Assembly (NCBI GenBank): GCA_020349965.1
Contig: CP070705.1
Location: 1,117,650-1,181,649, forward strand
Origin: Caldifarciminota bacterium
GTDB lineage: Bacteria; Hydrothermota; Tepidihabitantia; SM23-42
Reading direction: 5' to 3'
DNA length: 64,000 bases
This document shows, piece after piece, positions 1 through 64,000 of this stretch. Made by a program: the position numbers and the translations under genes. The number at the start of each line of letters is the position of its first letter. The stretch's first letter is position 1. Under the pieces are notes generated by a model that was given only the letters and a program-made list of their open reading frames with translations, searched no databases and had not been told where the DNA came from.

Positions 1-264
1 AACCTGTGGTTTGACGAATTGCATTGTATCGTATACTGCTAACCCGGAAGAGACAATGCCGCCAGGCGAATTGATGTAGAGGTTTATATCCTTCGACGCA
101 TCTTCGGCTGCCAGGAAGAGTAATTGAGCCATCACGAGGTTTGCAACATTATCATCGATCGGCGTTCCAATAAATATGATTCTTTCCTTGAGCAGTCGCG
201 AATAAATATCATATGCACGTTCGCCTCGGCCTGTCTGCTCAATGACGAACGGGATGGGAATCAT
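1..264 (-). CDS. clpP: ATP-dependent Clp protease proteolytic subunit ClpP (partial, N-terminal part)
   Basis: The first 88 residues of ClpP, the serine protease that forms the double-heptameric chamber fed by ClpX or ClpC ATPases in the cytoplasm. The start [20 protein letters not shown], then RIIFIG and [11 protein letters not shown], is the classic family N-terminus. The gene runs off the window before the catalytic Ser, His and Asp. The ATG is preceded by AGGAGG at 271-276. It overlaps the end of tig by 26 nt, so translation is probably coupled in the widespread tig-clpP order. A ClpC ATPase, a possible partner, is encoded at 30.2 kb. Confidence 0.96.
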
Positions 265-1450
265 TGGCCACCTCCTTTGGTGTGACGATGCGACGCTTCT
301 CGCTTATCTTTGCGTGTTCATACAGATAATTGAGTGTTTTCTCTCTGGTCAGGATGCTGCCGAGGTAGTTCATCACATCGCTACGATTGTGTTCTGTCAA
401 TCTCATTCCCAGTTTGTTTATAAGATCCATGGTTTCGTCTTCAGAAACCATGAGTTTTTCTTTCTCGGCAATTCTGTCCAAAATAAGATTGAATCTCATT
501 CTTTTCTCGGCCACATTCCAGAACCGTTCTTTGTTAGAGTCTGAATCGGGCAAATTGTAATCTTTGAGGATCTTTTCATATTCTCTGTTGATCAAGATAT
601 TGGGTATCCGAAATTTTGTTCGTTGAATGAGTACTTCTGAAATCGATTCCTTTAGCTCATCTTCAATCCTTTTTTCTTCCTGTCTTTTCATATTCTCGAG
701 AAGCTTCTGCTTGAGGTCTTCGAGTCCCGAGAATTTCAGGCCTAAGGCAAATTCATCGTCGATTAGAGGCAAGACCTTTTCTTTGATGTCTTTCAAATGA
801 ATCTTGTAGGATCTATTTTCTACTGTTACTTCTTTCTTTTCTGCCTTCTTCATCCCAACGAGGGCGCGGTTCAACTCATCAGGAAGAGATCGATCACCGA
901 TGCGTACGGTCTGATTATTCTGCTGATCTGATCGACCTTCCGCACTGATCTGGAGGTCAATGGTAACCAGATCATCCACCACGGCAGGTCGTTCCGCATC
1001 CTGGACCACAGCATACTGTTCTCTGAGGGAATTCATGCCCTGCTTGAGTAAATAATCATCGGGAAGGGCAGGTTCTCTAAATATTTCGATATCCAGATAG
1101 TTATCGACATTAAATTCAGGTATTACTTCAACAAATAAGCGGAATTTTATTGCCTCGCCCTCCTGTAGGTCCCTCAACTCAGCCTGGCCTGCGGGTCGCC
1201 AGTTGTTCTCGCTCAGTACTTTAAGGTATGCCTGCTTGACCAGTGCATCGACTCCTTGGGCCTTAAGATTGTCTGCATACCGGCTCTTGATCAATGTCTG
1301 AGGGACGCGCCCCTTTCGATAGCCGTCTATTGAGAGTTCCTTCTGAACCCGTTGTGCTTCTTCGTTGATTAGCCGTTCCAATTCTGCACGCGGTACGGAT
1401 ATTTCGATTTCTTTTTCGACTTCGTTTTCTTTCAACAACCTATATTCCAA
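239..1450 (-). CDS. tig: Trigger factor (ribosome-associated chaperone, peptidyl-prolyl isomerase)
   Basis: Binds nascent chains at the ribosome exit tunnel. At 403 residues it is a little shorter than the usual 430. The N-terminal ribosome-binding domain carries the signature [12 protein letters not shown] (family G-F-R-x-G-x-x-P), followed by a PPIase-like middle region ([16 protein letters not shown]) and the helical C-terminal chaperone arms. I chose the TTG at 1450: it follows a GGAGAGAGG ribosome-binding site at the right spacing and gives the usual opening '[18 protein letters not shown]'. The longer in-frame reading up to 1495 would run into the tRNA gene. Only 18 nt separate it from the tRNA-Leu 3' end, and no other promoter is visible, so the two are probably co-transcribed. 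Confidence 0.95.
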
Positions 1451-1468
1451 AGACCTCTCTCCTTTAGG

Positions 1469-1550
1469 TGCGAGGAGGGGGAGTTGAACCCCCATCCCTT
1501 ACGGGGCTGGATCCTAAATCCAGTGCGTCTGCCAGTTCCGCCATCCTCGC
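1469..1550 (-). tRNA. tRNA-Leu (anticodon UAG)
   Basis: A full cloverleaf is visible on the minus strand. The acceptor stem is GCGAGGA pairing with TCCTCGC, the anticodon stem is CTGGA/TCCAG with loop TTTAGGA (anticodon TAG), there is a long class-II variable arm (CCCCGTAAGGGAT), and the T-arm is GGGGGTTCAACTCCCCC. The discriminator base is A. The following bases are CCT, so the 3' CCA is not encoded and must be added after transcription. It sits directly upstream of tig. Confidence 0.97.
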
Positions 1551-1580
1551 AAACGTAATTCCTGTAATGCATATAAAGCT

Positions 1581-1608
1581 ATTATAGTCTAAAACCCCTT
1601 ATTGTCAA
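1581..1608 (-). promoter_or_regulatory. Sigma-70 promoter for tRNA-Leu-tig-clpP
   Basis: On the minus strand, -35 TTGACA (1603-1608) and -10 TATAAT (1581-1586) are separated by 16 bp. Both hexamers match the consensus perfectly. The predicted start lies about 25 nt upstream of the tRNA 5' end. Confidence 0.9.
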
Positions 1609-1703
1609 GTTATCGGGGTTGATCCGGTCATATACCCTCCATTCAAAGGTATGGTGGACGTATATTTTTTTCGGCCGGTCTTTGCTGTTTTTACGCTATC
1701 GCA

Positions 1704-2615
1704 TCAGTAGACAACGAGGGGGAATTTTTGGGGTACAGATTTAACGGGTCTGATATATTTGGGTAGAACGATCTCGGCCGGCAAATAGTAGTTGCCGGAC
1801 GTCAATTTTGTCGCCTTGATCCTGACACCGATGTTATTGATCGTAAGGCCTTCCACGCGGTCTGGTGTTCCTTCGATTACAAGCGTATCGAGCGTGGTCC
1901 TCTCCGAGCGGACGCGCTGGTCAGGTAGATATACGATGGTCAGCGGAATATTCGTTATTGTCTTACGCACGGTTCTATCGATCTGGATGATCGCCTTGAC
2001 GTCAAGCCGGGAGGCGGTGAGTAGGGGGGAGGGTAGTACAACTTTCAGATCCTTCTCGAAACTTGTATTTCGATTTCTGACACTGAGTGATTCAGTGAAA
2101 ACTTCGCTCATTTGTTCGAGTATTGTGTGCGGTCCACTCAAACGTACTGTGTCGATTACCCTCACGTCGTTGATTGCGTAGCCCTCCTTGGGCAAACCCT
2201 TGATCGGAACTTCGACCGCGACCTCCTGTTCCACCTTCCTATCGACTGTTATCACTATATTGGGCCTATCATAATCGATCCTGAGTGGCCCGTATGCGAT
2301 CGGTACCCTCAGATCCCTTGAGGCGATCGTTGTTTGACCCGGATCGATGCCTCGCAAGTCGCACTGTGCTTTGGGTGGTGCGGCCCAAATTGTGAAGAGC
2401 GCACCGCCGCGGCCTGAGAAAGTTACATCAATATTGGATACCGAATCGACAACGATCAATGAATCAGGAAGGTTGACATAAATCACTTTGATGGTCTTGA
2501 TATAAGTGTAATTGTTGCCGATGGCAACATATATCCAGAGGCCGAACGCAAAAATCGCAGCAAAGATTTTTCTCATGGGATCGCGTGTGATGAACCTGAC
2601 GATTTGGTATACCAT
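1704..2615 (-). CDS. YbbR-domain (CdaR-like) membrane-anchored protein
   Basis: 303 residues. One N-terminal membrane segment (about residues 16-35, IFAAIFAFGLWIYVAIG) is followed by an extracytoplasmic region of YbbR-like repeats (LPDSLIVVDSVSNIDVTFSG; VEVPIKGLPKEGYAINDVRV; TNIPLTIVYLPDQRV). YbbR/CdaR proteins bind and modulate the diadenylate cyclase CdaA in Firmicutes. No cdaA is adjacent here, so that role is not shown. The start is the ATG at 2615 rather than the TTG one codon earlier. There is no Shine-Dalgarno, and a near-consensus promoter ends 7 nt before the ATG, so the mRNA is probably leaderless. Confidence 0.8.
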   Translation of the reverse strand: MVYQIVRFITRDPMRKIFAAIFAFGLWIYVAIGNNYTYIKTIKVIYVNLPDSLIVVDSVSNIDVTFSGRGGALFTIWAAPPKAQCDLRGIDPGQTTIASRDLRVPIAYGPLRIDYDRPNIVITVDRKVEQEVAVEVPIKGLPKEGYAINDVRVIDTVRLSGPHTILEQMSEVFTESLSVRNRNTSFEKDLKVVLPSPLLTASRLDVKAIIQIDRTVRKTITNIPLTIVYLPDQRVRSERTTLDTLVIEGTPDRVEGLTINNIGVRIKATKLTSGNYYLPAEIVLPKYIRPVKSVPQKFPLVVY

Positions 2616-2622
2616 CAACTGT

Positions 2623-2650
2623 ATTATATATATATAAGGTTACATATCAA
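2623..2650 (-). promoter_or_regulatory. Promoter of the YbbR-domain gene (leaderless)
   Basis: -35 TTGATA (2645-2650), 16-bp spacer, -10 TATAAT (2623-2628) on the minus strand. The -10 box ends 7 nt before the ATG at 2615, so transcription should begin at or beside the start codon. Confidence 0.8.
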
Positions 2651-2708
2651 GTAAGAAATATGTAGGCCTGTTGGTTCATTGGTACAAATGAAAAATCATT
2701 CCAGTTGG

Positions 2709-3980
2709 CTATGCCCAGAATATCCAAACAAACAATGCTCCGGCAGCAACGGCAAACAGAGTGAACGGAAGGCCGATCTTTGCGAAATCTTTGAATCTTG
2801 TTTCGTAGCCTTGTTTTTTCAATAGACCCACACCGACGATATTTGCAGATGCACCAATTGGGGTGATGTTTCCTCCGACGGTAGTACCGATGATGGTACC
2901 GAACAGAAGAAGATGAACAGGATATCCGTAGGTGGATGCCATCGCGGGGATTATGCCTACAAGTGCTGTGAAGTAAGGCACGTTGTCGACAAAGGCGGAT
3001 ACGCAGATCGAAAAGACCACGAGGATGAGGTACGTCACCAAAAGATTGCCGGACGTCAGCTTGCCCACAGTATGGGCGAGGAATGATGTTGTTTCGGTTT
3101 CGGTTAATGATCCGACGATCGCGAAGATCGCGGCGAGAAAGAAGAGGGTCTCCCAGTCCATGTCTTTCAAGGCGTGAAAGGTCTTTACCTTGGAAGCGAA
3201 GAAACTCCAGATGATGCCGATGCCGCCGAACACAAGGCATACCAGACCGCCAAGGTAATCCATAAAGCCGTCGAAAAATGATGCGACGGCTAGGGCCAGG
3301 ATCAGTCCGATGAGCAGGAAACCTGGGAAGACACTGACAATCTTCTCTGGTTCTATAGGCTGGATCGATTCCTTATGCTTACGGTTGAGGAAATACAGAA
3401 CTGCGAGCGAGATGATGGCTGCAAATTCCACTGCGAAGAAGAGGCTGGGTCGTCCCTCGAAGAAGAAGAAATCATTGAACGTCATGCGAGTATAACTTGC
3501 CAGGATCATACTTGGTGGGTCGCCGACCAATGTCGCGGTGCCCTGCAGGTTCGACGAAAGACAGATACCGAGGATAAACGGAATTGGAGAGACTTTCAAT
3601 TTGCGGGACACCTCAAACGCAATTGGTGCAACGATCATGACTGTCGCCACATTTTCAACGAATGCCGAAATTACGCCGCTGAATGCAGAAAGCCAGATTA
3701 TCGCCCAGACAAGGTTTTTCGAGCGATCAATTATGATTTCGGCGAGATAGGCGGGAATCTTTGAATGTATGAACAGCTCGGCGACGACAAGGCTTCCCCA
3801 GAAAATACCGAGAATGTTCCAGTTGATGTAATGGAGTATTCTGAACGGGGAGAGGATGCCGAATATCAGCATGAATCCGACACCAATCCAGGCGATGATG
3901 AATTTATATTTGTGCAGCGCGATTACTGCAAGGTAGGTAATTGCAAAGATTATTAGACAGGTTACTTGGCTGGTCGACAT
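2709..3980 (-). CDS. ArsB/NhaD-type (ion transporter superfamily) membrane permease
   Basis: 423 residues with about 11-12 hydrophobic segments, in the arsenite-pump/Na+:H+ antiporter/SLC13 superfamily. The two half-repeats each carry a conserved membrane-re-entrant motif: 'AFVENVATVMIVAPIAFEV' with 'GTATLVGDPPSMILAS', and 'AFVDNVPYFTALVGIIPAM' with 'GNITPIGASANIVGVGL'. This internal symmetry is typical of NhaD/ArsB proteins. The substrate cannot be read from sequence: Na+/H+ exchange, arsenite or a carboxylate are all possible. No arsR or arsC is nearby. The ATG lies 7 nt after the argF stop, so the two form an operon; ArsA-type ATPase is absent. Confidence 0.85.
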   Translation of the reverse strand: MSTSQVTCLIIFAITYLAVIALHKYKFIIAWIGVGFMLIFGILSPFRILHYINWNILGIFWGSLVVAELFIHSKIPAYLAEIIIDRSKNLVWAIIWLSAFSGVISAFVENVATVMIVAPIAFEVSRKLKVSPIPFILGICLSSNLQGTATLVGDPPSMILASYTRMTFNDFFFFEGRPSLFFAVEFAAIISLAVLYFLNRKHKESIQPIEPEKIVSVFPGFLLIGLILALAVASFFDGFMDYLGGLVCLVFGGIGIIWSFFASKVKTFHALKDMDWETLFFLAAIFAIVGSLTETETTSFLAHTVGKLTSGNLLVTYLILVVFSICVSAFVDNVPYFTALVGIIPAMASTYGYPVHLLLFGTIIGTTVGGNITPIGASANIVGVGLLKKQGYETRFKDFAKIGLPFTLFAVAAGALFVWIFWA

Positions 3981-3987
3981 GCTCTCG

Positions 3988-4890
3988 TCAATATTTCTGA
4001 CAGAGCCAGACCATTATGCTCTTCTGAATGTGAAGACGGTTTTCCGCTTCGTCGAATACTATCGAATGCGGTCCATCTATGACCTCATCGGTTATCTCTT
4101 CGCCGCGGTGTGCCGGAAGGCAGTGCATTATGAGGTGATCCTCTTTGGCATCTCTCAATAAATCTGAATTGATCTGGAACCGAGAGAATGTTTTCTTCCT
4201 CTTCTCGGCTTCGATCTCCTGCCCCATAGAGGCCCAGACGTCCGTATATATTATGTCTGCGTTTCTGATCGCCTCGCGTGGTTCGTTCGTAAGCACGACG
4301 TTCTTAGCTCTTACGGTATAATTTCTTTCCGGTTCGTACCCAGCCGGCGTTGCAATGTGGAGCCGGAAACCGAGTATGGTTGAGGCGGCAACAAATGAAT
4401 TGCACACGTTGTTTCCATCACCTACAAATGCAAGGGTAATATTTTCAAGAGATCCTTTGTGTTCGGTCACCGTAAAGAGGTCTGCCATGATCTGGCAGGG
4501 ATGTTCTAGGTCTGAAAGGCCGTTTATAACCGGTATTGTGGCATTTTTTGCCAAGTCCTCAACTGTTTTGTGCGCGAAGACTCGAGCCATGATAATGTCC
4601 ACCCAGCGCGAAAGGTTCAGGGCTGCATCGGGTACGCTTTCGCGCTTTCCGAGCTGGATGTCGGCTGGCGCGAGGTATATCGCGTGTCCGCCCAATTGAG
4701 TCATGCCCGTTTCAAAGGTCACTCTCGTCCTCAATGACGGTTTCTCGAAGACCATTGCCAGGGTTTTGTCTTTCAGTATACGATGTTCGATCCCTTTCTT
4801 TTGGGATTCCTTGAGTTTCTTGGCCAGTTCGAATACTTCAAATATCTCATTCTTTTTCAGACATTCCATGGTAAGAAAATCTCTCTTCAT
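3988..4890 (-). CDS. argF: Ornithine carbamoyltransferase
   Basis: Makes citrulline from ornithine and carbamoyl phosphate in arginine biosynthesis (or the reverse in catabolism). 300 residues, the usual length. Visible motifs are the carbamoyl-phosphate loop 'EKPSLRTRVTFE', 'HPCQIMADLFT', 'FVGDGNNVCNS' and the ornithine-site 'MHCLPAHRGEEI'. The reading frame stays open for 61 codons upstream. I start at the ATG at 4890 because GGAGG sits 4 nt before it, it gives the normal OTC N-terminus (MKRDFLTM), and a good promoter lies inside the putative extension. No other arg genes are in the window. Confidence 0.96.
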   Translation of the reverse strand: MKRDFLTMECLKKNEIFEVFELAKKLKESQKKGIEHRILKDKTLAMVFEKPSLRTRVTFETGMTQLGGHAIYLAPADIQLGKRESVPDAALNLSRWVDIIMARVFAHKTVEDLAKNATIPVINGLSDLEHPCQIMADLFTVTEHKGSLENITLAFVGDGNNVCNSFVAASTILGFRLHIATPAGYEPERNYTVRAKNVVLTNEPREAIRNADIIYTDVWASMGQEIEAEKRKKTFSRFQINSDLLRDAKEDHLIMHCLPAHRGEEITDEVIDGPHSIVFDEAENRLHIQKSIMVWLCQKY

Positions 4891-4906
4891 CAGACCTCCG
4901 TGCTTT

Positions 4907-4934
4907 AATATACCCATCTTCTTAAAGAAGTCAA
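4907..4934 (-). promoter_or_regulatory. argF: Promoter of argF and the ArsB-like gene
   Basis: -35 TTGACT (4929-4934), 16-bp spacer, -10 TATATT (4907-4912) on the minus strand, 16 nt before the ATG. The short leader carries the GGAGG ribosome-binding site (4895-4899). No obvious ArgR-type palindrome was recognised. Confidence 0.8.
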
Positions 4935-5063
4935 TGTATGTTTCTTCTATCGGTGTGGCTCTACATGCGTGAGCAATGACGATCTTGTCATTATGCAGTA
5001 ATTTATTTTTGGCACGTAGTCTTACTTGATTATGGTATTTCAGAATTTTGCGGCGTGCTTCTG

Positions 5064-5092
5064 TTGACTTCATGGGTTTTTTAGTGTATTAT
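5064..5092 (+). promoter_or_regulatory. Promoter of the sensor kinase gene (leaderless)
   Basis: -35 TTGACT (5064-5069), 17-bp spacer, -10 TATTAT (5087-5092). The ATG follows 9 nt after the -10 box without any Shine-Dalgarno sequence, so the transcript would have a leader of 0-3 nt. Confidence 0.8.
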
Positions 5093-5101
5093 GATGCATA
5101 T

Positions 5102-7054
5102 ATGGGTACGAAAACACGGCGTTATTTTTCGTTGGCAATTATATTGCTGCTTATATTGAGTGCATTTCTTGCCTTCGGGTTGATCAGCGGACGCAGGACC
5201 ATGTTGGATTTGATGAAGGAGCAGGCGCGTGCTTTTCTTTCCGTGGTTGCCTTGACTCAGGAGAATCTCATCTTTGCTGAAACGCGCCTGGAGGACGAGT
5301 TTATTCACAAGATAATCAGTGCATGTAACGTGCTTGATGCTGACCTGTCAAGGAGTAATGTTGAGAATGTGAGACAGGGATTTGGTTTCATCTCGATCGC
5401 AGTATTTGCAAGGAAGACAGAGAAGAAGCTCGGGGTTTCGGGTACTCCCGTGGGGATGAGCACCAAGATCTTCACCCAGCGTGATCCTATATCATTCGAG
5501 TACATCGATTTCGGCAACAAAACCCTCATGCGTTTTGTCTACGTCGTTGCCGAACGTGTTTTCCAGATCGAACTGCCGGCAGATGAGATACGTGCATTCC
5601 GAACGGAATTCGGCATCAACAAGGTCATCACTCAGATTGCGGCAAATCCAATGATCAGTTACCTTGTTTTACAGGATAGAGAGGGGATAATTTTCGCGAC
5701 GCCAAATGTGGAAGCGATCAGCAGGATCGAGGATGATTCGGCGCTTGCGACCGTAGCCGATAGGTTGACCGAAATAAATCGCATCACGCAATTCGACGGC
5801 GAGGATGTCCTGGAACTAGCACGCCCCTTCGTCATAGAAGACGAGTTGGTGGGGATATTCAGGATCGGCATCAGCCTCGACAGCTACCATACACATGCCC
5901 GTAAGACTGAAGGACAGCTAATCGTTCTTTTTGTCATACTTTTCGGTGCAGGATTCATACTCTTCCTCTTATTCATGAATTATCAATCTTACTCCAATAT
6001 CAGGGAATTGTTCCAGAAAACACTGGGCGCGATAGAAGACGGTGTTCTACTCGTCAACGCGAATAAAAGGATCAGCGCTGCCAATGAGATGTTTTGCAAG
6101 CTCTCGGCATTTGATGATAGTCTGCTTGTGGGCAATGAATATAGCAAGATCTTCCCTGATGATCCTTTCGAAACGAGCAAGGCAATGGCTGAGGCAAAGA
6201 AGGTGGCCGATGAGAAGAAATTGTTCGGAAAGGACATGAGATATGCCACCTATCCGCTAGTCGACGAGAAGCAGAAGGTTACCGGTGTCGTGATCATTAT
6301 ACACGACGTGACCAGGATAAGGGAATTCGAAAAGGAGCGGGAAGAGGCGGAAAGGCTCTTGTTTCTTGGTAATCTTGTCGCAAATTTCGCACATGAGATC
6401 AAGAATCCCTTGAATGGTCTGTCAATAGGAACGCAAAGGTTACTCCGTGAGTTCCCGAATCCCGATCCGGATTACCTCCGGATCGCGGGCAGTCTCAAGA
6501 AAGAGATTGACGCGCTAAACAAGATTGTAAACGATTTCCTGTTGCTTGCTCGGCCGCGGATGCGTGAAACCGCTCGTTTCGGTCTGGCCGGATCGCTTGC
6601 CGAGTTGAAGGCATCTGTCGAACATCAGATTGAAGAATACAAGATCGCTCTGCATTGGGATGTTCAAACCGAGGTAGTTCTGACAGGCAACAAGAGTGAC
6701 TTCGGCCGAGCTTTGTTGAACATAATGCTCAATGCAATAGACGCGGTGCGTGAGGTCGAAGGACGCCCCCGTGAAATTACCGTCCGTCTGCAAAAGGGAG
6801 ATGGGGTCGCCACGATCGTCATCGCGGACAATGGTGTCGGTATGGATGAGGAGGAAAAAAGGCGCGTCTTCAGCCCCTACTTCTCTACTAAGAAGAGCGG
6901 GACCGGGCTTGGTTTGTACATTGCGCAGAAGATAGTCAAAGACCACGGAGGTAACATCGCCATTGACAGCGAGAAAAACAGGGGGACTACATTTGAAATC
7001 TTATTCAGTGAATCAGCCGTCAGTGCTCAAGGAGGAGGTTCCGATGAACGATGA
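5102..7054 (+). CDS. Membrane sensor histidine kinase, NtrB-like, with PAS domain
   Basis: 650 residues. TM1 (about 11-30), a large periplasmic sensor region (about 31-270, Cache-like by position), TM2 (about 272-292, LIVLFVILFGAGFILFLLF), a PAS domain (about 305-405), HisKA with the phospho-acceptor His431 in FAHEIKNPLNGL, and a HATPase_c domain with NIMLNAIDA (N box), IADNGVGMD (G1) and GTGLGLYIAQKI (G2). The architecture suits a soluble-signal sensor controlling an NtrC-type regulator. No response regulator is adjacent, so it is an orphan here. The start is the ATG at 5102, giving a short basic N-terminus before TM1. It overlaps the KamA-like gene by 11 nt. Confidence 0.92.
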   Translation: MGTKTRRYFSLAIILLLILSAFLAFGLISGRRTMLDLMKEQARAFLSVVALTQENLIFAETRLEDEFIHKIISACNVLDADLSRSNVENVRQGFGFISIAVFARKTEKKLGVSGTPVGMSTKIFTQRDPISFEYIDFGNKTLMRFVYVVAERVFQIELPADEIRAFRTEFGINKVITQIAANPMISYLVLQDREGIIFATPNVEAISRIEDDSALATVADRLTEINRITQFDGEDVLELARPFVIEDELVGIFRIGISLDSYHTHARKTEGQLIVLFVILFGAGFILFLLFMNYQSYSNIRELFQKTLGAIEDGVLLVNANKRISAANEMFCKLSAFDDSLLVGNEYSKIFPDDPFETSKAMAEAKKVADEKKLFGKDMRYATYPLVDEKQKVTGVVIIIHDVTRIREFEKEREEAERLLFLGNLVANFAHEIKNPLNGLSIGTQRLLREFPNPDPDYLRIAGSLKKEIDALNKIVNDFLLLARPRMRETARFGLAGSLAELKASVEHQIEEYKIALHWDVQTEVVLTGNKSDFGRALLNIMLNAIDAVREVEGRPREITVRLQKGDGVATIVIADNGVGMDEEEKRRVFSPYFSTKKSGTGLGLYIAQKIVKDHGGNIAIDSEKNRGTTFEILFSESAVSAQGGGSDER

Positions 7055-8150
7055 TTGGAGACGTGAGCTTAAAATCAGCGTGCGTACCGCAGAGCACCTT
7101 GCCAGGCACCTCAGTATGTCAACTCGCGAACAGAAGCGGATTTCGGAAGCTATTGAAAGGCATCCCATGCGTATCACCCACCACTATCTTTCCTTGATTA
7201 ATGGTGACGACCCTGCTGATCCCATCAGGAAGATGGTTGTGCCGTCTATTGAAGAATTTAATTTGCTTGGTCAGTATGATACGAGTGGCGAACTCGTCAA
7301 TACGAAGATGCCGGGTCTTCAGCATAAATACTCGCAGACGGCATTGATACTTGCGACGAACCGATGCGCGACGTACTGCCGGTATTGTTTCAGAAAGAGG
7401 TTGATCGGTCTGGAAACCAAAGAAATCTTACACAGATTCAGCGATGCAGTAAAGTATATTGAAAAGCACGAAGAAATTACTAACGTTTTGATCAGCGGTG
7501 GGGATCCGATGGTTCTGCCGACGGATGTGATAGAACGCTTCCTGGACAGACTCTCGGGCGTAGAGCACCTGCGTTATATCAGGATCGGAACGAAGGTTAC
7601 GGTGGCCTTGCCCGAAAGAATCTTGGGCGATACAAAATTACTTCGTCTGTTCCATGAATACTCGATGCATAAGAAGCCGATCAACGTTGTGACGCACATT
7701 AATCACCCCAGTGAGATCACCGCGAAGACGGTGGCCGCGATTCGCGCTCTCAGGCGTGCGTCCGTAGCTCTTAGCAATCAGACAGTTCTACTGAAAGGGG
7801 TCAACGACGAACCGGCGACACTCGCCGCGCTCCAGTTGCGCCTGTTCGATATCGGGATTCAACCATACTACATATTCCAATGCCGTCCGGTGAAACGAGT
7901 AAAACATAACTTTCAGTTGCCCCTTTACTTTGGTCTGCAAATCGTAGAAGAGGCGAAAAGGATGCTTGACGGTCCCACCAAACGTTTTAGATATGTGATG
8001 TCACATCGAAGCGGCAAGATAGAGATTTTGGGTATATCGGATGGTCATATGTACTTCAAATACCACCAAGCAAAGGATCCAGATAATCTGGGCCGAATTC
8101 TAAGGCGCAAGGTGGATGTAACGAGCGGTTGGTTCGACGAAATGGAGTAG
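7044..8150 (+). CDS. kamA: KamA-family radical SAM aminomutase
   Basis: 368 residues. The radical SAM [4Fe-4S] motif C108-x3-C112-x2-C115 (CATYCRYC) is followed by SGGDP and, near the C-terminus, SGK with Lys325 as the likely PLP-binding residue (HRSGKIEI). The family includes lysine 2,3-aminomutase, glutamate 2,3-aminomutase and EpmB. The clostridial lysine-binding segment rich in glycine (DAPGGGGK) is absent, so the substrate should not be assumed to be lysine. A strong AAGGAGGAGG site precedes the ATG inside the end of the kinase gene, which suggests translational coupling. Confidence 0.88.
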   Translation: MNDDWRRELKISVRTAEHLARHLSMSTREQKRISEAIERHPMRITHHYLSLINGDDPADPIRKMVVPSIEEFNLLGQYDTSGELVNTKMPGLQHKYSQTALILATNRCATYCRYCFRKRLIGLETKEILHRFSDAVKYIEKHEEITNVLISGGDPMVLPTDVIERFLDRLSGVEHLRYIRIGTKVTVALPERILGDTKLLRLFHEYSMHKKPINVVTHINHPSEITAKTVAAIRALRRASVALSNQTVLLKGVNDEPATLAALQLRLFDIGIQPYYIFQCRPVKRVKHNFQLPLYFGLQIVEEAKRMLDGPTKRFRYVMSHRSGKIEILGISDGHMYFKYHQAKDPDNLGRILRRKVDVTSGWFDEME

Positions 8151-8199
8151 TGCGAATCGAGGTGTCTTCTTACATTGTCTGGTTGCGAGATCCTATGCA

Positions 8200-8886
8200 A
8201 TGAAGCGTGGATACTACGACGACCGGCTTCACGGAAATCTCTTGATGCATTGCTATGATCTTGCGCCACCACGCATCAGACAGTATCTTTCAGCAGAGAT
8301 CGACTATGTACTCGAAATGATAAAACCGGGTGATCGAATCCTGGAACTCGGTTGCGGTTACGGCCGCGTCCTGCACCCTCTCACTAGCAGAGCAGGTTTT
8401 GTTGTCGGTATTGACACTTCGGCTGCCAACATCGAGTGTGGGGAGCAATTACTTGCTTGTGTATCCAATTACGGGTTGCTTGTAATGGATGCCGTGCAAA
8501 CTGGATTCCGCGACAATGCCTTTGATTGTGTTGTCTGTATACAAAACGGCATTTCTGCATTCGCAGTTGACCAGAAGGCTCTGATAAACGAAAGTCTCCG
8601 CATTACAAAGGGGGATGGGTTGGCTATTTTTTCGAGTTACTCTCCGCTGATATGGAATGAACGGCTCCTGTGGTTTCAACGCCAGGCAGAGGCTGGATTG
8701 ATCGGTGAGATCGACCCGGAAGAAACACGAGAAGGTATTATTGTCTGTAAGGATGGGTTCGTGGCAACCACGGTCAGTGCTGAGCGATTTCGTGATCTCG
8801 TTACTGGCATCCCCGCCGAAGTGAATATCGATGAGGTCGATGGGTCCAGTATCTTCTGCGTTCTGAAGGCGCACAAGAAATTCTGA
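8200..8886 (+). CDS. Class I SAM-dependent methyltransferase
   Basis: 228 residues. Motif I is ILELGCGYGRVL at about residues 47-58, followed by VVGIDTSAANIECG (acidic residue binding the SAM ribose) and DNAFDCVVCIQNGISAF (post-motif). The substrate is unknown. It is 49 nt downstream of the KamA-like gene and 4 nt upstream of mntP, so probably the third gene of the kinase operon. No clear Shine-Dalgarno precedes the ATG. Confidence 0.82.
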   Translation: MKRGYYDDRLHGNLLMHCYDLAPPRIRQYLSAEIDYVLEMIKPGDRILELGCGYGRVLHPLTSRAGFVVGIDTSAANIECGEQLLACVSNYGLLVMDAVQTGFRDNAFDCVVCIQNGISAFAVDQKALINESLRITKGDGLAIFSSYSPLIWNERLLWFQRQAEAGLIGEIDPEETREGIIVCKDGFVATTVSAERFRDLVTGIPAEVNIDEVDGSSIFCVLKAHKKF

Positions 8887-8890
8887 GGTT

Positions 8891-9454
8891 GTGTCTGTGA
8901 ATCTGACAGTATCTCTCCTCCTTGCTCTTAGCCTCGCTTTTGATGCCTTTGCCGTTTCTGTTTCCTGCGGGATAGCGGCTAAAGATTCGAAAACCTCAGG
9001 AGCACTCATGGTCGCTGGTTTCTTCGGCGCGTTCCAGTTCGGTATGCCGTTGGTCGGCTGGGTGATAGGTTCTGTCTTTGAGCCTATTGTGGCAAGTGTC
9101 GACCACTGGTTTGCATTTGTCCTGTTGTGTTCAATAGGAATTCACATGATCTTTGAAGCGGCGAAGCCGGAAAGGAGGCAGCACCATGTTCCCTCTCTCA
9201 ATATACGCGTCCTATCGATCCTTGCGGTTGCTACAAGCATCGATGCCCTCGTTGCAGGGTTCGGCTTTGCTTTTATGCGCGTTGCAATCCTCCAAACCGT
9301 GGCCACGATCGGGGTGGTGACGTTCGTCCTTTCGGCGATCGGGTATTATATAGGCGATAGTGTGGGCAGTTTCTTCAAAGACAAGGTTCGTTTCCTGGGC
9401 GGTGTGATCCTCATCGGTATTGGTGTGAAGATACTCATCGAACATCTTTCTTGA
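8891..9454 (+). CDS. mntP: MntP-like manganese efflux pump
   Basis: 187 residues with six membrane segments, the usual MntP/YebN length. The two half-repeats each carry the metal-site motif: 'LALSLAFDAFAVSVSCG' and 'VATSIDALVAGFGFAF' (paired acidic residues in TM1 and TM4). It exports Mn2+ to prevent toxicity in studied bacteria. The start is a GTG 4 nt after the methyltransferase stop; an in-frame GTG two codons later is also possible. There is no room for a Mn-sensing riboswitch directly upstream. Confidence 0.88.
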   Translation: MSVNLTVSLLLALSLAFDAFAVSVSCGIAAKDSKTSGALMVAGFFGAFQFGMPLVGWVIGSVFEPIVASVDHWFAFVLLCSIGIHMIFEAAKPERRQHHVPSLNIRVLSILAVATSIDALVAGFGFAFMRVAILQTVATIGVVTFVLSAIGYYIGDSVGSFFKDKVRFLGGVILIGIGVKILIEHLS

Positions 9455-9479
9455 ATGAATATTGTGCTCATTTTCTTTA

Positions 9480-9507
9480 TTGACTTTGCGTCTTGTCCAG
9501 ATAGAAT
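9480..9507 (+). promoter_or_regulatory. Promoter of the TldE/PmbA-like gene
   Basis: -35 TTGACT (9480-9485), 16-bp spacer, -10 TAGAAT (9502-9507). A short leader follows with AAAGGAG (9517-9523) before the ATG at 9528. Confidence 0.78.
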
Positions 9508-9527
9508 TAGCATGATAAAGGAGCTGT

Positions 9528-10892
9528 ATGATTGGAAAAAGAGAGGCTAAGAAGATCGTTAATTCAGTTATCAAGATGACGAAAGCAGACCAGGTCGAAG
9601 TGTCAATCGTTAATTACAAACAGGCACTCACAAGATTTGCCAATAATTACATTCACCAAAATGTAAGTGAGGCAAATAGCAGCATATCGGTTCGCGTGGT
9701 TTTCGGTAATAAAATAGGCATTGCATCTACGAATTCCCTTCAGATCAAGAAGATAAAGGAGACAGTCGAATGGGCAGAAAGCATAGCTCATCTCCAGCGG
9801 GAAAATAATGATTTCGTATCTCTGCCCCGAGCACCCCGGAGTGATTACCGTTCTCCGAAGATCCATGTGAAAGTGACTGAGGATTACTCCGAACGGCAAC
9901 GGGCTGAGGCTGTGGGTGATATAATTCAGGTGGCAAAGAAGAACGGAATGAACACATTTGGCTCTGTATCGAACGGTACGTCAGAAATCTGCATCGGTAA
10001 TTCGTTGGGTGTCCGTGCATATTCCGTATGCGGTGACGTCTTCTGCAATATCGTTATGGCTACTGGAAATTCGACCGGCTATGCCCAGGCAGGAGCCCGC
10101 GATGTCCGTGAGATCGATTTCCGTGAACTGGCCAGTCGTGCCGCACTTAAAGCACAGATATGCGCAGAGCCGAAGGATATCAGTCCTGGTAGGTACACGA
10201 CGATATTCGAGCCCCTGGCGGTAAGTGAATTCCTTTCCTTTATGGCCTTCTATGCGTTTAACGGAAAGATGTTCCAGGAGGGCCGTTCGTATCTATCAAA
10301 TAAGTTGGGTTCGAGAGTTGTTGATGAACGGATCACTGTAATTGACGACCCATTTGCGCCGGAAGGCTTCGCTTTCCCGTTCGATTTTGAAGGTGTGCCG
10401 AAGAGAAAGCTCGTCCTCATCGACAAAGGCATCGCGAAGAATGTTACCCACGATTCACTTACTGCTTTCAAGAAAAAGAAAAGGTCGACCGGTCACGCTC
10501 TGCGTGCCCCCAATCCAATCGGACCCATACCATTGAACTCAGTCATGAAGCCTGGTGAGGAGAGTCTCGATGACATGATCAAAGGAACCGACAAGGGGAT
10601 ACTGGTGACACGTTTTCACTACACGAATGTCATCGACCCTCACAAACTGATCATTACCGGTATGACAAGAGACGGTACGTTCCTGATCGAGCGTGGGAAA
10701 ATAACAGGAGGCGTAAAAAACCTGAGATTCACCGAGAATATCATCGAAGTTCTGAACAGGGTCGATGCTCTTTCCGATACATCAGTTCTTGTTGCTCACG
10801 ATCCAGGCTATGGTTCACGTTTCGCGACAGGAATCGTGGTGCCAGCAATCAAGGTGCGTGATTTCAATTTCACGAGTGCTACGGAATTCTAA
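9528..10892 (+). CDS. TldE/PmbA-like subunit of the TldD/TldE peptidase family
   Basis: 454 residues, the normal size. TldD and TldE form a heterodimeric metalloprotease that degrades unfolded or modified peptides. TldD carries the HExxxH zinc motif; none is visible here, so this is the TldE/PmbA-type partner. Recognisable segments are YKQALTRFANNYIHQN and SISVRVVFGNKIGIASTN in the N-terminal domain and KGILVTRFHYTNVIDP and TRDGTFLIERGKITGGVKN in the C-terminal barrel. No tldD lies within the window. The downstream UbiA gene starts 18 nt after the stop. Confidence 0.85.
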   Translation: MIGKREAKKIVNSVIKMTKADQVEVSIVNYKQALTRFANNYIHQNVSEANSSISVRVVFGNKIGIASTNSLQIKKIKETVEWAESIAHLQRENNDFVSLPRAPRSDYRSPKIHVKVTEDYSERQRAEAVGDIIQVAKKNGMNTFGSVSNGTSEICIGNSLGVRAYSVCGDVFCNIVMATGNSTGYAQAGARDVREIDFRELASRAALKAQICAEPKDISPGRYTTIFEPLAVSEFLSFMAFYAFNGKMFQEGRSYLSNKLGSRVVDERITVIDDPFAPEGFAFPFDFEGVPKRKLVLIDKGIAKNVTHDSLTAFKKKKRSTGHALRAPNPIGPIPLNSVMKPGEESLDDMIKGTDKGILVTRFHYTNVIDPHKLIITGMTRDGTFLIERGKITGGVKNLRFTENIIEVLNRVDALSDTSVLVAHDPGYGSRFATGIVVPAIKVRDFNFTSATEF

Positions 10893-10910
10893 CCGTACCC
10901 GGATCAGAAC

Positions 10911-11792
10911 GTGGCTGTACAGTTGAAGGAATACCTGCAATTATTGAGGCCAAAGCAGTGGATGAAGAATGTCTTCATCTTCGCCGGGCTGATCTTCAGT
11001 AAGAATTTTTTCGACCCCGAGAGCGTCGAGACCGGCATTTACGCTTTCATTGTTTTTTCTTTACTGAGTAGTAGTGGATACATATTCAACGATATCCTCG
11101 ATTACCGTGAAGATGCTGCTCATCCCCTAAAGGCAAAGAGGCCGATTGCTGCGGGAAGGATAAGGGGGAGGTCAGCCGCTGCAGTTGCGTTGTTGCTTGC
11201 GGTGCTGTCATTTGTTGCAGCGTGGACCCTTAACCATAATTTCTTCTTTGTATGTCTGACTTACAGTGCATTAATGGTACTCTATTCGGCTGCTGTCAAA
11301 AGGGTTGTCATCCTGGACGTTTTTGCGGTCGCATTTGGCTATGTGTTAAGGGCTATTGCAGGCGCAGTGGTGATAGGGGTGGACATTTCTTCTTGGCTCC
11401 TCCTGTGTACTCTGCTCATTGCACTCTTCCTTGTGGTGTCAAAACGCAGAACAGAGATGGTACTGCTCGGTGATGATGCAGCGAAACATAGGAAGATACT
11501 GGCGAAGTATTCTCTACCACTCTTAAATCAAATGATCAGTATCGTTACCGCTTCCTGCATTGTGGCCTACTGCCTTTATACCCTGGCGCCTGAGACCGTG
11601 GCCAAGTTCGGCACGAAGAACCTGATATATACGGTTCCGTTCGTCATATATGGTTTATTCCGGTATCTCTACGTAACTTACCAGAAGGTTCAGACGGATA
11701 TGCCGGAGAGAGTTTTGTTTAATGACCGACCTTTACAGGTCTGTCTCGTTGCCTGGATTGTGTCCTGTGTGATGATACTTGCGTTCGCCTAA
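10911..11792 (+). CDS. UbiA-superfamily prenyltransferase, decaprenyl-phosphate phosphoribosyltransferase-like
   Basis: 293 residues with about nine membrane helices. The first Asp-rich motif NDILDYREDAAHP and the KAKRPIAAG segment are typical of the subgroup that transfers phosphoribose to polyprenyl phosphate (first step toward decaprenyl-phosphoryl-arabinose), as is the N-terminal LLRPKQWMKNVFIFAGLIFS. The second Asp motif region is KRVVILDVFAVAFGYVLRAIAG. It has a GTG start with a weak ribosome-binding site and is probably co-transcribed with the upstream gene. No DprE1/E2 partners are nearby, so the product remains an inference. Confidence 0.85.
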   Translation: MAVQLKEYLQLLRPKQWMKNVFIFAGLIFSKNFFDPESVETGIYAFIVFSLLSSSGYIFNDILDYREDAAHPLKAKRPIAAGRIRGRSAAAVALLLAVLSFVAAWTLNHNFFFVCLTYSALMVLYSAAVKRVVILDVFAVAFGYVLRAIAGAVVIGVDISSWLLLCTLLIALFLVVSKRRTEMVLLGDDAAKHRKILAKYSLPLLNQMISIVTASCIVAYCLYTLAPETVAKFGTKNLIYTVPFVIYGLFRYLYVTYQKVQTDMPERVLFNDRPLQVCLVAWIVSCVMILAFA

Positions 11793-11808
11793 TGGAAGAT
11801 CAGTTGAA

Positions 11809-13299
11809 TTACCAGAAACCCAGTTCCCTTACAATGACGACCTTTTGCGTCACGGTGCTGTTCTCTCCCTGCCCAAGCAGCCAGTAGACACCGGTTGCGA
11901 CATTCCTGTTCTTCTCGTCGGTTCCACGCCATAACAATGATCTGGCAGGGTTCTGGATATTTTTTACCAACCTTCCGCCAATGTCATATATGGACAGCGA
12001 GCTGAGGTTCAACGCAGGATCGATCTGAATCAAAACATTGGCATTAGTCGGATTGGGGCTTACTCTTATTTTTTTTTGTCCTGCAGGTGCAATCGTTTCG
12101 CCACCCATTCTTCTCATCGTTACATTCAGTTCGGTCATTTGCTCGTTTGCTACGATAATGCTGTCATACCTCAAGGGAACGTACCCGGGCTTATGGATTT
12201 CGACGGTGTAGGTGCCCGTCTTCAATATCCTGTAGAAACGGCCATAGTTGGCATTGCTTCTGCGAGGAGGTAACGTAGGGTCGTAATATCCTTGAACGAT
12301 GACTTCTGCGGTCAGGGGTTGGAGGGTCGAAGAATCGCGGATCCATCCGGTGATACCTCCTTGCTCTACTCTTTCGAGAAGGTAATATGCTCCCGGTAAG
12401 TTGCGCTGGCAGATGCCGTCAACCATCCAGCCTGGTTGAAGCGTCGTGGTGCTCACTTCGATGCAGAAGGTGAATGTACCACAGACCCCGTAGAGCCAGT
12501 TGCGGGCATTACCTTCGAGCCCTTCGCCGGGCAGTGCAGTGTAGTAGCCTACACCAGAATCCCTGAGTATTCTTTTGGCAATTGAATCTGCGACGGTGCG
12601 AAGGAATGGATAGTCAGCCGAATATCCACCTGACCAGTGCCATGGGTAGTAGATGACTTCGGTTAGCCCGTAGCGTGCTGAGTGATAGGTGATACAGAAC
12701 GTGAACTCTTCCCGGAACGCAAGGTCGCGGATCGCGCGGTTCTCGTTTTCAGAGAAGGAGTAGGGTCCTCTATAGAACTCGTCTGGCGGGTCCGGACTCC
12801 CGCCTTCAGTCCAGTAAAAATCATAATTACGGTTGAGGTCGACGCCATCGTATGTCAGATCGAAGAAGCCGTTGTTGTTGTTATCCCTTTTATTCTTGCG
12901 CCAGATAGTGTCCAGCCCTGTCATTACTACGCCCTGTCCCTCTGGATTCATCAGTGGCACGAACCATATTTCTCGATTGTCAATCCAGTATGTTGCAGCG
13001 GAATCAACTCCGTACTGTGTGAGCAGGTCAGAGATCATATACATGCATATTTCAATTCCAAGTATCTCTTCGGCATGATGGCCTCCTATGTAGAGGATCG
13101 AAGGCTCGTCCTCATCCAGCAGTGGGTTGTCAGAGATCTTCAACGCAAAGATCGGTAGCGAGTCTACGGTTGAATAACCTATCGTATCAAGAACGGTGAT
13201 CGTTGAATAGTCGTTCGCTATCGAATCAATCTCGTACGCTATTTCCTCCGCCGTATGGTACCGGGGGTCGATCGAAAAAAGAAATATCAACCAGATCAT
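11809..13299 (-). CDS. Secreted M14-family zinc carboxypeptidase with C-terminal sorting domain
   Basis: 496 residues. A short hydrophobic N-terminus is followed by the peptidase: zinc ligands H75 and E78 in GGHHAEEILG, the LMNPEGQG and DLNRNYDFYW segments, a third zinc His in FCITYHSARYG, and the catalytic Glu in FTFCIEVST. A carboxypeptidase-regulatory-like Ig domain (ITGWIRDSSTLQPL to GTYTVEIHKPGYVPL) follows, then a FlgD-like C-terminal domain (VSPNPTNANVLIQI, IYDIGGRLV, ATGVYWLL). The ATG overlaps the stop of the upstream C25 gene in an ATGA junction, so the two proteins are made in coupled fashion. The longer reading to 13341 lies inside the C25 gene and is not used. Confidence 0.9.
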   Translation of the reverse strand: MIWLIFLFSIDPRYHTAEEIAYEIDSIANDYSTITVLDTIGYSTVDSLPIFALKISDNPLLDEDEPSILYIGGHHAEEILGIEICMYMISDLLTQYGVDSAATYWIDNREIWFVPLMNPEGQGVVMTGLDTIWRKNKRDNNNNGFFDLTYDGVDLNRNYDFYWTEGGSPDPPDEFYRGPYSFSENENRAIRDLAFREEFTFCITYHSARYGLTEVIYYPWHWSGGYSADYPFLRTVADSIAKRILRDSGVGYYTALPGEGLEGNARNWLYGVCGTFTFCIEVSTTTLQPGWMVDGICQRNLPGAYYLLERVEQGGITGWIRDSSTLQPLTAEVIVQGYYDPTLPPRRSNANYGRFYRILKTGTYTVEIHKPGYVPLRYDSIIVANEQMTELNVTMRRMGGETIAPAGQKKIRVSPNPTNANVLIQIDPALNLSSLSIYDIGGRLVKNIQNPARSLLWRGTDEKNRNVATGVYWLLGQGENSTVTQKVVIVRELGFW

Positions 13300-16200
13300 T
13301 TGACGTGTATCACCTTTGTCTTCACCCGGTCCCCGCCGCACTCGAGATTGACAAAGTATATGCCGTTGGCGAGTTGTCTTCCGTGATCGTCAGTACCATC
13401 CCATGTTATCGATGATGGATGACCCATGGCTGATATCCTTGACGAAAGGTCCCTGACGAGACGGCCGCTCACGTCGTATACCTTAAGTATCGGTCCCACA
13501 GGGTCTCCTGCATCTGTGTATCTCTCATATGGTATGACATAGTTTATCTGTACCTGGCGTTGGAAAGGATTGGGATACGCACCCAGGTTCAATGACCCAT
13601 CTGATGTTGTAGTCAGTTCTTCTATTCCAGGGGATGAATAGAGGTAGAACGTGAAGTAGTCGAATTTGTGATATTCGCCGCCATTTGACTCTATGTACAA
13701 GGCAAAACCGATCGTTGTATCCGCAGGCACTGCGTCTATCTGAACCGTGTAGGGGTTTGCATTGTTGCCGGCGCTCATCCCCGGAGTTATCGATCCGAAA
13801 TCGGCTGTGCTGTCGATTATGGTCGCATCCTGATCGGCGGTCCGCAGTGTGGTACTGATATTGCTGGCCGTTGAGTTGCCTCCGTTTGTGATTTCAACAT
13901 ATATCTGAACGGTCTCGCCCGGATCGATTATTCCATTGCCGTTGCCGGTAACCGAGTCGACCATCGTATAGTGAGTTGTGTGAAGCCATATGCCTGCTGG
14001 TGACTTAGTTGTTATCAGGATTGCCCGGCCGCTCGTCAATGGTGCCGCATTGGGATGGTAGCTGCCATTGTATACATACTGGAGGCCGATTGTCTGGGTG
14101 TTGTCTTCGATGCCGACCGTGTTGCTGCTTGCGTTCATCACCGTATCGTACAAGAAAAGTATCTCTCCGCTGCCGTCGGGTGTCGGATAGTACTGCGGAT
14201 CTCTCAGCTGGACCTGGAACGTTTCTCTCTGGCTCGTGGCGCCATAATGAGCAACGCTTCTGAATTCAACGATCCACCGATTATTTCCGCTATCGTAAGC
14301 GTAATATATATCCCCGGTACCTGTAGGACTGACGCTGGGGTCGAGGTCGTCCCAGAAAGGTGCGATCAGTCGCCTCGGACCTGTAGTTGATGGAATCGGC
14401 TCGTTTGTGCCAAACCGGTATGTCGATGCGCCCATTTCCATGAATCCGTTCGAACACAGCCCAATCGAATTATACGTGAGCCCATAGAATGGAAAGGCAA
14501 ATGGTAGGGTATAGGTAACCGTATCCGCATCTTCATCCGTTATTTCGCTGACAAGCGACATGCTGCCGCCATACCACTCGAAGGCGGGCGCATAGCCGCT
14601 GAGCGTATCCGTATCGTCGTATATGTAGTACCCAAAGGCGTCAGGTCCGACCCATGACCCGGATGTACTATTTGTAATCGAAACGGAGAGGCTGCTGGTC
14701 CAGGAGTTGTTTGCGGCGTCGGAAATGAGGAGGTCGAAATTAACATTATGGCCGTCAGGGCATATATTCGATACTGCAAATACATACGGACTGATGCTCG
14801 ATGCCGAATCTTGTGGATAGACGTTGCCGTAGAAAGAAACGCTGTCGATTATCGATATGAATGCATCGCTCGTTCTTAGCGTTGCTCTGACGCCATACGC
14901 AGGGTTGCTCCCTATGTTGATCAAGGTATTATTTAAAAGAATTGTTTCGCCGCTCTCGGCGATCCCATTATTATTACCCAATGAGTCGTCAATGGAATAT
15001 GTGCTGTGCAATACGTATGGATTGTCGTCCATGATCGTGATCATTCCTTCATACGGCAGAAGATTTCTGCCGGTCACCGTGACGTCCATCTGCCCCGCGT
15101 GCAATCCGTCGAGTTGAAAGATGACTTGCCCGTTTTGCGTGTAACCGTAGTGGTAGGCGGTTGAGTCAAGACTGATGCATACGAGAGCCGAGTCGACCGG
15201 TTGTTCATTGAGCATGACGTTTACGGCGAGTGACTCTTCCGTTGCGTTGAGCGATTCGACGTGTATTACGTCGATCAACCTCGGTTTTGCTGTCCAGAGG
15301 TTCATCTCAGGATCGCCCAATGTGGCAAAGCCCTTGTAGTCGGTCACATCACTATAGAGATTGTAGAGATTCCTTCTCCCGGCTTCACAGGCTTCGCCAA
15401 AAGTTCGCAACCGATTGACAAAGATACCGGTGAAGAAGCCCCTTGAAACTGCGCTCCGTATGTGGGCGACGCCGCCTCTAACCGTCGTTGTCGCAAAATA
15501 GCCTGAGGCGCCGCGCGGATTCGCAGGCGTCCCGGTCAAGAGCCAGCGTTCGGCAGTAGCCGCGGTCGATCCTGTCCCGATGGTTGAGCACGTTATCGAA
15601 AGTACGATAGGCAGCATACTACCGTTGGATGTGGCATCCGGATTGACGCCGAACGGCGACCACCAGTTCCCGACACCCTGCCCGCGGTATTGTACAAAAC
15701 CCACGCCATTGTTCACCGATTGTATGACATTGTTGTAATTGTGACCGAGTAGCGAGGATAGTGTATCCATTCTGTTGTATCCGTTGTCCAGCATCAAACC
15801 GTATGCATGTCTCGAATCACCCCAGTAGATGTAGTCATCAGTTCCCGGCAAAGGAGGATAAGTATAGCCGTCTTCCCTGACGATAAGACACGCATTACGC
15901 AACCACAGTGTATCGGTCATGTTCGGCGTCCGCTCATACAGCAATATCTTCTTGACTACGGTCTTTGCCTCCACGGTATCGTGCACGGTCAACCTTCCCG
16001 CAAGGATATCATTGAAGAAGGTCGTGTCCATGTTCATGTAAGGGTAATCAGAGTAGGGGTAGGTTTGCCCCCACGGGAGTGAATCTGGCGAGCCGACAAG
16101 TAAGACATATTCCGGTTTTATCACCCAGTTGTTATAGGCGTCTAGAATATAGTTTCTGATTAGGGTGGAGTTTGATCCGATATCTGACAGTCTTACAACC

Positions 16201-16352
16201 TTTGTTTTCATCCCTTTCTTGTACTTCCACTCTGCAAGAGGTTGGATTGCATCATAGTATCTATCATGAGTGATTATCAAGTATCGAGCACCGACGGTCT
16301 GAGCGTTAGCGCCAACTATTATCGTTAAAATTAACGGGATGAACCTTTTCAT
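13296..16352 (-). CDS. C25 (gingipain)-family secreted protein 1, catalytic His replaced by Gln
   Basis: 1018 residues with a signal peptide (MKRFIPLILTIIVGANA). The C25 domain starts immediately (ARYLIITHDRYYDAIQPLAEW) with no propeptide. The nucleophile Cys255 lies in LSITCSTIG, but the GHG motif of gingipains reads G-Q225-G (QYRGQGVGNWW). Downstream lie a GDPEMNLWT segment, CARDB/Ig-like domains (GNGNGIIDPGETVQIYVEIT), a domain around GPDAFGYYIYDDTD and FAFPFYGLTYNSIGLCSNGF, and the FlgD-like C-terminal domain (AYPNPFQRQVQINYVIP, VYDVSGRLV, WDGTDDHGRQLANGIYFV). It has its own promoter at 16401-16428 and an AAAGGAG site. It is translationally coupled to the M14 gene. Confidence 0.9.
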   Translation of the reverse strand: MKRFIPLILTIIVGANAQTVGARYLIITHDRYYDAIQPLAEWKYKKGMKTKVVRLSDIGSNSTLIRNYILDAYNNWVIKPEYVLLVGSPDSLPWGQTYPYSDYPYMNMDTTFFNDILAGRLTVHDTVEAKTVVKKILLYERTPNMTDTLWLRNACLIVREDGYTYPPLPGTDDYIYWGDSRHAYGLMLDNGYNRMDTLSSLLGHNYNNVIQSVNNGVGFVQYRGQGVGNWWSPFGVNPDATSNGSMLPIVLSITCSTIGTGSTAATAERWLLTGTPANPRGASGYFATTTVRGGVAHIRSAVSRGFFTGIFVNRLRTFGEACEAGRRNLYNLYSDVTDYKGFATLGDPEMNLWTAKPRLIDVIHVESLNATEESLAVNVMLNEQPVDSALVCISLDSTAYHYGYTQNGQVIFQLDGLHAGQMDVTVTGRNLLPYEGMITIMDDNPYVLHSTYSIDDSLGNNNGIAESGETILLNNTLINIGSNPAYGVRATLRTSDAFISIIDSVSFYGNVYPQDSASSISPYVFAVSNICPDGHNVNFDLLISDAANNSWTSSLSVSITNSTSGSWVGPDAFGYYIYDDTDTLSGYAPAFEWYGGSMSLVSEITDEDADTVTYTLPFAFPFYGLTYNSIGLCSNGFMEMGASTYRFGTNEPIPSTTGPRRLIAPFWDDLDPSVSPTGTGDIYYAYDSGNNRWIVEFRSVAHYGATSQRETFQVQLRDPQYYPTPDGSGEILFLYDTVMNASSNTVGIEDNTQTIGLQYVYNGSYHPNAAPLTSGRAILITTKSPAGIWLHTTHYTMVDSVTGNGNGIIDPGETVQIYVEITNGGNSTASNISTTLRTADQDATIIDSTADFGSITPGMSAGNNANPYTVQIDAVPADTTIGFALYIESNGGEYHKFDYFTFYLYSSPGIEELTTTSDGSLNLGAYPNPFQRQVQINYVIPYERYTDAGDPVGPILKVYDVSGRLVRDLSSRISAMGHPSSITWDGTDDHGRQLANGIYFVNLECGGDRVKTKVIHVK
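13411..13545. repeat. Decayed copy of the paired heptamer blocks
   Basis: Within the C-terminal domain of C25 protein 1. On the plus strand, 13411-13445 divides as gatgatg gatgacc catggct gatatcc ttgacga, and 13511-13545 as catctgt gtatctc tcatatg gtatgac atagttt. The 7-nt rhythm is still visible but weaker than in the other three genes. The block spacing is 100 nt, because this protein has five extra codons between the blocks. Confidence 0.5.
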
Positions 16353-16400
16353 TCTTTTCTCCTTTTATGTCTTGGATTTTAAGACACTTCCTATAGTGCA

Positions 16401-16428
16401 ATTATAGCCTTTACAGGCTACGAGTCAA
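16401..16428 (-). promoter_or_regulatory. Promoter of C25 gene 1 and the M14 gene
   Basis: -35 TTGACT (16423-16428), 16-bp spacer, -10 TATAAT (16401-16406) on the minus strand. The spacer holds an inverted repeat, TAGCC-TGTAAA-GGCTA, which reaches into the -10 box and could be an operator. A leader of about 40 nt with AAAGGAG precedes the ATG. Confidence 0.82.
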
Positions 16429-16454
16429 TAGAAAGGTTTGGAAGAATTGAGGTC

Positions 16455-19400
16455 TTAACGGAGGAGGATTGTTTTTATCGTCTGCAATGTGTTCTCTGCC
16501 TCGAGGCGTATGAAATAGACACCTTGAGGCACGAGCCTGCCGACCGAATCGGTCCCATCCCAGTGGACGACTGATTCTTGATCCTTGATGTTTGATACTG
16601 GATTCAGTTCTTTGACTACCCTTCCTGCAGCGTCATAGACCACGAGCGTATGTTTCTCCATCGAGTATCCAGCATCGAGTATCGAGTATCTTATCTGCAC
16701 GTCGCTCCGGAACGGATTGGGCCAACACGACAGGAGGAGCACTGCAGTGTTGCCGTGCGATCTGAGTTCTCCTACGCCGGTCGGCGGGATGCCGAAATAG
16801 CCCATGATCGAGTCGAGGAGCGCCGCCTTTGTCGACGGTTGAATCGTATCGACCAACCCGCTCAACTCGAACGATAACCCGACCGTCCGGTTATCTGCGG
16901 CAACAGCGCAACCGTAATTAGAATACGATTTTTTGAAGATCAGCTGCGAGCCGGCAGTTGTATCTATGTAGTCAATCATGGTTGCTTCGCCATTGTAAAT
17001 GAAGGACATATTCTGAGTGAACGTGCCGTTGCAGCCATCTACACCGGCAAATGCTCCGATCGAATTGGAAATTGTCTCTATTCCAAATAATTGTCCGAAA
17101 TTATAACCGTGGTTGACCAGGGCATTATACCAGACGTCGCCGCCTTCGAGATATGTTTTTCCGCTCTGTGCCTGCAGATAGTAGTCTATCTCATATCCTA
17201 TCTGACTGGTATCGCTGATGAAATATCTATAGGGGTATACTCCGGTACAGATAAATATCGATCTGTACAGAGAAAGACAATCATATGGTATGTCTATGCT
17301 ATAATCTCCGTAATACGCCAGGGAATTTAACAGAGAATCGATAACCGGACCGCTGGTGTGGTTTGGGTCAGGGTCCCACACCAGGTAATCTTTCTGACCC
17401 ACTTGGATCGTGATATTGAGGGTCGCCGTTGACACGCCCGATACTACGCAAACCGTTATGTCTGTTGTGTAACCGGCGGGGATGCCGGGATGAGCTTCAA
17501 TTATGAAAGGGTCTGTTTGATTAGGTCCGACACTGTCCGGAAGTATATTTCCGAATGAAGCGGTCGAGTCAATTAGAGTTATGAGCGAATCACTGCAAGT
17601 TATCGCGGCGGTGACGTTTTCGGCCCTTCCTGAGCCGGTGTTCAGCAACTCCACATATAGTGGGCCCACCGAACCGGCCGGTATGTACTTCAGGTGATCA
17701 TTGAAATAGTGGTCATGGTACGAAAGTATGGGTGCGCGGTTCATGAATGTCAGGTCAGATGTCCATAGCGAGCTCCCCGAATCACGGATGCGCAGGCAAA
17801 GTCTGATCTCATGTTCATCAGGAGCATTCGTGTCGATGACGACATTGTAGCCGTCTGGGTACACGCAAACTGATTCATAGGGTGCGATATTGCCGCAGTA
17901 TCTTATCGTATCGTATAGCGTGCATAATGTATCGGGGGTTGTCTTTTCGATAATGGCCGAAATGCCGTATGCAGTTGCATCACCCCAGTTCTTCAGAGTA
18001 AACGGTATTTCAATGTCTTCACCCGGATTCGCTACGCCGTCTCCATTGCCTCCGATTGAATCCAACAGTTGCCACGTGAATAGCTGAACGCAAGGACCGC
18101 CCGTGTATAATACCGGCCGTGCATTGGAATATGGTTTTAGATTTTGGCCGGTGACTGTGATATAGACGGAATCGCCGGGAATATGCAGGGTATCGATGAA
18201 TTGAATGCCGCCATTGCGGTTCGTGTACCCATAATGGTAGAACGTCGTGTCGCGCTTTGCTGCAAGACACACGAGCGCGCCTGCTACTGCAGTGGAATTA
18301 TGCTCTACGTAGACATTCACCGTGCATATTCCGGTATGGAAATACATATTGTGTCCGACCAGTATTTCTCTGGGTGTATAAGTCCACATCTTCATTTCCG
18401 GATCGCCGAGGCATATCCAGCTGTGGTATTCGAGGAGATCACTGAACTGCGCATAATATTCAAGGCGTCCTGCCTCGGCTGCAACGCCCAGTCCGCCACT
18501 GTCACTGAATAGACATGCAGTAGTACCACGACACAGCGCGCTACGCATTTCCGCAGCCTCGTACAAAGAAGTCGTTGTGCCGAAGAACGCGATGACACCT
18601 CTTGGCTGGCTTGGTGTTCCCGCGACCGTCCATTCGGTACCGATGCCTTCTACGGTAGCACAAGTTGCCGACAAGACGACAGGCATCTCATAGCCGTTTG
18701 ACATCTGGGATGCATAAATGCCTGCGAATGGCCACAGCCAATCGCCGCCGCCAATACCACGGTAGAGAATATACGACCGGCCGTCGTTTATTGCATTCAG
18801 TACGTCTGCACTATCATCACCCAGTTCGTAGGAGAATGAATCTATGTGCGTATAACCCGCATCGAACATGAATTGATGGGCGTAGCGGGCATCTGCCCAG
18901 TACAGTGCGGCCGAAGAAGGCGCTCCCTGTTCCCATTCATTGGCTATCGTCACACCTCGCCGAAACCATGATGGATCGGGTGAGAGCGGCGGATTCTTTT
19001 CATAACCCAGTATCTTCCCGATGACCGTTTGTGCTTCGAGTGTGTCCGATACCCAGAGCCGACCGTGGTATAGTTCATTGTGAAAGTCACCGCTGACATT
19101 GGCGTAGTAGTTGTCGCTGTGCGAGACAATGCTTCCGACATGCATGAAGCGAGGAAAAGGCACCTGGTATTTATTGCCGACGATCAGCAGATATTCGGGC
19201 CGGATCTGCCAGGTATTATAGGCGTTCACAATGTAATTTCTGATCTGGATCGAATCGGTGCCGGTTTCCGATAGTCTGACGATCTTTGCCTTCATGCCCT
19301 TTTGTGTCTTCCACTCAGCCAGAGGTTGCAGTGCCGTGTAGTAACTGTCGTGGGTGACGATGAGGTACCGTGCACCGGATTCCTGCGCCCGAAGAGCTGT

Positions 19401-19478
19401 GCTGAACAGTGATACAATTAGCAGCAAAATTACACTGATTCTGCGAGACGCGGGTGCACCGGGCAGGTTGCCTCTCAT
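16455..19478 (-). CDS. C25 (gingipain)-family secreted protein 2, catalytic His replaced by Ile
   Basis: 1007 residues with a signal peptide (ISVILLLIVSLFSTALRA). The C25 domain begins ARYLIVTHDSYYTALQPLAEW; the nucleophile Cys273 is in LSATCATVEG, but the histidine position reads G-I242-G (YRGIGGGDW). After ICLGDPEMKMWT come Ig/CARDB-like domains (GNGDGVANPGEDIEIPFTLK; SVGPLYVELLNTGSG), then a region (about 700-900) around DYLVWDPDPNHTSGPVIDSL and YLEGGDVWYNALVN resembling a glutamine-amidotransferase-like fold, and a FlgD-like C-terminal domain. The start ATG overlaps the stop of the Ycf48-like gene by 4 nt (ATGA). The heptamer blocks at 16573-16692 encode part of the C-terminal domain. Confidence 0.88.
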   Translation of the reverse strand: MRGNLPGAPASRRISVILLLIVSLFSTALRAQESGARYLIVTHDSYYTALQPLAEWKTQKGMKAKIVRLSETGTDSIQIRNYIVNAYNTWQIRPEYLLIVGNKYQVPFPRFMHVGSIVSHSDNYYANVSGDFHNELYHGRLWVSDTLEAQTVIGKILGYEKNPPLSPDPSWFRRGVTIANEWEQGAPSSAALYWADARYAHQFMFDAGYTHIDSFSYELGDDSADVLNAINDGRSYILYRGIGGGDWLWPFAGIYASQMSNGYEMPVVLSATCATVEGIGTEWTVAGTPSQPRGVIAFFGTTTSLYEAAEMRSALCRGTTACLFSDSGGLGVAAEAGRLEYYAQFSDLLEYHSWICLGDPEMKMWTYTPREILVGHNMYFHTGICTVNVYVEHNSTAVAGALVCLAAKRDTTFYHYGYTNRNGGIQFIDTLHIPGDSVYITVTGQNLKPYSNARPVLYTGGPCVQLFTWQLLDSIGGNGDGVANPGEDIEIPFTLKNWGDATAYGISAIIEKTTPDTLCTLYDTIRYCGNIAPYESVCVYPDGYNVVIDTNAPDEHEIRLCLRIRDSGSSLWTSDLTFMNRAPILSYHDHYFNDHLKYIPAGSVGPLYVELLNTGSGRAENVTAAITCSDSLITLIDSTASFGNILPDSVGPNQTDPFIIEAHPGIPAGYTTDITVCVVSGVSTATLNITIQVGQKDYLVWDPDPNHTSGPVIDSLLNSLAYYGDYSIDIPYDCLSLYRSIFICTGVYPYRYFISDTSQIGYEIDYYLQAQSGKTYLEGGDVWYNALVNHGYNFGQLFGIETISNSIGAFAGVDGCNGTFTQNMSFIYNGEATMIDYIDTTAGSQLIFKKSYSNYGCAVAADNRTVGLSFELSGLVDTIQPSTKAALLDSIMGYFGIPPTGVGELRSHGNTAVLLLSCWPNPFRSDVQIRYSILDAGYSMEKHTLVVYDAAGRVVKELNPVSNIKDQESVVHWDGTDSVGRLVPQGVYFIRLEAENTLQTIKTILLR
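16573..16692. repeat. Paired inverted heptamer blocks in C25 gene 2
   Basis: Plus strand 16573-16607 is five heptamers: gattctt gatcctt gatgttt gatactg gattcag. 16658-16692 is five more in the opposite sense: ccatcga gtatcca gcatcga gtatcga gtatctt (read on the minus strand: GATACNN). The block starts are 85 nt apart. Both blocks are translated, into the two loops that flank the conserved strand YDAAGRVV of the C-terminal domain. Confidence 0.85.
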
Positions 19479-20770
19479 TTTTTTTCGGTCAAAACTAATT
19501 TCATGCTGGATACCGATTGCGGGGTTCTGAGCTCCACAAAATAGATGCCAGGAGGGAGTTGTTTGCCGCTATCATCCGTACCATCCCACTGAACGACTGA
19601 TCCTGGATTCTGGATGCTGGATATCAGATGAAAGGATCTAACAAGACGTCCACCAGCATCGTAGATACGCAGGGCCGGTTCTTGTATTAAGTATCTAGAA
19701 TTTAGTATCGAGTATCTAATCTGTGTGATGTTCGAGAAAGGGTTCGGTTGAGCATTAAGCGTGACGGTTGCCGGTGCAGCAGTAGTGTTTTCTTGTATTC
19801 CGACACGTTGCCAGTTCTGCCCGCCATTGGTGGTACGAAGGATATAATTATAACCGCATACCAGACCGTGCTCGTGATCTGAAAAATCAACGTCGAACAA
19901 TGTGCTGTCCGCGGGGTTGCTTTGGACAGCCCAGGTGTTGCCGCCATCCGTTGTATGTATTATTGTCCCGGACTTGCCGACCGCCCATCCTTCCTGATCT
20001 ACAAAGTCCACTGCCCTTAAGTAATACGTATTAGAGGGAAGACTGACAGGACTCCAGGTAGAACCGCTATTCGTTGTTTTCCAGACAAGCGGCGAATAGT
20101 CGATCTCGTCACCACCCACCACGATGCCGTCAAATATGTTGAAGAAATGGATATCAAAAAAATCTTCATACCCAGCGGTATGATATCCGCTGAGCGTATC
20201 CCATATGATGCCGCCATCATTTGACGTGAGGATATATCCTTGTCCGGTGACCACTGAATCCGGCCATCCCGCACATATCCAGCTATCCCATTGATTGATT
20301 ATTGATACGCCATAATATTCAGCCTGATACCACTCAGTGAACACTTGTTCCCAGACAACCCCGCCGTTCGTTGTTCTTGTGATAGTGCCATCCCCGCCAA
20401 CGGAGATACCGTAATTATGGTCGAGGAATTCGATACGTGTTCCGTATTTTGAAAACCCTGCGATCTGCCTTTCCCAGTAATTACCTCCGTCCGACGTGTG
20501 AAGGATTTCTGCAGCATGGAGGTTGTGCTTGCCCGTTGTCCAGGCGTTCATACTGTCAAGACACGTTACATCGAAGAGCCGTCTGCTGTAGGGATCTGGC
20601 GGTGCGTCTTGGGGAATCCAGGTCAAGCCCCCATCCGTCGTATAGAGGATCAGTACGGTATCGATCGCCACAACCCAGCCGTGCAGGTTATCCGGTGCAA
20701 GTGTACAGCCGTGGTAGTTGATGGCAAGAGAAGCGGATGCAAATGCCAGCAGCAAAATCACAAATTTCAT
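19475..20770 (-). CDS. Secreted Ycf48-like beta-propeller protein with C-terminal sorting domain
   Basis: 431 residues with a signal peptide (MKFVILLLAFASASLA). It has repeated seven-bladed propeller motifs of the Ycf48/BNR type: ILYTTDGGLTWIPQ, ILHTSDGGNYWERQ, ITRTTNGGVVWEQV, WKTTNSGSTWSPV, IIHTTDGGNTWAVQ and ILRTTNGGQNWQRV, interleaved with GWAVGKSG-type strands. A FlgD-like C-terminal domain follows (AQPNPFSNITQIRYSIL, IYDAGGRLV, WDGTDDSGKQLPPGIYFVEL). Its stop overlaps the start of C25 gene 2. Its own start is 85 nt after C25 gene 3, with AAGGGGG as ribosome-binding site; I see no clear promoter in that gap. The function is unknown; a cell-surface binding scaffold is plausible. Confidence 0.88.
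   Translation of the reverse strand: MKFVILLLAFASASLAINYHGCTLAPDNLHGWVVAIDTVLILYTTDGGLTWIPQDAPPDPYSRRLFDVTCLDSMNAWTTGKHNLHAAEILHTSDGGNYWERQIAGFSKYGTRIEFLDHNYGISVGGDGTITRTTNGGVVWEQVFTEWYQAEYYGVSIINQWDSWICAGWPDSVVTGQGYILTSNDGGIIWDTLSGYHTAGYEDFFDIHFFNIFDGIVVGGDEIDYSPLVWKTTNSGSTWSPVSLPSNTYYLRAVDFVDQEGWAVGKSGTIIHTTDGGNTWAVQSNPADSTLFDVDFSDHEHGLVCGYNYILRTTNGGQNWQRVGIQENTTAAPATVTLNAQPNPFSNITQIRYSILNSRYLIQEPALRIYDAGGRLVRSFHLISSIQNPGSVVQWDGTDDSGKQLPPGIYFVELRTPQSVSSMKLVLTEKK
19599..19718. repeat. Paired inverted heptamer blocks in the Ycf48-like gene
   Basis: 19599-19633: gatcctg gattctg gatgctg gatatca gatgaaa. 19684-19718: gtattaa gtatcta gaattta gtatcga gtatcta. Same layout as in C25 genes 2 and 3: two 35-nt blocks of five heptamers in opposite orientation, with starts 85 nt apart. 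Confidence 0.85.
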
Positions 20771-20855
20771 TCTTTTACCCCCTTATGTTAACCGTGGTTG
20801 TCACGGTGCTATCACAAGCAAGCTCACAATACAGCACCTGCTGCATTGTTCTATC
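20771..20855 (-). promoter_or_regulatory. Intergenic region with two hairpins between C25 gene 3 and the Ycf48-like gene
   Basis: It holds two inverted repeats. One is ACCGTG (20791-20796) with CACGGT (20802-20807), a 6-bp stem with a 5-nt loop. The other is CAGCA-CC-TGCTG at about 20833-20844. Neither is followed by a U-run on the minus strand, so they are not classical terminators. No consensus promoter was found. Read-through with attenuation or mRNA processing is the simplest reading. Confidence 0.4.
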
Positions 20856-23800
20856 CTAATCTATTAATACCACTTTGTCGGTGATACTAAACTGATCGCC
20901 TTGCAGTATAATGAAGTATATGCCTCCTGGTACCCGTCGGCCAGAGGCATCAATGCGATCCCACAACAAACTTGATTCATGATTCATGATGGTCGATTCA
21001 AGATTAAACGATTTGACTACGCGCCCTGAGATATCATAAATCGCCAATCTAAGGTTCGGTATCGTGTATCGTGTATCCTGTATCCTGTATCTTATATTCA
21101 GCTCTCCCCGGGACGGATTAGGTGATATGTAGAGGATATTACGCCGGCCAGTGGGCGTCAATAGCTCAGACACGCCGGTGAAGGTGTCCGGAGGATCGGT
21201 CGTGAATTTTATCGCCCTGCTGTCTGTCAATGATGCTGCTGCGGTCGGATAGATGTCTGCATACGTATACTCAATGCCCGTTGTGTGGTCATAGTTCTCG
21301 ATACCCACAGTTGCATAGTTATGCCAGATATCATCATTGGTTATGTCCAGGTATTGGAAAACGACTTCGCCGTCGCCGGTTTGGGTCGGATTGTATAGCG
21401 GATCGTATAATATCACTTCGAATGTCTGCAGCTCTGAAGGCGTAGGGTTTGCATAGTCGTGGATGTGTTGTATCCTTGAATATTCGATTATGAAACGATG
21501 ATTCGTAGCATCATACCAGTAGCAGACTACGCCACTTGAATCCGTCGCGTTCGGGTCCAAATCGTCCCAGAAAGGTGATACGAGCAAAGGAGGTCCGCCA
21601 GTACCCGGGATATGCCAGTTGTACATGTCTGCTATCCAGGTCGAATCCATCGCGATGTAACCGTCGGAACATATAGAGATGCGGTCGTACCAGTTTCCGT
21701 AAAATTTGAAACTGAACGGCAGTGGAATAGTCTTCGTCTCGTCCGCTCCCAGGCTTATCGAATCACCCGGGCCGTTATAAGGTGGTCTGGGGTCGATCTC
21801 GATCCATCCGTAAACGGGTGCTTCTGAATAGTCCGTGTCACCATTGTCGTAAGCATAGTATCCATACGCGTCCGGGCCAAGCGGACTTGTGGAATCTATT
21901 ATTCCGACGGTGAGTCGAAAACCGGTCGTATCGACGAATCCGTTGTTGCCGTTCAATATCAACGAGAAACGTACGCTCGTGCCCGGAGTCAACGATGAAT
22001 TGGCCGAAAGTGTGAATGGATTTCCACTATTCGCTGCTGAATCGCCGGCCAAGATATTGCCGAAATAACCCATTGAGTCGGTCACGATCAGACCGCTGTT
22101 AGCGGATCTGAGGATCCCCGATACATTCATTCCCTCGAAGCCGCCAGTGTTCTCTACCCAGACCAAGAAATCGCGCGTTTCGCCCGGCTCGAGTATGCCA
22201 TTGCCATCCAGTACCTGAGTTCGCTGATGGACAAGATTCGGTGCCCTTGCCGTTATCCATATACTCCCTGACCACGTTCCTTGATCTGATGTGATGTCAA
22301 GGGTGAATTTTAAAATATGATCGTCGCGGATAATCTGCGACACATCGAATATGTATGGAGCCGTGGTTGCAGTGGCGCCGGGGACTATGTTCCCGTAGGT
22401 TTTGATCGAATCGGTAATAGTAACGTTGAGGTCGTTGGTCGACAAGCGTGCCGAGACATTCGTGGCAGTCGTTGATGTTCCGTAGTTCCTCAACGTTACG
22501 CCGAGTTCGATCGTCTCGCCAGGATTCACTTCTCCGTTATTATTCCCACCTGGATCACTGATCGTGTGTGAATCATATCCTACGAAGACTGAGGCGTCGT
22601 TGACCATGGTGTGGCCGGAATATGGTTTGAAATTGTGTTTTGTTATCGTTACAAATAGAGTATCCTGTGTCGACGTGGTGAAATTGAAGGCGGCATTACC
22701 GGTCTCATCCGTGAATTCTATTTCCTTGACCTCGCCTGACTTATATAGGCTCGCCATGGCGCCGGCGACCGGTTGGGAGGCAGAGTTAGTGACATGAACA
22801 GAGAACGAGCTACTGCCCGTCTGAATCGACGGAACATGTGTGACAATGAATGAATCAGGGATTCCGGTCCAGACTTCAAGCGAGGGATCACCGAGCAGAT
22901 TGAAGGCGTGGAAGTAGAACGAACTTCCTGACGTAATTGTGGTATCGTTGGGAAAATTCAAGTACAATTCCATCTTGCCGCGGTACAATGCTGCTCCGAG
23001 GCTGGATATGTCGTCTTCCAGAATCCCCCAGTAAACGCCATAGTCGAGGCAGTTATTCCATCGCGTATGACTTTGGGGTGATGAGGCGCCAAAAAATGCC
23101 ACTGCACCTTTTGGTGCAACAGGATTGCCTGCTCTCAGCCATGCTTCGCCAAAGCAAGTGCCTGCGCCAAAATTCCCCGTCCAGCAGACAATGCTCGTGA
23201 CTATAGGCAGCTTCCAGCCGTTGTTCAGAGCATATACGTCAGCACTCCCGAAAAATGGAAATGGCCAGCTATCGATGTTCCCGTCGCCCGACCGGTAATT
23301 GACAAAAGTAACGCCGTTGTTTATTGATGCAGTGATTCCCGAAGGCGGCATCGGATCGAATACCGTGTCGACTGCGTTGAATCCGTATTCGAAAAACTTG
23401 TCACGTACCCACCGTTTGGTCGGTACGGGCGTTGTCATACCGCTCGGTAGATTTGCGCCAACCATCAAGGCGCGCGAGTACCAGGAAGGATCGCTCATCG
23501 TGGGATTTGTCTCATACCCTATGATCTTCGCTACGACCGTATTCAATTCGTTATCGATGCTCACGGATAGACGACCGATGAGCAATTCCGAAAGGAAATC
23601 GTCGCCGTCGATCAACGTATAGGGGTGATCGGTCGCTGATGGGTTGGTGAACGCGGGGACATGATTTACGTCACCGACCAACAACACATATTCGGGCCGA
23701 GGGGACCAGGTGTTATAGGCATTTGCGATGTAATCTCTTATCAGTGTCGGTGTACTTCCAGTCTGCGCTGTCGTTCTTATTTCGACGTCCCATCCCTTTT

Positions 23801-24320
23801 TCTCCTTCCATTGTGCCAGCGGCTGTATTTCGTCGACGAATTCGCTCGGGGCAATGATCAGGTATCCACGTGGTCTCTGGTCGCCGCTGTTCCGGAAATT
23901 AAGGATAAGATCCTCAAACGTTTCACCGAGTGATGGGCTGAGTTCAATTTGCATCGATGAAGGTATCAGGTCTATTCTTATCTCAGCCGATTTCACGAAA
24001 TGTCTCATGTTATTCTTGACATACGACGGTTCGATGAGAATGGGGTAGAGGCTTGCGCCATTGAGTCGGACGGGCGAGCCGATGCGCACAGGTTCACTTT
24101 CCTCGCTTTCGAGAGAATTATGCGATGAGTCGAACTCTGCACGGTCATAGACGTAGGTTGGTGGAGTTTCAGAAATGACGAATCTGGCAATCGGTTGCTG
24201 TTCGTTCTTCTTGAATTCCGAGAATTCAACGCGAAGGAAGAGCGCTGACGGAGTCGATCTGAGGATCTGAACCTGATCGCCCTCAGCGGCGAGGAAAAGA
24301 AAGAGAGCGAATGCCGTCAT
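20856..24320 (-). CDS. C25 (gingipain)-family secreted protein 3 with N-terminal domain, catalytic His replaced
   Basis: 1154 residues with a short signal (MTAFALFLFLAAEG). Residues about 15-145 form an extra N-terminal propeptide-like domain not found in the other two C25 proteins. The C25 domain runs from about 150 (RGYLIIAPSEFVDEIQPLAQW); Cys379 is in SIVCWTGNF, while the histidine motif reads G345-D346-G347. LLGDPSLEVWTG follows, then CARDB-like domains (GNNNGEVNPGETIELGVTLR; GNGILEPGETRDFLVWVE), a domain with DAYGYYAYDNGDTD and LPFSFKFYGNWYDRISICSDGY, and a FlgD-like C-terminal domain. The ATG overlaps the LVIVD gene stop by 4 nt, tying it to the poly-gamma-glutamate operon. Confidence 0.9.
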   Translation of the reverse strand: MTAFALFLFLAAEGDQVQILRSTPSALFLRVEFSEFKKNEQQPIARFVISETPPTYVYDRAEFDSSHNSLESEESEPVRIGSPVRLNGASLYPILIEPSYVKNNMRHFVKSAEIRIDLIPSSMQIELSPSLGETFEDLILNFRNSGDQRPRGYLIIAPSEFVDEIQPLAQWKEKKGWDVEIRTTAQTGSTPTLIRDYIANAYNTWSPRPEYVLLVGDVNHVPAFTNPSATDHPYTLIDGDDFLSELLIGRLSVSIDNELNTVVAKIIGYETNPTMSDPSWYSRALMVGANLPSGMTTPVPTKRWVRDKFFEYGFNAVDTVFDPMPPSGITASINNGVTFVNYRSGDGNIDSWPFPFFGSADVYALNNGWKLPIVTSIVCWTGNFGAGTCFGEAWLRAGNPVAPKGAVAFFGASSPQSHTRWNNCLDYGVYWGILEDDISSLGAALYRGKMELYLNFPNDTTITSGSSFYFHAFNLLGDPSLEVWTGIPDSFIVTHVPSIQTGSSSFSVHVTNSASQPVAGAMASLYKSGEVKEIEFTDETGNAAFNFTTSTQDTLFVTITKHNFKPYSGHTMVNDASVFVGYDSHTISDPGGNNNGEVNPGETIELGVTLRNYGTSTTATNVSARLSTNDLNVTITDSIKTYGNIVPGATATTAPYIFDVSQIIRDDHILKFTLDITSDQGTWSGSIWITARAPNLVHQRTQVLDGNGILEPGETRDFLVWVENTGGFEGMNVSGILRSANSGLIVTDSMGYFGNILAGDSAANSGNPFTLSANSSLTPGTSVRFSLILNGNNGFVDTTGFRLTVGIIDSTSPLGPDAYGYYAYDNGDTDYSEAPVYGWIEIDPRPPYNGPGDSISLGADETKTIPLPFSFKFYGNWYDRISICSDGYIAMDSTWIADMYNWHIPGTGGPPLLVSPFWDDLDPNATDSSGVVCYWYDATNHRFIIEYSRIQHIHDYANPTPSELQTFEVILYDPLYNPTQTGDGEVVFQYLDITNDDIWHNYATVGIENYDHTTGIEYTYADIYPTAAASLTDSRAIKFTTDPPDTFTGVSELLTPTGRRNILYISPNPSRGELNIRYRIQDTRYTIPNLRLAIYDISGRVVKSFNLESTIMNHESSLLWDRIDASGRRVPGGIYFIILQGDQFSITDKVVLID
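20974..21093. repeat. Paired inverted heptamer blocks in C25 gene 3 (best copy)
   Basis: 20974-21008 is five heptamers: gattcat gattcat gatggtc gattcaa gattaaa. 21059-21093 is five heptamers of the other sense: gtatcgt gtatcgt gtatcct gtatcct gtatctt. The block starts are 85 nt apart. The encoded loops read RYRIQDTRYTIPN and NLESTIMNHESSLLWD. The heptamer unit is out of step with codons, so repeats appear in protein only every 21 nt. Confidence 0.9.
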
Positions 24321-25288
24321 TCTTCCTCCACTATGATAACCAACCCCATGTCGCGGTCGGCGATGTAGATCGTGTCGCTTCTTACGCAGACTCCGTTTGC
24401 GTATGACGTAGGCATGCTGCCATACAGCAGAGGCTCATTTGGGTCTGCGATATCGATGATCTGAAGGCCTGCGTCGCCGTCGGCAACGAACGCTTTGTCG
24501 TTAACAATGAAAACATCGTTTGCATACTCCGGTGTATCGTACTGGCTCGCGATCGAAGGATTTTCGATATCCGAGACGTCTATGATTATAAGGCCTCCTC
24601 TGCCGTCGGCAACATACGCATAGTAGTAATCGGCGGAGATCCCGCGAGCATTTGACGGTGTATCTATCCAACCGACAAGTGCTGTGCTGTCCGGTCTAGC
24701 TAAGTTGATCATTTGCAGACCCATCTGTTCGCATGCGAGAAAAGCTATTGAATCAAGCATGTACACTCCCCTGGCATCTCCTGGTGTTGTGAATCTTCTT
24801 ACGTAGGAGGGGTACTGGGGGTATGTGTACACATCCTCCACATGGAACCAGTAGTTGGCAGCAATGTAGACATACATCGTATCATCGAGTGGTGCCGCGA
24901 CATCGTTTGCATAGATCGAAGGGTCCTGTCCGACAAATACGGGGTTTGTGGGATCTGCAATGTTCAAGGTAACGAGACCGCCGCTCGTCGATGATCTGAG
25001 CGCGATGTAGGCAAAAGTATCACGCACCGCAACGCTGCCGACGTCACGATCTGTCAGATATTGTCCGATCACGTAAGTCGATTCCGGATCGCTGATATTT
25101 ACGATCTGCAGCCCTCCCTGTCCGTTAGCCACGTATGCAAGGCTGTCGACGAGCACGACCTTGTTTGCGTAGCCGGGCAGGGGGCAAACGCCGATAATAG
25201 CAAAATTAGCCTGCGGTGTCGAAACCTCAGGGCGTCCGCAGAACAGTGATATCAAAAGAACTAATGGAAGGTATTGCTTTCTTCTCAC
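24317..25288 (-). CDS. Secreted LVIVD-repeat beta-propeller protein
   Basis: 323 residues with a hydrophobic N-terminus (YLPLVLLISLFCG) that may be a lipoprotein signal, although Phe before the Cys is not canonical. At least six LVIVD-type repeats are visible: AYVANGQGGLQIVNISDPES, GGLVTLNIADPTNPVFVG, GLQMINLARPDSTALVG, AYVADGRGGLIIIDVSDIEN, AFVADGDAGLQIIDIADPNE and IYIADRDMGLVIIV. Such proteins are usually surface propellers of unknown ligand. It has a GTG start after AGGGGG, 8 nt downstream of the barrel gene. Its stop overlaps the start of C25 gene 3 by 4 nt. Confidence 0.87.
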   Translation of the reverse strand: MRRKQYLPLVLLISLFCGRPEVSTPQANFAIIGVCPLPGYANKVVLVDSLAYVANGQGGLQIVNISDPESTYVIGQYLTDRDVGSVAVRDTFAYIALRSSTSGGLVTLNIADPTNPVFVGQDPSIYANDVAAPLDDTMYVYIAANYWFHVEDVYTYPQYPSYVRRFTTPGDARGVYMLDSIAFLACEQMGLQMINLARPDSTALVGWIDTPSNARGISADYYYAYVADGRGGLIIIDVSDIENPSIASQYDTPEYANDVFIVNDKAFVADGDAGLQIIDIADPNEPLLYGSMPTSYANGVCVRSDTIYIADRDMGLVIIVEEE

Positions 25289-25296
25289 ATAACCCC

Positions 25297-26289
25297 CTAA
25301 TAATAAAACTCGAAACCTGCGCCTATTCTGTACTTTGTGTAATTTTTGATCTCATCGATGTCCGGTAAGATCTCCGATGTTGAATTTCTCCACTGGCGCA
25401 TAAAATCCAGCTTGAATAGAAGACCGGTCTTGATGCGCGAGCGACTGCCAAAACGGATCCGATGGAGGTGGTCAATCCGGCTGAAATGGAGTGAATCTTC
25501 GTTCGTCGAAGCGTTGTAGCGTCTGAAACTATAGTCATAAGAGCAGTTGAATGTAGTAGCAAGAATGACTCGGGTTTGCAGGGAGAGGTTCAGGGCGATA
25601 TCATGTTCGTAGTACGAGCCGTCGGGCACCAATTCGGAACTGAGGGTCGAAACATCTGCCGAATCGGCCCTCGCGTTCTTGTAGTCGTAACTGAAGGCGA
25701 ACTCAAGGAATTTATGCAGTTTCTTTTCTATTGCTAAAGATACGATGTGAGCTTCTGCGTCGTATCTGTTGAATTCGGTGATATAATCATCCCACTTGTG
25801 CCGGTATGCAGCGCTTATGATAATGTCTTGCTCGGTCGTGAATGATATCTTCCCCGTTAGCAGGTGGTATGCTACTTCACAACCGATATACTCCGTGCTC
25901 TCACCGAAAGGGTTACGGTAGTACCGTATCATGTAATTTGGAATGAATTGATAAGATAATTTGACCGCATATCGTCCAAGCGACTGTCTAAGACCGATGG
26001 TGTAGTTCTGGTAATTCTTCTGTTTATTGACCAGATAGTTACGCGTACCGAGACCGAAATTGAATGTCGTCGTACGTTTGCCGAACAGTCGATTTCTGAG
26101 CAGGAGGGCAAAATCGACAGAAGTGGTCAGATCGTCATAGGTCTCGAACGGGAAACGGTACGGACGCACTGAGTTGAGGAAGTCATCAATGTATGATTGC
26201 GAGTAGGCGTATACATTGTCGTCGTATGTAAAGTCGATATCGAGATTGTAGGAATGATCCCACGCAGCAATTAACAGAATTGCTATCAT
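25297..26289 (-). CDS. Predicted outer-membrane beta-barrel protein
   Basis: 330 residues. It has a short signal (MIAILLIAAWDHS), then alternating amphipathic strands rich in Tyr, Arg and Asp with turns (TTTFNFGLGTRNYL, YTIGLRQSLGRYAVKLSYQF, EFAFSYDYKNAR, TTFNCSYDYSFRRY). It ends in YRIGAGFEFYY; a terminal aromatic residue is the usual signal for BAM-dependent barrel insertion. I start at the ATG at 26289, which overlaps the upstream stop (ATGA); the longer frame up to 26454 lies inside the upstream gene. Its place in the poly-gamma-glutamate operon suggests a role in passing or anchoring the polymer at the outer membrane, an inference from position. Confidence 0.75.
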   Translation of the reverse strand: MIAILLIAAWDHSYNLDIDFTYDDNVYAYSQSYIDDFLNSVRPYRFPFETYDDLTTSVDFALLLRNRLFGKRTTTFNFGLGTRNYLVNKQKNYQNYTIGLRQSLGRYAVKLSYQFIPNYMIRYYRNPFGESTEYIGCEVAYHLLTGKISFTTEQDIIISAAYRHKWDDYITEFNRYDAEAHIVSLAIEKKLHKFLEFAFSYDYKNARADSADVSTLSSELVPDGSYYEHDIALNLSLQTRVILATTFNCSYDYSFRRYNASTNEDSLHFSRIDHLHRIRFGSRSRIKTGLLFKLDFMRQWRNSTSEILPDIDEIKNYTKYRIGAGFEFYY

Positions 26290-27116
26290 CTTTCTTCTAC
26301 AAGGAATCTCAATGCAGCACTCTCCGCTACTGTGCCGGTCAGGGTGAATCTCAGTGTGTGTCTGCCTTCCTTTACGTTCATGTGGAAGCTGCGAGCGTTC
26401 GACGGTACGATGTTCTTTCTGTCCCGGTAGGTGATGATCTGCGATTTGTAGCATTTGTGAGCGAACTTCTCGATGTCGGCGCCCTCTTCGACAGTGATTG
26501 TGTAGTTCTGATCCCCGATCATCCTCTCGTCATAATTGAGCCTGGAGATGATGCGCAGCCTTGCGGGACCGCTGACAGTGAGGTTAATGTCATCTCCTCT
26601 TTTCAGTTCGTAATACTTGAGAATCTTCTCTTCTTCGATTGCTTCGATAGTTGAGCCATATTCAGACGCCTGGATCTCGTTCCATTTCTTCGGTGATTCA
26701 TAAGCGAATTTGACCAGTATGGTGTCATTGGGTGATGACCAGTGAGTAAGTTTGTATTCGTTCGAACCTTCGGGTATTTCTATGTAAAAGGAACGCCATT
26801 TGCTGAGCGGTCTACCTTTCTTGTCCTTAGTCACGTCAGATTTTTCGGATTCCAAGGTTATGATATTCTCGTCAATCTTGTTTTCCTGGAGGATCAGTTT
26901 ATATATTTGGCTTCCGAGTCTATCTTTTTGCCAGAATATCCTTGTGTATACTCGCAGATATGTGGGCCCCTCGGCGGAAAATGAAATCGGGCTATTTTTG
27001 GTCAGCAAGAGATATTCATCGGTCTGTTTTGTCACGATCTCGACTTCCCATTTCTTACGGGGATTGATGTCTTTTATTTGTGCGAGAAGGCATATTGCCA
27101 GCATTAACTTAATCAT
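26286..27116 (-). CDS. Secreted protein with an internally duplicated domain, function unknown
   Basis: 276 residues with a signal peptide (MIKLMLAICLLAQIK). Two homologous halves are visible. Residues about 50-125 contain GPTYLRVYTRIFWQ, LGSQIYKLILQE and SFYIEIPEGSNEYKLT; residues about 185-270 contain GPARLRIISRLNYDE, IGDQNYTITVEE and SFHMNVKEGRHTLRFT. Each half reads as a beta-sandwich. I do not recognise a named family. It overlaps pgsW by 8 nt upstream and the barrel gene by 4 nt downstream, so it belongs to the polymer operon. A periplasmic adaptor or polymer-binding role is possible but unproven. Confidence 0.75.
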   Translation of the reverse strand: MIKLMLAICLLAQIKDINPRKKWEVEIVTKQTDEYLLLTKNSPISFSAEGPTYLRVYTRIFWQKDRLGSQIYKLILQENKIDENIITLESEKSDVTKDKKGRPLSKWRSFYIEIPEGSNEYKLTHWSSPNDTILVKFAYESPKKWNEIQASEYGSTIEAIEEEKILKYYELKRGDDINLTVSGPARLRIISRLNYDERMIGDQNYTITVEEGADIEKFAHKCYKSQIITYRDRKNIVPSNARSFHMNVKEGRHTLRFTLTGTVAESAALRFLVEER

Positions 27117-28185
27117 TCTTACTCCTTTTTAAATATCTATCTATGTCATAACGCAAGACTACGAATAAAATAACCGCAAGTATCAGTACGATCGCAACCG
27201 CCATTGGTACCGAATACCTGTACTCATAATACAGACGTCCCTCGCCGGGATTCGGTAATGGCAAGGGTGCTAAAGGCAAATCACTTTTCAGCGCGAGCAG
27301 CTCGATGTCCGCGAGGTTGATCACAGGGATGCCTTTTCTGGAAAATCGGGCGAGCAGCCCGTTTCCTGCTTTCAGGGAGTGCGGTTTTATCAAGCCATTA
27401 TCTCCATCGAGCCCGGCGAACGCCGTCGCTTTCTCGGCCGCGTTGACGAATAGTCTGATTCTGCCGGACGATTCATAGATTTTCATCTTCTCCTGTATTG
27501 CTTCATCGAGGTTAGCGGCGGTAAGAAGCGATACGCCATTCCGCATTGCCGCTTCTTCAATTATCTCGCGACCGGCAGGGCTCAAACCCCTGCCCACATC
27601 GTCTTCGCCGCCGAACGTGGCAACAGTTGATTTGTACTTGAAAATGTCGTTTGACCTGCACAATGCTTCTATATCTAGGTAGGTGAGCTCAGGAAAATTC
27701 GCTCCCCACATCGACGAGCTTACCGAAGTTATGATCACCGCTTGGAGTTCGAGAGTCTTCATCGCGCTCATGACTGAAATATTGAGGGCAGGGTAGGATC
27801 CTGTGAGGAGAACGGCAACTGTGTCGTTCTTCCGCACACCCGTCTGTTTGAGATAATGGATGACGAGTGCTGCAAAATTGGAGTTCGTTGAGGTCAATTT
27901 TGCATCGAGGTCGCCGCGCTCAGTCGTTATGGGAGAATACTGGAGGCCGATGAGTCCTGTTTCATTTGGATCGTTGATCCTATCGATCGGTATACCCATT
28001 TCATAGACGGTTTTCTTCACGTGTGCAAATGCGGTCTGCGCTGTTCTCGCAGCATCGAGTTTCTCTTTATGATACTTGGCTTCGACCCTGGTCTTGGAAT
28101 TTAATTCCAGTGTCATCAATCCGATCGTAATCAGAGTGACCACGGACAATGACAGAATCGATATTTTACCTTGGCGTCTTTTCAT
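27109..28185 (-). CDS. pgsW: Poly-gamma-glutamate system protein (PgsW-like)
   Basis: 358 residues with two membrane segments, near the N-terminus (ISILSLSVVTLITIGLMTLEL) and the C-terminus (VPMAVAIVLILAVILFVVL). The extracytoplasmic middle contains GLIGLQYSPITTERGDLDAKLTSTNSNFAALVIHYL and AVLLTGSYPALNISVMSAM. This matches my memory of the family that accompanies pgsB and pgsC in Gram-negative poly-gamma-glutamate loci in place of PgsA/PgsE. The biochemical role is not established to my knowledge. The ATG overlaps the pgsC stop by 4 nt. Confidence 0.8.
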   Translation of the reverse strand: MKRRQGKISILSLSVVTLITIGLMTLELNSKTRVEAKYHKEKLDAARTAQTAFAHVKKTVYEMGIPIDRINDPNETGLIGLQYSPITTERGDLDAKLTSTNSNFAALVIHYLKQTGVRKNDTVAVLLTGSYPALNISVMSAMKTLELQAVIITSVSSSMWGANFPELTYLDIEALCRSNDIFKYKSTVATFGGEDDVGRGLSPAGREIIEEAAMRNGVSLLTAANLDEAIQEKMKIYESSGRIRLFVNAAEKATAFAGLDGDNGLIKPHSLKAGNGLLARFSRKGIPVINLADIELLALKSDLPLAPLPLPNPGEGRLYYEYRYSVPMAVAIVLILAVILFVVLRYDIDRYLKRSKND

Positions 28186-28634
28186 GGGAGCACAACTCCG
28201 TTGTGTAATATGATTATGATCAAACGAACGAGACTGGAGACAATAAGCATGGCCGAGATCGTGGGTATAATGCCCTGGCGCGCGATCCAGTATGCGATCA
28301 GCCCGGGGATGACGAACCCTACGGTCTGCAGGTTAAAACTCACGCCATCAAGAGTCACAATGGGAGATATGCGCGTCACGTAGGCTATTAGATATCCCAC
28401 CAAGATCGATATGATCAACAATCTGCGTCCATAAATGATTATATAGGAAGAAAGCATTTTGATGATCAGATAGGTGATTAAGCCAGCGAGTATTGTGGCA
28501 CAAACCTGCAGAGGATTGTGCAGTACAAGTGCTATGTAGCCGGGTACCACTATTCCACCTGCAGCAAGACCAATGGTCTCGGTAAGGATGAGGCTGAGGA
28601 ACATTCCGATGCCTACTGACTCAATGAGTAGCAT
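28182..28634 (-). CDS. pgsC: Poly-gamma-glutamate synthase membrane subunit PgsC/CapC
   Basis: 150 residues, the usual length, with four to five membrane helices. Family features are the start of the first helix (IGMFLSLILTETIGLAAGGIVVPGYIAL), LLIISILVGYLIAY and FVIPGLIAYWIARQGI. PgsC forms the membrane complex with the PgsB ligase and is needed for polymer synthesis and translocation. Its ATG shares one base with the pgsB stop (TAATG), so the two subunits are made together. Confidence 0.93.
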   Translation of the reverse strand: MLLIESVGIGMFLSLILTETIGLAAGGIVVPGYIALVLHNPLQVCATILAGLITYLIIKMLSSYIIIYGRRLLIISILVGYLIAYVTRISPIVTLDGVSFNLQTVGFVIPGLIAYWIARQGIIPTISAMLIVSSLVRLIIIILHNGVVLP

Positions 28635-29800
28635 TATCTCCTCTCTTTACGTGTAAACTCATTCATTAACTCTTCGCCGTAACCAACCGTGTTGCCTATT
28701 GCAAAGAGCAGGCTGTTATCGGCTACGAACTCGGAGATTTTCTCGATGACGTCGGATGGAGGCATATTGCCGACATCGAGGATCTTATCTTGTTCGCTAA
28801 TCCTGGTGAGTTTTCTTGCCAGTACTTGTGTGCCGTGGCCGGTCAGTATATATTGATCGCCTCTCAACCGGTTACGTATCAACTCTGCCATTTGGAACGA
28901 GCGGTCGATCCGATCATCCCGGCAGTTAATCAGGATATTCAACTGGGGGTAATTCTTTTCTATCATCTGCCATATCAAATAAGTCGAATCCGGATCATTT
29001 GCGGCCATGGCGTTTACCAAGGTGATTTCTTTAGTGCCAAGTTGCACTCTATGCCGACGCAAAACGCCCGGATCAGGATTTGCATCATACATTGCGGCGA
29101 GGGCATGCTCTTCGTCAACACCGAAATGTCTACATACATCAAGCGCGATGGCAAGATTGTCTCTGTGTTCGATATATGGGAACTCACTCATCTGAGATGG
29201 TGAGATCCGTTTTTCATCCGAGATGTAAGGGTCAATGCTTTTCTTTTTCAGAATAGGCTCGTGGCCTAGCATTATGTTCCGGTGTCCGAGAAAGACTGTT
29301 GCATCATTGGGCAACGCCTTCAAGAAATGCCTGCCGATATCTTTGATTGAAGGACCCATGACATCGAGGTGGTCGGCGCGGACATTGGTGATGACAACGG
29401 CATTGGGCTTGACAATGTGAACGGCTTCCGAGTACTGCAGATCGGGCCTCAAGGCCATGCATTCGAGGACGATCGCGTCTGGTTGCTCATTCGCAGCCCT
29501 TTTGAATATCTCTACCTGCTCGCGAATGTTAGGCATGCCGAGACGCATTACAGGTTGCTCGCTGTGGCTGTCATGAATGAAACTGGCTTTCGTCCCTGTA
29601 GTTTTTGCAATGACTTTCTTGCCCCCGCCTCTTAGCCCGGCAGCGATCAAACGGGTTACCGAAGATTTACCACGGCTGCCGTTGACCCAGATGCGTATTG
29701 GTATTGACCTGACTCTTCTTTCGTGATTGACTTTTTCAATCCTGAGAAAGATGATGTAAAGGCCGATCAAAAGCAGAACTGCATAAATGCCCAAAAACAT
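28634..29800 (-). CDS. pgsB: Poly-gamma-glutamate synthase subunit PgsB/CapB
   Basis: 388 residues, with an N-terminal membrane anchor (IYAVLLLIGLYIIFLRI) and then a Mur-ligase-like ATP-dependent amide ligase domain: P-loop WVNGSRGKSSVTRL, TTGTKASFIHD, DAIVLECMALRPDLQ and TNVRADHLDVMGP. It polymerises glutamate through gamma-linkages using ATP. As first gene of the operon it has a consensus promoter ending 9 nt before the ATG and no ribosome-binding site, so translation is probably leaderless. Gamma-PGA forms capsules, slimes or osmoprotective coats in characterised organisms. Confidence 0.95.
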   Translation of the reverse strand: MFLGIYAVLLLIGLYIIFLRIEKVNHERRVRSIPIRIWVNGSRGKSSVTRLIAAGLRGGGKKVIAKTTGTKASFIHDSHSEQPVMRLGMPNIREQVEIFKRAANEQPDAIVLECMALRPDLQYSEAVHIVKPNAVVITNVRADHLDVMGPSIKDIGRHFLKALPNDATVFLGHRNIMLGHEPILKKKSIDPYISDEKRISPSQMSEFPYIEHRDNLAIALDVCRHFGVDEEHALAAMYDANPDPGVLRRHRVQLGTKEITLVNAMAANDPDSTYLIWQMIEKNYPQLNILINCRDDRIDRSFQMAELIRNRLRGDQYILTGHGTQVLARKLTRISEQDKILDVGNMPPSDVIEKISEFVADNSLLFAIGNTVGYGEELMNEFTRKERR

Positions 29801-29809
29801 ATAACGCTA

Positions 29810-29837
29810 AGTATAGCAAAATAAGTTGGCATGTCAA
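29810..29837 (-). promoter_or_regulatory. pgsB: Promoter of the poly-gamma-glutamate operon (leaderless)
   Basis: -35 TTGACA (29832-29837), 16-bp spacer, -10 TATACT (29810-29815) on the minus strand, 9 nt before the pgsB ATG at 29800. No other promoter was found down to 20856, consistent with a seven-gene transcript. Confidence 0.85.
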
Positions 29838-30176
29838 GAAGCTGCCTGCCTGTTTCCCTCCACATTGCCTTGGGTTCAAGAAGCGGAATTCGATTACGTA
29901 TGAGTTAGTTGTGTTCTGATCCGACCGTTCCTTTGTAAGAGGGGCACGTGGCACGTTCAATGGTTACGAAGCCATATCGTCATCAAAGGTCACGGTTACG
30001 TGTCGGTGACTTAGGACGTTACCGGTCAACGAAATGGGCACCGTTACCGTGAAACGGCAGACGACCTCTACAGGCGGGTGATGCAGGGCGGCTCGGGCTG
30101 TGGGTCGTGGTTCAGGATGAACTGGCTGCGCTGAATTTTCCTGTCTACGCGATGTTTGTGGAAAAAGCGACAGGGA
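29838..30176. other. 339-nt intergenic stretch with a nested inverted repeat
   Basis: No convincing gene is present. The central part can fold: TCACGGTTAC (29990-29999) pairs with GTTACCGTGA (30043-30052) with one mismatch, enclosing GGTGAC (30005-30010) paired with GTTACC (30018-30023). GGTTACG or its relatives recur five times between 29962 and 30050. It does not match any RNA family I recognise (not tmRNA, SRP RNA or RNase P RNA). A small RNA or a decayed element is possible. Confidence 0.4.
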
Positions 30177-30204
30177 TTGGCATTCCTAAACTAAATGGTA
30201 TCGT
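30177..30204 (+). promoter_or_regulatory. clpC: Possible clpC promoter
   Basis: -35 TTGGCA (30177-30182), 16-bp spacer, weak -10 TATCGT (30199-30204). The -10 is poor, but the 16-bp spacer matches nearly all other promoters here, and the predicted start falls just before the palindrome at 30208-30234. A weak promoter with a tight operator would fit a stress gene. Confidence 0.45.
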
Positions 30205-30207
30205 TTC

Positions 30208-30234
30208 TTGTCAAAATATTATGAGATTTGACAA
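30208..30234 (+). promoter_or_regulatory. clpC: Palindrome over the clpC start codon, candidate stress-repressor operator
   Basis: TTGTCAAA (30208-30215) and TTTGACAA (30227-30234) form a perfect 8-bp inverted repeat with an 11-nt spacer that contains the ATG. The GTCAAA half-site is the core of CtsR boxes, which in Firmicutes are direct repeats, not inverted ones. It does not match CIRCE or HAIR. It could also act as an mRNA hairpin that hides the start codon. Confidence 0.5.
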
Positions 30235-32617
30235 ATTCACGCAGAAAGCGCAGGAAGCATTGGCAAACGCACAAGAGATCCTCGACGAATATAATCATCA
30301 GGAATTGGACGTCGAGCATGTCTTTCTCGCTTTGCTTAGGCAGGAAGATGGACTGGTGCCTAAGATCCTCCAGCGTCTCGACATAATGCCGGAGGCGATT
30401 GGTCGAAGGCTGCAGGATTCGTTGAATATACGACCAAAGGTTTATGGTGCAGGGACAGCGCAGATATACATAACTCCGCGCACAAAGAAGATGCTTGCAC
30501 TTGCCCGCGCCGAAGCCGAGCGCATGAAGGATGAGTATGTCGGGTCTGAGCATATCTTATTGGCAATTGCGGAAGAATCCGAAGGTGAAGCAGGCAAGTT
30601 GCTGCGCGAATTTGCGTTGACGAAGGAGAAGATCTACCAAGCCCTGCAAACTATGCGCGGGTCTCAGAGGGTTACGGATCAGGATGCGGAAAACAAGTAC
30701 ATGGTATTGGAGAGGTTTGCCAGGGATATCACGGTTCTCGCAAAAGCGGGTAAATTGGATCCCGTTATCGGGCGCGAAGATGAGATTAAACGCGTCATTC
30801 AGGTACTATCGCGCAGAACGAAGAACAATCCCGTGTTGATCGGAGATGCTGGTGTAGGCAAGACAGCGATAATCGAAGGACTTGCTCAGAAGATTGTCGA
30901 TAAGAATGTACCCGAAATACTGAAGGACAAGCGCATACTTGCTCTCGACATGGGTGCGCTCGTGGCAGGGTCAAAGTACCGTGGTGAGTTTGAGGAGCGT
31001 CTGAAAGCAGTCATGGATGAGATAAAGAAAGGAAAAGGTGAGATCATCCTCTTCATCGATGAACTGCACACGATCGTCGGCGCTGGCGCGGCCGAGGGAG
31101 CGATCGACGCTTCGAATATGTTAAAACCTGCACTGGCACGCGGTGAATTGCAGTGTATCGGAGCTACTACACTGAATGAGTATCGGAAGAATGTCGAGAA
31201 GGACGCCGCGCTCGAGAGGAGATTTGCTCCCGTATATGTCGGTGAACCGTCGGTTGAAGATTCGATCAAGATACTCGAAGGATTGAAGACAAGGTATGAA
31301 TCTCATCACGGCGTCGTCATTGACGGGAGCGCGATTGAAGCCGCGGTCAAGCTCTCAGATCGCTATATTACGGAACGCTACCTTCCCGACAAAGCGATTG
31401 ATCTTATGGACGAAGCATGCGCGCGCGCGCGCATTGAGGTATATTCCATGCCGGACGAATTGAAGGAAATGGAAAAGAAACTGGAACAACTGACCGCCGA
31501 GGGTAAGGAAGCGGTCGATATGCGCAGATATGAGAGAGCTGCCGAATTGAGGGATGAGTCTGAGAATCTGCAAAAGGACTACAAGGCAAAACGTGCTGCC
31601 TGGATGAAACAGCGCGGCATAGATGATAAGGTCACTGCCGATGACATTGCCCATATCGTGTCGACCTGGACCGGTATTCCAGTATCGCGCATGATGGAAT
31701 CGGAGATGGAGAAGCTCCTTAGAATGGAAGAGCGTATTCATATGCGTCTCGTCAACCAGCAAGATGCGGTCATTGCGGTCAGTGATGCAATACGCCGATC
31801 GCGCGCCGGTCTGAAGGATCCCAGCCGGCCTATCGGTTCTTTCATCTTTCTGGGTCCCACCGGCGTTGGAAAAACCGAGTTAAGCAAATCGCTGGCTGAA
31901 TTCTTGTTCGACACTGAAGAAGCAATGGTTCGCATCGATATGACCGAATATCAGGAGAAACACACGGTCTCCAGGTTAGTCGGTGCACCGCCAGGTTATG
32001 TTGGGTATGAAGAGGGCGGACAGCTGACCGAAGCGGTCCGACGACGACCATACCGGGTTCTGCTATTCGACGAGTTTGAAAAAGCCCATCCGGATGTATT
32101 CAATATCCTTCTCCAGATGCTCGACGACGGCAGGTTGACCGATGGACAGGGCCGGACCGTGGATTTCAAGAATACGATCATCATCATGACGTCGAATCTC
32201 GGCAGTGAGGTCATTACTGAAAGCCTGCAGAATGGCAGGTTCGACTATGATAAATCCAAAGATGAGGTATATTCGATACTCCAGCGGAGCGTGAAGCCAG
32301 AGTTCCTCAATCGAATAGATGAAGTAATTGTTTTCAAACCACTCGGATTCGATGAAATTAAAGGCATTATTGAAAGAGAGTTAAAGAAAGTTGTTAAGAA
32401 CGTTTCAGAGTTCAAATACAGGATAGAATTTTCAGATGAGGTCAAGGATCATCTCGCACATGAGGGTTTTGATCCTGTCTATGGCGCTCGACCGTTACGC
32501 CGAGCAATACAGCGTTTGGTCGAGAACCCCCTCTCGAAAGCCATATTGTCTGGCAAGTTCGCTAAGGGCAGCAAGATAGCCGTTAACCTGGAAAAAGGCG
32601 CGGTTGTATTCAAATGA
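30221..32617 (+). CDS. clpC: ATP-dependent Clp protease ATPase subunit ClpC
   Basis: 798 residues. Two Clp_N repeats ([53 protein letters not shown]), AAA domain 1 (Walker [25 protein letters not shown]), a short middle domain with a UVR-like motif ([16 protein letters not shown]) that marks ClpC rather than the long-coil ClpB, AAA domain 2 ([22 protein letters not shown]) and a ClpB D2-small domain. It unfolds substrates for ClpP. The frame is open 38 codons further upstream, but the Clp_N domain begins at the ATG at 30221, which lacks a Shine-Dalgarno sequence. A palindromic operator candidate covers the start. Confidence 0.93.
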
Positions 32618-32646
32618 CACAGTTGTGTCCTCGCTGATCTTCTAAG

Positions 32647-32700
32647 CCCCTCCATTTACGGAGGGGAAAAATGGAGGGGTATACATTGTGTATGCAATGT
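32647..32700 (+). terminator. Probable clpC terminator with alternative hairpins
   Basis: CCCCTCC (32647-32653) pairs with GGAGGGG (32660-32666). A longer alternative pairs CCCCTCCAT with ATGGAGGGG (32671-32679). The first hairpin is followed by an A-run, not a U-run, so termination in the plus direction may be inefficient. A third small inverted repeat, ACATTG (32683-32688) with CAATGT (32695-32700), follows. Confidence 0.5.
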
Positions 32701-32702
32701 GA

Positions 32703-32730
32703 TTGACATGCATTCCTGATTCGCTATAAT
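32703..32730 (+). promoter_or_regulatory. Consensus promoter of the 962-residue secreted protein
   Basis: -35 TTGACA (32703-32708), 16-bp spacer, -10 TATAAT (32725-32730). Both hexamers are perfect. A leader with AGGGAGGA precedes the ATG at 32758, so this gene should be strongly expressed. Confidence 0.92.
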
Positions 32731-32757
32731 CCCGCAAATGAAAAAGGGAGGATCCTC

Positions 32758-35646
32758 ATGAAATATATCATTCTTTTGTTTTTTTGCATGAGTGCGGCTT
32801 TTGGGCAGACCGTTATTCACGCGATCACTGCGCCGGTGAACGCTTGCGGGCTTGCCTGGGACGGCAGTTATTTATGGTGCGGTGCGTACGGTGTGAATGG
32901 CGATTCGATCTACAAAATTGACCCGGGTGACGGAACCGTTCTCAAGAGGTTACGGTGGAACCTTGATGCTGACTGCTACGGACTGGCTTTTGACGGGGGA
33001 GATCTCTGGATCAACGACCATCTGACCGGTACGGATTCAATATACAGGATCGACACCATAACCGGCGCGCGGCTCCAATCATTTGCAGCGCACAAGGAAT
33101 TTATCGCTGGTCTTGCTAATGACGGCACCAATTTGTGGGATTGTGTATACTACAATCCGAACGGACGGGCGTATAAGATCGAGAAGACGAATGGTACAGT
33201 CCTTGACAGCTTTGACATAACCGAATTACCTCAACCCTGGGGAGCGACCTGGGACGGCACATACCTCTGGGTCTGCAACGATTCATTCACAAGCGGCGCC
33301 GGCTACAATCGAATCTACAAGGCAGACGTCGTATTGAAGCAGATCGTCGATTCTCTGGATTCACCGGGCAGGCGTCCACATGGTCTTGCATGGGACGGCA
33401 GTTACCTTTGGGTGATCGCGCGTGGGACTTCGCCGACCGGCTTTGTAGCATACCAAATCGACCTTGCAGGTAGCGGCACGCCCGACATCCACGTGACACC
33501 CATGACGTACAACTACGGTGTTGTTCCTTTTGATACGTCTTTTTCATTCTGGCTCAACATAGCAAATGTGGGCGATGATACATTGACCATAGACACAATC
33601 TACACTCTTGATCCATTGTTCTATACGACACCCCTTTCCTTTCCATTCAATATTGCGGACGGCGCTGACACGAATATCAGGGTATTTTTCGAACCCGATA
33701 CTTTTGCACTCTATTCATCGAGTTTGTTGATCGCGAGCAATGATCCGGTCAATGAAACGACCTATGTTTCATTGACCGGCCGTGGTGTGTACCCGGATCC
33801 ATTTCTGTTCCCCCACGCGGCTAGCAATAATTTCGGGAGCGTGCGCGTCGACTGCGTGAAAGATTGGGACCTGCAGATAGTGAATCGTGGCTATCCGGCA
33901 CTGGTGATCGACAGTGTTGCTTTCGATGATCTGCAGTTCTTCCTCGGTAAATCGAACTTGCCTCTATCTGTGCCGTGCCTCGATACGGTTTTCATCCAGG
34001 TGATCACGAGACCCGATGATTTCGGTGTCATAAACGGTAATGCAGATATTTTCTCGAGTGACCCTACCAGCCCGACAATGGTATCGCTCAGTGCGACCGG
34101 TGATACCGTTCTTCCTTCACCAGGAGCAGTTCTCTGGTCATATGATTTTCCCGACAATGTCGTGTGCGTTGCCGGCATAACCGATATAAACATGGACGGC
34201 ATCAACGATGTGGCTTGCGAAGCCTACGATGCCGGCGCTCCCGTAGAGCATCTAAACGCATACTGGGGCAACAGTTCAGGGCACGGTGTGATCCAGTGGT
34301 TTTTCGGCGACGATACGACAAGAGGCGGCTGGGGCGACGATTGCCTCATCATGGGCGATGATTACAGTGGCGATGGAATAGCCGACATAATACTGGGTAC
34401 TGCCTGGGGTGACCGTTCCGTATATGCGGTCAATGCAGTGACCGGGACGATCATCTGGTACTATGACAGCTACTGGTATGACGGAGAAGGTGGATGGGTC
34501 TATTCGGTGAAGCCCATGCCTGACCTGAACGGAGACAACATCGGTGAGGTCCTTGCAGGCATCGGAGGGAACTCAACGGTAGCCGGTGGTCCGCGTAGCA
34601 TGTACTGCTTCTCAGGTGCGGACGGCCAGATCATATGGCAATTACGAATAGGAGATGCGGTTGGATCGGTCAACTGGATACCTGACGTGAACAACGACAA
34701 CATCCCCGATGCGATTTGCGGCGCCTGGGGCAATGGATATGACGAGCACGTCTATTGCGTGAGCGGCGCGTCGAGCGGCATGGTCTATTCACCTCTCTGG
34801 AGCTATGATTGCGGTGGCGACATTCAGTCGGTCGTCACTATACCCGATCAGAACGGAGACGGCAAATTAGATGTCATTGCCGGAACGTGGAGCGATTCGG
34901 TGTTCTGTTTGAGCGGCGCAAATGGTTCCCGCATATGGGCAACTTATGTTTATGGCGATGTCACCAAGGTTGTGGAAATTCCTGACCTTATTGGTACGGG
35001 CATACCCGGGATCGGCGTGGCGCATATCGGTTCATCGTTTCAGGTTCTCAATGCGTCCAACGGCGCAGTACACTGGTCCTATCCGATCGGGAGTAATGTC
35101 TGGACAGTGGATGCGATCGAGGACCTCGATGGTGACGGTAAGTGCGATGTCGTGACCGGCAATCAGAGTCCCGGAGTGGTCTATCTATTTAGCGGTGACG
35201 GTGGAGGCGTTATCTGGTCACACAACGAGGGAAGACTGATATATTCTGTACGCGCTGTTGACGACATAAGTTTTGATGGGCATCAGGACGTGCTCGTCGG
35301 AACGCAGGGATTCGTTATCGGCCGTTTCTTCGCCTTGTGCGGAGGGGTGCCGGGCACAGGCATTGCAGAACACAAGGATGGCGAGCCTCTGGCCCTTGCA
35401 GTATTTCCCAAGATAGGTCGGACGAGCTTCAACATAGTCTTTGGCAATGCAAAACTCGATGAGATTTGCATATACGATGCTACAGGAAGACGGGTCAAGA
35501 GTTTCAGAGATATTGCCGCTGGCATTGACCGTGTCGTCTGGCATGCGAACGACGATAATGGGCGAACGGTCGCTCAAGGTATCTACTTCGTCCGCACGAA
35601 CACTGAAGGGAGTTCGTGGACTGAGAAGATCGTAGTCGTTAGATAA
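32758..35646 (+). CDS. Large secreted beta-propeller protein with C-terminal sorting domain
   Basis: 962 residues with a signal peptide (MKYIILLFFCMSAAFG). Residues about 20-240 are a propeller of repeated blades (GLAWDGSYLWCGAYG, GLAFDGGDLWIND, GLANDGTNLWDC, GATWDGTYLWVCN, GLAWDGSYLWVIA). Residues about 245-450 are two choice-of-anchor-D/ASH-like Ig domains (DIHVTPMTYNYGVVPFDTS). From about 460 on there is a second, FG-GAP/PQQ-like propeller with calcium-binding DxNxDG loops (DINMDGINDVACEA, DLNGDNIGEVLAG, DQNGDGKLDVIAG, DLDGDGKCDVVTG). A FlgD-like C-terminal domain ends it (IYDATGRRV, AQGIYFV), without heptamer blocks. Function unknown; probably a surface or exported scaffold. Confidence 0.88.
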   Translation: MKYIILLFFCMSAAFGQTVIHAITAPVNACGLAWDGSYLWCGAYGVNGDSIYKIDPGDGTVLKRLRWNLDADCYGLAFDGGDLWINDHLTGTDSIYRIDTITGARLQSFAAHKEFIAGLANDGTNLWDCVYYNPNGRAYKIEKTNGTVLDSFDITELPQPWGATWDGTYLWVCNDSFTSGAGYNRIYKADVVLKQIVDSLDSPGRRPHGLAWDGSYLWVIARGTSPTGFVAYQIDLAGSGTPDIHVTPMTYNYGVVPFDTSFSFWLNIANVGDDTLTIDTIYTLDPLFYTTPLSFPFNIADGADTNIRVFFEPDTFALYSSSLLIASNDPVNETTYVSLTGRGVYPDPFLFPHAASNNFGSVRVDCVKDWDLQIVNRGYPALVIDSVAFDDLQFFLGKSNLPLSVPCLDTVFIQVITRPDDFGVINGNADIFSSDPTSPTMVSLSATGDTVLPSPGAVLWSYDFPDNVVCVAGITDINMDGINDVACEAYDAGAPVEHLNAYWGNSSGHGVIQWFFGDDTTRGGWGDDCLIMGDDYSGDGIADIILGTAWGDRSVYAVNAVTGTIIWYYDSYWYDGEGGWVYSVKPMPDLNGDNIGEVLAGIGGNSTVAGGPRSMYCFSGADGQIIWQLRIGDAVGSVNWIPDVNNDNIPDAICGAWGNGYDEHVYCVSGASSGMVYSPLWSYDCGGDIQSVVTIPDQNGDGKLDVIAGTWSDSVFCLSGANGSRIWATYVYGDVTKVVEIPDLIGTGIPGIGVAHIGSSFQVLNASNGAVHWSYPIGSNVWTVDAIEDLDGDGKCDVVTGNQSPGVVYLFSGDGGGVIWSHNEGRLIYSVRAVDDISFDGHQDVLVGTQGFVIGRFFALCGGVPGTGIAEHKDGEPLALAVFPKIGRTSFNIVFGNAKLDEICIYDATGRRVKSFRDIAAGIDRVVWHANDDNGRTVAQGIYFVRTNTEGSSWTEKIVVVR

Positions 35647-35729
35647 AGGACGACCACTGTTCAGTAGATCGCTGGCTTGGGTATTCAGGGAGCTTTCAGG
35701 TTAGCGGCCATTGATCTACATCGTTCAGC

Positions 35730-35758
35730 TTGATTTCTTCCTCCGGACAATGTATATT
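35730..35758 (+). promoter_or_regulatory. mutM: Promoter of the DNA repair operon (leaderless)
   Basis: -35 TTGATT (35730-35735), 17-bp spacer, -10 TATATT (35753-35758). The ATG at 35764 follows only 5 nt after the -10 box, so transcription should start at the A of the start codon. Confidence 0.8.
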
Positions 35759-35763
35759 CATCC

Positions 35764-36591
35764 ATGCCTGAGTTGCCCGAACTCGAGGTTCTGAGAGGAG
35801 AACTGGCGTCGAGTATAAGAGGAAGAACGATACAGAGACTCAGGATCTTGAAACCATATGTGCTGAGGAACCTTTTCGGCGGCGACCTCAGGAATGAAAT
35901 CATCGGAAAGATCACGAGAAGAGGTAAGTATCTCGTAATCGATACTGATGTGCACACTATCTCTGTTCACCTCATGCTATACGGGTCGCTGGAGCATATC
36001 GCTTCTGCGGAGAAAATGGCGAAATCTGCAGCGGCAGTAATGGAGTTTGCCGACGGCACTTACCTGCAATTTAAAGAGAAGGGGCATAAGAAGAGGATGG
36101 CATTATATATTCTGCCCAGGGGCGAGTATCCAGATGGAATTACGACATTGGGTATTGATCCGCTCGCAAGAGAATTTACTTTCAGAAGATTGGTGGAATT
36201 ACTGGCGGTCGATTCAATGCAACTCAAGTCATTCCTGTGCGATCAGAGAAAGATAAGCGGTATCGGCAATGCGTATGCCGATGAGATATTATGGAAAGCC
36301 TGTTTATCGCCCTTTAAAGCGACCACGACCTTGACTGACGAAGAAGCGCTTAAACTGCACCATTCCATTGTCTCTGTTATGATGTGGGCCCTCAAACAGG
36401 TGAACAGGACAGGACGATCAGGGCGAAGAGATTTCCTCAATGTTCATGGCAAGAAGGGTTCGCGATGCCCCCAATGTGGTGACACTATTCGATCGATCAG
36501 TTTCTCAAAAGGTGATACGTTCTACTGTCCAACGTGCCAGACAAAGGGCAAGCGAATGAGGGATAGACGCTTGTCGAAGTTTTATCGATAA
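35764..36591 (+). CDS. mutM: Formamidopyrimidine-DNA glycosylase (Fpg/MutM)
   Basis: Removes 8-oxoguanine and formamidopyrimidines from DNA and nicks the abasic site. 275 residues. After Met removal the catalytic N-terminus is P-E-L-P-E, with the essential Pro1 and Glu2. Further features are the DNA-contact loop EKGHKKRMALY, the helix-two-turn-helix region LCDQRKISGIGNAYADEILW, and the C-terminal zinc finger CPQCGDTIRS ... FYCPTCQ. First gene of a four-gene operon with a DNA ligase, DUF2284 and rtcA. Confidence 0.96.
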   Translation: MPELPELEVLRGELASSIRGRTIQRLRILKPYVLRNLFGGDLRNEIIGKITRRGKYLVIDTDVHTISVHLMLYGSLEHIASAEKMAKSAAAVMEFADGTYLQFKEKGHKKRMALYILPRGEYPDGITTLGIDPLAREFTFRRLVELLAVDSMQLKSFLCDQRKISGIGNAYADEILWKACLSPFKATTTLTDEEALKLHHSIVSVMMWALKQVNRTGRSGRRDFLNVHGKKGSRCPQCGDTIRSISFSKGDTFYCPTCQTKGKRMRDRRLSKFYR

Positions 36592-36605
36592 AGCGGGAGA
36601 TCTAG

Positions 36606-38141
36606 ATGCACTTTAGTGAATTGGTTAAATATTCCACGAAACTGAAGCGGACACATTCGAAGAATGCGAAGGTCGAACTCATAAAGAATTTCATGGGTAG
36701 ATTGAAGAAGGAAGAGGCTAAGGCGGGTATTCACTATATTTCCGGCCGGATCGTTCAGGGCAAGATAAACCTGGCTTGGCGCGGATTGTCCGACCTGCTC
36801 GCCATGGCCGGGAAAAAGGGTCCATCACCTGAGTTGGTCGAAGTAAATGATTTTCTTCAAAGAGCCTGCGAAAATAAGGGTAGGGCAAAGGTCGAAGTGC
36901 TGACACCGCTGTTCGTGCGTCTAAGCCAGGTTGAGCGCAAACACCTTGTCGCGCTGATAATCGGCGAGGTCCAGCAGGGTGCGGGTGAAGGTTTGGTTAG
37001 AATCGCTATTGCGGATTTCTTCGGGCTCAGTGACGAAGAGATGGAGAGGGCGTATTTGCAGAAACCAGACATTGGTGAACTGTTCGAATTGCTACTCGGT
37101 CGCGGCAAAGCGGCCGTTGAGAAGATAACGATGAGAATATTCAGCCCGGTGAAACCGATGCTCGCGCAGATTGCCGAATCCATCGATGATGTGCCGGCAG
37201 CTGGTGATGTATATGCGCTCGAATACAAACTGGATGGCATAAGAATACAGGTACACCGAAAGGACGATGAGGTCCGGGTTTTCTCCCGCCATCTGAGGGA
37301 CATCACAGCCCAATTTCCTGAACTCGTAAGTGTAGCCAGGTACCTTCCGGCCAGGAGACTGATTCTTGATGGCGAGGCGATTGGTATTGACCAAAAGGGG
37401 AGGCCGGTCCCCTTCCAGGTTCTTTCCCGGCGAACGACCCGGAAGAGAGAAATTGCCGAGGCGCAGAATCAAGTACCAGTACTACCGCAGTTCTTCGATG
37501 TGCTGTACATTGACGGCGAGGATATGACAGAAAAATCGTATGCCGAACGCATCCAGGTACTGAGGGACGTGGTTCGCGATAGTCAATATCGCACAGTCCA
37601 GGTGAAGCCGTCCACCAGAAAGCATGCGGTCGATTTCTACGAACAGTCATTGGCACGTGGCAATGAAGGCGTAATGGTAAAATTGTTACAGTCGCGATAC
37701 CGCCCCGGTAAACGCGGCAAATTCTGGTTCAAAATCAAAGGTGCACATACCATCGATTGTGTAATACTGGGGGCCGAGTGGGGGCATGGACGCAGGCGGG
37801 GTTTGCTGTCGAATCTGCATCTTGGTGTGTTCGACGAAACGAGGACAAAGTACGTGATGGTCGGTAAGACCTTCAAGGGTTTGACCGACAGGATGCTACA
37901 GTGGCTTACCGACACCCTCCCGCGCTACAAGGTGCATGAAGACAGATGGACCGTCTATGTCAAGCCGGTCGTCGTTGTCGAGGTTGCATTTAACGAGGTG
38001 CAGAAGAGCCCAAAGTACGAATCTGGCATTGCTTTAAGGTTTGCGCGCGTGAAGCGAATACGGAGTGACAAGACCTCGAAAGAGATCAATACCGTAATCG
38101 ATCTTGTGCAACTATCGAGGATAGCGTTAAATGAAGCATAG
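36606..38141 (+). CDS. ATP-dependent DNA ligase (archaeal LigI/bacterial LigB type)
   Basis: 511 residues. It has an N-terminal DNA-binding domain (about 1-175), an adenylation domain with Lys208 in motif I (EYKLDGIRIQ), the motif III-like FDVLYIDGEDM, motif IV NEGVMVKLL and motif V WFKIKG, and a C-terminal OB domain (ILGAEWGHGRRRGLLSNLHLGV). The presence of the N-terminal domain sets it apart from small LigC/LigD-type ligases and resembles archaeal replicative ligases. Bacteria normally replicate with NAD-dependent LigA, so a repair role is likely. It starts 14 nt after mutM with GGGAGA as ribosome-binding site. Confidence 0.92.
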   Translation: MHFSELVKYSTKLKRTHSKNAKVELIKNFMGRLKKEEAKAGIHYISGRIVQGKINLAWRGLSDLLAMAGKKGPSPELVEVNDFLQRACENKGRAKVEVLTPLFVRLSQVERKHLVALIIGEVQQGAGEGLVRIAIADFFGLSDEEMERAYLQKPDIGELFELLLGRGKAAVEKITMRIFSPVKPMLAQIAESIDDVPAAGDVYALEYKLDGIRIQVHRKDDEVRVFSRHLRDITAQFPELVSVARYLPARRLILDGEAIGIDQKGRPVPFQVLSRRTTRKREIAEAQNQVPVLPQFFDVLYIDGEDMTEKSYAERIQVLRDVVRDSQYRTVQVKPSTRKHAVDFYEQSLARGNEGVMVKLLQSRYRPGKRGKFWFKIKGAHTIDCVILGAEWGHGRRRGLLSNLHLGVFDETRTKYVMVGKTFKGLTDRMLQWLTDTLPRYKVHEDRWTVYVKPVVVVEVAFNEVQKSPKYESGIALRFARVKRIRSDKTSKEINTVIDLVQLSRIALNEA

Positions 38142-38160
38142 TGGGAAGAGGAGAAAACAG

Positions 38161-38691
38161 ATGTCGGATTTGGCAAAATATGTGAATGCTGCATTGTCAG
38201 AGGGAATAACGAAGGCAAAGCTTATCGATACGAAGACCGTCGTCGTCGGCAATTGGGTCAGGTTGAAGTGTCAGTACGGTTGCAGTGGTTATGCCAAGCG
38301 CCTTACCTGCCCGCCGTTCTCGCCGACACCCGAATACACCGAGAAAATGCTGCGCGAGTATTCGAAAGCTTTACTGATGCAGATCACGGGTATCGAGTTA
38401 AAGAAAGAACGGTCGATGAGCAGGAAACTGAAGAGGGTCGTGACCGCTCTTGAGCGCGATATCTTCCTTGACGGATACTACAAGGCATTCGGTATTGCAT
38501 CAGGCCCTTGCCGGTTGTGCAGGACATGTAACACCAATAAGGAGTGTATTTATCCGGAGCAGGCAAGACCAGCCATGGAGGCATGTGGCATAGATGTGTA
38601 TCAGACAGTAAGGAACAATGGTTTTGTTCTCGAGGTGGTTCAAACAGAGGATGAACGTTGTTCATACAACGGTCTTGTCCTCATTGAGTAG
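38161..38691 (+). CDS. DUF2284 predicted metal-binding protein
   Basis: 176 residues, Cys-rich: LKCQYGCSGYAKRLTCPPFSPTP near the N-terminus and GPCRLCRTCNTNKECIYPEQARPAMEACGID near the C-terminus, the typical DUF2284 pattern that suggests an Fe-S or zinc site. I start at the ATG at 38161 after AGAGGAG; the open frame begins ten codons earlier inside the ligase gene. The function is unknown. The stop is one base from the rtcA ATG. Confidence 0.85.
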   Translation: MSDLAKYVNAALSEGITKAKLIDTKTVVVGNWVRLKCQYGCSGYAKRLTCPPFSPTPEYTEKMLREYSKALLMQITGIELKKERSMSRKLKRVVTALERDIFLDGYYKAFGIASGPCRLCRTCNTNKECIYPEQARPAMEACGIDVYQTVRNNGFVLEVVQTEDERCSYNGLVLIE

Positions 38692-38692
38692 T

Positions 38693-39712
38693 ATGATCGA
38701 GGTCGACGGGAGCCATCTCGAAGGCGGTGGTCAAATCCTGCGAACGGCAGTTGCACTCTCGGCTATAACCGGCAAACCTGCACACATCTACAACATCAGA
38801 AAGGGGAGGGACAGGCCGGGACTGAAACCTCAGCACCTTCACGGGATCGTCGCTGCAGGGAGGATATGCAGTGCCGAGATCGACGGGCTGGAGATGAACT
38901 CGCCTGAGGTGACGTTCTTTCCAGGTCAAACAGAGGGCGGTACGTTTGATGTCGATACAAAGACCGCGGGGTCAGTGACTTTGATCTTGCAGACGCTAGT
39001 GCCGATCGGCATACACGCAGACTCACCTCTTGAATTCGTGATAAAGGGCGGAACGGCGGTGCCTTTCAGCCCGCCGATCGGTTATTTCTCTCATGTCTTT
39101 ATTCCAATACTCCGAACGGTCGGAGCAACATTGGATGTCGATGTCAGGCGACACGGCTTCTATCCCCGTGGCGGTGGCGTGGTCCGCGCTAAGATAGAGC
39201 CCTCAGATATCAGTCCGCTCATGATGCGCGAGCGTGGTGAGGTGAAAGATATAAAAGTCTGGATTCATGCGGCCCGCCATTTGAAAGGAGCACTTGTCGC
39301 TGAACGAATGCTCGCCGGGTTCGCTGGAGTCGTCAAAGACGCAAAGGCACAATGTTCTTATGTTGATGCAGTCTCACCGGGTTGTTTCATGACTGCGCGA
39401 GCACGGTTTGACAACGGTATCGTGGGGTCAAGTGCACTCGGCAAACGCGGGAAGCCCGCTGAACAGATCGGCATTGAAGCAGCAAGCGAGCTGAAGACGG
39501 CAATTGATTCAGGTGCGGCAGTGGACAATTGGATGGTCGATCAGTTGATCCCCTATATGGCCATGGCCACGCACCGAACCGGCGAATCTTCCCAAGTGAG
39601 AGTGCCTTCACTGACAGAGCACGCGCAGACCAATATCTGGGTAGTGGAGAAATTCATGCCAGTATCATTCAATATACAGGACGGTGTGTTGCTGTGCAGG
39701 AATGTTGTGTAG
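38693..39712 (+). CDS. rtcA: RNA 3'-terminal phosphate cyclase RtcA
   Basis: Converts RNA 3'-phosphates to 2',3'-cyclic phosphates using ATP. 339 residues, the usual length. The N-terminus is IEVDGSHLEGGGQILRTAVA, followed by RPGLKPQHLHG, the HGFYPRGGG signature at about residue 153, and the conserved His in the C-terminal QLIPYMAMA ... EHAQTNIWVVEKF region. It follows DUF2284 after one base (TAGTATG), so translation is coupled. No rtcB or rtcR is in the window. Confidence 0.95.
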   Translation: MIEVDGSHLEGGGQILRTAVALSAITGKPAHIYNIRKGRDRPGLKPQHLHGIVAAGRICSAEIDGLEMNSPEVTFFPGQTEGGTFDVDTKTAGSVTLILQTLVPIGIHADSPLEFVIKGGTAVPFSPPIGYFSHVFIPILRTVGATLDVDVRRHGFYPRGGGVVRAKIEPSDISPLMMRERGEVKDIKVWIHAARHLKGALVAERMLAGFAGVVKDAKAQCSYVDAVSPGCFMTARARFDNGIVGSSALGKRGKPAEQIGIEAASELKTAIDSGAAVDNWMVDQLIPYMAMATHRTGESSQVRVPSLTEHAQTNIWVVEKFMPVSFNIQDGVLLCRNVV

Positions 39713-39719
39713 CGGATGG

Positions 39720-41009
39720 TCAGCGTACCACAACGAATCTCTTGTAGTAGCTGCCGGTTGTGCAATTCATCTGTAGAAAATAAATACCCGGCTGCAAGTG
39801 TGCTGTAGGAACAAGAAAGGTATTAATGCCATCGCATTGTAGCTGTTGTGGTCCGTTTACGATTCTACCTTGTGTGTCATATACTCTAAGATCAACAGCC
39901 TCTTGATTATGTGCTTGTACGATCACCATCATCTGTCTTGAACAAGGATTGGGGTAGACCTCCAGAAAATCAGCAATTCTGGTCTTCACGCGCAGGTCTG
40001 TCTCATTGATGCCGGGATAAAGAGTCCTCTCAAAATAGACATCATGATCATCCGGGGAAAAGACAGCGTGCGCCCAGATTAGATATATCTCGTTACCCTC
40101 GACGAAAAAATGAGGTTGAGTATTATTCGTCGCATCGAACGTGATCTGTACTTCTTCTCCCCAGTTCACCGCGTCATATGAGAGACGGCGACGAAGGTTG
40201 TATGCGGGCGGCACATGTGTAGCATAGTAGAGCATGTAAGCGCCGTCCGTCGCTTCGCTTAGAAATGGATCATGGGAATTGCCGTCATAGGTTATTCTGA
40301 GTTCTGATGTCCAGTTCACACGGTCCGGAGATGTGCGCACGAAAATCTCGTATCCCTCGGGTGTATTTCGATGGTAAGCGTACGCATACGTTCCATTTGA
40401 GTGTTTCATGATCCTTGGCCGGAAGCCAGAAGGGCCGACGAGCGTCTTCAGTTTATCCCAGATCCCGCCGTACGGTCTGTGTGCGACGTATGCACCTCCT
40501 GGTCCCCGATAGCTCATGGTCAGAGAACTGTCCATTTCCATGATCACCGTAGGATCATAATGCATGTCGTATGGTCCCCATCCCAGATCTACCATCCCGT
40601 CCTCGTTCCAATTGATTCCGTCGAACGAGCGGGCAGTATAGATACCGTAAGTCATATTCTCGTTGGAAGCATACCATAATCTGAAAGTATCACCCGGGAG
40701 TTGCAGGAAGCTGAGCGTTGCCTGGTCCTGCGGTTTCGTGATTATTGCCATTGGTTCTTCCCAGGTCACGCCGTTGTCAACGGAGAAGGTCGCATACAGG
40801 TCACCCGACTGCCAGTCCGGATTACGGCAGAATATCGTCATTAATCTGTCGTCATTGGTCCGGATGATCCACGATTCATAGTCATTTGCCGGGCCACCGG
40901 ACACGACTACCGGATCTCCGTGAAGTGATATCACTGCCAATATCAAGAGCACGCATATACAGTGTATACCACCTGTCGTGTGCGAGTGCGAGTCGCTCAT
41001 ATTAGCCAT
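39720..41009 (-). CDS. Secreted sialidase/glycosidase-like propeller protein with C-terminal sorting domain
   Basis: 429 residues. The N-terminus has a hydrophobic segment (IHCICVLLILAVISL). The body is a BNR/sialidase-like or five-bladed propeller with Asp-box-like turns: FSVDNGVTWEEPM, RSFDGINWNEDG, TSPDRVNWTSELRI and LSYDAVNWGEEVQI. The C-terminal FlgD-like domain (VYPNPCSRQMMVIV, VYDTQGRIV, LQPGIYFLQM) lacks heptamer blocks. Catalytic residues of sialidases (Arg triad, Tyr/Glu) cannot be assigned, so activity is uncertain. The ATG at 41009 is 6 nt from a -10 box with no ribosome-binding site, favouring leaderless expression over the second ATG three codons on. Confidence 0.8.
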   Translation of the reverse strand: MANMSDSHSHTTGGIHCICVLLILAVISLHGDPVVVSGGPANDYESWIIRTNDDRLMTIFCRNPDWQSGDLYATFSVDNGVTWEEPMAIITKPQDQATLSFLQLPGDTFRLWYASNENMTYGIYTARSFDGINWNEDGMVDLGWGPYDMHYDPTVIMEMDSSLTMSYRGPGGAYVAHRPYGGIWDKLKTLVGPSGFRPRIMKHSNGTYAYAYHRNTPEGYEIFVRTSPDRVNWTSELRITYDGNSHDPFLSEATDGAYMLYYATHVPPAYNLRRRLSYDAVNWGEEVQITFDATNNTQPHFFVEGNEIYLIWAHAVFSPDDHDVYFERTLYPGINETDLRVKTRIADFLEVYPNPCSRQMMVIVQAHNQEAVDLRVYDTQGRIVNGPQQLQCDGINTFLVPTAHLQPGIYFLQMNCTTGSYYKRFVVVR

Positions 41010-41043
41010 ATTGCTATTATAGCAATATAACCATATCGGGCAA
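41008..41043 (-). promoter_or_regulatory. Promoter and overlapping 21-bp palindrome of the sialidase-like gene
   Basis: -35 TTGCCC (41038-41043), 16-bp spacer, -10 TATAAT (41016-41021) on the minus strand. A perfect palindrome with 10-bp arms and one central base (41008-41028, arm ATATTGCTAT) covers the -10 box and the first two bases of the start codon. It is well placed to be a repressor operator. Confidence 0.7.
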
Positions 41044-41106
41044 TATACAATGATAACAATGCCGTACTCTCGGATTGTTCAAGTGAAAAGGAAACAGCAA
41101 ATCAGG

Positions 41107-41134
41107 TTGACATTCTTTCATTTAGCGTTATAAC
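41107..41134 (+). promoter_or_regulatory. Promoter of the methyltransferase-ogt operon
   Basis: -35 TTGACA (41107-41112), 16-bp spacer, -10 TATAAC (41129-41134). A leader of about 65 nt follows, with GAGGAGGTG before the GTG at 41208. Confidence 0.82.
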
Positions 41135-41207
41135 AATATCCGGACAACGCAAATCGATAGACATTTCTGAATTGCACATATATCGATATGTCGGTGAGGA
41201 GGTGAAT

Positions 41208-41996
41208 GTGGCAAAGGCACTGTTTGACAGGATCGCACGACTGTATGACTACGAAGTGAAAGATTTTGTGCACGATATTCCGTTCTACGTAGAATATGCG
41301 AAGGAGTGCGGGGGGGACGTGTTGGAGTTGGGCTGCGGCACGGGCAGGGTCCTCATCCCGATTGCAAATGAGGGCATCAAGATTACGGGACTCGATGCGT
41401 CCGAAAGAATGTTGGCAATCGCTCGCAAGAAGGTCAAAAGCGATAAAGAGTTGAGAAAGAATGTCACCCTGGTACATGGCGATATGAAATCTTTTAAGTT
41501 GAACAAGAAATTTTCACTGATATATGTCGCGTTTCGTTCCTTCCAGTGTCTTCTTACAAAAAAAGATCAGATCGCCTGTCTGGAGTGTGTTTTCGAACAT
41601 CTTGTAGAAGGTGGATGTTTGATCGTGGATTTATTCGCGCCGAGACACGATTTGTTGGCACAGTCCCGAGTGACTCTCGATTTGGGTTCGTTTTATGATA
41701 TGGAGAATGGTCTGCATATAACGCGTCGTTCCGAAGTACAATATGATCTGGCCAAGCAAACCCTGCATGAAGACCGTGTATATGAATGGAAAGACGGAAG
41801 TGGAAACGCATGTCGCGAGTTTTGGTCGTATGATATTGCCTACCTGTTCAGATATGAATCAGAATTACTACTCGAAAAATGCGGTTTTCGGATCGATAAC
41901 GTATATGGAGATTTTGATAAATCGCCTTATAATTACTATTCAGGTGAACAGATTTTTGTTGCAAGAAAATGCCAGCACCGACGAATCATTCAGTGA
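41208..41996 (+). CDS. Class I SAM-dependent methyltransferase
   Basis: 262 residues. Motif I is VLELGCGTGRVLIPIA, followed by ITGLDASERMLAIARKK, VHGDMKSFKL and FSLIYVAFRSFQCL; a beta-rich C-terminal part follows (YEWKDGSGNACREFWSYDIAYLFR). The substrate is unknown. I use the GTG at 41208 because GAGGAGGTG sits just upstream and VAKALFDRIARLYDYEV fits the family start; the frame is open 12 codons further. It is 27 nt upstream of ogt. Confidence 0.85.
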   Translation: MAKALFDRIARLYDYEVKDFVHDIPFYVEYAKECGGDVLELGCGTGRVLIPIANEGIKITGLDASERMLAIARKKVKSDKELRKNVTLVHGDMKSFKLNKKFSLIYVAFRSFQCLLTKKDQIACLECVFEHLVEGGCLIVDLFAPRHDLLAQSRVTLDLGSFYDMENGLHITRRSEVQYDLAKQTLHEDRVYEWKDGSGNACREFWSYDIAYLFRYESELLLEKCGFRIDNVYGDFDKSPYNYYSGEQIFVARKCQHRRIIQ

Positions 41997-42023
41997 CGGC
42001 TGGAGGTTTCGAGAAGAACGCAA

Positions 42024-42578
42024 ATGAGTGAAGAGAAACGATACTACTACTGTACGCTAGGATCCGAATTCGGGGAAATCGTTATGGTGTGGCGCTTTGC
42101 AGATAACAAGGTGGTCCGTATCTTCTTGCCGATGCAACACGATTTGTTCAGGTCGTCCGAATATCGTTCATTGGGAATATCGGGTATCACCAACCGTGCA
42201 GCTTTGGACTTGATTCGTAAGATTGAATCGTTGTTGAACGGAAATCCTGTAGAAGTGTCGCACGATATCGTTGATTGGACTCGTACGGCAGCTTTCCAGC
42301 GTCTGGTTCTACGAACAGAAGGCAAGATCCCACGCGGTATGGTAAGCACATACGGTAGGATAGCATTGAAGATAGGTAGACCAACTGCAGCACGTGCCGT
42401 TGGCACTGCGCTTGCCAGAAACCCTTTCCCTCTCGTTATTCCGTGCCACAGGGCTATAAGAGGCGATGGGTCGCTCGGAGGTTATGCCGGCGGCATCAAA
42501 ATGAAAAAGAGACTGTTGGAACTTGAAGGGGTCAAGTTTGACCGGCGCGGTCGTGTCGTTGCAGAGGCATTCTGGTAA
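42024..42578 (+). CDS. ogt: Methylated-DNA-[protein]-cysteine S-methyltransferase
   Basis: Direct, suicidal repair of O6-methylguanine. 184 residues. The C-terminal domain holds the winged-helix segment VSTYGRIALKIGRPTAARAVGTAL and the active-site PCHR in NPFPLVIPCHRAIRGDGSLGGYAGG. The N-terminal domain is short and divergent. It converges with the DUF6125-like gene, with 31 nt between them. Confidence 0.95.
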   Translation: MSEEKRYYYCTLGSEFGEIVMVWRFADNKVVRIFLPMQHDLFRSSEYRSLGISGITNRAALDLIRKIESLLNGNPVEVSHDIVDWTRTAAFQRLVLRTEGKIPRGMVSTYGRIALKIGRPTAARAVGTALARNPFPLVIPCHRAIRGDGSLGGYAGGIKMKKRLLELEGVKFDRRGRVVAEAFW

Positions 42579-42609
42579 AATGGTCGTTTTGGCGCGGAAT
42601 ATCTTTTTT

Positions 42610-43119
42610 CTATTTAATCTTGAATTCCCAGCAACAGTAATATTCTTCAGGATGCGGGTCTGGTGGGCATGCAATACACTTTGTTTCTATGCGGGGATCG
42701 ATCGTCTTCGCGAAATAGGTGTATTCAAGGATCCCCACAGATTTACAGGGAAAGTCGGGGAGATTCTTTCTCTTACGTGCCTCTTGGACCCTGCAGTTAT
42801 CCATCCTGAAGACACAGTGCTCTTCTGATGCCTCAACCACAGTCTGTTTATTTATATAAGCATAAAGCCTGAATTTGAGTGCCTGGGTAAGCGCTGGGAT
42901 GCCGCCGCCTGGTTCCATATTCAGCCTTTTCATTATGCGTTGTGCTTCGATCTGGGTGAATTTCTTCCAGGCTTCTCCGTCCAACTCGGTCGCACTGTCC
43001 ATGCCGAATCTCTTCTCCACTGCTTGAAACCATAAGCCGTCGTGCGCAAGCCAATTCTTTGCCGCGTCGGCCAGCATGTCAAGAAGATCTTTTTTGCTCA
43101 GATCTTTGGGTTCGATCAT
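42610..43119 (-). CDS. DUF6125-like Cys-containing protein
   Basis: 169 residues. It begins with a helical region (DLLDMLADAAKNWLAHDGLWFQAVEKRFGMDSATELDGEAWKKF, quoted by position 10-53 only as a landmark) and ends with several Cys (CVFRMDNCRVQEARK, FPCKSVG, CIACPPDP, CCWEFK). This fits my memory of DUF6125, whose members are of unknown function and possibly metal-binding. The ATG follows AGGAGATTCT. It is the last gene of the operon led by DUF1858, 10 nt after the radical SAM gene. Confidence 0.65.
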   Translation of the reverse strand: MIEPKDLSKKDLLDMLADAAKNWLAHDGLWFQAVEKRFGMDSATELDGEAWKKFTQIEAQRIMKRLNMEPGGGIPALTQALKFRLYAYINKQTVVEASEEHCVFRMDNCRVQEARKRKNLPDFPCKSVGILEYTYFAKTIDPRIETKCIACPPDPHPEEYYCCWEFKIK

Positions 43120-43129
43120 AGAATCTCCT

Positions 43130-44077
43130 CTATGTTCGGTAATATCGTCTATCCCCGTGTATCGAAGAAATCACCGTGCCCTCTTTCATCAGCTGTTCAA
43201 TGCGTTCGATGATCTCACCTCTTGTCAATCCACTTACTTCGATGAGATCTTCTATTGTGACCGGTCTGCGTTGTATTATCGACAGGATGGATTCAGATGG
43301 GTCTCCATCGCCGTGCCCTTCGCCGGGTGGTCTGAATTCGGCAATGATCTCACACTTGCTGCCCAACATCGCCTTTATCCTTTCGAGCACTTCAGCGGTC
43401 ACCGGCTCTGCGTAATCCTCGCTCGGTGGGCGCGCCACCGTGTTGAGATGGATTCTATCAGGAGCGATCTCCTCGATTACTGATCTCATTCCCGTTATAT
43501 GCTCGGGTTTGTCATTAATGCCTTTGATAATCATCAATTCAAGCCATATGAGGCCTTTGAACATTCGTCGGAAATCGATGTAACCTCTGACAATCTCCAT
43601 TATATCCAATTGAGGGACACTACGATGGATCTTTATGAACATTTCTTGGTTGACCGTGCAAAGGGTGGGCAACACGACACTTGCATGTATCAGGTCGTTC
43701 CTTACATCAGATTGGTGTAGCAGCGAACCATTGGTAAGAACGGCTGTTGGTATCGATGTCATTTTCTTGACTCCATCGATGATTCTGCCTATGCCACTAT
43801 GGAGTGTCGGCTCGCCAGAGCCTGAGAATGTAATATAGTCAATGCGTTGTTTATTCGCGACAGCTGTTTTTATTTCTTCCAGAATACCCCGGACCGGCGT
43901 GTATTCTTTACGTGATGTAGTTTTGTAATCCGTTGTGCCGAGTTGGCAGTATATGCAATCATAACTGCAATTTTTGTGCGGAACGATATCAATTCCAAGC
44001 GACAGCCCCAGCCTTCTCGAAGGCACGGGACCATATAGATATAGGAACTTCTCTTTTTCTTTCTTAGGCTGCGGCAC
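43130..44077 (-). CDS. Radical SAM protein with C-terminal winged helix
   Basis: 315 residues. The cluster motif is CSYDCIYCQLG, preceded by YGPVPSRRLGLSLGIDIVP, the signature of the COG0731-like Fe-S oxidoreductase group. FSGSGEPTLH follows as the SAM glycine-rich motif. The last 60 residues (SIIQRRPVTIEDLIEVSGLT, EQLMKEGTVIS) form a winged-helix domain. The substrate is unknown. It has a GTG start that shares one base with the upstream stop (TAGTG). Confidence 0.85.
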   Translation of the reverse strand: MPQPKKEKEKFLYLYGPVPSRRLGLSLGIDIVPHKNCSYDCIYCQLGTTDYKTTSRKEYTPVRGILEEIKTAVANKQRIDYITFSGSGEPTLHSGIGRIIDGVKKMTSIPTAVLTNGSLLHQSDVRNDLIHASVVLPTLCTVNQEMFIKIHRSVPQLDIMEIVRGYIDFRRMFKGLIWLELMIIKGINDKPEHITGMRSVIEEIAPDRIHLNTVARPPSEDYAEPVTAEVLERIKAMLGSKCEIIAEFRPPGEGHGDGDPSESILSIIQRRPVTIEDLIEVSGLTRGEIIERIEQLMKEGTVISSIHGDRRYYRT

Positions 44078-44946
44078 TATCTGCGTTTTATTCTGTTCTT
44101 CGAATCGAGTGTGATGACTTTTGCTCTGTGTTTCTTTGCATCATTGCACCTCATGTTTGCGTAAGCGAGGATGCAAATTTTTTCACCCACATTACCCTTT
44201 CTCGATGCCGGGCCGTACAGTACCATCTTCCTGGAGCCGTGTTTTTCCTCGATAGTATACGTCTCGAGTCTCTCTCCATTGTCGTAATTCAGTACCTGTA
44301 CCTTTTCACCTGGGAGGATTCCCGCCAGCTTCATTACGGCACCATCAATGCCCATACTGCCTTTGTAATGGAGCTTTGAATGGGTTATTATTGCTTCGGT
44401 GATCTTTGATTTCAGGACCGTGATGCGTAAGTCGCTGGCGGTGCTTCTGGCAATACCATCTTTGATTATTGTTCGGTGGCCTTTGAATGGAATCTTCGGG
44501 AGTTTATTGAGTGAGAAAAACCGGGCGTCGGTTGCGTCGGTTCCCGGGTAGAGGGACCCACCTCTCTGTGCAATCCTGTACGCTATCAAGAGAACGTTAC
44601 CGTAATAACTCGTTCGCTCATTGTATACACCGATCAGATCAATTGGTGTTCCTTTGATGCCGGTCTCTTCCCTCAGTTCCCGGAGCACTGTTTCTTCGGC
44701 GGTCTCGTTCTCCTCTATGAAGCCGGAAGGTAGAGCCCATCTACCTTTGCCGGGTTTGATTCCTCGTTTGACCAAGAGGATCTCTTCATCATCGTTCATT
44801 ATGAATGCGACGGCGCTCGGCAGCGGATTGGCGTAATGGATCCAGCCGCATTTGGGACACGCAATCCGTGTAACTTCATTGATCTGCTTACTTGAAAGAT
44901 TGCATCTACAGATTGGACAAAATTTATGATTTTTCATTGATTTCAT
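44077..44946 (-). CDS. Nudix hydrolase fused to aspartate 1-decarboxylase (PanD)
   Basis: 289 residues in one uninterrupted frame. Residues 10-33 form a zinc ribbon (CPIC, CPKC), and 40-165 a Nudix domain with a perfect Nudix box at 75-97 (GFIEENETAEETVLRELREE then TGI). Residues 175-265 are PanD-like: LKSKITEAIITHSKLHYKGS, VQVLNYDNGERLETYTI, GPASRKGNVGEKICILAYAN. The Gly196-Ser197 pair is where PanD cleaves itself to form the pyruvoyl cofactor, so cleavage would leave the Nudix domain on the beta chain. PanD makes beta-alanine for pantothenate/CoA; the Nudix substrate is unknown. No panB or panC is nearby. I have not seen this fusion described. Confidence 0.88.
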   Translation of the reverse strand: MKSMKNHKFCPICRCNLSSKQINEVTRIACPKCGWIHYANPLPSAVAFIMNDDEEILLVKRGIKPGKGRWALPSGFIEENETAEETVLRELREETGIKGTPIDLIGVYNERTSYYGNVLLIAYRIAQRGGSLYPGTDATDARFFSLNKLPKIPFKGHRTIIKDGIARSTASDLRITVLKSKITEAIITHSKLHYKGSMGIDGAVMKLAGILPGEKVQVLNYDNGERLETYTIEEKHGSRKMVLYGPASRKGNVGEKICILAYANMRCNDAKKHRAKVITLDSKNRIKRR

Positions 44947-45139
44947 CGGTTTCTTTATTTAATAGTTCAACTAATTCTGTGCAATTTACGCCACGCTGAT
45001 CGCAGAGTTCTCTGACCGTTCCCCAGAAGGGTTCGCCGCAAACAATGCATGGCAATCCCGCGTCGATAAACAACCGTGCCAGGCGGGGTTCTTTTTCTAA
45101 GATCGTGTCGACAGGCATTTCAGCTGTGACTTTTTTCAT
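44924..45139 (-). CDS. DUF1858-domain protein
   Basis: 71 residues. It has VTAEMPVDTILEKEPRLARLFIDAGLPCIVC, the DUF1858 pattern of a small helical domain with a Cys-x-x-Cys, which in other proteins is fused to hybrid-cluster or regulatory modules. The function is unknown. I start at the ATG at 45139: a promoter ends 7 nt before it, so it appears leaderless. It overlaps the Nudix-PanD start by 23 nt. Confidence 0.78.
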   Translation of the reverse strand: MKKVTAEMPVDTILEKEPRLARLFIDAGLPCIVCGEPFWGTVRELCDQRGVNCTELVELLNKETDEINEKS

Positions 45140-45146
45140 ACCTGTA

Positions 45147-45174
45147 ATTATACATGAATCGTCCAATAAATCAA
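45147..45174 (-). promoter_or_regulatory. Promoter of the DUF1858-Nudix/PanD operon (leaderless)
   Basis: -35 TTGATT (45169-45174), 16-bp spacer, -10 TATAAT (45147-45152) on the minus strand, 7 nt before the ATG at 45139. Confidence 0.8.
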
Positions 45175-45206
45175 TGGGCATGGGCAGTTGGTAAGCTGTT
45201 TATTCG

Positions 45207-45234
45207 TTGACACCGAGTGCCATGCGACTATAAT
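45207..45234 (+). promoter_or_regulatory. Consensus promoter of the FmdE-like gene
   Basis: -35 TTGACA (45207-45212), 16-bp spacer, -10 TATAAT (45229-45234), both perfect, 20 nt before the ATG. It is divergent from the DUF1858 promoter, with 32 bp between the two -35 boxes. Confidence 0.9.
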
Positions 45235-45254
45235 GGCAAGACTCAGGGAATAGG

Positions 45255-45662
45255 ATGAAATTCAAGAGACCACAGAACCTCACCTACACAGAAACAATAC
45301 GTTTCCATGGACATGATGGTCCTTTTCTAGCTCTTGGTTATCGCTTGGGCAGGTTCGTGGTCAGGACGATGAGACCTACCGGCATCATGGATTTGAGGAT
45401 ACGGGTGACGATGAAGACCGCCAAACCGTACACCTGCATACTTGATGGTCTCCAGTGCTCTACTCTAGCAACGGTGGGTAAAGGCAATCTGTCCGTGCAT
45501 AGATCGAGCGGTCGAGCCATAACCATAAATGTCTACAAGGGTAGGACAAGGAAAGCTTTTAAAATCAAGCCGCATGCCCTGGATATCTGCCTCAATGCCG
45601 TTGATCTTGGCAAGGCCGCGCGCAGGATCCTTCGAATGCAGGCAAGAGATCTTTGGTCGTGA
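45255..45662 (+). CDS. FmdE-family protein
   Basis: 135 residues. It has the FmdE hallmarks: an N-terminal HGHDGPFLALGYRLG, a middle segment with Cys (CILDGLQCSTLATVGKGNL) and basic strands after it. In methanogens FmdE is linked to tungsten/molybdenum formylmethanofuran dehydrogenase; in bacteria such proteins are mostly uncharacterised and may bind metal. The stop is followed directly by the dehydrogenase ATG. Confidence 0.85.
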   Translation: MKFKRPQNLTYTETIRFHGHDGPFLALGYRLGRFVVRTMRPTGIMDLRIRVTMKTAKPYTCILDGLQCSTLATVGKGNLSVHRSSGRAITINVYKGRTRKAFKIKPHALDICLNAVDLGKAARRILRMQARDLWS

Positions 45663-46661
45663 ATGGAAGACAAACCTAAGGTTCTGCTCACACGTAGTCT
45701 GCCTTCTGAGGGGATAAACATACTCCAGCAGCACTTCAATCTCGAGCTCAATCCGAACGATGAGGTCATGTCGCATGATATGATCAGAAAGAGAATATTG
45801 GACAAAGACGGCTTGGCCTGTTTATTGACCGACCGCATCGATGCCACGATCATCGAAAACGCACCGAAGCTCAAGATCATTGCCAATTATGCCGTAGGTT
45901 ACAATAACATCGATGTGGCTACAGCTACTGCGCGGAGGATACCGGTTACCAATACGCCTGACGTGCTAACGGAAACGACTGCCGATCTGACTTTTGCGTT
46001 GGTTCTCTCAGTGGCCCGCCGCATCGTCGAAGCCGACAAGTTCCTGCGCGCCGGCAAATTCAAAGGGTGGGAACCCGAGCTCATGCTTGGATCCGATGTG
46101 TACGGTAAGACACTGGGCATCGTTGGTTTTGGTCGCATAGGAAGAGCTGTTGCCCGGCGCGCGCAAGGTTTTAACATGACCGTACTATATACTGATTCGG
46201 AGCAGCTACCGGCGACCATTGAGAGGGAGTGCAATGTGCAGTACCGTACTCTTGAAGGATTACTGAGTGAAGCCGATTACATTTCCCTACATACTCCGCT
46301 CGATGAGACTACCTACCATCTCATTTCAGAGAAAGAGTTCAGGATGATGAAAGAGAGTGCATACCTGATAAATGTCGCACGCGGGCCGATTGTGGACGAG
46401 CACGCACTGCTCGATGCCCTCTCGAATGGGGAGATTACCGGATGTGCCTTGGATGTGTTCGAGAACGAACCAGACGTTACTCAAGCCCTGCTCAGTGCTC
46501 CTAATACCGTACTCGTTCCTCACATCGGTTCAGCTTCAGTCGAGGCGCGTACGAAGATGGCTGTGATGGTTGCACAGAATCTTATTGCCGTGCTTGTGAA
46601 GGGCAGCACACCGGTAAATGTAGTCAATCCGGAGATATATACAATAAGATCTGACTCTTGA
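45663..46661 (+). CDS. D-isomer-specific 2-hydroxyacid dehydrogenase (glyoxylate/hydroxypyruvate reductase type)
   Basis: 332 residues. The NAD(P) motif is LGIVGFGRIGRAVARRAQGF; catalytic residues are Arg in LINVARGPIVDEHAL, Glu in DVFENEPDV and His in VPHIGSASVEAR. The substrate-loop ANYAVGYNNIDVATATAR points to the GyaR/GRHPR group, which reduces glyoxylate or hydroxypyruvate. It begins immediately after the FmdE-like stop and converges on the phosphoesterase gene with one base between stops. Confidence 0.92.
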   Translation: MEDKPKVLLTRSLPSEGINILQQHFNLELNPNDEVMSHDMIRKRILDKDGLACLLTDRIDATIIENAPKLKIIANYAVGYNNIDVATATARRIPVTNTPDVLTETTADLTFALVLSVARRIVEADKFLRAGKFKGWEPELMLGSDVYGKTLGIVGFGRIGRAVARRAQGFNMTVLYTDSEQLPATIERECNVQYRTLEGLLSEADYISLHTPLDETTYHLISEKEFRMMKESAYLINVARGPIVDEHALLDALSNGEITGCALDVFENEPDVTQALLSAPNTVLVPHIGSASVEARTKMAVMVAQNLIAVLVKGSTPVNVVNPEIYTIRSDS

Positions 46662-46662
46662 A

Positions 46663-47304
46663 TCAACGTAATTCAAAGTCCAGATTGTCGTTACTATTGA
46701 TCAACGCATAGTGGCGAGGAAAAACGCCGGGGTTGATGATCAACGTTCTGCCAATACGGTCGAAACCACGAGCTTCGTGGATATGGCCACACAACACCAG
46801 GTCGGGTTGCTTCTCTTCGATGAATGTTCTTAGTGATTTGCTGCCGACATGAACACCGAGGAACATTCTGTCGAGTTTCGTTCGGTGCGGGGGGGAGTGG
46901 CTGATGATTATGGTGTGCTTGGTCTCAGACGAAGTGCAAAAGGACTGCAGTATGGCTGCGATCTCATCTTCACTGTATTCCAGAGGTGTATGAAACGGCG
47001 TTTTATTGCATCCTCCGATTCCAAAGAAGAGGGTATTGTCGATGATACGACACTTTGCATGCAGATCTATACTCGCGGCCTGTAGAGCGGTGGTGACGCC
47101 TGAACGGTCGCAGTTGCCCGGTATTCCGAGAATTCGGCAGTTCACGGCGGTAAGACTCCGGATCACGGCGTCGGCGTCTTCCCGGTCGCCGAAATTTGTG
47201 ATATCACCGGCAATGAGCACGAGGTCAGCTCCTCGCAATTGGCTGATGATCGTTTCCGGGTAATTGACTCTACCGTGTATGTCAGTGAGTGCCATGATTT
47301 TCAT
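46663..47304 (-). CDS. Metallophosphoesterase (YfcE-like)
   Basis: 213 residues with all calcineurin-like motifs: ALTDIHG, LIAGDITNFGD, GIPGNCD, IISHSPPH and LCGHIHEARG. These coordinate two metal ions. The substrate is unknown (cyclic nucleotides, phosphodiesters or phosphoproteins in relatives). Last gene of a treT-nifU-phosphoesterase operon, 15 nt after the NifU-like stop. Confidence 0.9.
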   Translation of the reverse strand: MKIMALTDIHGRVNYPETIISQLRGADLVLIAGDITNFGDREDADAVIRSLTAVNCRILGIPGNCDRSGVTTALQAASIDLHAKCRIIDNTLFFGIGGCNKTPFHTPLEYSEDEIAAILQSFCTSSETKHTIIISHSPPHRTKLDRMFLGVHVGSKSLRTFIEEKQPDLVLCGHIHEARGFDRIGRTLIINPGVFPRHYALINSNDNLDFELR

Positions 47305-47319
47305 ATGATTGCCAATTTG

Positions 47320-47745
47320 CTATCTTGCGGTCCGGTACAACTTCTTCCAAGGCGCTCGTTTCATCTGATAGAAATCATCGATCGCCCGTTGAAGTGCTTC
47401 TACTGCGAGCAGCGCACAGTGTTCGTTCTTATCTGGCAAACCACCGCAATATTCGAGAATCGCCTTCTGATCTATCCTCCGTGCTTCTACTACTTTTCTG
47501 CCCGTTGCCATCTGGGTGACGATACTGCCGCACGCCATGGTCGCACCGCAGCCGTTACTCTCAAAGGTGCACTCCAGGATCGAATCGTCCCTGATTGCCA
47601 ATGATATCTTTATCGTGTCTCCGCAGGAACCGGCGGCGCGTCCAGTACCATCGCAGTCCTTGGTGACACCCCAATTACGCGGCGCCGTCATGTGCTCAAG
47701 CACTGTCTTTGAATACAAATCTAAAAGCCTGTTTGCATCAATCAT
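47320..47745 (-). CDS. NifU/IscU-like Fe-S cluster scaffold (short form)
   Basis: 141 residues. Three scaffold cysteines are in AAGSCGDT (with the conserved Asp two residues on), SNGCGATMAC and NEHCALLA. It resembles the NifU N-terminal domain found in many anaerobes. I start at the ATG at 47745 because YSKTVLEHM matches the family start; a GTG at 47766 in frame is also possible and neither has a clear ribosome-binding site. Its position behind treT is unexpected. A second, fused scaffold is at 60991-61764. Confidence 0.85.
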   Translation of the reverse strand: MIDANRLLDLYSKTVLEHMTAPRNWGVTKDCDGTGRAAGSCGDTIKISLAIRDDSILECTFESNGCGATMACGSIVTQMATGRKVVEARRIDQKAILEYCGGLPDKNEHCALLAVEALQRAIDDFYQMKRAPWKKLYRTAR

Positions 47746-47774
47746 CTGGTCACTGCGGTGGGCCACGGTGGTGG

Positions 47775-48986
47775 TTATGCTAAGAGATCCTGTAGCAGGT
47801 CGAGATAATCACCAAGAAGTCTCGTGATGAGGAATTTTTCTTTGGCCACTTTCCCTGCCTTCTGTCCGAGTGATTTAGCCAAAGACGGATTCTTCAGTAT
47901 TTCTACAATTTTCTTGGCGAAACCCTCTTTGTTTTCAGGGTCGACCAGGAAACCAGTTTCACCATCTGTAATTTGCAGAGAGATTCCGCCAACCTTTGAT
48001 GCAACGACTGGTTTCTCCTTCAGCAAGGCTTCGGTCACGGTCAGCCCAAAACCTTCGCGCAAAGATTTCTGTATTATTACGTCGGATCTACGCTGGAGAG
48101 CGTTGACCAGGATGTTGTTCTCGCTGGTAATCAAGATCACATCGCGGTCCTTAATGAAGTTGTTTGCTTTGCGTTTTGTTCTCTCGTAACACTGTTGTGA
48201 TTCAGGGTCATCGAGCGCGCTGCTACCGCAAAGGATGAGTCGACAGTCGATCTGCTCTTTAACCATGCGGAAAACGTCGATGAGTCCCTCCTGGTCTTTG
48301 AATCTGTCGAATCTTGAGATCTGTGTGATTATCGGTTTGTCTGTGGGAATATTGAACTTTTTGAGATACTTGGCGACCACCTTGTCCGGTAAATCCATGT
48401 TCTTTGCGGACAAAGGGTCGATCGCCGGATGTATTATTCGCTGTTCGACGGGCAGGTCCTTCAATCGATAATCTTCGCTGGATATTATCAGCGTGTCGTA
48501 TTTGAGTATGAAACCTTTTAGGTATCTGTACAGTTCTTCGTTTGGCTTAGACAGGTCGATATGAATTCTCCACACCCACGGTTGTTTCCGCGAATAGAAT
48601 TGGATCAGGGGTAGTGGCTGCGGGTCGTGGATGATGACACAATCGTGTGATATATGACAGTACGTGGAGAAGTCTTCATTTGCCTGGACGTATAACCGTT
48701 TCTTCATCTCGGTCAGGTTGATCGAATTACCCTGAAGCGCGTTGTGGAATTTCTTGGTTATGTCGAAGAAATCCGGGGTGCCGCGAAGCATCCGCCAACC
48801 CGCGGCTATCCCGACATCGTTCATCAGCGGAACGAGTGCACTCAATATCTCGGCAACCCCACCTCCGTAATACGTGGAATTGACGTGAACGATCGTCTTG
48901 CCGTATAATTTACGCGCTTTCTTGTAGATGTCGCCAACTACGTCATCGCCGACGATCTTTCGATAATCATTCAGGCTTCTCTTCAT
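47775..48986 (-). CDS. treT: Trehalose glycosyltransferring synthase TreT (GT4)
   Basis: 403 residues. TreT makes trehalose reversibly from NDP-glucose and glucose. Family features are the N-terminal HVNSTYYGGGVAEILSALVP, the catalytic region HDPQPLPLIQFY and RIHIDLSKPN, and the GT4 donor site QKSLREGFGLTVTEALLKEKPVVA. In Thermococcus litoralis treT lies with a trehalose/maltose ABC transporter, which matches the neighbours here. It has its own promoter (49049-49076) and an AGGGGA ribosome-binding site. Confidence 0.9.
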   Translation of the reverse strand: MKRSLNDYRKIVGDDVVGDIYKKARKLYGKTIVHVNSTYYGGGVAEILSALVPLMNDVGIAAGWRMLRGTPDFFDITKKFHNALQGNSINLTEMKKRLYVQANEDFSTYCHISHDCVIIHDPQPLPLIQFYSRKQPWVWRIHIDLSKPNEELYRYLKGFILKYDTLIISSEDYRLKDLPVEQRIIHPAIDPLSAKNMDLPDKVVAKYLKKFNIPTDKPIITQISRFDRFKDQEGLIDVFRMVKEQIDCRLILCGSSALDDPESQQCYERTKRKANNFIKDRDVILITSENNILVNALQRRSDVIIQKSLREGFGLTVTEALLKEKPVVASKVGGISLQITDGETGFLVDPENKEGFAKKIVEILKNPSLAKSLGQKAGKVAKEKFLITRLLGDYLDLLQDLLA

Positions 48987-49048
48987 CTCGGTCCCCTATC
49001 TATTCCTTTCACGGCATGACTCATAAGTGATGCGATTATCTTTGTGTT

Positions 49049-49076
49049 ATTATACTTGTTTGACTAAAAGTTTCAA
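49049..49076 (-). promoter_or_regulatory. treT: Promoter of treT
   Basis: -35 TTGAAA (49071-49076), 16-bp spacer, -10 TATAAT (49049-49054) on the minus strand, in the 160-nt gap between the permease gene and treT. The leader is about 55 nt. Confidence 0.8.
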
Positions 49077-49146
49077 GTGGTTAGTGTATTACGTGAGATC
49101 AAATTAGCGGACATCCGGCGTGCTCTTTAGTGGATGATCATTTCCT

Positions 49147-49974
49147 TCAATGCTTAACCGCACCTTGTGTGAGTCCCTGAATTATCCTCTTCTGAAAGAT
49201 GAGTGCTACAAGAATGACAGGAATGCAGGAAATGACTGAGGCAGCCATTATGTATCCCCACGGCAATTCGCCGTGTAACCCTTGAAACATCGATATTCCG
49301 ACCGGCACTGTCCTTGCATTGTGGTCAGTTGTGAGCATCAGCGCGAACAGAAATTCGTTGAATGAAAACATGAAGAGCAGAAGTATTGTAGAAAGAAATC
49401 CCGGCGCAGCAATAGGCAGGATTACCTTGAACAGGATCTGGATTCGGGATGCGCCGTCTACTTGCGCCGCCTTGTCGAGTTCGATTGGTATTCTTGAGAA
49501 GTAGCTCATTTGAATCCACAGAGCGAGCGGCAGACTCCACGCTATGTAGGGCAGTATGAGTGCGTTATAAGTGTTTATCAGTTCGAATCTTGTCATGATC
49601 TTAAAGAGGTAACCCACGATACATATCTGAGGGAACATGGATAAGGCCAATACCGTAACGACGATCGATGTTTTCCCCCGGAAAGGCATCCGTGAAATGG
49701 CGTAAGCCGCAAGCGCGCCGATCATGGTGCTAGCCAGAGCTGCGCACGATGAAATAACCAGGCTGTTGCGGAGATTGTCGAGAAAGTGCAGATTCCCGAC
49801 GCTCAGGATATCTACGAAATTTTGCACGGTCAGCCGAAGGCTTTTGTGCAAAAGAAAATCGGGTCGTTCGCATAGAGAGATGATGACCATCCACAGGAAT
49901 GGAATTAGGCAGAATATAATCACAAAAATCATGCCGGCTATTCTTAGTAATCTTTTCGTCTTCCTTTCGTTCAT
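49147..49974 (-). CDS. ABC sugar transporter permease, MalG type
   Basis: 275 residues with six membrane segments. The EAA loop that docks the ATPase is IPIELDKAAQVDGASRIQIL followed by FKVILPIAAPG. Partner of the MalF-type permease, whose stop it overlaps by 4 nt (ATGA). The cargo is probably trehalose, maltose or a related glucoside, judged from the flanking otsAB and treT. Confidence 0.92.
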   Translation of the reverse strand: MNERKTKRLLRIAGMIFVIIFCLIPFLWMVIISLCERPDFLLHKSLRLTVQNFVDILSVGNLHFLDNLRNSLVISSCAALASTMIGALAAYAISRMPFRGKTSIVVTVLALSMFPQICIVGYLFKIMTRFELINTYNALILPYIAWSLPLALWIQMSYFSRIPIELDKAAQVDGASRIQILFKVILPIAAPGFLSTILLLFMFSFNEFLFALMLTTDHNARTVPVGISMFQGLHGELPWGYIMAASVISCIPVILVALIFQKRIIQGLTQGAVKH

Positions 49975-50828
49975 TGCGATCTCAATTTGCCGATCTCCAT
50001 ATAGATGATTGCCGTTGTGAGGGCAATGATGAAGAGAATGACCGACACGGCCGACCCATATCCGAAATCACCTGTGAGAAAGAATTTGTAGCCGTATACG
50101 GAAAGGGATGCTGTGGTACCACCCGGTCCGCCACCGGTGATAACATATATCAAGTCGAATACTCGCATCGCATCGATGGTTCTAAATAAAATTGCAACCA
50201 TTATGATTGGTTTAATCATCGGTAATGTTATTCTGTGGAAACGTTGAAAGATGTTCGCGCCGTCGATCTGGGCTTGTTTTAGAACATCATCCGGAACTGT
50301 CTGAAGACCGGCGAGGAGGATGATTGCGACGAAAGGCGTCGTTCTCCAAACATCGGCAAGAACGAGCGCTGCAAATGCACCGGCAGAAGTCCCGAGCCAA
50401 TTGACCGGTCCGATACCGATCGCTTTCAGTGTGATATTTGCCACACCGTAATCGTAGCGAAAGATGAGTTGCCAGATTCGCGCCCCGATAACACTGGGAA
50501 TGGCCCACGGTATCAACGCGATACCTCTGAGGGCTCCGCGCAGTCTTGACTTCTCGTTGAGTATGAGCGCGGTAATCATGCCGAAGGCCATTTCGAGAGA
50601 TACCGATATACATGCGAATGCTATCGTAAAAAACGAAGCCTGCCAGAATTGCCCGTCCTTCATCAGGCCGACGTAATTGTCAAACGCAACGAACCTGCGC
50701 GCCATAAACGGAACATCCTGCCAGAGGCTATTCCAGAAGGTTCCCAGTACGGGGAACAGAAGGAATGCCGCGATGAAGAAGATCAAAGGAAGTAAGAAGG
50801 AAACCGGTTCTTTGATCTTCCTATTCAT
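49971..50828 (-). CDS. ABC sugar transporter permease, MalF type
   Basis: 285 residues with six membrane segments. The EAA loop is VPDDVLKQAQIDGANIFQRF then HRITLPMIKPI. It lacks the large periplasmic loop of E. coli MalF, as is usual for the UgpA/LacF subgroup. The ATG lies inside the end of the binding-protein gene (8-nt overlap). No ATP-binding subunit gene is found in the cluster. Confidence 0.92.
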   Translation of the reverse strand: MNRKIKEPVSFLLPLIFFIAAFLLFPVLGTFWNSLWQDVPFMARRFVAFDNYVGLMKDGQFWQASFFTIAFACISVSLEMAFGMITALILNEKSRLRGALRGIALIPWAIPSVIGARIWQLIFRYDYGVANITLKAIGIGPVNWLGTSAGAFAALVLADVWRTTPFVAIILLAGLQTVPDDVLKQAQIDGANIFQRFHRITLPMIKPIIMVAILFRTIDAMRVFDLIYVITGGGPGGTTASLSVYGYKFFLTGDFGYGSAVSVILFIIALTTAIIYMEIGKLRSQ

Positions 50829-52104
50829 TGTATCTCTGAAGAATCTCGTCTATTTCACGCTGCGCCTTTGCCAAGGCCTCGTCAGAGAGGGATCTCCCTG
50901 ACAGTGCTGCATTTTGATTTTGCTGGAGGATCTCCGAGATCTGTGTATAATACGGACTTGTTGGTCTTGCCACGGCATGCTCGAAGGCATTTTTCAGAAC
51001 GCCGAGGTGGGGCATTCTTATTCTTACATCTGTATCTTCATATAAGTCGCTGCGCCCAGGGTTCCATCCGAGGTTGAGCGCCAGTTTCTTCTGCGTTGCG
51101 TATGACAGCACGAATTTGAGTAACATCATTGCTTCAGCCTTGCTATCAGAGAACTTTGATATTCCGATGTGCCAACCGCCAAGAGTAGCTGCGTGTTGTC
51201 CTTTGCGACCTCTGGGCAGGAGTGCCACTGCGACCTTTCCCCTCACACGAGATCCATCTTTGTTGTGCAACGCCCATGCGTATGGCCAGTTGCGTTCGTA
51301 TAGAGCATTGCCGTTTTCAAAGGTTAATCTCGTTTCCTCCTCCTTCATTTCTGTGTAGGTGTTCGGTGGAGATATCTTGTGTTTGTGTATCAAATCGTAC
51401 ATTAGATCTGCTGCTTCTATATTTTCTGGAGTGTATACAATAATACGTCCCGCGCTGTCAGTGATACCTCCATTATTCGACGCCGCGAATTCAAGGAAAT
51501 TGCAGACCAGTCCTTCATATTGTGCTCCCTGCCACACAAAGCCAAAAAAGCTGGGATTTGTGACGCGTTCATTTTTCTGGACAAAATCAGCGCTCTGGAT
51601 GAGTTGTTGCCAGGTCACCGGCGGTTTCAAGCCGTATTTCACGAGCAGGTCTTTTCTAAAATACAAGAGCCCGCAGTCATTGTAAACGGGGAGTGCGTAC
51701 AGCGAATCTTGATAGGTGTCGACCTGGTTGACGATGGGTTCGAAGAAATCGGCGAGGTTGACGTCACCGGTTGCCACCATGGAATCGAGAGGCTGGAGCC
51801 AATCCGAGGCGGCGAATTGACCTACCCATATCACGTCCATCAGGAAAACGTCGGGGTCCGGCTGGCGCGACCTGAGGGGAATGACCAGTCCTTGTCTTCT
51901 CTGGTCGGTGTCCGTGGGTTGGCGCAGAAGGACTACGTCTATCTTGGTAGAGTCGGCGAATGCCGCGACGATTCTCTCCCAGTACTCGACTTCGTTCGAT
52001 GCGCCGCCAACGGCAAATGTTAGCTGTGGAGTTCCTGACTTACATCCGAAAAAGAGAAGCAAAAAGATGGTGATGCTGATCAGAAATCTTCTGCAGGTTA
52101 GCAT
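50821..52104 (-). CDS. Extracellular solute-binding lipoprotein of the sugar ABC transporter
   Basis: 427 residues. It has a lipoprotein signal (ISITIFLLLFFGC, Cys21), then a family 1 binding-protein fold: DVFLMDVIWVGQFAASDWLQPLD, LYALPVYNDCGLLYFRKDLL, FENGNALYERNWPYAW, VALLPRG and TLGGWHIGISKFS, a pattern shared with trehalose/maltose binding proteins. The ATG overlaps the otsAB stop by 7 nt, so uptake and synthesis are expressed together. Confidence 0.92.
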   Translation of the reverse strand: MLTCRRFLISITIFLLLFFGCKSGTPQLTFAVGGASNEVEYWERIVAAFADSTKIDVVLLRQPTDTDQRRQGLVIPLRSRQPDPDVFLMDVIWVGQFAASDWLQPLDSMVATGDVNLADFFEPIVNQVDTYQDSLYALPVYNDCGLLYFRKDLLVKYGLKPPVTWQQLIQSADFVQKNERVTNPSFFGFVWQGAQYEGLVCNFLEFAASNNGGITDSAGRIIVYTPENIEAADLMYDLIHKHKISPPNTYTEMKEEETRLTFENGNALYERNWPYAWALHNKDGSRVRGKVAVALLPRGRKGQHAATLGGWHIGISKFSDSKAEAMMLLKFVLSYATQKKLALNLGWNPGRSDLYEDTDVRIRMPHLGVLKNAFEHAVARPTSPYYTQISEILQQNQNAALSGRSLSDEALAKAQREIDEILQRYNE

Positions 52105-54278
52105 TTGGCGAATTCTTTCAGCAGATTACGGGCATCCTGCGGCGAGGGTATCGTGTATTTGGCCTTTGTGTACCCGATGCCAACCTTGATGGAATATGAT
52201 TTCTTAGGTACAACTTCAAAAGTGTCTTCATCTGTCCAATCATCACCAATCGCAATTATGAAATCCCACGTTTTGCTGTCGATCCATTTCTGTGCAGCAA
52301 TACCTTTGTTTATGCCTTTATTCTTTACCTCAATTACTTTGCTCCCCTCCAGTATGCTCAGATTCAATGCAGAAGCGAGATCAAGGAGCCTTTCTTTTAG
52401 TTCACTCGCCCTCAGCTCGCCAAGCCGCTGGTCCGTCTTACGGTAGTGCCAGACGATCGAGTAATCCTTCTCTTCGATGCTCGTACCGGGAGTGCGGTCT
52501 ACGTACAGCTCCAGGATCGGTTGTATCTGCTCTTTCCAGTCATTCTTCAAAGGTTTGATCATTGCCCATGCGTACTTTTTGTTCTTGAACCACACGCCGT
52601 GCTCCGCTATCAAACCGCAGCCGACGTTGCCGAACCACTTGTCCAGGGTCGCGCGGTCGCGACCGCTCACTATGACCAATTCGTTTCTTGAATTGTCGGC
52701 AAGGGTCCTGAGCACCTTGACTATCTCTCTGTCAGGGATGGCTTTGGCCGGCTCTCCGGTGAATGATACGAGCGTGCCGTCGTAGTCGAGGAGCAAGAGT
52801 CTGTTTCTGCTTTCAGAATATTCACGCAGGATTTTTTTGCGTACTTCCGCGCGTAGGTTCTTGGCCGTCAATTCCTGTTGTTTCAGCTTGATGCGTGAAA
52901 GGTTGTCTAAGAAATCGTGCGCCCATCGTTCAACATTATAACGCTTAAGACGTCTTTGCATAACATCATTTCTCCTCATTTGTTCGTGCTCGGGCATTCT
53001 TAAAGCATTCTTGATCGCACCGGCTATCTCCTCTTTATCATTCGGATTGACGATTATTGCCTCACCCAATATTTTTGACGCGCCCGCCATTTCGCTGAGA
53101 ATCAATACACCCTTCTTGTATTTCTTCGTGGCGAGATACTCTTTTGCGATGAGATTCATACCATCTCTTATCGGAGTAATCAAAGCCACGTCTCCGGCCA
53201 AATACAGCGGTACAAGATTCTTGAACGGAAGAAAACGATAGAGATACCAGATAGGTATCCAGCCTATTGTACCGTACTTGCCATTGATCCTGCTTATGAG
53301 CTCATCGACTTCTCTTTTTAGCAGTGCGTACTGCTCGACACCTGTGCGCGAAGGTACTGCAACGAGGATGAGGGTAACCTTCTCGCGGTATTTCGGATTG
53401 GTTTCAAGGAAATAATCGAAGGCTTCAAGGCGTTGTGCAATGCCTTTAGTATAATCGAGGCGATCGATCGACACGATTATCTTGCGTTCGCCGACGCGCT
53501 TCTTGATCTTGCGAACTTCTTTTTGAATGCCTTCATCCTCGGCCGCACGGTGAAATTGATCATAGTCGATGCCCATTGGAAAAGCATCTACCCTCACGAT
53601 CCGGTTGTCGAAATTCACTTGAGCCTTGCTGTGTTCATAACCAAGTAGGCGGCGTACGGTCTGCAAGTAGTGGTGTGCGTAATCGTAGGTGTGAAATCCC
53701 ACGAGATCTGCGCCAAGCATACCTCTGACGATTTCTTTGCGGGAGGGAAGCGTACGGAAAACCTCGGAGGAAGGAAATGGTATGTGAAGAAAGAAACCTA
53801 TCGAAGCATTAGGTAATTCCTTTCGCAGGAGTTGGGGCAGGAGCAGGAGGTGGTAATCGTGAATCCAGATGATGTCGTCGGCTTTGGCAATATGTTTTAT
53901 CCTATTGCAGAATATCTGGTTGACCCTTTGATATGAGTCCCAGTTGTTCTTATTATAGGTTGCATATTGAGAAAAGTAGTGGAACAGCGGCCAGATTATT
54001 CGGTTGCAGAATCCGTAGTAGAACTGCTCGATATCGTATTGATTAAGGAATACCGGATGGCAATTATATTGCATCAACGTGCGCTTGATGCGCGGTTTCT
54101 GATCTTTCACGCGCTCGTACGCAATACCCGGCCAACCGATCCACATGTTTTCGTACGACCTCAATAACGAACTGAGGCCAGTGGCCAGGCCACCGACACT
54201 CTGTGTATATCTTATTTTGCCTTCTCTTTTTGTGACAGTGACCGGCAGTCGATTTGAAACGATCAAGAGTCTTTTCAT
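52098..54278 (-). CDS. otsAB: Bifunctional trehalose-6-phosphate synthase/phosphatase (OtsA-OtsB fusion)
   Basis: 726 residues. Residues about 1-470 are the GT20 synthase: LLIVSNRLPV, QSVGGLATGLSS, IIWIHDYHLLLLP, SIDRLDYTKGI and TPIRDGMNLIAKEY. Residues about 490-726 are the HAD phosphatase: LLLLDYDGTLVSF (Asp nucleophile), VIVSGRD, GLIAEHGVW and AIGDDWTDEDTF. It makes trehalose from UDP- (or other NDP-) glucose and glucose-6-phosphate in one polypeptide. I start at the ATG at 54278; the open frame continues 14 codons into the leader. The promoter at 54309-54336 carries a palindrome. Confidence 0.94.
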   Translation of the reverse strand: MKRLLIVSNRLPVTVTKREGKIRYTQSVGGLATGLSSLLRSYENMWIGWPGIAYERVKDQKPRIKRTLMQYNCHPVFLNQYDIEQFYYGFCNRIIWPLFHYFSQYATYNKNNWDSYQRVNQIFCNRIKHIAKADDIIWIHDYHLLLLPQLLRKELPNASIGFFLHIPFPSSEVFRTLPSRKEIVRGMLGADLVGFHTYDYAHHYLQTVRRLLGYEHSKAQVNFDNRIVRVDAFPMGIDYDQFHRAAEDEGIQKEVRKIKKRVGERKIIVSIDRLDYTKGIAQRLEAFDYFLETNPKYREKVTLILVAVPSRTGVEQYALLKREVDELISRINGKYGTIGWIPIWYLYRFLPFKNLVPLYLAGDVALITPIRDGMNLIAKEYLATKKYKKGVLILSEMAGASKILGEAIIVNPNDKEEIAGAIKNALRMPEHEQMRRNDVMQRRLKRYNVERWAHDFLDNLSRIKLKQQELTAKNLRAEVRKKILREYSESRNRLLLLDYDGTLVSFTGEPAKAIPDREIVKVLRTLADNSRNELVIVSGRDRATLDKWFGNVGCGLIAEHGVWFKNKKYAWAMIKPLKNDWKEQIQPILELYVDRTPGTSIEEKDYSIVWHYRKTDQRLGELRASELKERLLDLASALNLSILEGSKVIEVKNKGINKGIAAQKWIDSKTWDFIIAIGDDWTDEDTFEVVPKKSYSIKVGIGYTKAKYTIPSPQDARNLLKEFAKC

Positions 54279-54298
54279 AGTATTTCTTCTTTGTCTTC

Positions 54299-54336
54299 TA
54301 CTATTAATAGTATAGCGCACATCGCCGAATTGTCAA
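54299..54336 (-). promoter_or_regulatory. otsAB: Promoter of the trehalose operon with a 14-bp palindrome
   Basis: -35 TTGACA (54331-54336), 16-bp spacer, -10 TATACT (54309-54314) on the minus strand. TACTATTAATAGTA (54299-54312) is a perfect palindrome covering most of the -10 box and the start site, a likely operator. The remaining 237 nt up to 54573 hold no gene that I can see, only a short CTGCG/CGCAG hairpin near 54535 with no U-run. Confidence 0.78.
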
Positions 54337-54573
54337 GAAATTCGGGCTGTGCTACATGCATTGAGGTCTTCGACTTCTGCACGACATGACGAAGCGCCAT
54401 CTTCTCACATGAAATGGAGGGCTTTTAATGTGCTGGTGAATATTTGCGATGCTAGACTATTCGACACCATTCTATTTCGCTTGTGGTGAACGATCTTACA
54501 TTCAATCTAGGAATGTGTGTTAACCTGCGGATCCTTCGCAGCTATCTATCGCGACCCGGCTGGAATTACCCGC

Positions 54574-55245
54574 TCAGTTCTCGGAATTCTGGGAGTCGAG
54601 AACTTTGGCGACGAACCCATCTTCAGGTAATGCACCTTCGAATTGAATCGACTCGTTGATTACTATCTTGGGCACGGCGAAGACGTTATATTTCTGAGCC
54701 AATTGAGGGAATTCCTGCGCGTTGATGACGTCGGCTTTTACCATTTCGTTGTGGTGTGCCAACCGGTGAGCCAGGTGCGCCGCTGAAGCGCAGTACGGAC
54801 ATGTGAGCGTAACGAAAACCTGTATGTGAACCGATTTGGTGATCTTCTTCATTGATGTACGTGATGCGTCGCTCAGATCTGATTCTGCTGCAGAGACCAA
54901 TTTTATTGCGCTGAGCAAGGTTGGAAATTCGTAGCCGGCGGGCAGGCCGAATATTCTAATGCCTCTATCTCTGTCGCCTTTGATGACCGTTGCCGGTATC
55001 TTATCGATTCCGTACTCTTCCACCTTGTTCTTATCCTTCACGTAGTCGAAGACTTCAACTTTTATTTTATCGGAGAGTGACGCAACTTCTTCCATGAGTA
55101 GGCGGTTATCCTTGCATGTCTCGCACTCCAACCCGGGCATGGAGCTCAGCGAATCCTGTGTGAATACTACCAGGGTGACCTCGTTCTTTAAATCCTTGAA
55201 CATATTCCTTACTTGTTCTTTCGTCTTCTCATCTATGATAGCCAC
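54574..55245 (-). CDS. Protein disulfide oxidoreductase (two thioredoxin-fold domains)
   Basis: 223 residues, the size of the PDO/glutaredoxin-like family of thermophiles. The N-terminal thioredoxin fold has CETC (C41, C44) and the C-terminal one CPYC (C149, C152, TLTCPYCASAAHLA). A cis-Pro follows in each half (IPATVIKG and VPKIVINE). I use the GTG at 55245 because AAAGGAGG lies 4 nt upstream. It probably shuttles electrons to the peroxiredoxin encoded upstream, as PDO does in archaea, an inference from context. Last gene of the redox array. Confidence 0.87.
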   Translation of the reverse strand: MAIIDEKTKEQVRNMFKDLKNEVTLVVFTQDSLSSMPGLECETCKDNRLLMEEVASLSDKIKVEVFDYVKDKNKVEEYGIDKIPATVIKGDRDRGIRIFGLPAGYEFPTLLSAIKLVSAAESDLSDASRTSMKKITKSVHIQVFVTLTCPYCASAAHLAHRLAHHNEMVKADVINAQEFPQLAQKYNVFAVPKIVINESIQFEGALPEDGFVAKVLDSQNSEN

Positions 55246-55294
55246 AAATCCTCCTTTGTCCCATACCAATTCGACCGTAATTAGTGTGTAATGT

Positions 55295-55858
55295 TTAGGA
55301 ATCGCCCTCGTATCGATTTCTGAACGCGAATCTGGCTTGAGGTATCCTTTCCGGTCTTTCTCTTTCCGCCTCCGCTTGTTTTTCCGAGAGTAAGGGGTTG
55401 ATCGTTGTCGAATGTCTTCCCACTATCACCAACGCTATCACTTCCATTTCTTCAGGTATGTTAAGAATCTCTTTGGTCTTTTTAGGACTGAATCCGGCGA
55501 TCGGATGGGCGACGAGTCCGAGTTCGGTGGCGCGGAGGATCATTGCTGCCGTGGCCATTCCTGTGTCGAAGAGATAATACTTCCTTTCTCTGATGAGGCA
55601 ATCTAGTTCGGGTTTGCTGAAGACTGCAATGATGAGCGATGCCGCTCGCGCCCATTCATTACCCCGGGAGAGTGCTTCGTGCATCTTCTGGAGTATTTCT
55701 CTATCACGGACGAATACGTACCGCCATGGTTGATTGTTGAAGCATGAACAGAATAGCCGCGCGCTCTCTGCCAAACTTGCCACGATTTCATCGTCTATGT
55801 CAACCGGCACGAGCGATCTGTAGGCTCTTCTCTTTTTTATTGCTTCCTTGACGTCCAT
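55295..55858 (-). CDS. Nitroreductase-family flavoprotein
   Basis: 187 residues. The start DVKEAIKKRRAYRSLVPVDI carries the FMN-binding Arg pair; SARLFCSCFNNQPWRYVFV and ATELGLVAHPIAGFSPKK are the usual FMN/dimer segments. It reduces quinones, nitro compounds or flavins in relatives. It starts 9 nt after the rubrerythrin-like gene. Confidence 0.88.
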   Translation of the reverse strand: MDVKEAIKKRRAYRSLVPVDIDDEIVASLAESARLFCSCFNNQPWRYVFVRDREILQKMHEALSRGNEWARAASLIIAVFSKPELDCLIRERKYYLFDTGMATAAMILRATELGLVAHPIAGFSPKKTKEILNIPEEMEVIALVIVGRHSTTINPLLSEKQAEAERERPERIPQARFAFRNRYEGDS

Positions 55859-55867
55859 TGGCTACGG

Positions 55868-56353
55868 TCAGTCTCCCCAGATTATTGTACCTTTGTTCGA
55901 AATGCTGTAGAACTGATCCTCGAGTATGGATTGATGCTTCCGTTCCTCTTCGGCCATATTGACGAAGATCGCTCTTGATTCTTCGTCATCGAGCATCTTT
56001 GATATCTCCAGGTACTTTTCTCTGGCTTTTTTCTCCGCCTCAATGCCGAGCGTGAGGACTGCTACTATTTCATCCTTGTTCGACTCGAATTGTCCTTCGA
56101 CTTCTGATTTCGTAGCAATCTGTTGTGGCACCGTGATACCGGTAAGCTTGAACCCTTTTCCTCGTGCTTCTATGATCTTTTGCAGGCGATCATAATGGCC
56201 CTGTTCAAAATCGGCAAGTTCATTGAAGAGGCTCTTGCCGGCGTTGCTCGACGCTTTTGCTGCTGCTTCCATATAGAACTTCTTTGCTTGTGCTTCAGCG
56301 TTCATTGCATCTGTCAACAGGGAATCAATTCTTGTTTTTGTGTCTTCGTTCAT
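55868..56353 (-). CDS. Rubrerythrin-like ferritin-fold diiron protein
   Basis: 161 residues, four-helix bundle. Diiron ligands appear in EAQAKKFYMEAA, LADFEQGHYDRL, EAEKKAREKYLEI and MAEEERKHQSIL (two E-x-x-H motifs). There is no rubredoxin domain. It likely detoxifies peroxide using electrons from rubredoxin-type donors such as the fused one at 57465-57977. The ATG at 56353 is chosen by AAAGGAG. It overlaps no gene and is 11 nt after the peroxiredoxin. Confidence 0.87.
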   Translation of the reverse strand: MNEDTKTRIDSLLTDAMNAEAQAKKFYMEAAAKASSNAGKSLFNELADFEQGHYDRLQKIIEARGKGFKLTGITVPQQIATKSEVEGQFESNKDEIVAVLTLGIEAEKKAREKYLEISKMLDDEESRAIFVNMAEEERKHQSILEDQFYSISNKGTIIWGD

Positions 56354-56364
56354 TTTTACTCCTT

Positions 56365-56823
56365 TCACTGATTTCTCTTGATGAAATCCAATATTTCCTT
56401 TATGTCCGGAAGTTGTGCGATTTCATAGATCTTTGCGAATACTATATGCTGTTTTTCATCGATTATGATGTTCGCACGCTCTGAAAATCCATCTTTTCCC
56501 CGGAAGATACCGTACATCTTTGCTACCGCACCATGAGGCCAGAAATCGGAGAGGAGTTTTGTGTGCTCGATTCCCAATTCTCTTGACCAGGCATGTTTGG
56601 AAGGCACGGTATCGACGCTCACGCCTAGCGCGATTGTATTCAACTTACCGAAGTCGTCAATATTATCTTCGAGTGACTTCATCTGCTCGGCACAGACTTT
56701 TGTCCAGGCGAGGGGATGGAATGATAGTAGTATCTTCTGTCCCGACAGAGCAGATATCATCACGTCGTTCTTGTTGTGGTCTTTTAGCACGAAGTCAGGC
56801 GCTTTATCGCCAATCTTCAACAC
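56365..56823 (-). CDS. Peroxiredoxin (AhpC/TSA family)
   Basis: 152 residues. It has GDKAPDFVLKDHN, then the peroxidatic site FHPLAWTKVCAEQM with Cys44, where the family has PxxxT/SxxC. No second Cys is evident in the C-terminal part, so it may be a 1-Cys type (AhpE-like). GTG start with AAAGGGGG upstream. It reduces peroxides formed by the superoxide reductase encoded next to it. Confidence 0.9.
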   Translation of the reverse strand: MLKIGDKAPDFVLKDHNKNDVMISALSGQKILLSFHPLAWTKVCAEQMKSLEDNIDDFGKLNTIALGVSVDTVPSKHAWSRELGIEHTKLLSDFWPHGAVAKMYGIFRGKDGFSERANIIIDEKQHIVFAKIYEIAQLPDIKEILDFIKRNQ

Positions 56824-56857
56824 TATGTGCCCCCTTTGCTTCTGTTTAATCCAGCCG

Positions 56858-57253
56858 TTATTGTATGGCTATTTCGTGCGAATTTGTCCACAGACCATGG
56901 ATGTTGCAGTAGGACAATGCGAACACCGCTCCAGATTTTTCGGCCTTGAAGGTTAAAGATACTGTAGGATGTGTAAAGATCGTGCTGGTATTCGGTCCAT
57001 CGGTCGAGGCACCGTGCGACGAGAATTCAGAACGCCCGATATGATAGGGGAATTTGCCTTCACTCGGCTGAAAATAAACGTCTATCCACGCTATGTGATG
57101 TTCGGTCGTGTTCGGGTGAGGAATCTCTTTTCCCACCGAGACGGTGATGCTCACGTTCTCACCTTTCTTCACCTTATCAGCAGCCTCGATGACTGGTACA
57201 TGCTTTTCTTTTTTCCAATCGGCTGATTGGAAGATCTTAGAAAGTTCTTGCAT
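56858..57253 (-). CDS. Superoxide reductase (neelaredoxin type)
   Basis: 131 residues. Iron ligands are His18 in EKHVPVIE, His46 and His52 in IPHPNTTEHHIAW, Cys116 and His119 in SYCNIHGLW. It reduces superoxide to hydrogen peroxide without making oxygen, the anaerobe solution. The desulforedoxin domain found N-terminally in desulfoferrodoxins is encoded separately, 48 nt upstream (57302-57427). The ATG follows GGAGAG. Confidence 0.94.
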   Translation of the reverse strand: MQELSKIFQSADWKKEKHVPVIEAADKVKKGENVSITVSVGKEIPHPNTTEHHIAWIDVYFQPSEGKFPYHIGRSEFSSHGASTDGPNTSTIFTHPTVSLTFKAEKSGAVFALSYCNIHGLWTNSHEIAIQ

Positions 57254-57301
57254 TATGCTCTCCTTTCACTGAATTCCAGAGTATTCCTGCAATCAGCTGA
57301 A

Positions 57302-57427
57302 CTATTTTACCATTTGCATCGGCTTGCCGCAACAGACCAGTTCACCGCCGCCTGCTTCTTTGACCTCTACGACATTGCCGCATATTTCGCATCTATATAC
57401 TTCACCTGCTTTCTGAACGTTCGCCAT
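57302..57427 (-). CDS. Desulforedoxin-like protein (41 residues)
   Basis: A small gene read directly: [20 protein letters not shown], then residues 21-41 with CC at 32-33 and the end GKPMQMVK. C13-x-x-C16 plus C32-C33 is the FeS4 site of desulforedoxin and of the N-terminal domain of desulfoferrodoxin. A strong AAAGGAGG precedes the ATG. It sits directly upstream of the superoxide reductase, to which it probably donates electrons: a split desulfoferrodoxin. Confidence 0.92.
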
Positions 57428-57464
57428 CTTTCCTCCTTTAAAGATCTGCAAGTTTGAACATCAG

Positions 57465-57977
57465 TTATGACGGCCCGGGAATGAATAGTTCGAACCGTTC
57501 TTTTCCTGCTTTGCATACGGGACAGACCTCTGGCGGCTCTTTCCTTGCGCAAAGGTAGCCGCAGACACGGCACCTCCAGATAGGGTAGGGCAGGGATTGC
57601 ATGGTCACCGATAACTCTGGTCCGCTATTCGTTCTGTGCGGCGGCCTACGTTCCGGTATCTTACCTATCTCTTTCTTACCTTCGACGACACGTTTTGACA
57701 CATACAGCCCACAATAGCACGTGTCGTGATCATTGAGGTCGGCATCCCGGTAATCGCATGGGCATATAATATCGAGGTCGCCTTTCTTCTTGCCAGATGC
57801 CAAACGACAGGGGCATGAGGGATAGCCATATCGTTTTTCGTTCGTTACCAATCCCTCGACGAGGTCCATTGTGAATTCCACGTCTGGATTGAGGTGGTAT
57901 CCGCCCGATTCAGCATCGGCTCTCAATTTCTCATGTAGAAGATCTATCTCAGCACGGTTCTTATCTCTATCGGTCAT
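57465..57977 (-). CDS. Ferredoxin:thioredoxin reductase catalytic domain fused to rubredoxin
   Basis: 170 residues. Residues 1-105 are the FTR catalytic beta chain with six cluster/redox cysteines (C55-P-C57 in [10 protein letters not shown]72-P-C74 in ICPCDYRD, C87-Y-C89 in CYCGLYV). Residues 133-165 are a rubredoxin-like domain ([11 protein letters not shown]136/C139; [15 protein letters not shown]152/C155) of the rubrerythrin type. It would pass single electrons from ferredoxin to a disulfide, here possibly to the glutaredoxin whose gene overlaps its start by 11 nt. No FTR alpha chain is seen. Confidence 0.9.
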
Positions 57978-58254
57978 TGCCCAGTACCTCTTTTATTTTC
58001 TCCGGATCATAACCGACTATGCTCTGCTGCTCGTCGACAACAATAGTGGGGTATGATCCGCTTGGGTTCCACTTCAGTACGGTTTCCTTAATCTTCTCGC
58101 TCTCATCTCCACCGACCAGGTCGACATCTATGTAGTCATATGCAATATTCAATGTATTGAGTAGTCTCTTTGTCTTCTTGCACCAGACGCAAGTGCTTAA
58201 AGCGTAGAGCATGATGTTACCTTTTTTCCGACCTTCCACGTGTTTTATGCCCAT
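57967..58254 (-). CDS. Glutaredoxin-like protein
   Basis: 95 residues. The active site is CVWC in [17 protein letters not shown], then [21 protein letters not shown] with the cis-Pro and the GY/F turn. I use the ATG at 58254, which follows GGAG, instead of the frame opening at 58284. It overlaps the FTR-rubredoxin gene, a strong hint that FTR reduces this glutaredoxin. Confidence 0.88.
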
Positions 58255-58284
58255 ATGTTCTCCACTGTTGAATATGCTCCCCAT

Positions 58285-58443
58285 TTATTCAGATTTCGAT
58301 TCCTCCGCGTACTCCCTCGGATTTTCGTCAAACTTCTTCTTACAGCCGGGGGCACAGAAGTAGTATGTCTTTCCTTCAAATTCGCTCTTGTATTGAGCAG
58401 TTTTCTCATCGACTGTCATCTTACATATTGGATCGATTGCCAT
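58285..58443 (-). CDS. Possible separate YHS-domain protein from an internal start in copA
   Basis: In frame with copA. The ATG at 58443 (MAIDPICKM) is preceded by AAAAGGAGGT at 58448-58457 with ideal spacing. A 52-residue YHS domain protein could be made alone as well as fused. The preceding 45 or so residues of copA look like a random linker, as if a stop codon between two adjacent genes had been lost. Confidence 0.5.
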
Positions 58444-60957
58444 GATTACCTCCTTTTCATCTCCGGTTTGTCCGTGTCGCTTTGTCTCCAATTCTTGCTG
58501 TCCTTTCTCATTCAAGCTTTCACCGGAATCTTCCTTTCTACTGGTTGTTCTCTTTGCCATCGGAGTGTATCCTTTCAGCATCAACGACAAAGTCACCACG
58601 GTAACGGAGCTCATTGCCATTGCGAACCCAGCAAGTTCGGGCCTGAAGTCTATGCCGAATACGGGATAGAGTAAGCCGGCTGCCACGGGAATGAGCGCCG
58701 TATTATATGCAAAAGCCCAAAATAGATTCTGCTTGATACGCGACATTACCTTCCTCGCCAATTGGATAGCCGCAACACCGTCGGTCAATTCTCCTTTCAT
58801 CAGTATTATGTCTCCGGTCTCGATCGCGACATCGGTCCCTGTGCCAATTGCGATACCGACATCTGCCTGAGCCAGCGCCGGGGCGTCGTTTATGCCGTCT
58901 CCGACGAAGGATACAATCTCCTTCGCTTCTTGCAGCCGTTTTACCTCGTTTGCCTTGTCATCTGGAAGGACCTCGGCTAGCACTCGCGATATCCCTATCT
59001 TCTTTGCCATGGTTTCCGCGCTTTTTCTGTTGTCCCCGGTTACCATGATCACATCGAGTCTGAGATCTTTCATATGCTCGACAGCCTTGATCGCCGATTC
59101 TTTAAGGGAATCCGCCACTCCGATCACTCCGACCATTTCCCCGGCATATGAAACGAACGTTATGCTTTTACCTGTTTCTACGATCTCGGTAATACGAACC
59201 TCAGCGCCCTCGGGAATGGGGATACGGTTGTCTTCCATGAGTGCTCTGCTGCCGGCCAGCGCTGCTTCTCCATCGAGGATCCCTTTCACTCCTTTGCCTT
59301 CCACTGTGTCGAAATTCTCTATCTTGGCCAGAGTGACCTTCCTGCCTTCGGCTGTGCGGACGATAGCTTCGGCGATGGGGTGGAGTGAATCTTTCTCTAG
59401 ACTCCCAGCGATCTCGAGCAACCTCGGTTCGCTGACGCCAAAAGTTACCATCTCCGTGACCTCGGGCAGACCTTTGGTCAAAGTACCCGTCTTGTCGAAC
59501 ATCACCGTTGTGATCTTTTCCGATAATTCTAGTGCTTCGCCGTTCTTGACTAGTATTCCCAGCTCAGCGCCTCGTCCTATGCCCACAGTGACAGCGGTGG
59601 GGGTGGCCAGCCCGAGAGCACACGGGCAAGCAACGACCAGCACCGATATCAGGCGCGTGAGAGAAAAGAGGAGTGAGCTACCGATGATGAAATACCAAAT
59701 AGCAAAAGATGTGATGGCGATGAGCAACACGACCGGGATAAAGTAACTGACCACGCGATCGGCAATACGTTGTACGGGCGGTTTCGAGCCCTGTGCCGTT
59801 TCGACGAGTCTGATTATCTGAGCAAGAACGGTGTCCTTTCCAATCCGGGTTGCGCGGATTCTAAGGACGCTGTTCTTGTTCACGGTGCCACCAACTACGT
59901 TGTCTTTGGGACTTTTGCGCACAGGAGCAGGTTCGCCGGTTATCATCGATTCATTCACGTAACTTGAGCCGTCGATGACTGTTCCGTCGACCGGTATTCT
60001 TTCTCCCGGCCTCACGATGACTTCGTCGTCAATAAGAACGTCTTCGACAGGTATGGTCTCATCTTTGCCGTTCCGAACGACGGTCGCCTCGTCTGGCTGC
60101 AGGCCGATCAATTTCCTGATCGAGTCCGAGGTCTTGCCCTTTGCCCTCGTTTCGAGATACCGTCCGAAGGTGAGAAACGACGCAAGCATGAGGGCGGACT
60201 CATAAAAAAGGAAATCGCGTGAAAGGAGGATCTCGAACGTACCCAAGAGACTGGATATGTAAGCCACTCCGATCCCCATTGAATACATGACATCCATGTT
60301 GAGATTTTTGTTCTTGAGCGCCCGATAGCCGGCCGTGAATATAGGAAGACTGACGTAGATGAAGACCGGTGTTGTCACAGCGAACATGAGGTACGCCATC
60401 GGGAAGGGCAAATGGATGTGTACATACATCAGGATCATCAATGGTATGCCGACTGCGAATCCCAAGACGAAGCGATTTCTTTTCTGTGCAAGATCAGCCA
60501 TTCGCGCAGCCTTTTCGAGTTCGGCGGTTTCTTCGCCCTCGAGCCCAAGGTACTTGTAACCGGAATCTTCGATCGCTTTTTTCAATGTGACCAAGTCGGT
60601 TACACTGGGGTTGAACGAGACGTATGCTTTTTCGGACGCAAGGTTCACGGTGACCTCTGCGGCTTTACCTGTCCTCTTCAGTGCGCTCTCAACCGTGGCG
60701 ACGCAGGTCGCGCAGGTCATTCCGCCGACCTTCAAAACCGCATTTTCTTGTCTTACTGCGTAGCCGACCTCTCCAATTACCTTCTCCAGGTCGTCGACCG
60801 AGGTCTTTTGGTCATCGTATTCAATGTTCGCGGTCTCCGATCCCAAATTCACCTGCACGTTCTGTACGCCTTTGTGTTTGCCCAGGGAATCTTCGATGAT
60901 CCGAACGCAACTCGCACAGGTCATACCTGAGATGTTGAGCCGCACCTTCTTTATCAT
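58285..60957 (-). CDS. copA: Copper-exporting P1B-type ATPase with C-terminal YHS domain
   Basis: 890 residues. Two N-terminal heavy-metal domains (GMTCASC, C14/C17; GMTCATC, C82/C85), eight membrane helices with the transport motif [12 protein letters not shown], phosphorylation loop [31 protein letters not shown], and [10 protein letters not shown] (the HP motif). CPC marks Cu+ export. After the last helices a non-conserved linker leads to a YHS domain (residues 839-890: [26 protein letters not shown]), known to bind copper or accept it for transfer. The YHS part also has its own ribosome-binding site (see next entry). Confidence 0.95.
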
Positions 60958-60990
60958 ATTACTGCCCCGTACAGCGGCTGAAGAACGCCG

Positions 60991-61764
60991 TCATTTTCGT
61001 GCCGGTAGGATGATACTATCGACAAATAGTTCATACTCCTCATTTTCGTTAAGGTCGTGTATGAGCACCTTTTCCACGGTGTTCAGTCCCTTGATCTCGA
61101 GGATCTCTGACTCGTACAGGATCTTTATGTTCGAACCGGTTACCCTATCCGAGAGATCGCCAGCCGGAAGGTTTTTACTGGCCGTTACATATACTACGCG
61201 CTGTGTGACTTTCGTCAATTCGAGTGCGATGTTCAGAGAACGGTCGCCGTCCTCAATGACCATGACCCTTTTGTCTTTGAATGCCGAGGGGTCGGTGAAC
61301 TCGGTGAATGCTCCGTGGCCCATGAATCGGTTCGAACCTGCGATTTCTTTACTGCCGCCAGCTTGTGTGTCAGACGTTTCTGATGGTTTTTTCCCCCGGT
61401 AATTGTTCAGTGCGTTACGCAGTGCATCGGCGGCAAGATTGCTGCAATGCATCTTAATGGGCGGCAGGCCGTCGAGTTCATCGGCTACGTCTTGCCTTGT
61501 GATCTTGAGCGCCTCATCGATTGACTTTCCCTTTGCGAGTTCCGTGATCATGCTAGCCGTTGCGATGGCGGAACCGCAGCCGAATGTCTTGAATTTGATA
61601 TCTTCGATTCGATCGTCTTTAACTTTTACGTAGAATTCCATCAGATCGCCGCAGACCGGATTTCCCACTCTGCCGACGGCGACGTCGTCGCCTTCGAGGG
61701 TACCCACATTCCGCGGTTTCCTGAAATGGTCCAGGACTTTTTCACTGTACTGTGTCGATTTCAT
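60991..61764 (-). CDS. NifU/IscU scaffold fused to a thioredoxin-reductase-like NAD(P)-binding domain
   Basis: 257 residues. Residues 1-125 are an IscU-type scaffold: YSEKVLDHFRKPRNVG, C38-G-D40, C63 in FGCGSAIA, C107 in MHCSNLAAD. Residues about 163-257 resemble the NAD(P)H domain of thioredoxin reductase (VMVIEDGDRSLNIALELTK, VVYVTASKNLP, ILYESEILEIKGLNTVEKV, ELFVDSIILPA), but the GxGxxG is degenerate (E-D-G-D) and there is no FAD half or CxxC. It probably builds Fe-S clusters with the adjacent IscS-like protein; the C-terminal domain may be structural or a partner surface. GGGAGGTATAAT precedes the ATG. Confidence 0.88.
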   Translation of the reverse strand: MKSTQYSEKVLDHFRKPRNVGTLEGDDVAVGRVGNPVCGDLMEFYVKVKDDRIEDIKFKTFGCGSAIATASMITELAKGKSIDEALKITRQDVADELDGLPPIKMHCSNLAADALRNALNNYRGKKPSETSDTQAGGSKEIAGSNRFMGHGAFTEFTDPSAFKDKRVMVIEDGDRSLNIALELTKVTQRVVYVTASKNLPAGDLSDRVTGSNIKILYESEILEIKGLNTVEKVLIHDLNENEEYELFVDSIILPARK

Positions 61765-61765
61765 A

Positions 61766-62929
61766 TTATACCTCCCACTTGTATAGGGGTGAAAGTTTTC
61801 TTAAACGCTTCACTATCTGCGGCAGTGTTTGGAGCAACGTCTCCAAGTCGCTGTCCTTATTGAACCTGCCAAACGTAATCTGGAGTGAACCGTGTGCTTC
61901 TTCGTGGAGCAGACCCAACGCAATGAGCGTGTGCGAAGGTTCTAACGTCTTCGAACTACATGCTGAACCGGTCGACACCGCAATATCTTTTTCTTTGAAG
62001 GAAAGGAGCAATGATTCGCCTTCTATTCCTTCGAACCGGAAATGTGCGTTGTTAGGGAGACGTAGGGTAGGGTGACCGTTGAGATACGATCTCGGCACAA
62101 GATCAAGGACTTTTTCTATCAATCTGTCTCGATACCGCTGAAGGCGTTTAGTTTCCGTGGCCATCTCCTCGCCCATGATCTCTGCAGCCCTTTTCATCCC
62201 GGCGATGGCGGCAATGTTCTCTGTCCCGGACCGCAGACCGCGTTCTTGTCCTCCGCCAATGATCAGGGGATTGATCCTAATACCTTTCTTCACGTACAGA
62301 ACACCGAGCCCCTGGGGACCGTATATATCATTGGATGATAAAGCCATCAAGTCGATATTATCTCGCTTGACGTCGATCGGGATCAGCCCCTCCGCAGCAA
62401 CGGCATCGGTATGGAATGTGATGCCCTTGTCGCGGCACAATCTACCAATGGTCTCGATCTGTTGGATCGTGCCTATTTCATTGTTCGCGTACCCTATCGA
62501 TACCATGATCGTCTTATCGGTGACGCGCTCGGATATTTTTTCGATGGCGATTCTGCCGAATTGGTCGACCGGTACTCTCGAAACCGTGAAGCCGTTCTTT
62601 TCGAGATACTTGGTGATGTTAAGAATCGATATGTGCTCGATCTCGGAGATAATGATGTGATTGCCTTTGTCTTTGTTTCTCAGTGCGTGACCGACCAAGG
62701 CAAGGTTATTAGATTCGGTCGCGCCGGATGTGAAAATTATTTCATCTCGCTCGGCACCGATGAAGCGCGCGACTGCTGCACGTGATGCCTCGAGCACTTC
62801 GGTCGCAGTGTCGCCGACCCTGTGGAGTGAGGAGGGGTTGCCGGACTTGTCGTGGAGGTATGGGAGCATTATCTCGACGACTCTCGGATCGACCGGCTTC
62901 GATGACTGGTAATCAAGATAGACGCTCAT
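61766..62929 (-). CDS. IscS/NifS-like cysteine desulfurase homologue lacking the PLP lysine
   Basis: 387 residues with the full aminotransferase class V fold: VYLDYQSSKPVDPRV, FTSGATESNNLAL, GYANNEIGTIQQ, FHTDAVAAEG, RSGTENIAAIAG. The mobile-loop Cys324 is present (GSACSSKTLEPSH). At the cofactor site the usual S-x-H-K reads S-S-N200-D201 (ALSSNDIYGPQGLGVLYV), so neither the His nor the PLP-binding Lys exists. The same Lys-to-Asp change is known in the Archaeoglobus fulgidus IscS. It might position sulfide or assist IscU without desulfurase activity. I start at the ATG at 62929. It is one base from the NifU fusion gene. Confidence 0.9.
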   Translation of the reverse strand: MSVYLDYQSSKPVDPRVVEIMLPYLHDKSGNPSSLHRVGDTATEVLEASRAAVARFIGAERDEIIFTSGATESNNLALVGHALRNKDKGNHIIISEIEHISILNITKYLEKNGFTVSRVPVDQFGRIAIEKISERVTDKTIMVSIGYANNEIGTIQQIETIGRLCRDKGITFHTDAVAAEGLIPIDVKRDNIDLMALSSNDIYGPQGLGVLYVKKGIRINPLIIGGGQERGLRSGTENIAAIAGMKRAAEIMGEEMATETKRLQRYRDRLIEKVLDLVPRSYLNGHPTLRLPNNAHFRFEGIEGESLLLSFKEKDIAVSTGSACSSKTLEPSHTLIALGLLHEEAHGSLQITFGRFNKDSDLETLLQTLPQIVKRLRKLSPLYKWEV

Positions 62930-62945
62930 CGTTCTGGGCCTCGCA

Positions 62946-63308
62946 TCAGAACCACATGGTCGCCGATGCATCGAGCGCAAGGTCGTTGAGCGTACCTGCG
63001 CCTACTATCTTAAGTCCAGGCAGCAATTCTACGGTATCCCATCCTAGCATTTGCTTCGATGCTTCACATACGTAAACATCTATGCCCATCTTCATCGTCT
63101 TCGAGATCATATCGCCCAAGTTGGGGAAGGAACCGATCTTTGTCTGCGCAGCTGTATCGGGCTTCAACACGCGCAGTGCCTGTCCAAGATAGTATACCTG
63201 AGCGTCGATATCCATCGCTTTTGCAGTCTGCGCGAGGACCAACGGAGAGTATTGACGTTCAGGGTCGTCGCTTGTTTGGACATAAAGAATCCGTTTCTTT
63301 TTGTTCAT
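62946..63308 (-). CDS. DsrE-family protein
   Basis: 120 residues: RILYVQTSDDPERQYSPLVLAQTAKAMD then VYYLGQALRVL, MGIDVYVCEASKQMLGW and KIVGAGTLNDLALDASATMWF. This is the DsrE/TusD-like fold of sulfur-relay proteins. The Cys in VYVCEASK is at the position used for persulfide binding in some members. It lies between tusA and the iscS-like gene, pointing to sulfur transfer. AGGAGTG precedes the ATG. Confidence 0.87.
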   Translation of the reverse strand: MNKKKRILYVQTSDDPERQYSPLVLAQTAKAMDIDAQVYYLGQALRVLKPDTAAQTKIGSFPNLGDMISKTMKMGIDVYVCEASKQMLGWDTVELLPGLKIVGAGTLNDLALDASATMWF

Positions 63309-63317
63309 AGTTCACTC

Positions 63318-63560
63318 CTACTTCGTTCGTCTTAACAGGAAACGTATTATATCACGCTGCTTCTCGAATTTGACGATTTCGTGGCCGGTTCTCTTGGCGA
63401 ACCGTTTTATATCTTCTTCAGCGGCAGGATCATCGGCAAGAACTTCGAGTATTTCGCCGATCTCGATCGCGTCCATGCCCTCCCGTGTTTGGAATAGCGG
63501 TTGCGGGCAGTACAACCCAACACAGTCTACTGTTTTCTTCGGTACTTGCTCGTCGTCCAT
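63318..63560 (-). CDS. tusA: TusA-family sulfur carrier
   Basis: 80 residues. It has VDCVGLYCPQPLF with the CPxP motif whose Cys carries the persulfide, then the conserved helix and ILEVLADDPAAEEDIKRFAKRTGHEIV. I start at the ATG at 63560 with GGGGCT upstream; the frame opens 18 codons earlier inside the next gene. It passes sulfur to acceptors such as DsrE-type proteins or Fe-S and thiolation pathways. Confidence 0.92.
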   Translation of the reverse strand: MDDEQVPKKTVDCVGLYCPQPLFQTREGMDAIEIGEILEVLADDPAAEEDIKRFAKRTGHEIVKFEKQRDIIRFLLRRTK

Positions 63561-63580
63561 GGTAGCCCCGGTATCATTCG

Positions 63581-64000
63581 TCAGAGCAGAGGAGAGAACC
63601 GCTGCTCTGCCCAATAATCCTCCTTCAGCAATTCGAGTTGTCTGGTTATTGCCTCGAGATGATTTTCTTCCCAGTGCTGTAACTGCTGATACAATGCTCT
63701 TGCCGAGGGGTCATCGCTTATCTCTTTCATTTTGCGGTAGAAATCGATAGAATTCGATTCGAGCAACGCCCCGATGCTCAGGGCAGAAACCTCGAAATGC
63801 ATTTCGCCGGCACGTTTTTTCAGTTCTGCGGAGAATATCGGACTTTCACCATCGTATGCGCTAATCTTTCCAAGTTCGATCTTTTGCCACTCTTCATTGT
63901 CAAGCAATGACGAGTACTCCTTCTGCAGTGCCTTGTAGTGTTTGATCTCGTCATTGGCGAGCATCTTGAATACACGTTTACCTTTTTCGTCCGCAGTCTT
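63581..64000 (-). CDS. Rubrerythrin-like ferritin-fold protein (partial, N-terminus outside the window)
   Basis: 140 C-terminal residues. The frame continues past the window edge (KTADEKGKRVFKMLANDEIK), so the internal Met at 63964 is not the start. The E-x-x-H metal motif is ANDEIKHYKAL, with a second one in QHWEENHLEAI. Diiron peroxide-reducing or iron-binding role by family. First visible gene of the redox and Fe-S array. Confidence 0.82.
   Translation of the reverse strand, partial: KTADEKGKRVFKMLANDEIKHYKALQKEYSSLLDNEEWQKIELGKISAYDGESPIFSAELKKRAGEMHFEVSALSIGALLESNSIDFYRKMKEISDDPSARALYQQLQHWEENHLEAITRQLELLKEDYWAEQRFSPLL

Follow-up and report, generated by a model that had tools for sequence, protein, structure and literature searches.

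A poly-gamma-glutamate synthase array of a Caldifarciminota bacterium carries an undescribed outer-membrane barrel module, a likely route of polymer export

The described systems closest to the locus reported here are PgsBCA(E) and CapBCAD(E) of Bacillus, with which it shares PgsB and PgsC by equivalog models; unlike the Bacillus operons, the operon here has no PgsA but a protein of the TIGR04332 family, followed by a jelly-roll protein (hereafter P276) and an outer-membrane barrel. CapBCA of Francisella resembles our array in that PgsBC-type genes occur in a diderm, but it is of the CapA type, and the accessible part of its description mentions no barrel partner and reports that capB and capC are unnecessary for the Francisella capsule (PMC4688374). 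In a survey of capsule systems, the poly-gamma-glutamate (PGA) capsule model, which has CapB and CapC as its mandatory parts, was found in diderm phyla; the survey notes that the outer membrane of diderms calls for at least one further protein, and the PGA model includes none (PMC5542703). Consistent with the statement in the first-pass annotation that no dedicated exporter is widely known, our literature search, with most subscription journals outside its scope, found neither a polyglutamate exporter of Gram-negative bacteria nor an account of a module composed of P276 and the barrel.

On the view proposed here, the array is similar to the exporters PgaA, BcsC, AlgE and PelB in combining an inner-membrane synthase, a periplasmic domain and an outer-membrane barrel, the last two sometimes in one chain, as in the P276-barrel fusions described below. 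Their barrels have 16-18 strands, whereas the barrel here is predicted to have 14, jelly-rolls are found instead of TPR repeats, and no solved barrel was matched by sequence. CymA and OmpG share the 14-strand monomeric barrel fold at ~10% identity; they differ in that the outer loops here are conserved rather than variable, and in the genetic tie of the present barrel to pgsBC.

The window, i.e. the whole stretch of 64,000 nucleotides that was analysed, contains a minus-strand run of seven ORFs at 20856-29800 that begins with pgsB and ends with the first C25 gene, and the block extends further downstream. Its features are as follows.

29810-29837, minus strand: candidate sigma-70-like promoter, 9 nt ahead of pgsB, a consensus match only
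28634-29800, minus strand: pgsB, poly-gamma-glutamate synthase of the Mur-ligase type (TIGR04012, Mur_ligase_M)
28182-28634, minus strand: pgsC, membrane subunit of the synthase (TIGR04011 and PF14102 above cut-off)
27109-28185, minus strand: "pgsW", predicted inner-membrane protein (TIGR04332)
26286-27116, minus strand: P276, secreted basic protein with two tandem jelly-roll beta-sandwiches (AlphaFold, fold matches, fusions, charge)
25297-26289, minus strand: barrel, 330 aa, predicted 14-strand outer-membrane barrel (AlphaFold, CymA/OmpG fold matches, conservation)
24317-25288, minus strand: LVIVD beta-propeller, probable lipoprotein (PF08309, Cys-x-x-P after the signal segment)
20856-24320, minus strand: first C25-fold protein with a T9SS-type tail (PF01364, TIGR04183, gingipain alignment)
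19475-20770, minus strand: YCF48/BNR propeller with a sorting tail, the conserved next gene of the array, beyond the interval first noted
16455-19478, minus strand: second C25-fold protein with a sorting tail, without the catalytic His
13296-16352, minus strand: third C25-fold protein with a sorting tail, at the end of the block
11809-13341, minus strand: M14 zinc carboxypeptidase with a sorting tail (PF00246, 2.7e-45)

From pgsB on, the junctions of the seven genes are overlaps of 1, 4, 8 and 4 nt, a gap of 8 nt and an overlap of 4 nt; the tight run of seven genes claimed by the first-pass annotation was borne out in its ORFs, its identities, its overlaps of 1-8 nt and its single 8-nt gap. 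For the barrel, we took the ATG at 26289 as the start, which gives 330 aa and an overlap of 4 nt with the P276 stop (the mechanical ORF begins at 26454). Past the first C25 gene, the block continues after a gap of 85 nt with the BNR/YCF48 propeller, the second C25 (4-nt overlap), the third C25 and the M14 gene. The single strong promoter that had been placed before pgsB stood only in part: a good site is present there (29837-29810, TTGACA-16-TATACT with TG, an 11/12 consensus match), but the scan as a whole returned 23 sites versus 20.3 in shuffled sequences, i.e. no excess, and the site is therefore kept as a candidate only. The -10 hexamer of this site ends 9 nt ahead of the pgsB ATG; if this is a genuine promoter, the mRNA would have almost no leader.

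PgsB matched TIGR04012 (E=2.5e-114, 382 bits, cut-off 222.7) with its P-loop GSRGKSS intact, and PgsC, whose gene is adjacent to pgsB with the 1-nt overlap, matched TIGR04011 (E=9.7e-36, 123 bits, cut-off 96.45). By these NCBIfam equivalog models the two are members of the poly-gamma-glutamate synthase, an enzyme already known. The product of pgsW matched TIGR04332 (E=1.1e-84, 284 bits) and reads as having a hydrophobic segment at both ends with ~270 aa between, a middle part that would lie in the periplasm. The first-pass annotation had noted the absence of pgsA, and the array indeed encodes no PgsA/CapA (PF09587); the genome as a whole, however, holds a single PGA_cap (CapA-like) protein at 85,330, ~1 Mb from the array. 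The presence of CapA showed no association with that of pgsB over 147 phylum genomes (p=0.17), and CapA was rejected as the missing partner for this lack of co-occurrence. The earlier reading saw no known gamma-PGA hydrolase either, and PF05908, the PghP-type model, gave no match in the genome, yet detected the B. subtilis control.

To see how the array is conserved in relatives, a check that the first-pass annotation had itself proposed, 60 phylum loci were fetched and mapped for gene order. TIGR04332 is present in 70 of the 147 phylum genomes; a search of named genomes returned three WOR-3 records only, and the named relatives belong to candidate division WOR-3. In 50/60 phylum loci the TIGR04332 gene is directly followed by P276 and the barrel, separate or fused, an arrangement far beyond chance that also recurs outside the phylum; among the remaining loci, two end within P276 and one ends after pgsW. 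The LVIVD gene comes next in most loci of the class to which the organism belongs, as well as in some further families, and is followed by C25, YCF48 and C25. Several families (L039, L041, L044-L046, L067 and L073) have no LVIVD or C25 gene, and their P276 and barrel form one ORF of ~535-655 residues. Because several families keep pgsB-C-W and P276-barrel without LVIVD or C25, we regard these genes as the core of the array and the rest as accessory. In at least 8 loci, the second domain of P276 and the barrel are in a single ORF, jelly-roll first and barrel second; the profiles used for detecting these fusions were built from unfused members only, and both halves were still found.

Of the 147 genomes, 67 have pgsB as well as the barrel and 70 have neither, and the mismatches are five genomes with pgsB only and five with the barrel only (p=2e-29 by a Fisher test, which ignores kinship between genomes); 67 of the 77 genomes with either gene thus have the pair. 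Most of the mismatches are contig ends or fragmented assemblies. The barrel and P276 were both found in 69 genomes, the barrel only in 3, P276 only in 1 and neither in 74. Fusion, and dispersal with retention, are lines of evidence separate from these co-occurrence tests: one family (f17) retains pgsBC, pgsW and the P276-barrel pair although they are at separate places, with a gyrB-like gene next to pgsW. In two loci of this family (L106 and L107, genomes G018 and G017), pgsBC is followed by a same-strand ORF of 376-384 aa with no match to the pgsW profile. At another locus (L113, G086, bin1428), pgsW is cut and the P276-barrel pair lies ~47 kb away, by rearrangement or misassembly. One genome (G108) lacks P276, and another (G072) keeps pgsBCW without the barrel and with a P276 remnant only. 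The parts, their folds, their co-occurrence, their fusion and their joint retention are thus what we observe.

Outside the phylum, TIGR04332 was found in 25 genomes (search of 390 genomes), and 19 of the 25 have the barrel. The order pgsB-C-W-P276-barrel is kept in 11 genomes from nine families (in L134 the P276 match is weak), and in three further genomes P276 adjoins pgsW while the barrel is located on that contig or at the beginning of a different one. Five others (G149, G251, G297, G342 and G387) have the barrel away from pgsW, yet retain it. Strong barrel matches outside the phylum number 19, every one in a genome with TIGR04332, versus 0/218 in the other genomes. Three loci (L147, L154 and L155) have a free P276 and, in addition, a jelly-roll domain within the barrel protein itself.

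Related genomes with pgsBCW but without the accompanying genes had been named as evidence against the proposal. Within the phylum only G072, with its P276 remnant, is of this kind, but outside it six TIGR04332 genomes have no barrel, five of them beyond the barrel-linked PgsW clade. All six have Omp85, and the idea that the barrel-free genomes are monoderms was rejected on this ground. In the PgsW tree, a clade of 49 rows (99/98) contains all primary copies of the barrel genomes, and G072 and G326 are its only members from barrel-free genomes; G326 has orthologous pgsBCW without the barrel although Omp85 is present. Outside this clade are the other five barrel-free genomes and four second copies from barrel-linked genomes. 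A second TIGR04332 clade (L137, L143, L149, L151, L156, L160 and L161), with or without divergent pgsBC, may be another system; L143 and L151 lie beside DctM-like permeases, and four genomes hold copies of both the second-clade and the barrel-linked type.

Neither P276 nor the barrel matched any model in Pfam or NCBIfam, and 40 relatives of each gave only stray weak matches. The AlphaFold2 model of P276 (41-sequence alignment, pLDDT 91.1) consists of two tandem beta-sandwiches (jelly-rolls); the protein is all-beta except for its signal segment, and the model contains no TPR superhelix. A fold search matched tandem CBM22/CBM51 carbohydrate-binding jelly-rolls, the likeness being in outline only, and the P276 profile found nothing useful among PDB sequences. 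The median net charge is +8.5 for P276 and +6 for the barrel, whereas the LVIVD, C25 and BNR proteins encoded next to them carry a negative net charge (-17 to -31). The earlier suggestion that the duplicated-domain protein goes with the barrel is supported by the fusions, and we infer that P276 is the periplasmic partner of the barrel.

The barrel was modelled by AlphaFold2 with pLDDT 92.1 and pTM 0.86 (41-sequence alignment) as a closed, even-stranded barrel of 14 strands, with turns of 2-4 residues on one side and loops of 7-29 on the other; the signal peptide, as judged by eye, is short. The structure prediction suggested for the 330-residue protein thus returned a confident barrel, as had been expected. 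Its nearest folds are CymA (TM up to 0.57) and OmpG (TM 0.59/0.68), with E down to 4e-11. Because many porins were matched and the polysaccharide exporter PgaA (4y25) appeared only at rank 21, the fold by itself is no proof of export. The barrel profile matched no PDB sequence even at E 10, and no homology to PgaA/BcsC-type barrels was seen. A distant relative of the barrel in G010 (L109:8361-9473) lies without pgs genes beside glycosyltransferases and an MsbA-type ABC exporter; some members of the barrel family may therefore work with a polysaccharide.

When the barrel was oriented with both termini in the periplasm, as is standard for barrels with an even number of strands, and by the turn and loop lengths, the outer half held 37 of the 40 best-conserved residues (mean 1.55 versus 0.99 bits, p=1e-8). 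They include basic residues (Arg122, Arg256, Arg271, Arg301, Lys91, Lys315 and His268) as well as acidic ones (Asp52, Asp53, Asp177, Asp223, Asp265 and Asp273). Most porins show the reverse pattern, and conservation at the outer mouth rather than in the periplasmic half could mean a surface-binding role. One possible interpretation is that the barrel, P276 and the LVIVD lipoprotein form an anchor that holds the polymer at the surface, while the polymer exits by another route. Besides the conserved outer half, ligand binding is frequent among jelly-roll folds, and in many outside genomes LVIVD follows the barrel even when the pgs genes are elsewhere (L163, L165 and L171-L173). We nevertheless consider the anchor unlikely, since no other candidate for an outer-membrane exporter recurs in the array and the fusions place the jelly-roll ahead of the barrel, as is usual for periplasmic domains.

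The likeness to uptake porins raises the further possibility that the locus serves to import or salvage polymers or peptides of the gamma-glutamyl type, with the barrel as an import porin and the PgsBC-like enzymes in another pathway; the permeases of DctM type beside a related PgsW clade and the M14 carboxypeptidase that recurs at the array would fit such a function. However, the annotated barrel-linked arrays contain no permease, the DctM-linked PgsW copies form a separate clade without the barrel, and the equivalog cut-offs are clearly exceeded by both PgsB and PgsC, which makes uptake quite improbable.

The LVIVD protein matched PF08309 (E=9.6e-29) and is probably a lipoprotein, because Cys-x-x-P follows a hydrophobic segment in 32/35 relatives. 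The first C25 protein matched Peptidase_C25 (PF01364, E=4.6e-64) and, like the gingipain and PorU peptidases, combines a C25 domain with a T9SS-type tail; unlike them, it has Asp at the position of the catalytic His when aligned to gingipain R, with the Cys kept, and the array-linked orthologs retain the Cys in 30/30 and the His in 0/30. The catalytic His is also missing from the second C25, and the GHG motif was found in 0/89 C25 ORFs of the phylum loci. A proteolytic role, such as the processing proposed in the first-pass annotation, is unlikely because the His is lost in all 30 orthologs. Cys-only C25-fold proteins are abundant in these loci (window 13296-24320 and relatives) and are likely a non-proteolytic surface lineage. 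A better candidate than C25 for an enzyme that trims the polymer is the M14 carboxypeptidase, whose gene closes the array downstream in six loci and immediately precedes pgsB in two; its close relatives thus flank the array on one side or the other in other families. In L046 and L071, the M14 gene overlaps pgsB by 4 nt.

The C25 and BNR proteins have the TIGR04183 sorting domain above cut-off, the third C25 and the M14 protein also have type IX tails, and the genome encodes SprA of the type IX translocon (242 bits); with a C-terminal sorting domain and SprA in the genome, the C25 and BNR proteins are predicted cargo of this system. That the envelope genes as a whole serve type IX display, with the pgs genes as chance neighbours or sharing only regulation, is hardly credible in spite of these tails on C25, BNR and M14, because P276 and the barrel have no sorting tail, come after pgsW in loci that lack C25 and LVIVD (L039, L044-L046, L067 and L073) and co-occur with pgsB across genomes.

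Returning to export, we consider it probable that the array encodes a diderm poly-gamma-glutamate system with its own outer-membrane module, in which export passes from P276 to the barrel, LVIVD caps, gates or holds, and type IX proteins are displayed at the surface. Synthesis by PgsB and PgsC would take place at the inner membrane, where the TIGR04332 protein presumably stands in for the PgsA/CapA of Bacillus. The basic P276 may then hand the polyanionic chain in the periplasm to the 14-strand barrel, through which the polymer would exit, and the LVIVD lipoprotein may cap or gate the barrel, or retain the polymer on the cell surface. Exported by type IX, the C25-fold and BNR proteins would act as surface binding proteins and not as gingipain-type proteases. 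We infer the identity of the polymer, the direction of transport, the role of each protein and every step after synthesis from the gene content, the folds and the conservation described above; P276, the barrel and the LVIVD lipoprotein would thereby form an outer-membrane module that is most likely an export channel. The wider proposal, to which we give an even chance, is that P276 and the barrel are the first members of a new class of polymer exporters in the outer membrane. This class would have no relationship to Wza or the PgaA/BcsC/AlgE barrels, would be devoted to a poly-amino-acid, would be present across many diderm lineages and would be gated by an LVIVD lipoprotein from the membrane surface.

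The P276-barrel module is likely undescribed, as is its likely function in export, and P276 and the barrel are named here as two protein families without a Pfam or NCBIfam entry. If export is true, the module supplies the outer-membrane protein set that is missing from the diderm PGA model (PMC5542703), and it would be a marker for telling exporting PGA systems from other PgsBC-like systems, such as those of the PgsW clade without the barrel. In many bacterial lineages, polyglutamate genes travel with an undescribed outer-membrane pore and its partners, which are the probable route of the polymer to the surface.

What the first reader, a model, noticed from the sequence alone, without database searches (positions are those of the whole stretch)
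26286..27116. Unknown secreted protein built from two copies of the same domain, between pgsW and the barrel
The halves align by eye (GPTYLRVYTRIFWQ with GPARLRIISRLNYD; LGSQIYKLILQE with IGDQNYTITVEE; SFYIEIPEGSNEYKLT with SFHMNVKEGRHTLRFT). I cannot name the fold. Its position suggests a periplasmic link for the polymer.
Basis: partly seen in the sequence, partly recalled or inferred. Interest (0 to 1): 0.5.

Follow-up and report, generated by a model that had tools for sequence, protein, structure and literature searches.

The report
Jelly-roll partner of polyglutamate exporter pore
A probably secreted protein made of two copies of one sugar-binding-like fold travels with, and in some relatives is fused to, an outer-membrane pore next to the genes for a polyglutamate coat, so it is probably the part that hands the polymer across the space between the two membranes.

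Summary
The ORF is real (26286-27116, minus strand, 276 aa) and its halves are homologous: hhalign 99.2%, E 1.5e-18; 0 of 500 shuffles reached the window protein's score. The predicted model (pLDDT 87.8) is two all-beta domains; domain 2 matches CBM6/35/36-type jelly rolls and cellulose-synthase BcsB (Z 8-9.6, moderate). No Pfam, NCBIfam or PDB sequence family claims it. Its neighbour is a predicted 14-stranded OmpG/CymA-like barrel (Z 24.9). In 147 genomes of this phylum (WOR-3/Stahlbacteria) it and PgsW co-occur in 62 (66 and 70 separately). In all 67 of 69 genomes whose contig continues past it, the barrel follows on the same strand (56) or is fused in the same ORF (11). Where the operon is dispersed, it stays with the barrel. 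Best reading: the periplasmic module of a dedicated outer-membrane export pore for poly-gamma-glutamate, analogous to BcsB/BcsC but no member of those families. Against: G045 keeps the barrel without it; G015 has only a remnant and no barrel; a Cetobacterium plasmid has pgsBCW alone. Transport is inferred, not shown.

The parts
26286..27116 (-). Protein X: probably secreted tandem jelly-roll protein, 276 aa
27066..27116 (-). N-terminal hydrophobic segment (residues 1-17), probable Sec signal
   Evidence: sequence; helix 2-12 in model; longer signal-like N termini in distant homologues; no signal-peptide program run
26676..27011 (-). Jelly-roll domain 1 (about residues 36-147)
   Evidence: model, repeat alignment
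26295..26654 (-). Jelly-roll domain 2 (about residues 155-274)
   Evidence: model, VIA-align matches to CBM35/36 and BcsB
26286..26289 (-). ATGA overlap: stop of X and start of the barrel gene
   Evidence: read
25297..26289 (-). Predicted outer-membrane 14-stranded barrel, 330 aa (likely start 26289, not the upstream ATG 26454)
27109..28185 (-). pgsW (TIGR04332)
28182..28634 (-). pgsC (TIGR04011, PF14102)
28634..29800 (-). pgsB synthase (TIGR04012)
24317..25288 (-). LVIVD-repeat propeller, probable lipoprotein; next gene after the barrel in this lineage

Best explanation
X is the periplasmic module of an outer-membrane export pore dedicated to the polymer made by PgsB/PgsC, presumably poly-gamma-glutamate. 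PgsB-PgsC make the chain and pass it through the inner membrane, with PgsW beside them. X, two rigid jelly-roll domains in the periplasm, docks on the periplasmic mouth of the 14-stranded barrel and receives or guides the chain into it. Shown here: the duplication, the predicted folds, co-occurrence, conserved order, and the X-barrel fusion. Inferred: secretion, periplasmic location, docking, contact with the polymer, and the chemistry of the polymer.
For: Natural X-barrel fusion in one ORF in 11 genomes; separate, adjacent and same-strand in 56; together 67 of 69 genomes with X, the other 2 having contigs that end at X. Fusion parts align to the stand-alone profiles: C part vs barrel 99.9%, E 3.2e-31; N part vs X 98.4%, E 4.4e-15; crossed controls 0.2-0.4%. 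X and PgsW: both in 62, X only 4, PgsW only 8, neither 73 of 147 genomes (Fisher 2.8e-27, not corrected for kinship); in 57 of 62, X lies downstream of pgsW on the same strand, 56 within 0.53 kb and one (G131) 1.5 kb away behind two ORFs. In family f17 pgsBC, pgsW and X-barrel lie in three places and X still stays with the barrel. Barrel model: 14 strands, pLDDT 89.3; CymA Z 24.9 over 284 residues, OmpG Z 22.6, both monomeric pores (recalled). An even-stranded barrel has both ends on the periplasmic side (general knowledge), so an N-terminal fusion partner should be periplasmic. X domain 2 vs a BcsB jelly roll (5ej1_B residues 52-185): Z 8.4, 107 residues, 3.0 A; BcsB's first jelly roll binds the exporter BcsC (passages of PMC11379886). 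Conserved charge in X is mostly basic: 13 columns with at least 85% K/R against 5 with D/E, five of them always K/R (positions 55, 59, 108, 192, 221), which would suit an anionic polymer.
Against: G045 (listed as 97% complete) has pgsBCW and the barrel but no X, while two genomes of its genus have X, so X may be dispensable. Net charge of X is zero or negative in 6 of 28 homologues. The jelly-roll fold is common, Z 8-9.6 is modest, and the Foldseek list also holds unrelated jelly-roll proteins, the top row being a diatom PyShell protein. No coordinates were available, so whether the conserved arginines form one surface was not tested; domain 1 was barely tested by the structural aligner. Several fusions match the X profile only weakly on their own (domain E 1.3e-4 in G116, 2.6e-5 in G098). 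Nothing shows that the organism makes the polymer.
Confidence: 0.68

Rival explanations
1. X is an assembly factor or structural collar for the barrel: it helps the barrel fold or gates its periplasmic mouth and never touches the polymer.
For: X stays with the barrel, not with pgsW, when the operon is dispersed, and is fused to it in 11 genomes. The barrel survives without X in G045.
Against: The X-barrel pair hardly occurs without pgsBCW: of 66 X genomes 62 have PgsW; of the other four, three have X at a contig start and one (G080) is a fragmented 85%-complete assembly of family f17. So the module goes with the polymer genes even if X itself may not touch the polymer.
Confidence: 0.2
2. X is a surface anchor or receptor: it is exported and holds the finished polymer on the outside of the cell as a capsule tether.
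For: CBM-like folds often act on the outside of cells (recalled). The operon also carries a probable LVIVD lipoprotein.
Against: In the fusions X precedes the barrel; both ends of an even-stranded barrel face the periplasm. Pfam finds no Por- or FlgD-type tail on X, unlike the C25 and YCF48-like proteins further downstream.
Confidence: 0.08
3. The fused form is an autotransporter: the N-terminal domains are passengers secreted through their own barrel.
For: N-terminal folded domains plus C-terminal barrel in 11 genomes.
Against: In 56 genomes X is a separate protein. The barrel is predicted with 14 strands and matches CymA/OmpG (Z 24.9, 22.6) well above the autotransporter EspP (Z 14.9).
Confidence: 0.02

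Closest known systems
BcsB of bacterial cellulose synthase (periplasmic, jelly-roll CBD plus flavodoxin-like repeats)
   Same: Internal duplication; jelly-roll domain in the periplasm next to a polymer synthase; in E. coli BcsB's first jelly roll binds the outer-membrane exporter (PMC11379886 passages); VIA-align Z 8.4.
   Different: No flavodoxin-like domains in the X model; 276 aa only; partner synthase is PgsB/PgsC, not BcsA; no sequence relation found.
BcsC / PgaA / PelB type exporters (TPR scaffold plus outer-membrane barrel; PgaA and PelB recalled)
   Same: Periplasmic module plus outer-membrane barrel, in one chain in 11 of the genomes here, devoted to one polymer synthase.
   Different: Two jelly rolls instead of TPR helices; 14 strands instead of 16 in BcsC.
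CBM6/35/36/51 carbohydrate-binding modules
   Same: Jelly-roll fold, Z 7.6-9.6 for domain 2; tandem CBM51 and CBM22 chains among the Foldseek matches.
   Different: No Pfam CBM family reached its cut-off for the 28 homologues; tied to one operon in the loci read, not to sugar-cleaving enzymes.
PgsA/CapA (PF09587), the usual third component of PGA synthesis
   Same: Extracytoplasmic partner of PgsB-PgsC thought to help release or transport the chain (review PMC10897055 passage).
   Different: No PF09587 match in X. In the window genome the one PF09587 gene is about 1.06 Mb away; across the phylum the family does not co-vary with X (p 0.17), and 18 of 62 X+PgsW genomes show none.
CymA / OmpG monomeric porins (for the neighbour barrel)
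   Same: 14-stranded barrel, Z 24.9 and 22.6.
   Different: About 10% identity; those are uptake pores (recalled), this one lies beside a polymer synthase.

Membership tests
BcsB | Repeated jelly-roll CBD plus flavodoxin-like domain | tested here: not met
   Model is all-beta with two domains and no helix of 4 or more residues beyond 2-12
BcsB | Jelly-roll fold of the CBD | tested here: met
   5ej1_B Z 8.4, 107 residues, 3.0 A for domain 2; a moderate score
BcsB | Encoded beside cellulose synthase BcsA | tested here: not met
   Neighbours are PgsB, PgsC, PgsW and the barrel
CBM6/35/36 families | Sequence match to a CBM model | tested here: not met
   No Pfam CBM model over its cut-off in 28 homologues; the only CBM-like hit was AMPK1_CBM, E 0.01, in 1 of 28
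CBM6/35/36 families | Binding of a carbohydrate ligand | not testable with these tools
   Needs a binding assay or a structure
TPR-barrel exporters (BcsC, PgaA, PelB) | Periplasmic TPR helices before the barrel | tested here: not met
   No TPR family hit for X, 28 homologues or 4 of the 11 fusions; beta-only model for X
TPR-barrel exporters (BcsC, PgaA, PelB) | Periplasmic module and barrel in one polypeptide | tested here: met
   11 of 69 X genomes, one ORF; not in the window genome, where they are two overlapping genes
PgsA/CapA | PF09587 domain | tested here: not met
   No hit at E <= 1
PGA synthesis locus | PgsB, PgsC and PgsW models over curated cut-offs | tested here: met
   382, 123 and 284 bits against cut-offs 222.7, 96.45 and 100
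PGA synthesis locus | Product is poly-gamma-glutamate | not testable with these tools
   Needs chemistry; inferred from the gene families

The most novel reading that the evidence does not exclude
This is a dedicated two-part export machine that carries poly-gamma-glutamate through an outer membrane: a tandem jelly-roll periplasmic guide plus a 14-stranded pore, coupled to PgsBCW, with no PgsA at the locus and no TPR scaffold. It would be a second, unrelated solution to the problem that BcsB/BcsC solve for cellulose, and an answer to how bacteria with two membranes can secrete this polymer.
Probability: 0.55. Interest if true: 0.68.

Novelty: new variant of a known kind. Interest (0 to 1): 0.52.

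Why it matters
PGA synthesis is known mainly from Gram-positive bacteria; Fusobacterium nucleatum is cited as the first Gram-negative producer (reference seen in PMC3815933 and PMC10897055). My searches of the held library (mostly listings, with passages opened in PMC10100824, PMC5362203, PMC4866016 and PMC3796261) showed no paper that describes an outer-membrane route for the polymer; most subscription papers are not held. Here a whole phylum offers a compact candidate of five overlapping genes, so the question becomes directly testable by moving the locus into a laboratory host.

Tried and rejected
Pfam, NCBIfam, PHROGs and PADLOC scans of X: only chance-level hits or none. PDB sequence profiles: for X best E 0.053, a phage baseplate protein, taken as chance; for the barrel none at E <= 1. 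Viral contigs: no relative. Plasmids: no X; one PgsW, on a Cetobacterium somerae plasmid, whose pgsBCW has neither X nor barrel among the annotated genes beside it. The reach outside the phylum rests on one pattern-based scan of genome contigs (24 loci, all titled WOR-3, Stahlbacteria, TA06 or Latescibacterota), which sees close relatives only; distant relatives elsewhere are not excluded.

PgsA as partner: rejected as a rule, since PF09587 is in 93 of 147 genomes but does not follow X. Autotransporter reading: rejected (see rivals). A pgsW-X fusion (one 615-aa ORF in L054/L098, the same contig) was set aside, because pgsB is broken there too and domain 1 of X is cut short, which points to sequence errors. 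Pfam hits of barrel homologues support an outer-membrane barrel but do not agree on one family: OMP_b-brl in 4 of 22 (best E 8.3e-10), DUF2490 in 2, BBP2_2, DUF481 and MtrB_PioB in 1 each; the window barrel itself has none of these.

The eight PgsW genomes without X resolve as follows: X found at ORF level, fused to the barrel, in G095, G115 and G116; in G105 a 664-aa frame with barrel matches beside a pgsW fragment, X itself not found; in G016 and G101 the contig ends within about 100 bases of pgsW; in G015 a remnant with a stop and no barrel; G045 is a true absence. The four X genomes without PgsW: G014, G098 and G099 have X at a contig start; G080 is a fragmented assembly of family f17.

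The barrel profile hits 71 of 147 genomes. G070 has a barrel-like match (E 1.3e-17) without PgsB over cut-off, PgsW or X; G054 has a fragment at a contig start; both count against strict exclusivity of the barrel. In G089, counted among the 56 adjacent cases, the barrel lies in more than one frame. In family f5 only domain 1 of X matches well.

Literature hits that led nowhere: PMC10100824 names only CapA of Leptospira in a table; PMC5362203 only a capA entry of Francisella in a table; PMC4866016 and PMC3796261 only cite the polymer.

Full report
What is there. The ORF at 26286-27116 (minus strand) encodes a 276-residue protein, here called X, with a short N-terminal hydrophobic segment and an AGGAG motif just before its ATG. 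It lies in a tight run of genes on the minus strand: pgsB 28634-29800, pgsC 28182-28634, pgsW 27109-28185, X, an outer-membrane barrel, then an LVIVD-repeat protein at 24317-25288. From pgsB to the barrel, neighbouring genes overlap by 1, 4, 8 and 4 bases; the X/barrel junction is an ATGA overlap, so the barrel most likely starts at 26289 and not at the upstream ATG 26454 of the mechanical ORF list. The window belongs to a 2.3-Mb genome whose relatives are titled candidate division WOR-3 or Stahlbacteria.

Duplication. Splitting the 28-sequence alignment A1 at residue 152/153 and comparing the halves as profiles gives 99.2% probability, E 1.5e-18, over 122 columns at 22% identity. For single sequences 24 of 28 beat all 500 shuffles; in L026, L027, L028 and L030, all divergent, 6, 1, 104 and 6 shuffles reached the score. 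Both copies keep G-P, two basic positions (R55/R59 and R188/R192), an aromatic residue (Y72/Y205) and a glycine (G117/G251), fixed or nearly so.

Fold. AlphaFold2 on an alignment of 24 sequences gives pLDDT 87.8, pTM 0.65: two beta domains, about residues 36-147 and 155-274. Foldseek against the PDB returns 27 hits with E <= 0.001, among them tandem CBM51 and CBM22 chains, but also a diatom PyShell protein (top row), insecticidal Cry proteins and SIDT1, all at low TM-scores (0.2-0.33 by query length). VIA-align, over about 100-120 residues, puts domain 2 on CBM-type jelly rolls (5x7g Z 9.6, 113 residues, 3.0 A; 7ay3 CBM36 Z 9.1; 2w47 CBM35 Z 9.0) and on a BcsB jelly roll (5ej1_B, residues 52-185, Z 8.4, 107 residues, 3.0 A; that this is the first CBD is recalled). 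These Z values are moderate; the tool notes a typical best Z of 7 to 8 for models without a clear match. Domain 1 was scarcely tested in that list and is called a jelly roll because of its homology to domain 2. No sequence family names X.

The neighbour. A model of the barrel on 22 sequences (pLDDT 89.3, pTM 0.85) has 14 strands and matches CymA (4d5b_A Z 24.9, 284 residues, 2.9 A) and OmpG (Z 22.6). Pfam hits are scattered: OMP_b-brl in 4 of 22 homologues, other outer-membrane barrel families in 1 or 2 each, none of them in the window protein.

Company. In 147 genomes of the phylum the X profile hits 66, PgsW TIGR04332 70, PgsB over its cut-off 69 and the barrel profile 71. X and PgsW: both 62, X only 4, PgsW only 8, neither 73; Fisher p 2.8e-27, which ignores kinship. 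In 57 of the 62, X lies downstream of pgsW on the same strand: 56 within 0.53 kb and one (G131) 1.5 kb away with two ORFs between. Of the other five, three are family f17 (G077, G078, G079), one (G120) has both genes near contig ends, and one (G002) has them 46 kb apart in an assembly with masked stretches. X with the barrel is tighter still. I examined loci of 71 genomes: the 66, plus G095, G115 and G116 (X seen only at ORF level), G015 and G045. Of the 69 genomes with X, the barrel follows on the same strand in 56, is in the same ORF in 11, and in 2 (G020, G024) the contig ends at X. The 11 fusions are G087, G094, G095, G097, G098, G099, G100, G102, G103, G115 and G116. For seven of them I aligned the proteins: the parts align to the stand-alone profiles (99.9%, E 3.2e-31 for the barrel; 98.4%, E 4.4e-15 for X) while crossed comparisons give 0.2-0.4%. 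The first domain of the fusions is only weakly similar to X domains (8-38% probability), and some fusions match the X profile weakly on their own.

When the operon is dispersed. In family f17, pgsB-pgsC, pgsW and X-barrel lie on three different contigs with unrelated genes beside them (G077, G078: loci L101-L104, L113, L114), yet X and the barrel remain side by side. In G015 pgsBCW remains, X is a remnant and the barrel is gone. In G045, pgsW is followed by the barrel with no X. Outside the phylum, a Cetobacterium plasmid has pgsBCW with neither among its annotated neighbours. X-barrel thus looks like a unit added to the synthase in this phylum, and X belongs to the barrel more than to pgsW.

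PgsA. PF09587, the family of PgsA/CapA, is in 93 of 147 genomes but does not follow X (p 0.17), and 18 of the 62 X+PgsW genomes show none. In the window genome its single match lies about 1.06 Mb from the locus.

How it may work. Shown: duplication, predicted folds, linkage and fusion. Inferred: secretion through Sec, location in the periplasm (an even-stranded barrel has both ends on the periplasmic side, so a partner fused to its N terminus should be there), docking on the barrel, and polymer handling. The nearest working analogue is cellulose export in E. coli, where BcsB, with two repeats of a carbohydrate-binding-like jelly roll plus a flavodoxin-like domain, sits above the synthase and its first jelly roll holds the N-terminal TPR of the 16-stranded exporter BcsC (passages read in PMC11379886). 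X lacks the flavodoxin domains and no TPR was found, so it is filed in neither family. Conserved charged columns in X are mainly basic (13 against 5), which fits an anionic polymer, but net charge varies from -5 to +12 among homologues and I had no coordinates to test for a surface.

Literature. Papers were seen as search listings and as found passages; none was read whole. What I saw describes neither pgsW nor X nor an outer-membrane pore for PGA; searches for pgsW returned no paper. The reference lists of PMC3815933 and PMC10897055 cite Fusobacterium nucleatum as the first Gram-negative producer.

Verdict. It is a new variant of a known kind of machine. The weakest points are the lack of any experiment, the genome that lost X while keeping the barrel, and the search outside the phylum, which saw close relatives only.

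Noticed in passing
window 24317-25288 and loci L031-L054: An LVIVD-repeat protein, probably a lipoprotein, follows the barrel in 21 of 24 loci; in the other 3 the contig ends. It was not found beside the seven X-barrel fusions read.
   Followed up: partly
window 16455-24320, minus strand: Two large C25 (gingipain-like) peptidases and a YCF48-like repeat protein with Por-type or FlgD-like C-terminal tails follow the pgs operon; a roughly 1150-aa ORF lies at the same place in many of the 24 loci.
   Followed up: partly
L101-L104, L113, L114 (G077, G078): Family f17 has the pgs operon dispersed to three contigs, with X-barrel kept as a pair and pgsW alone among unrelated genes.
   Followed up: yes
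L095 (G045), 2458-4751: pgsW is followed by the barrel with about 35 bases between ORFs and no X, although the genome is listed as 97% complete and two genomes of its genus have X.
   Followed up: partly
G070:C93:21420-22115: A barrel-profile match (E 1.3e-17, 391-aa frame) in a genome with no PgsB over cut-off, PgsW or X; its neighbours were not read.
   Followed up: no
L054 and L098 (same contig): pgsW and a shortened X read as one 615-aa ORF while pgsB is split by a stop; probably sequence errors.
   Followed up: partly
L086/L118 (G089): An X-like protein of 245 aa matches the N-terminal part of the fusions over its length, but the barrel that follows is in more than one frame; the fused gene may be broken here.
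   Followed up: partly
L106, L107 (G029, G035): In family f5 the X profile matches mainly domain 1, in 238-240-aa proteins; the second half has diverged strongly.
   Followed up: no
L084:1547-6436 (Cetobacterium somerae plasmid): The pgsBCW operon there is preceded by a gamma-glutamyltransferase, a DUF6305 protein, a TRAP permease and a desuccinylase-like gene, a different set of accessories.
   Followed up: no
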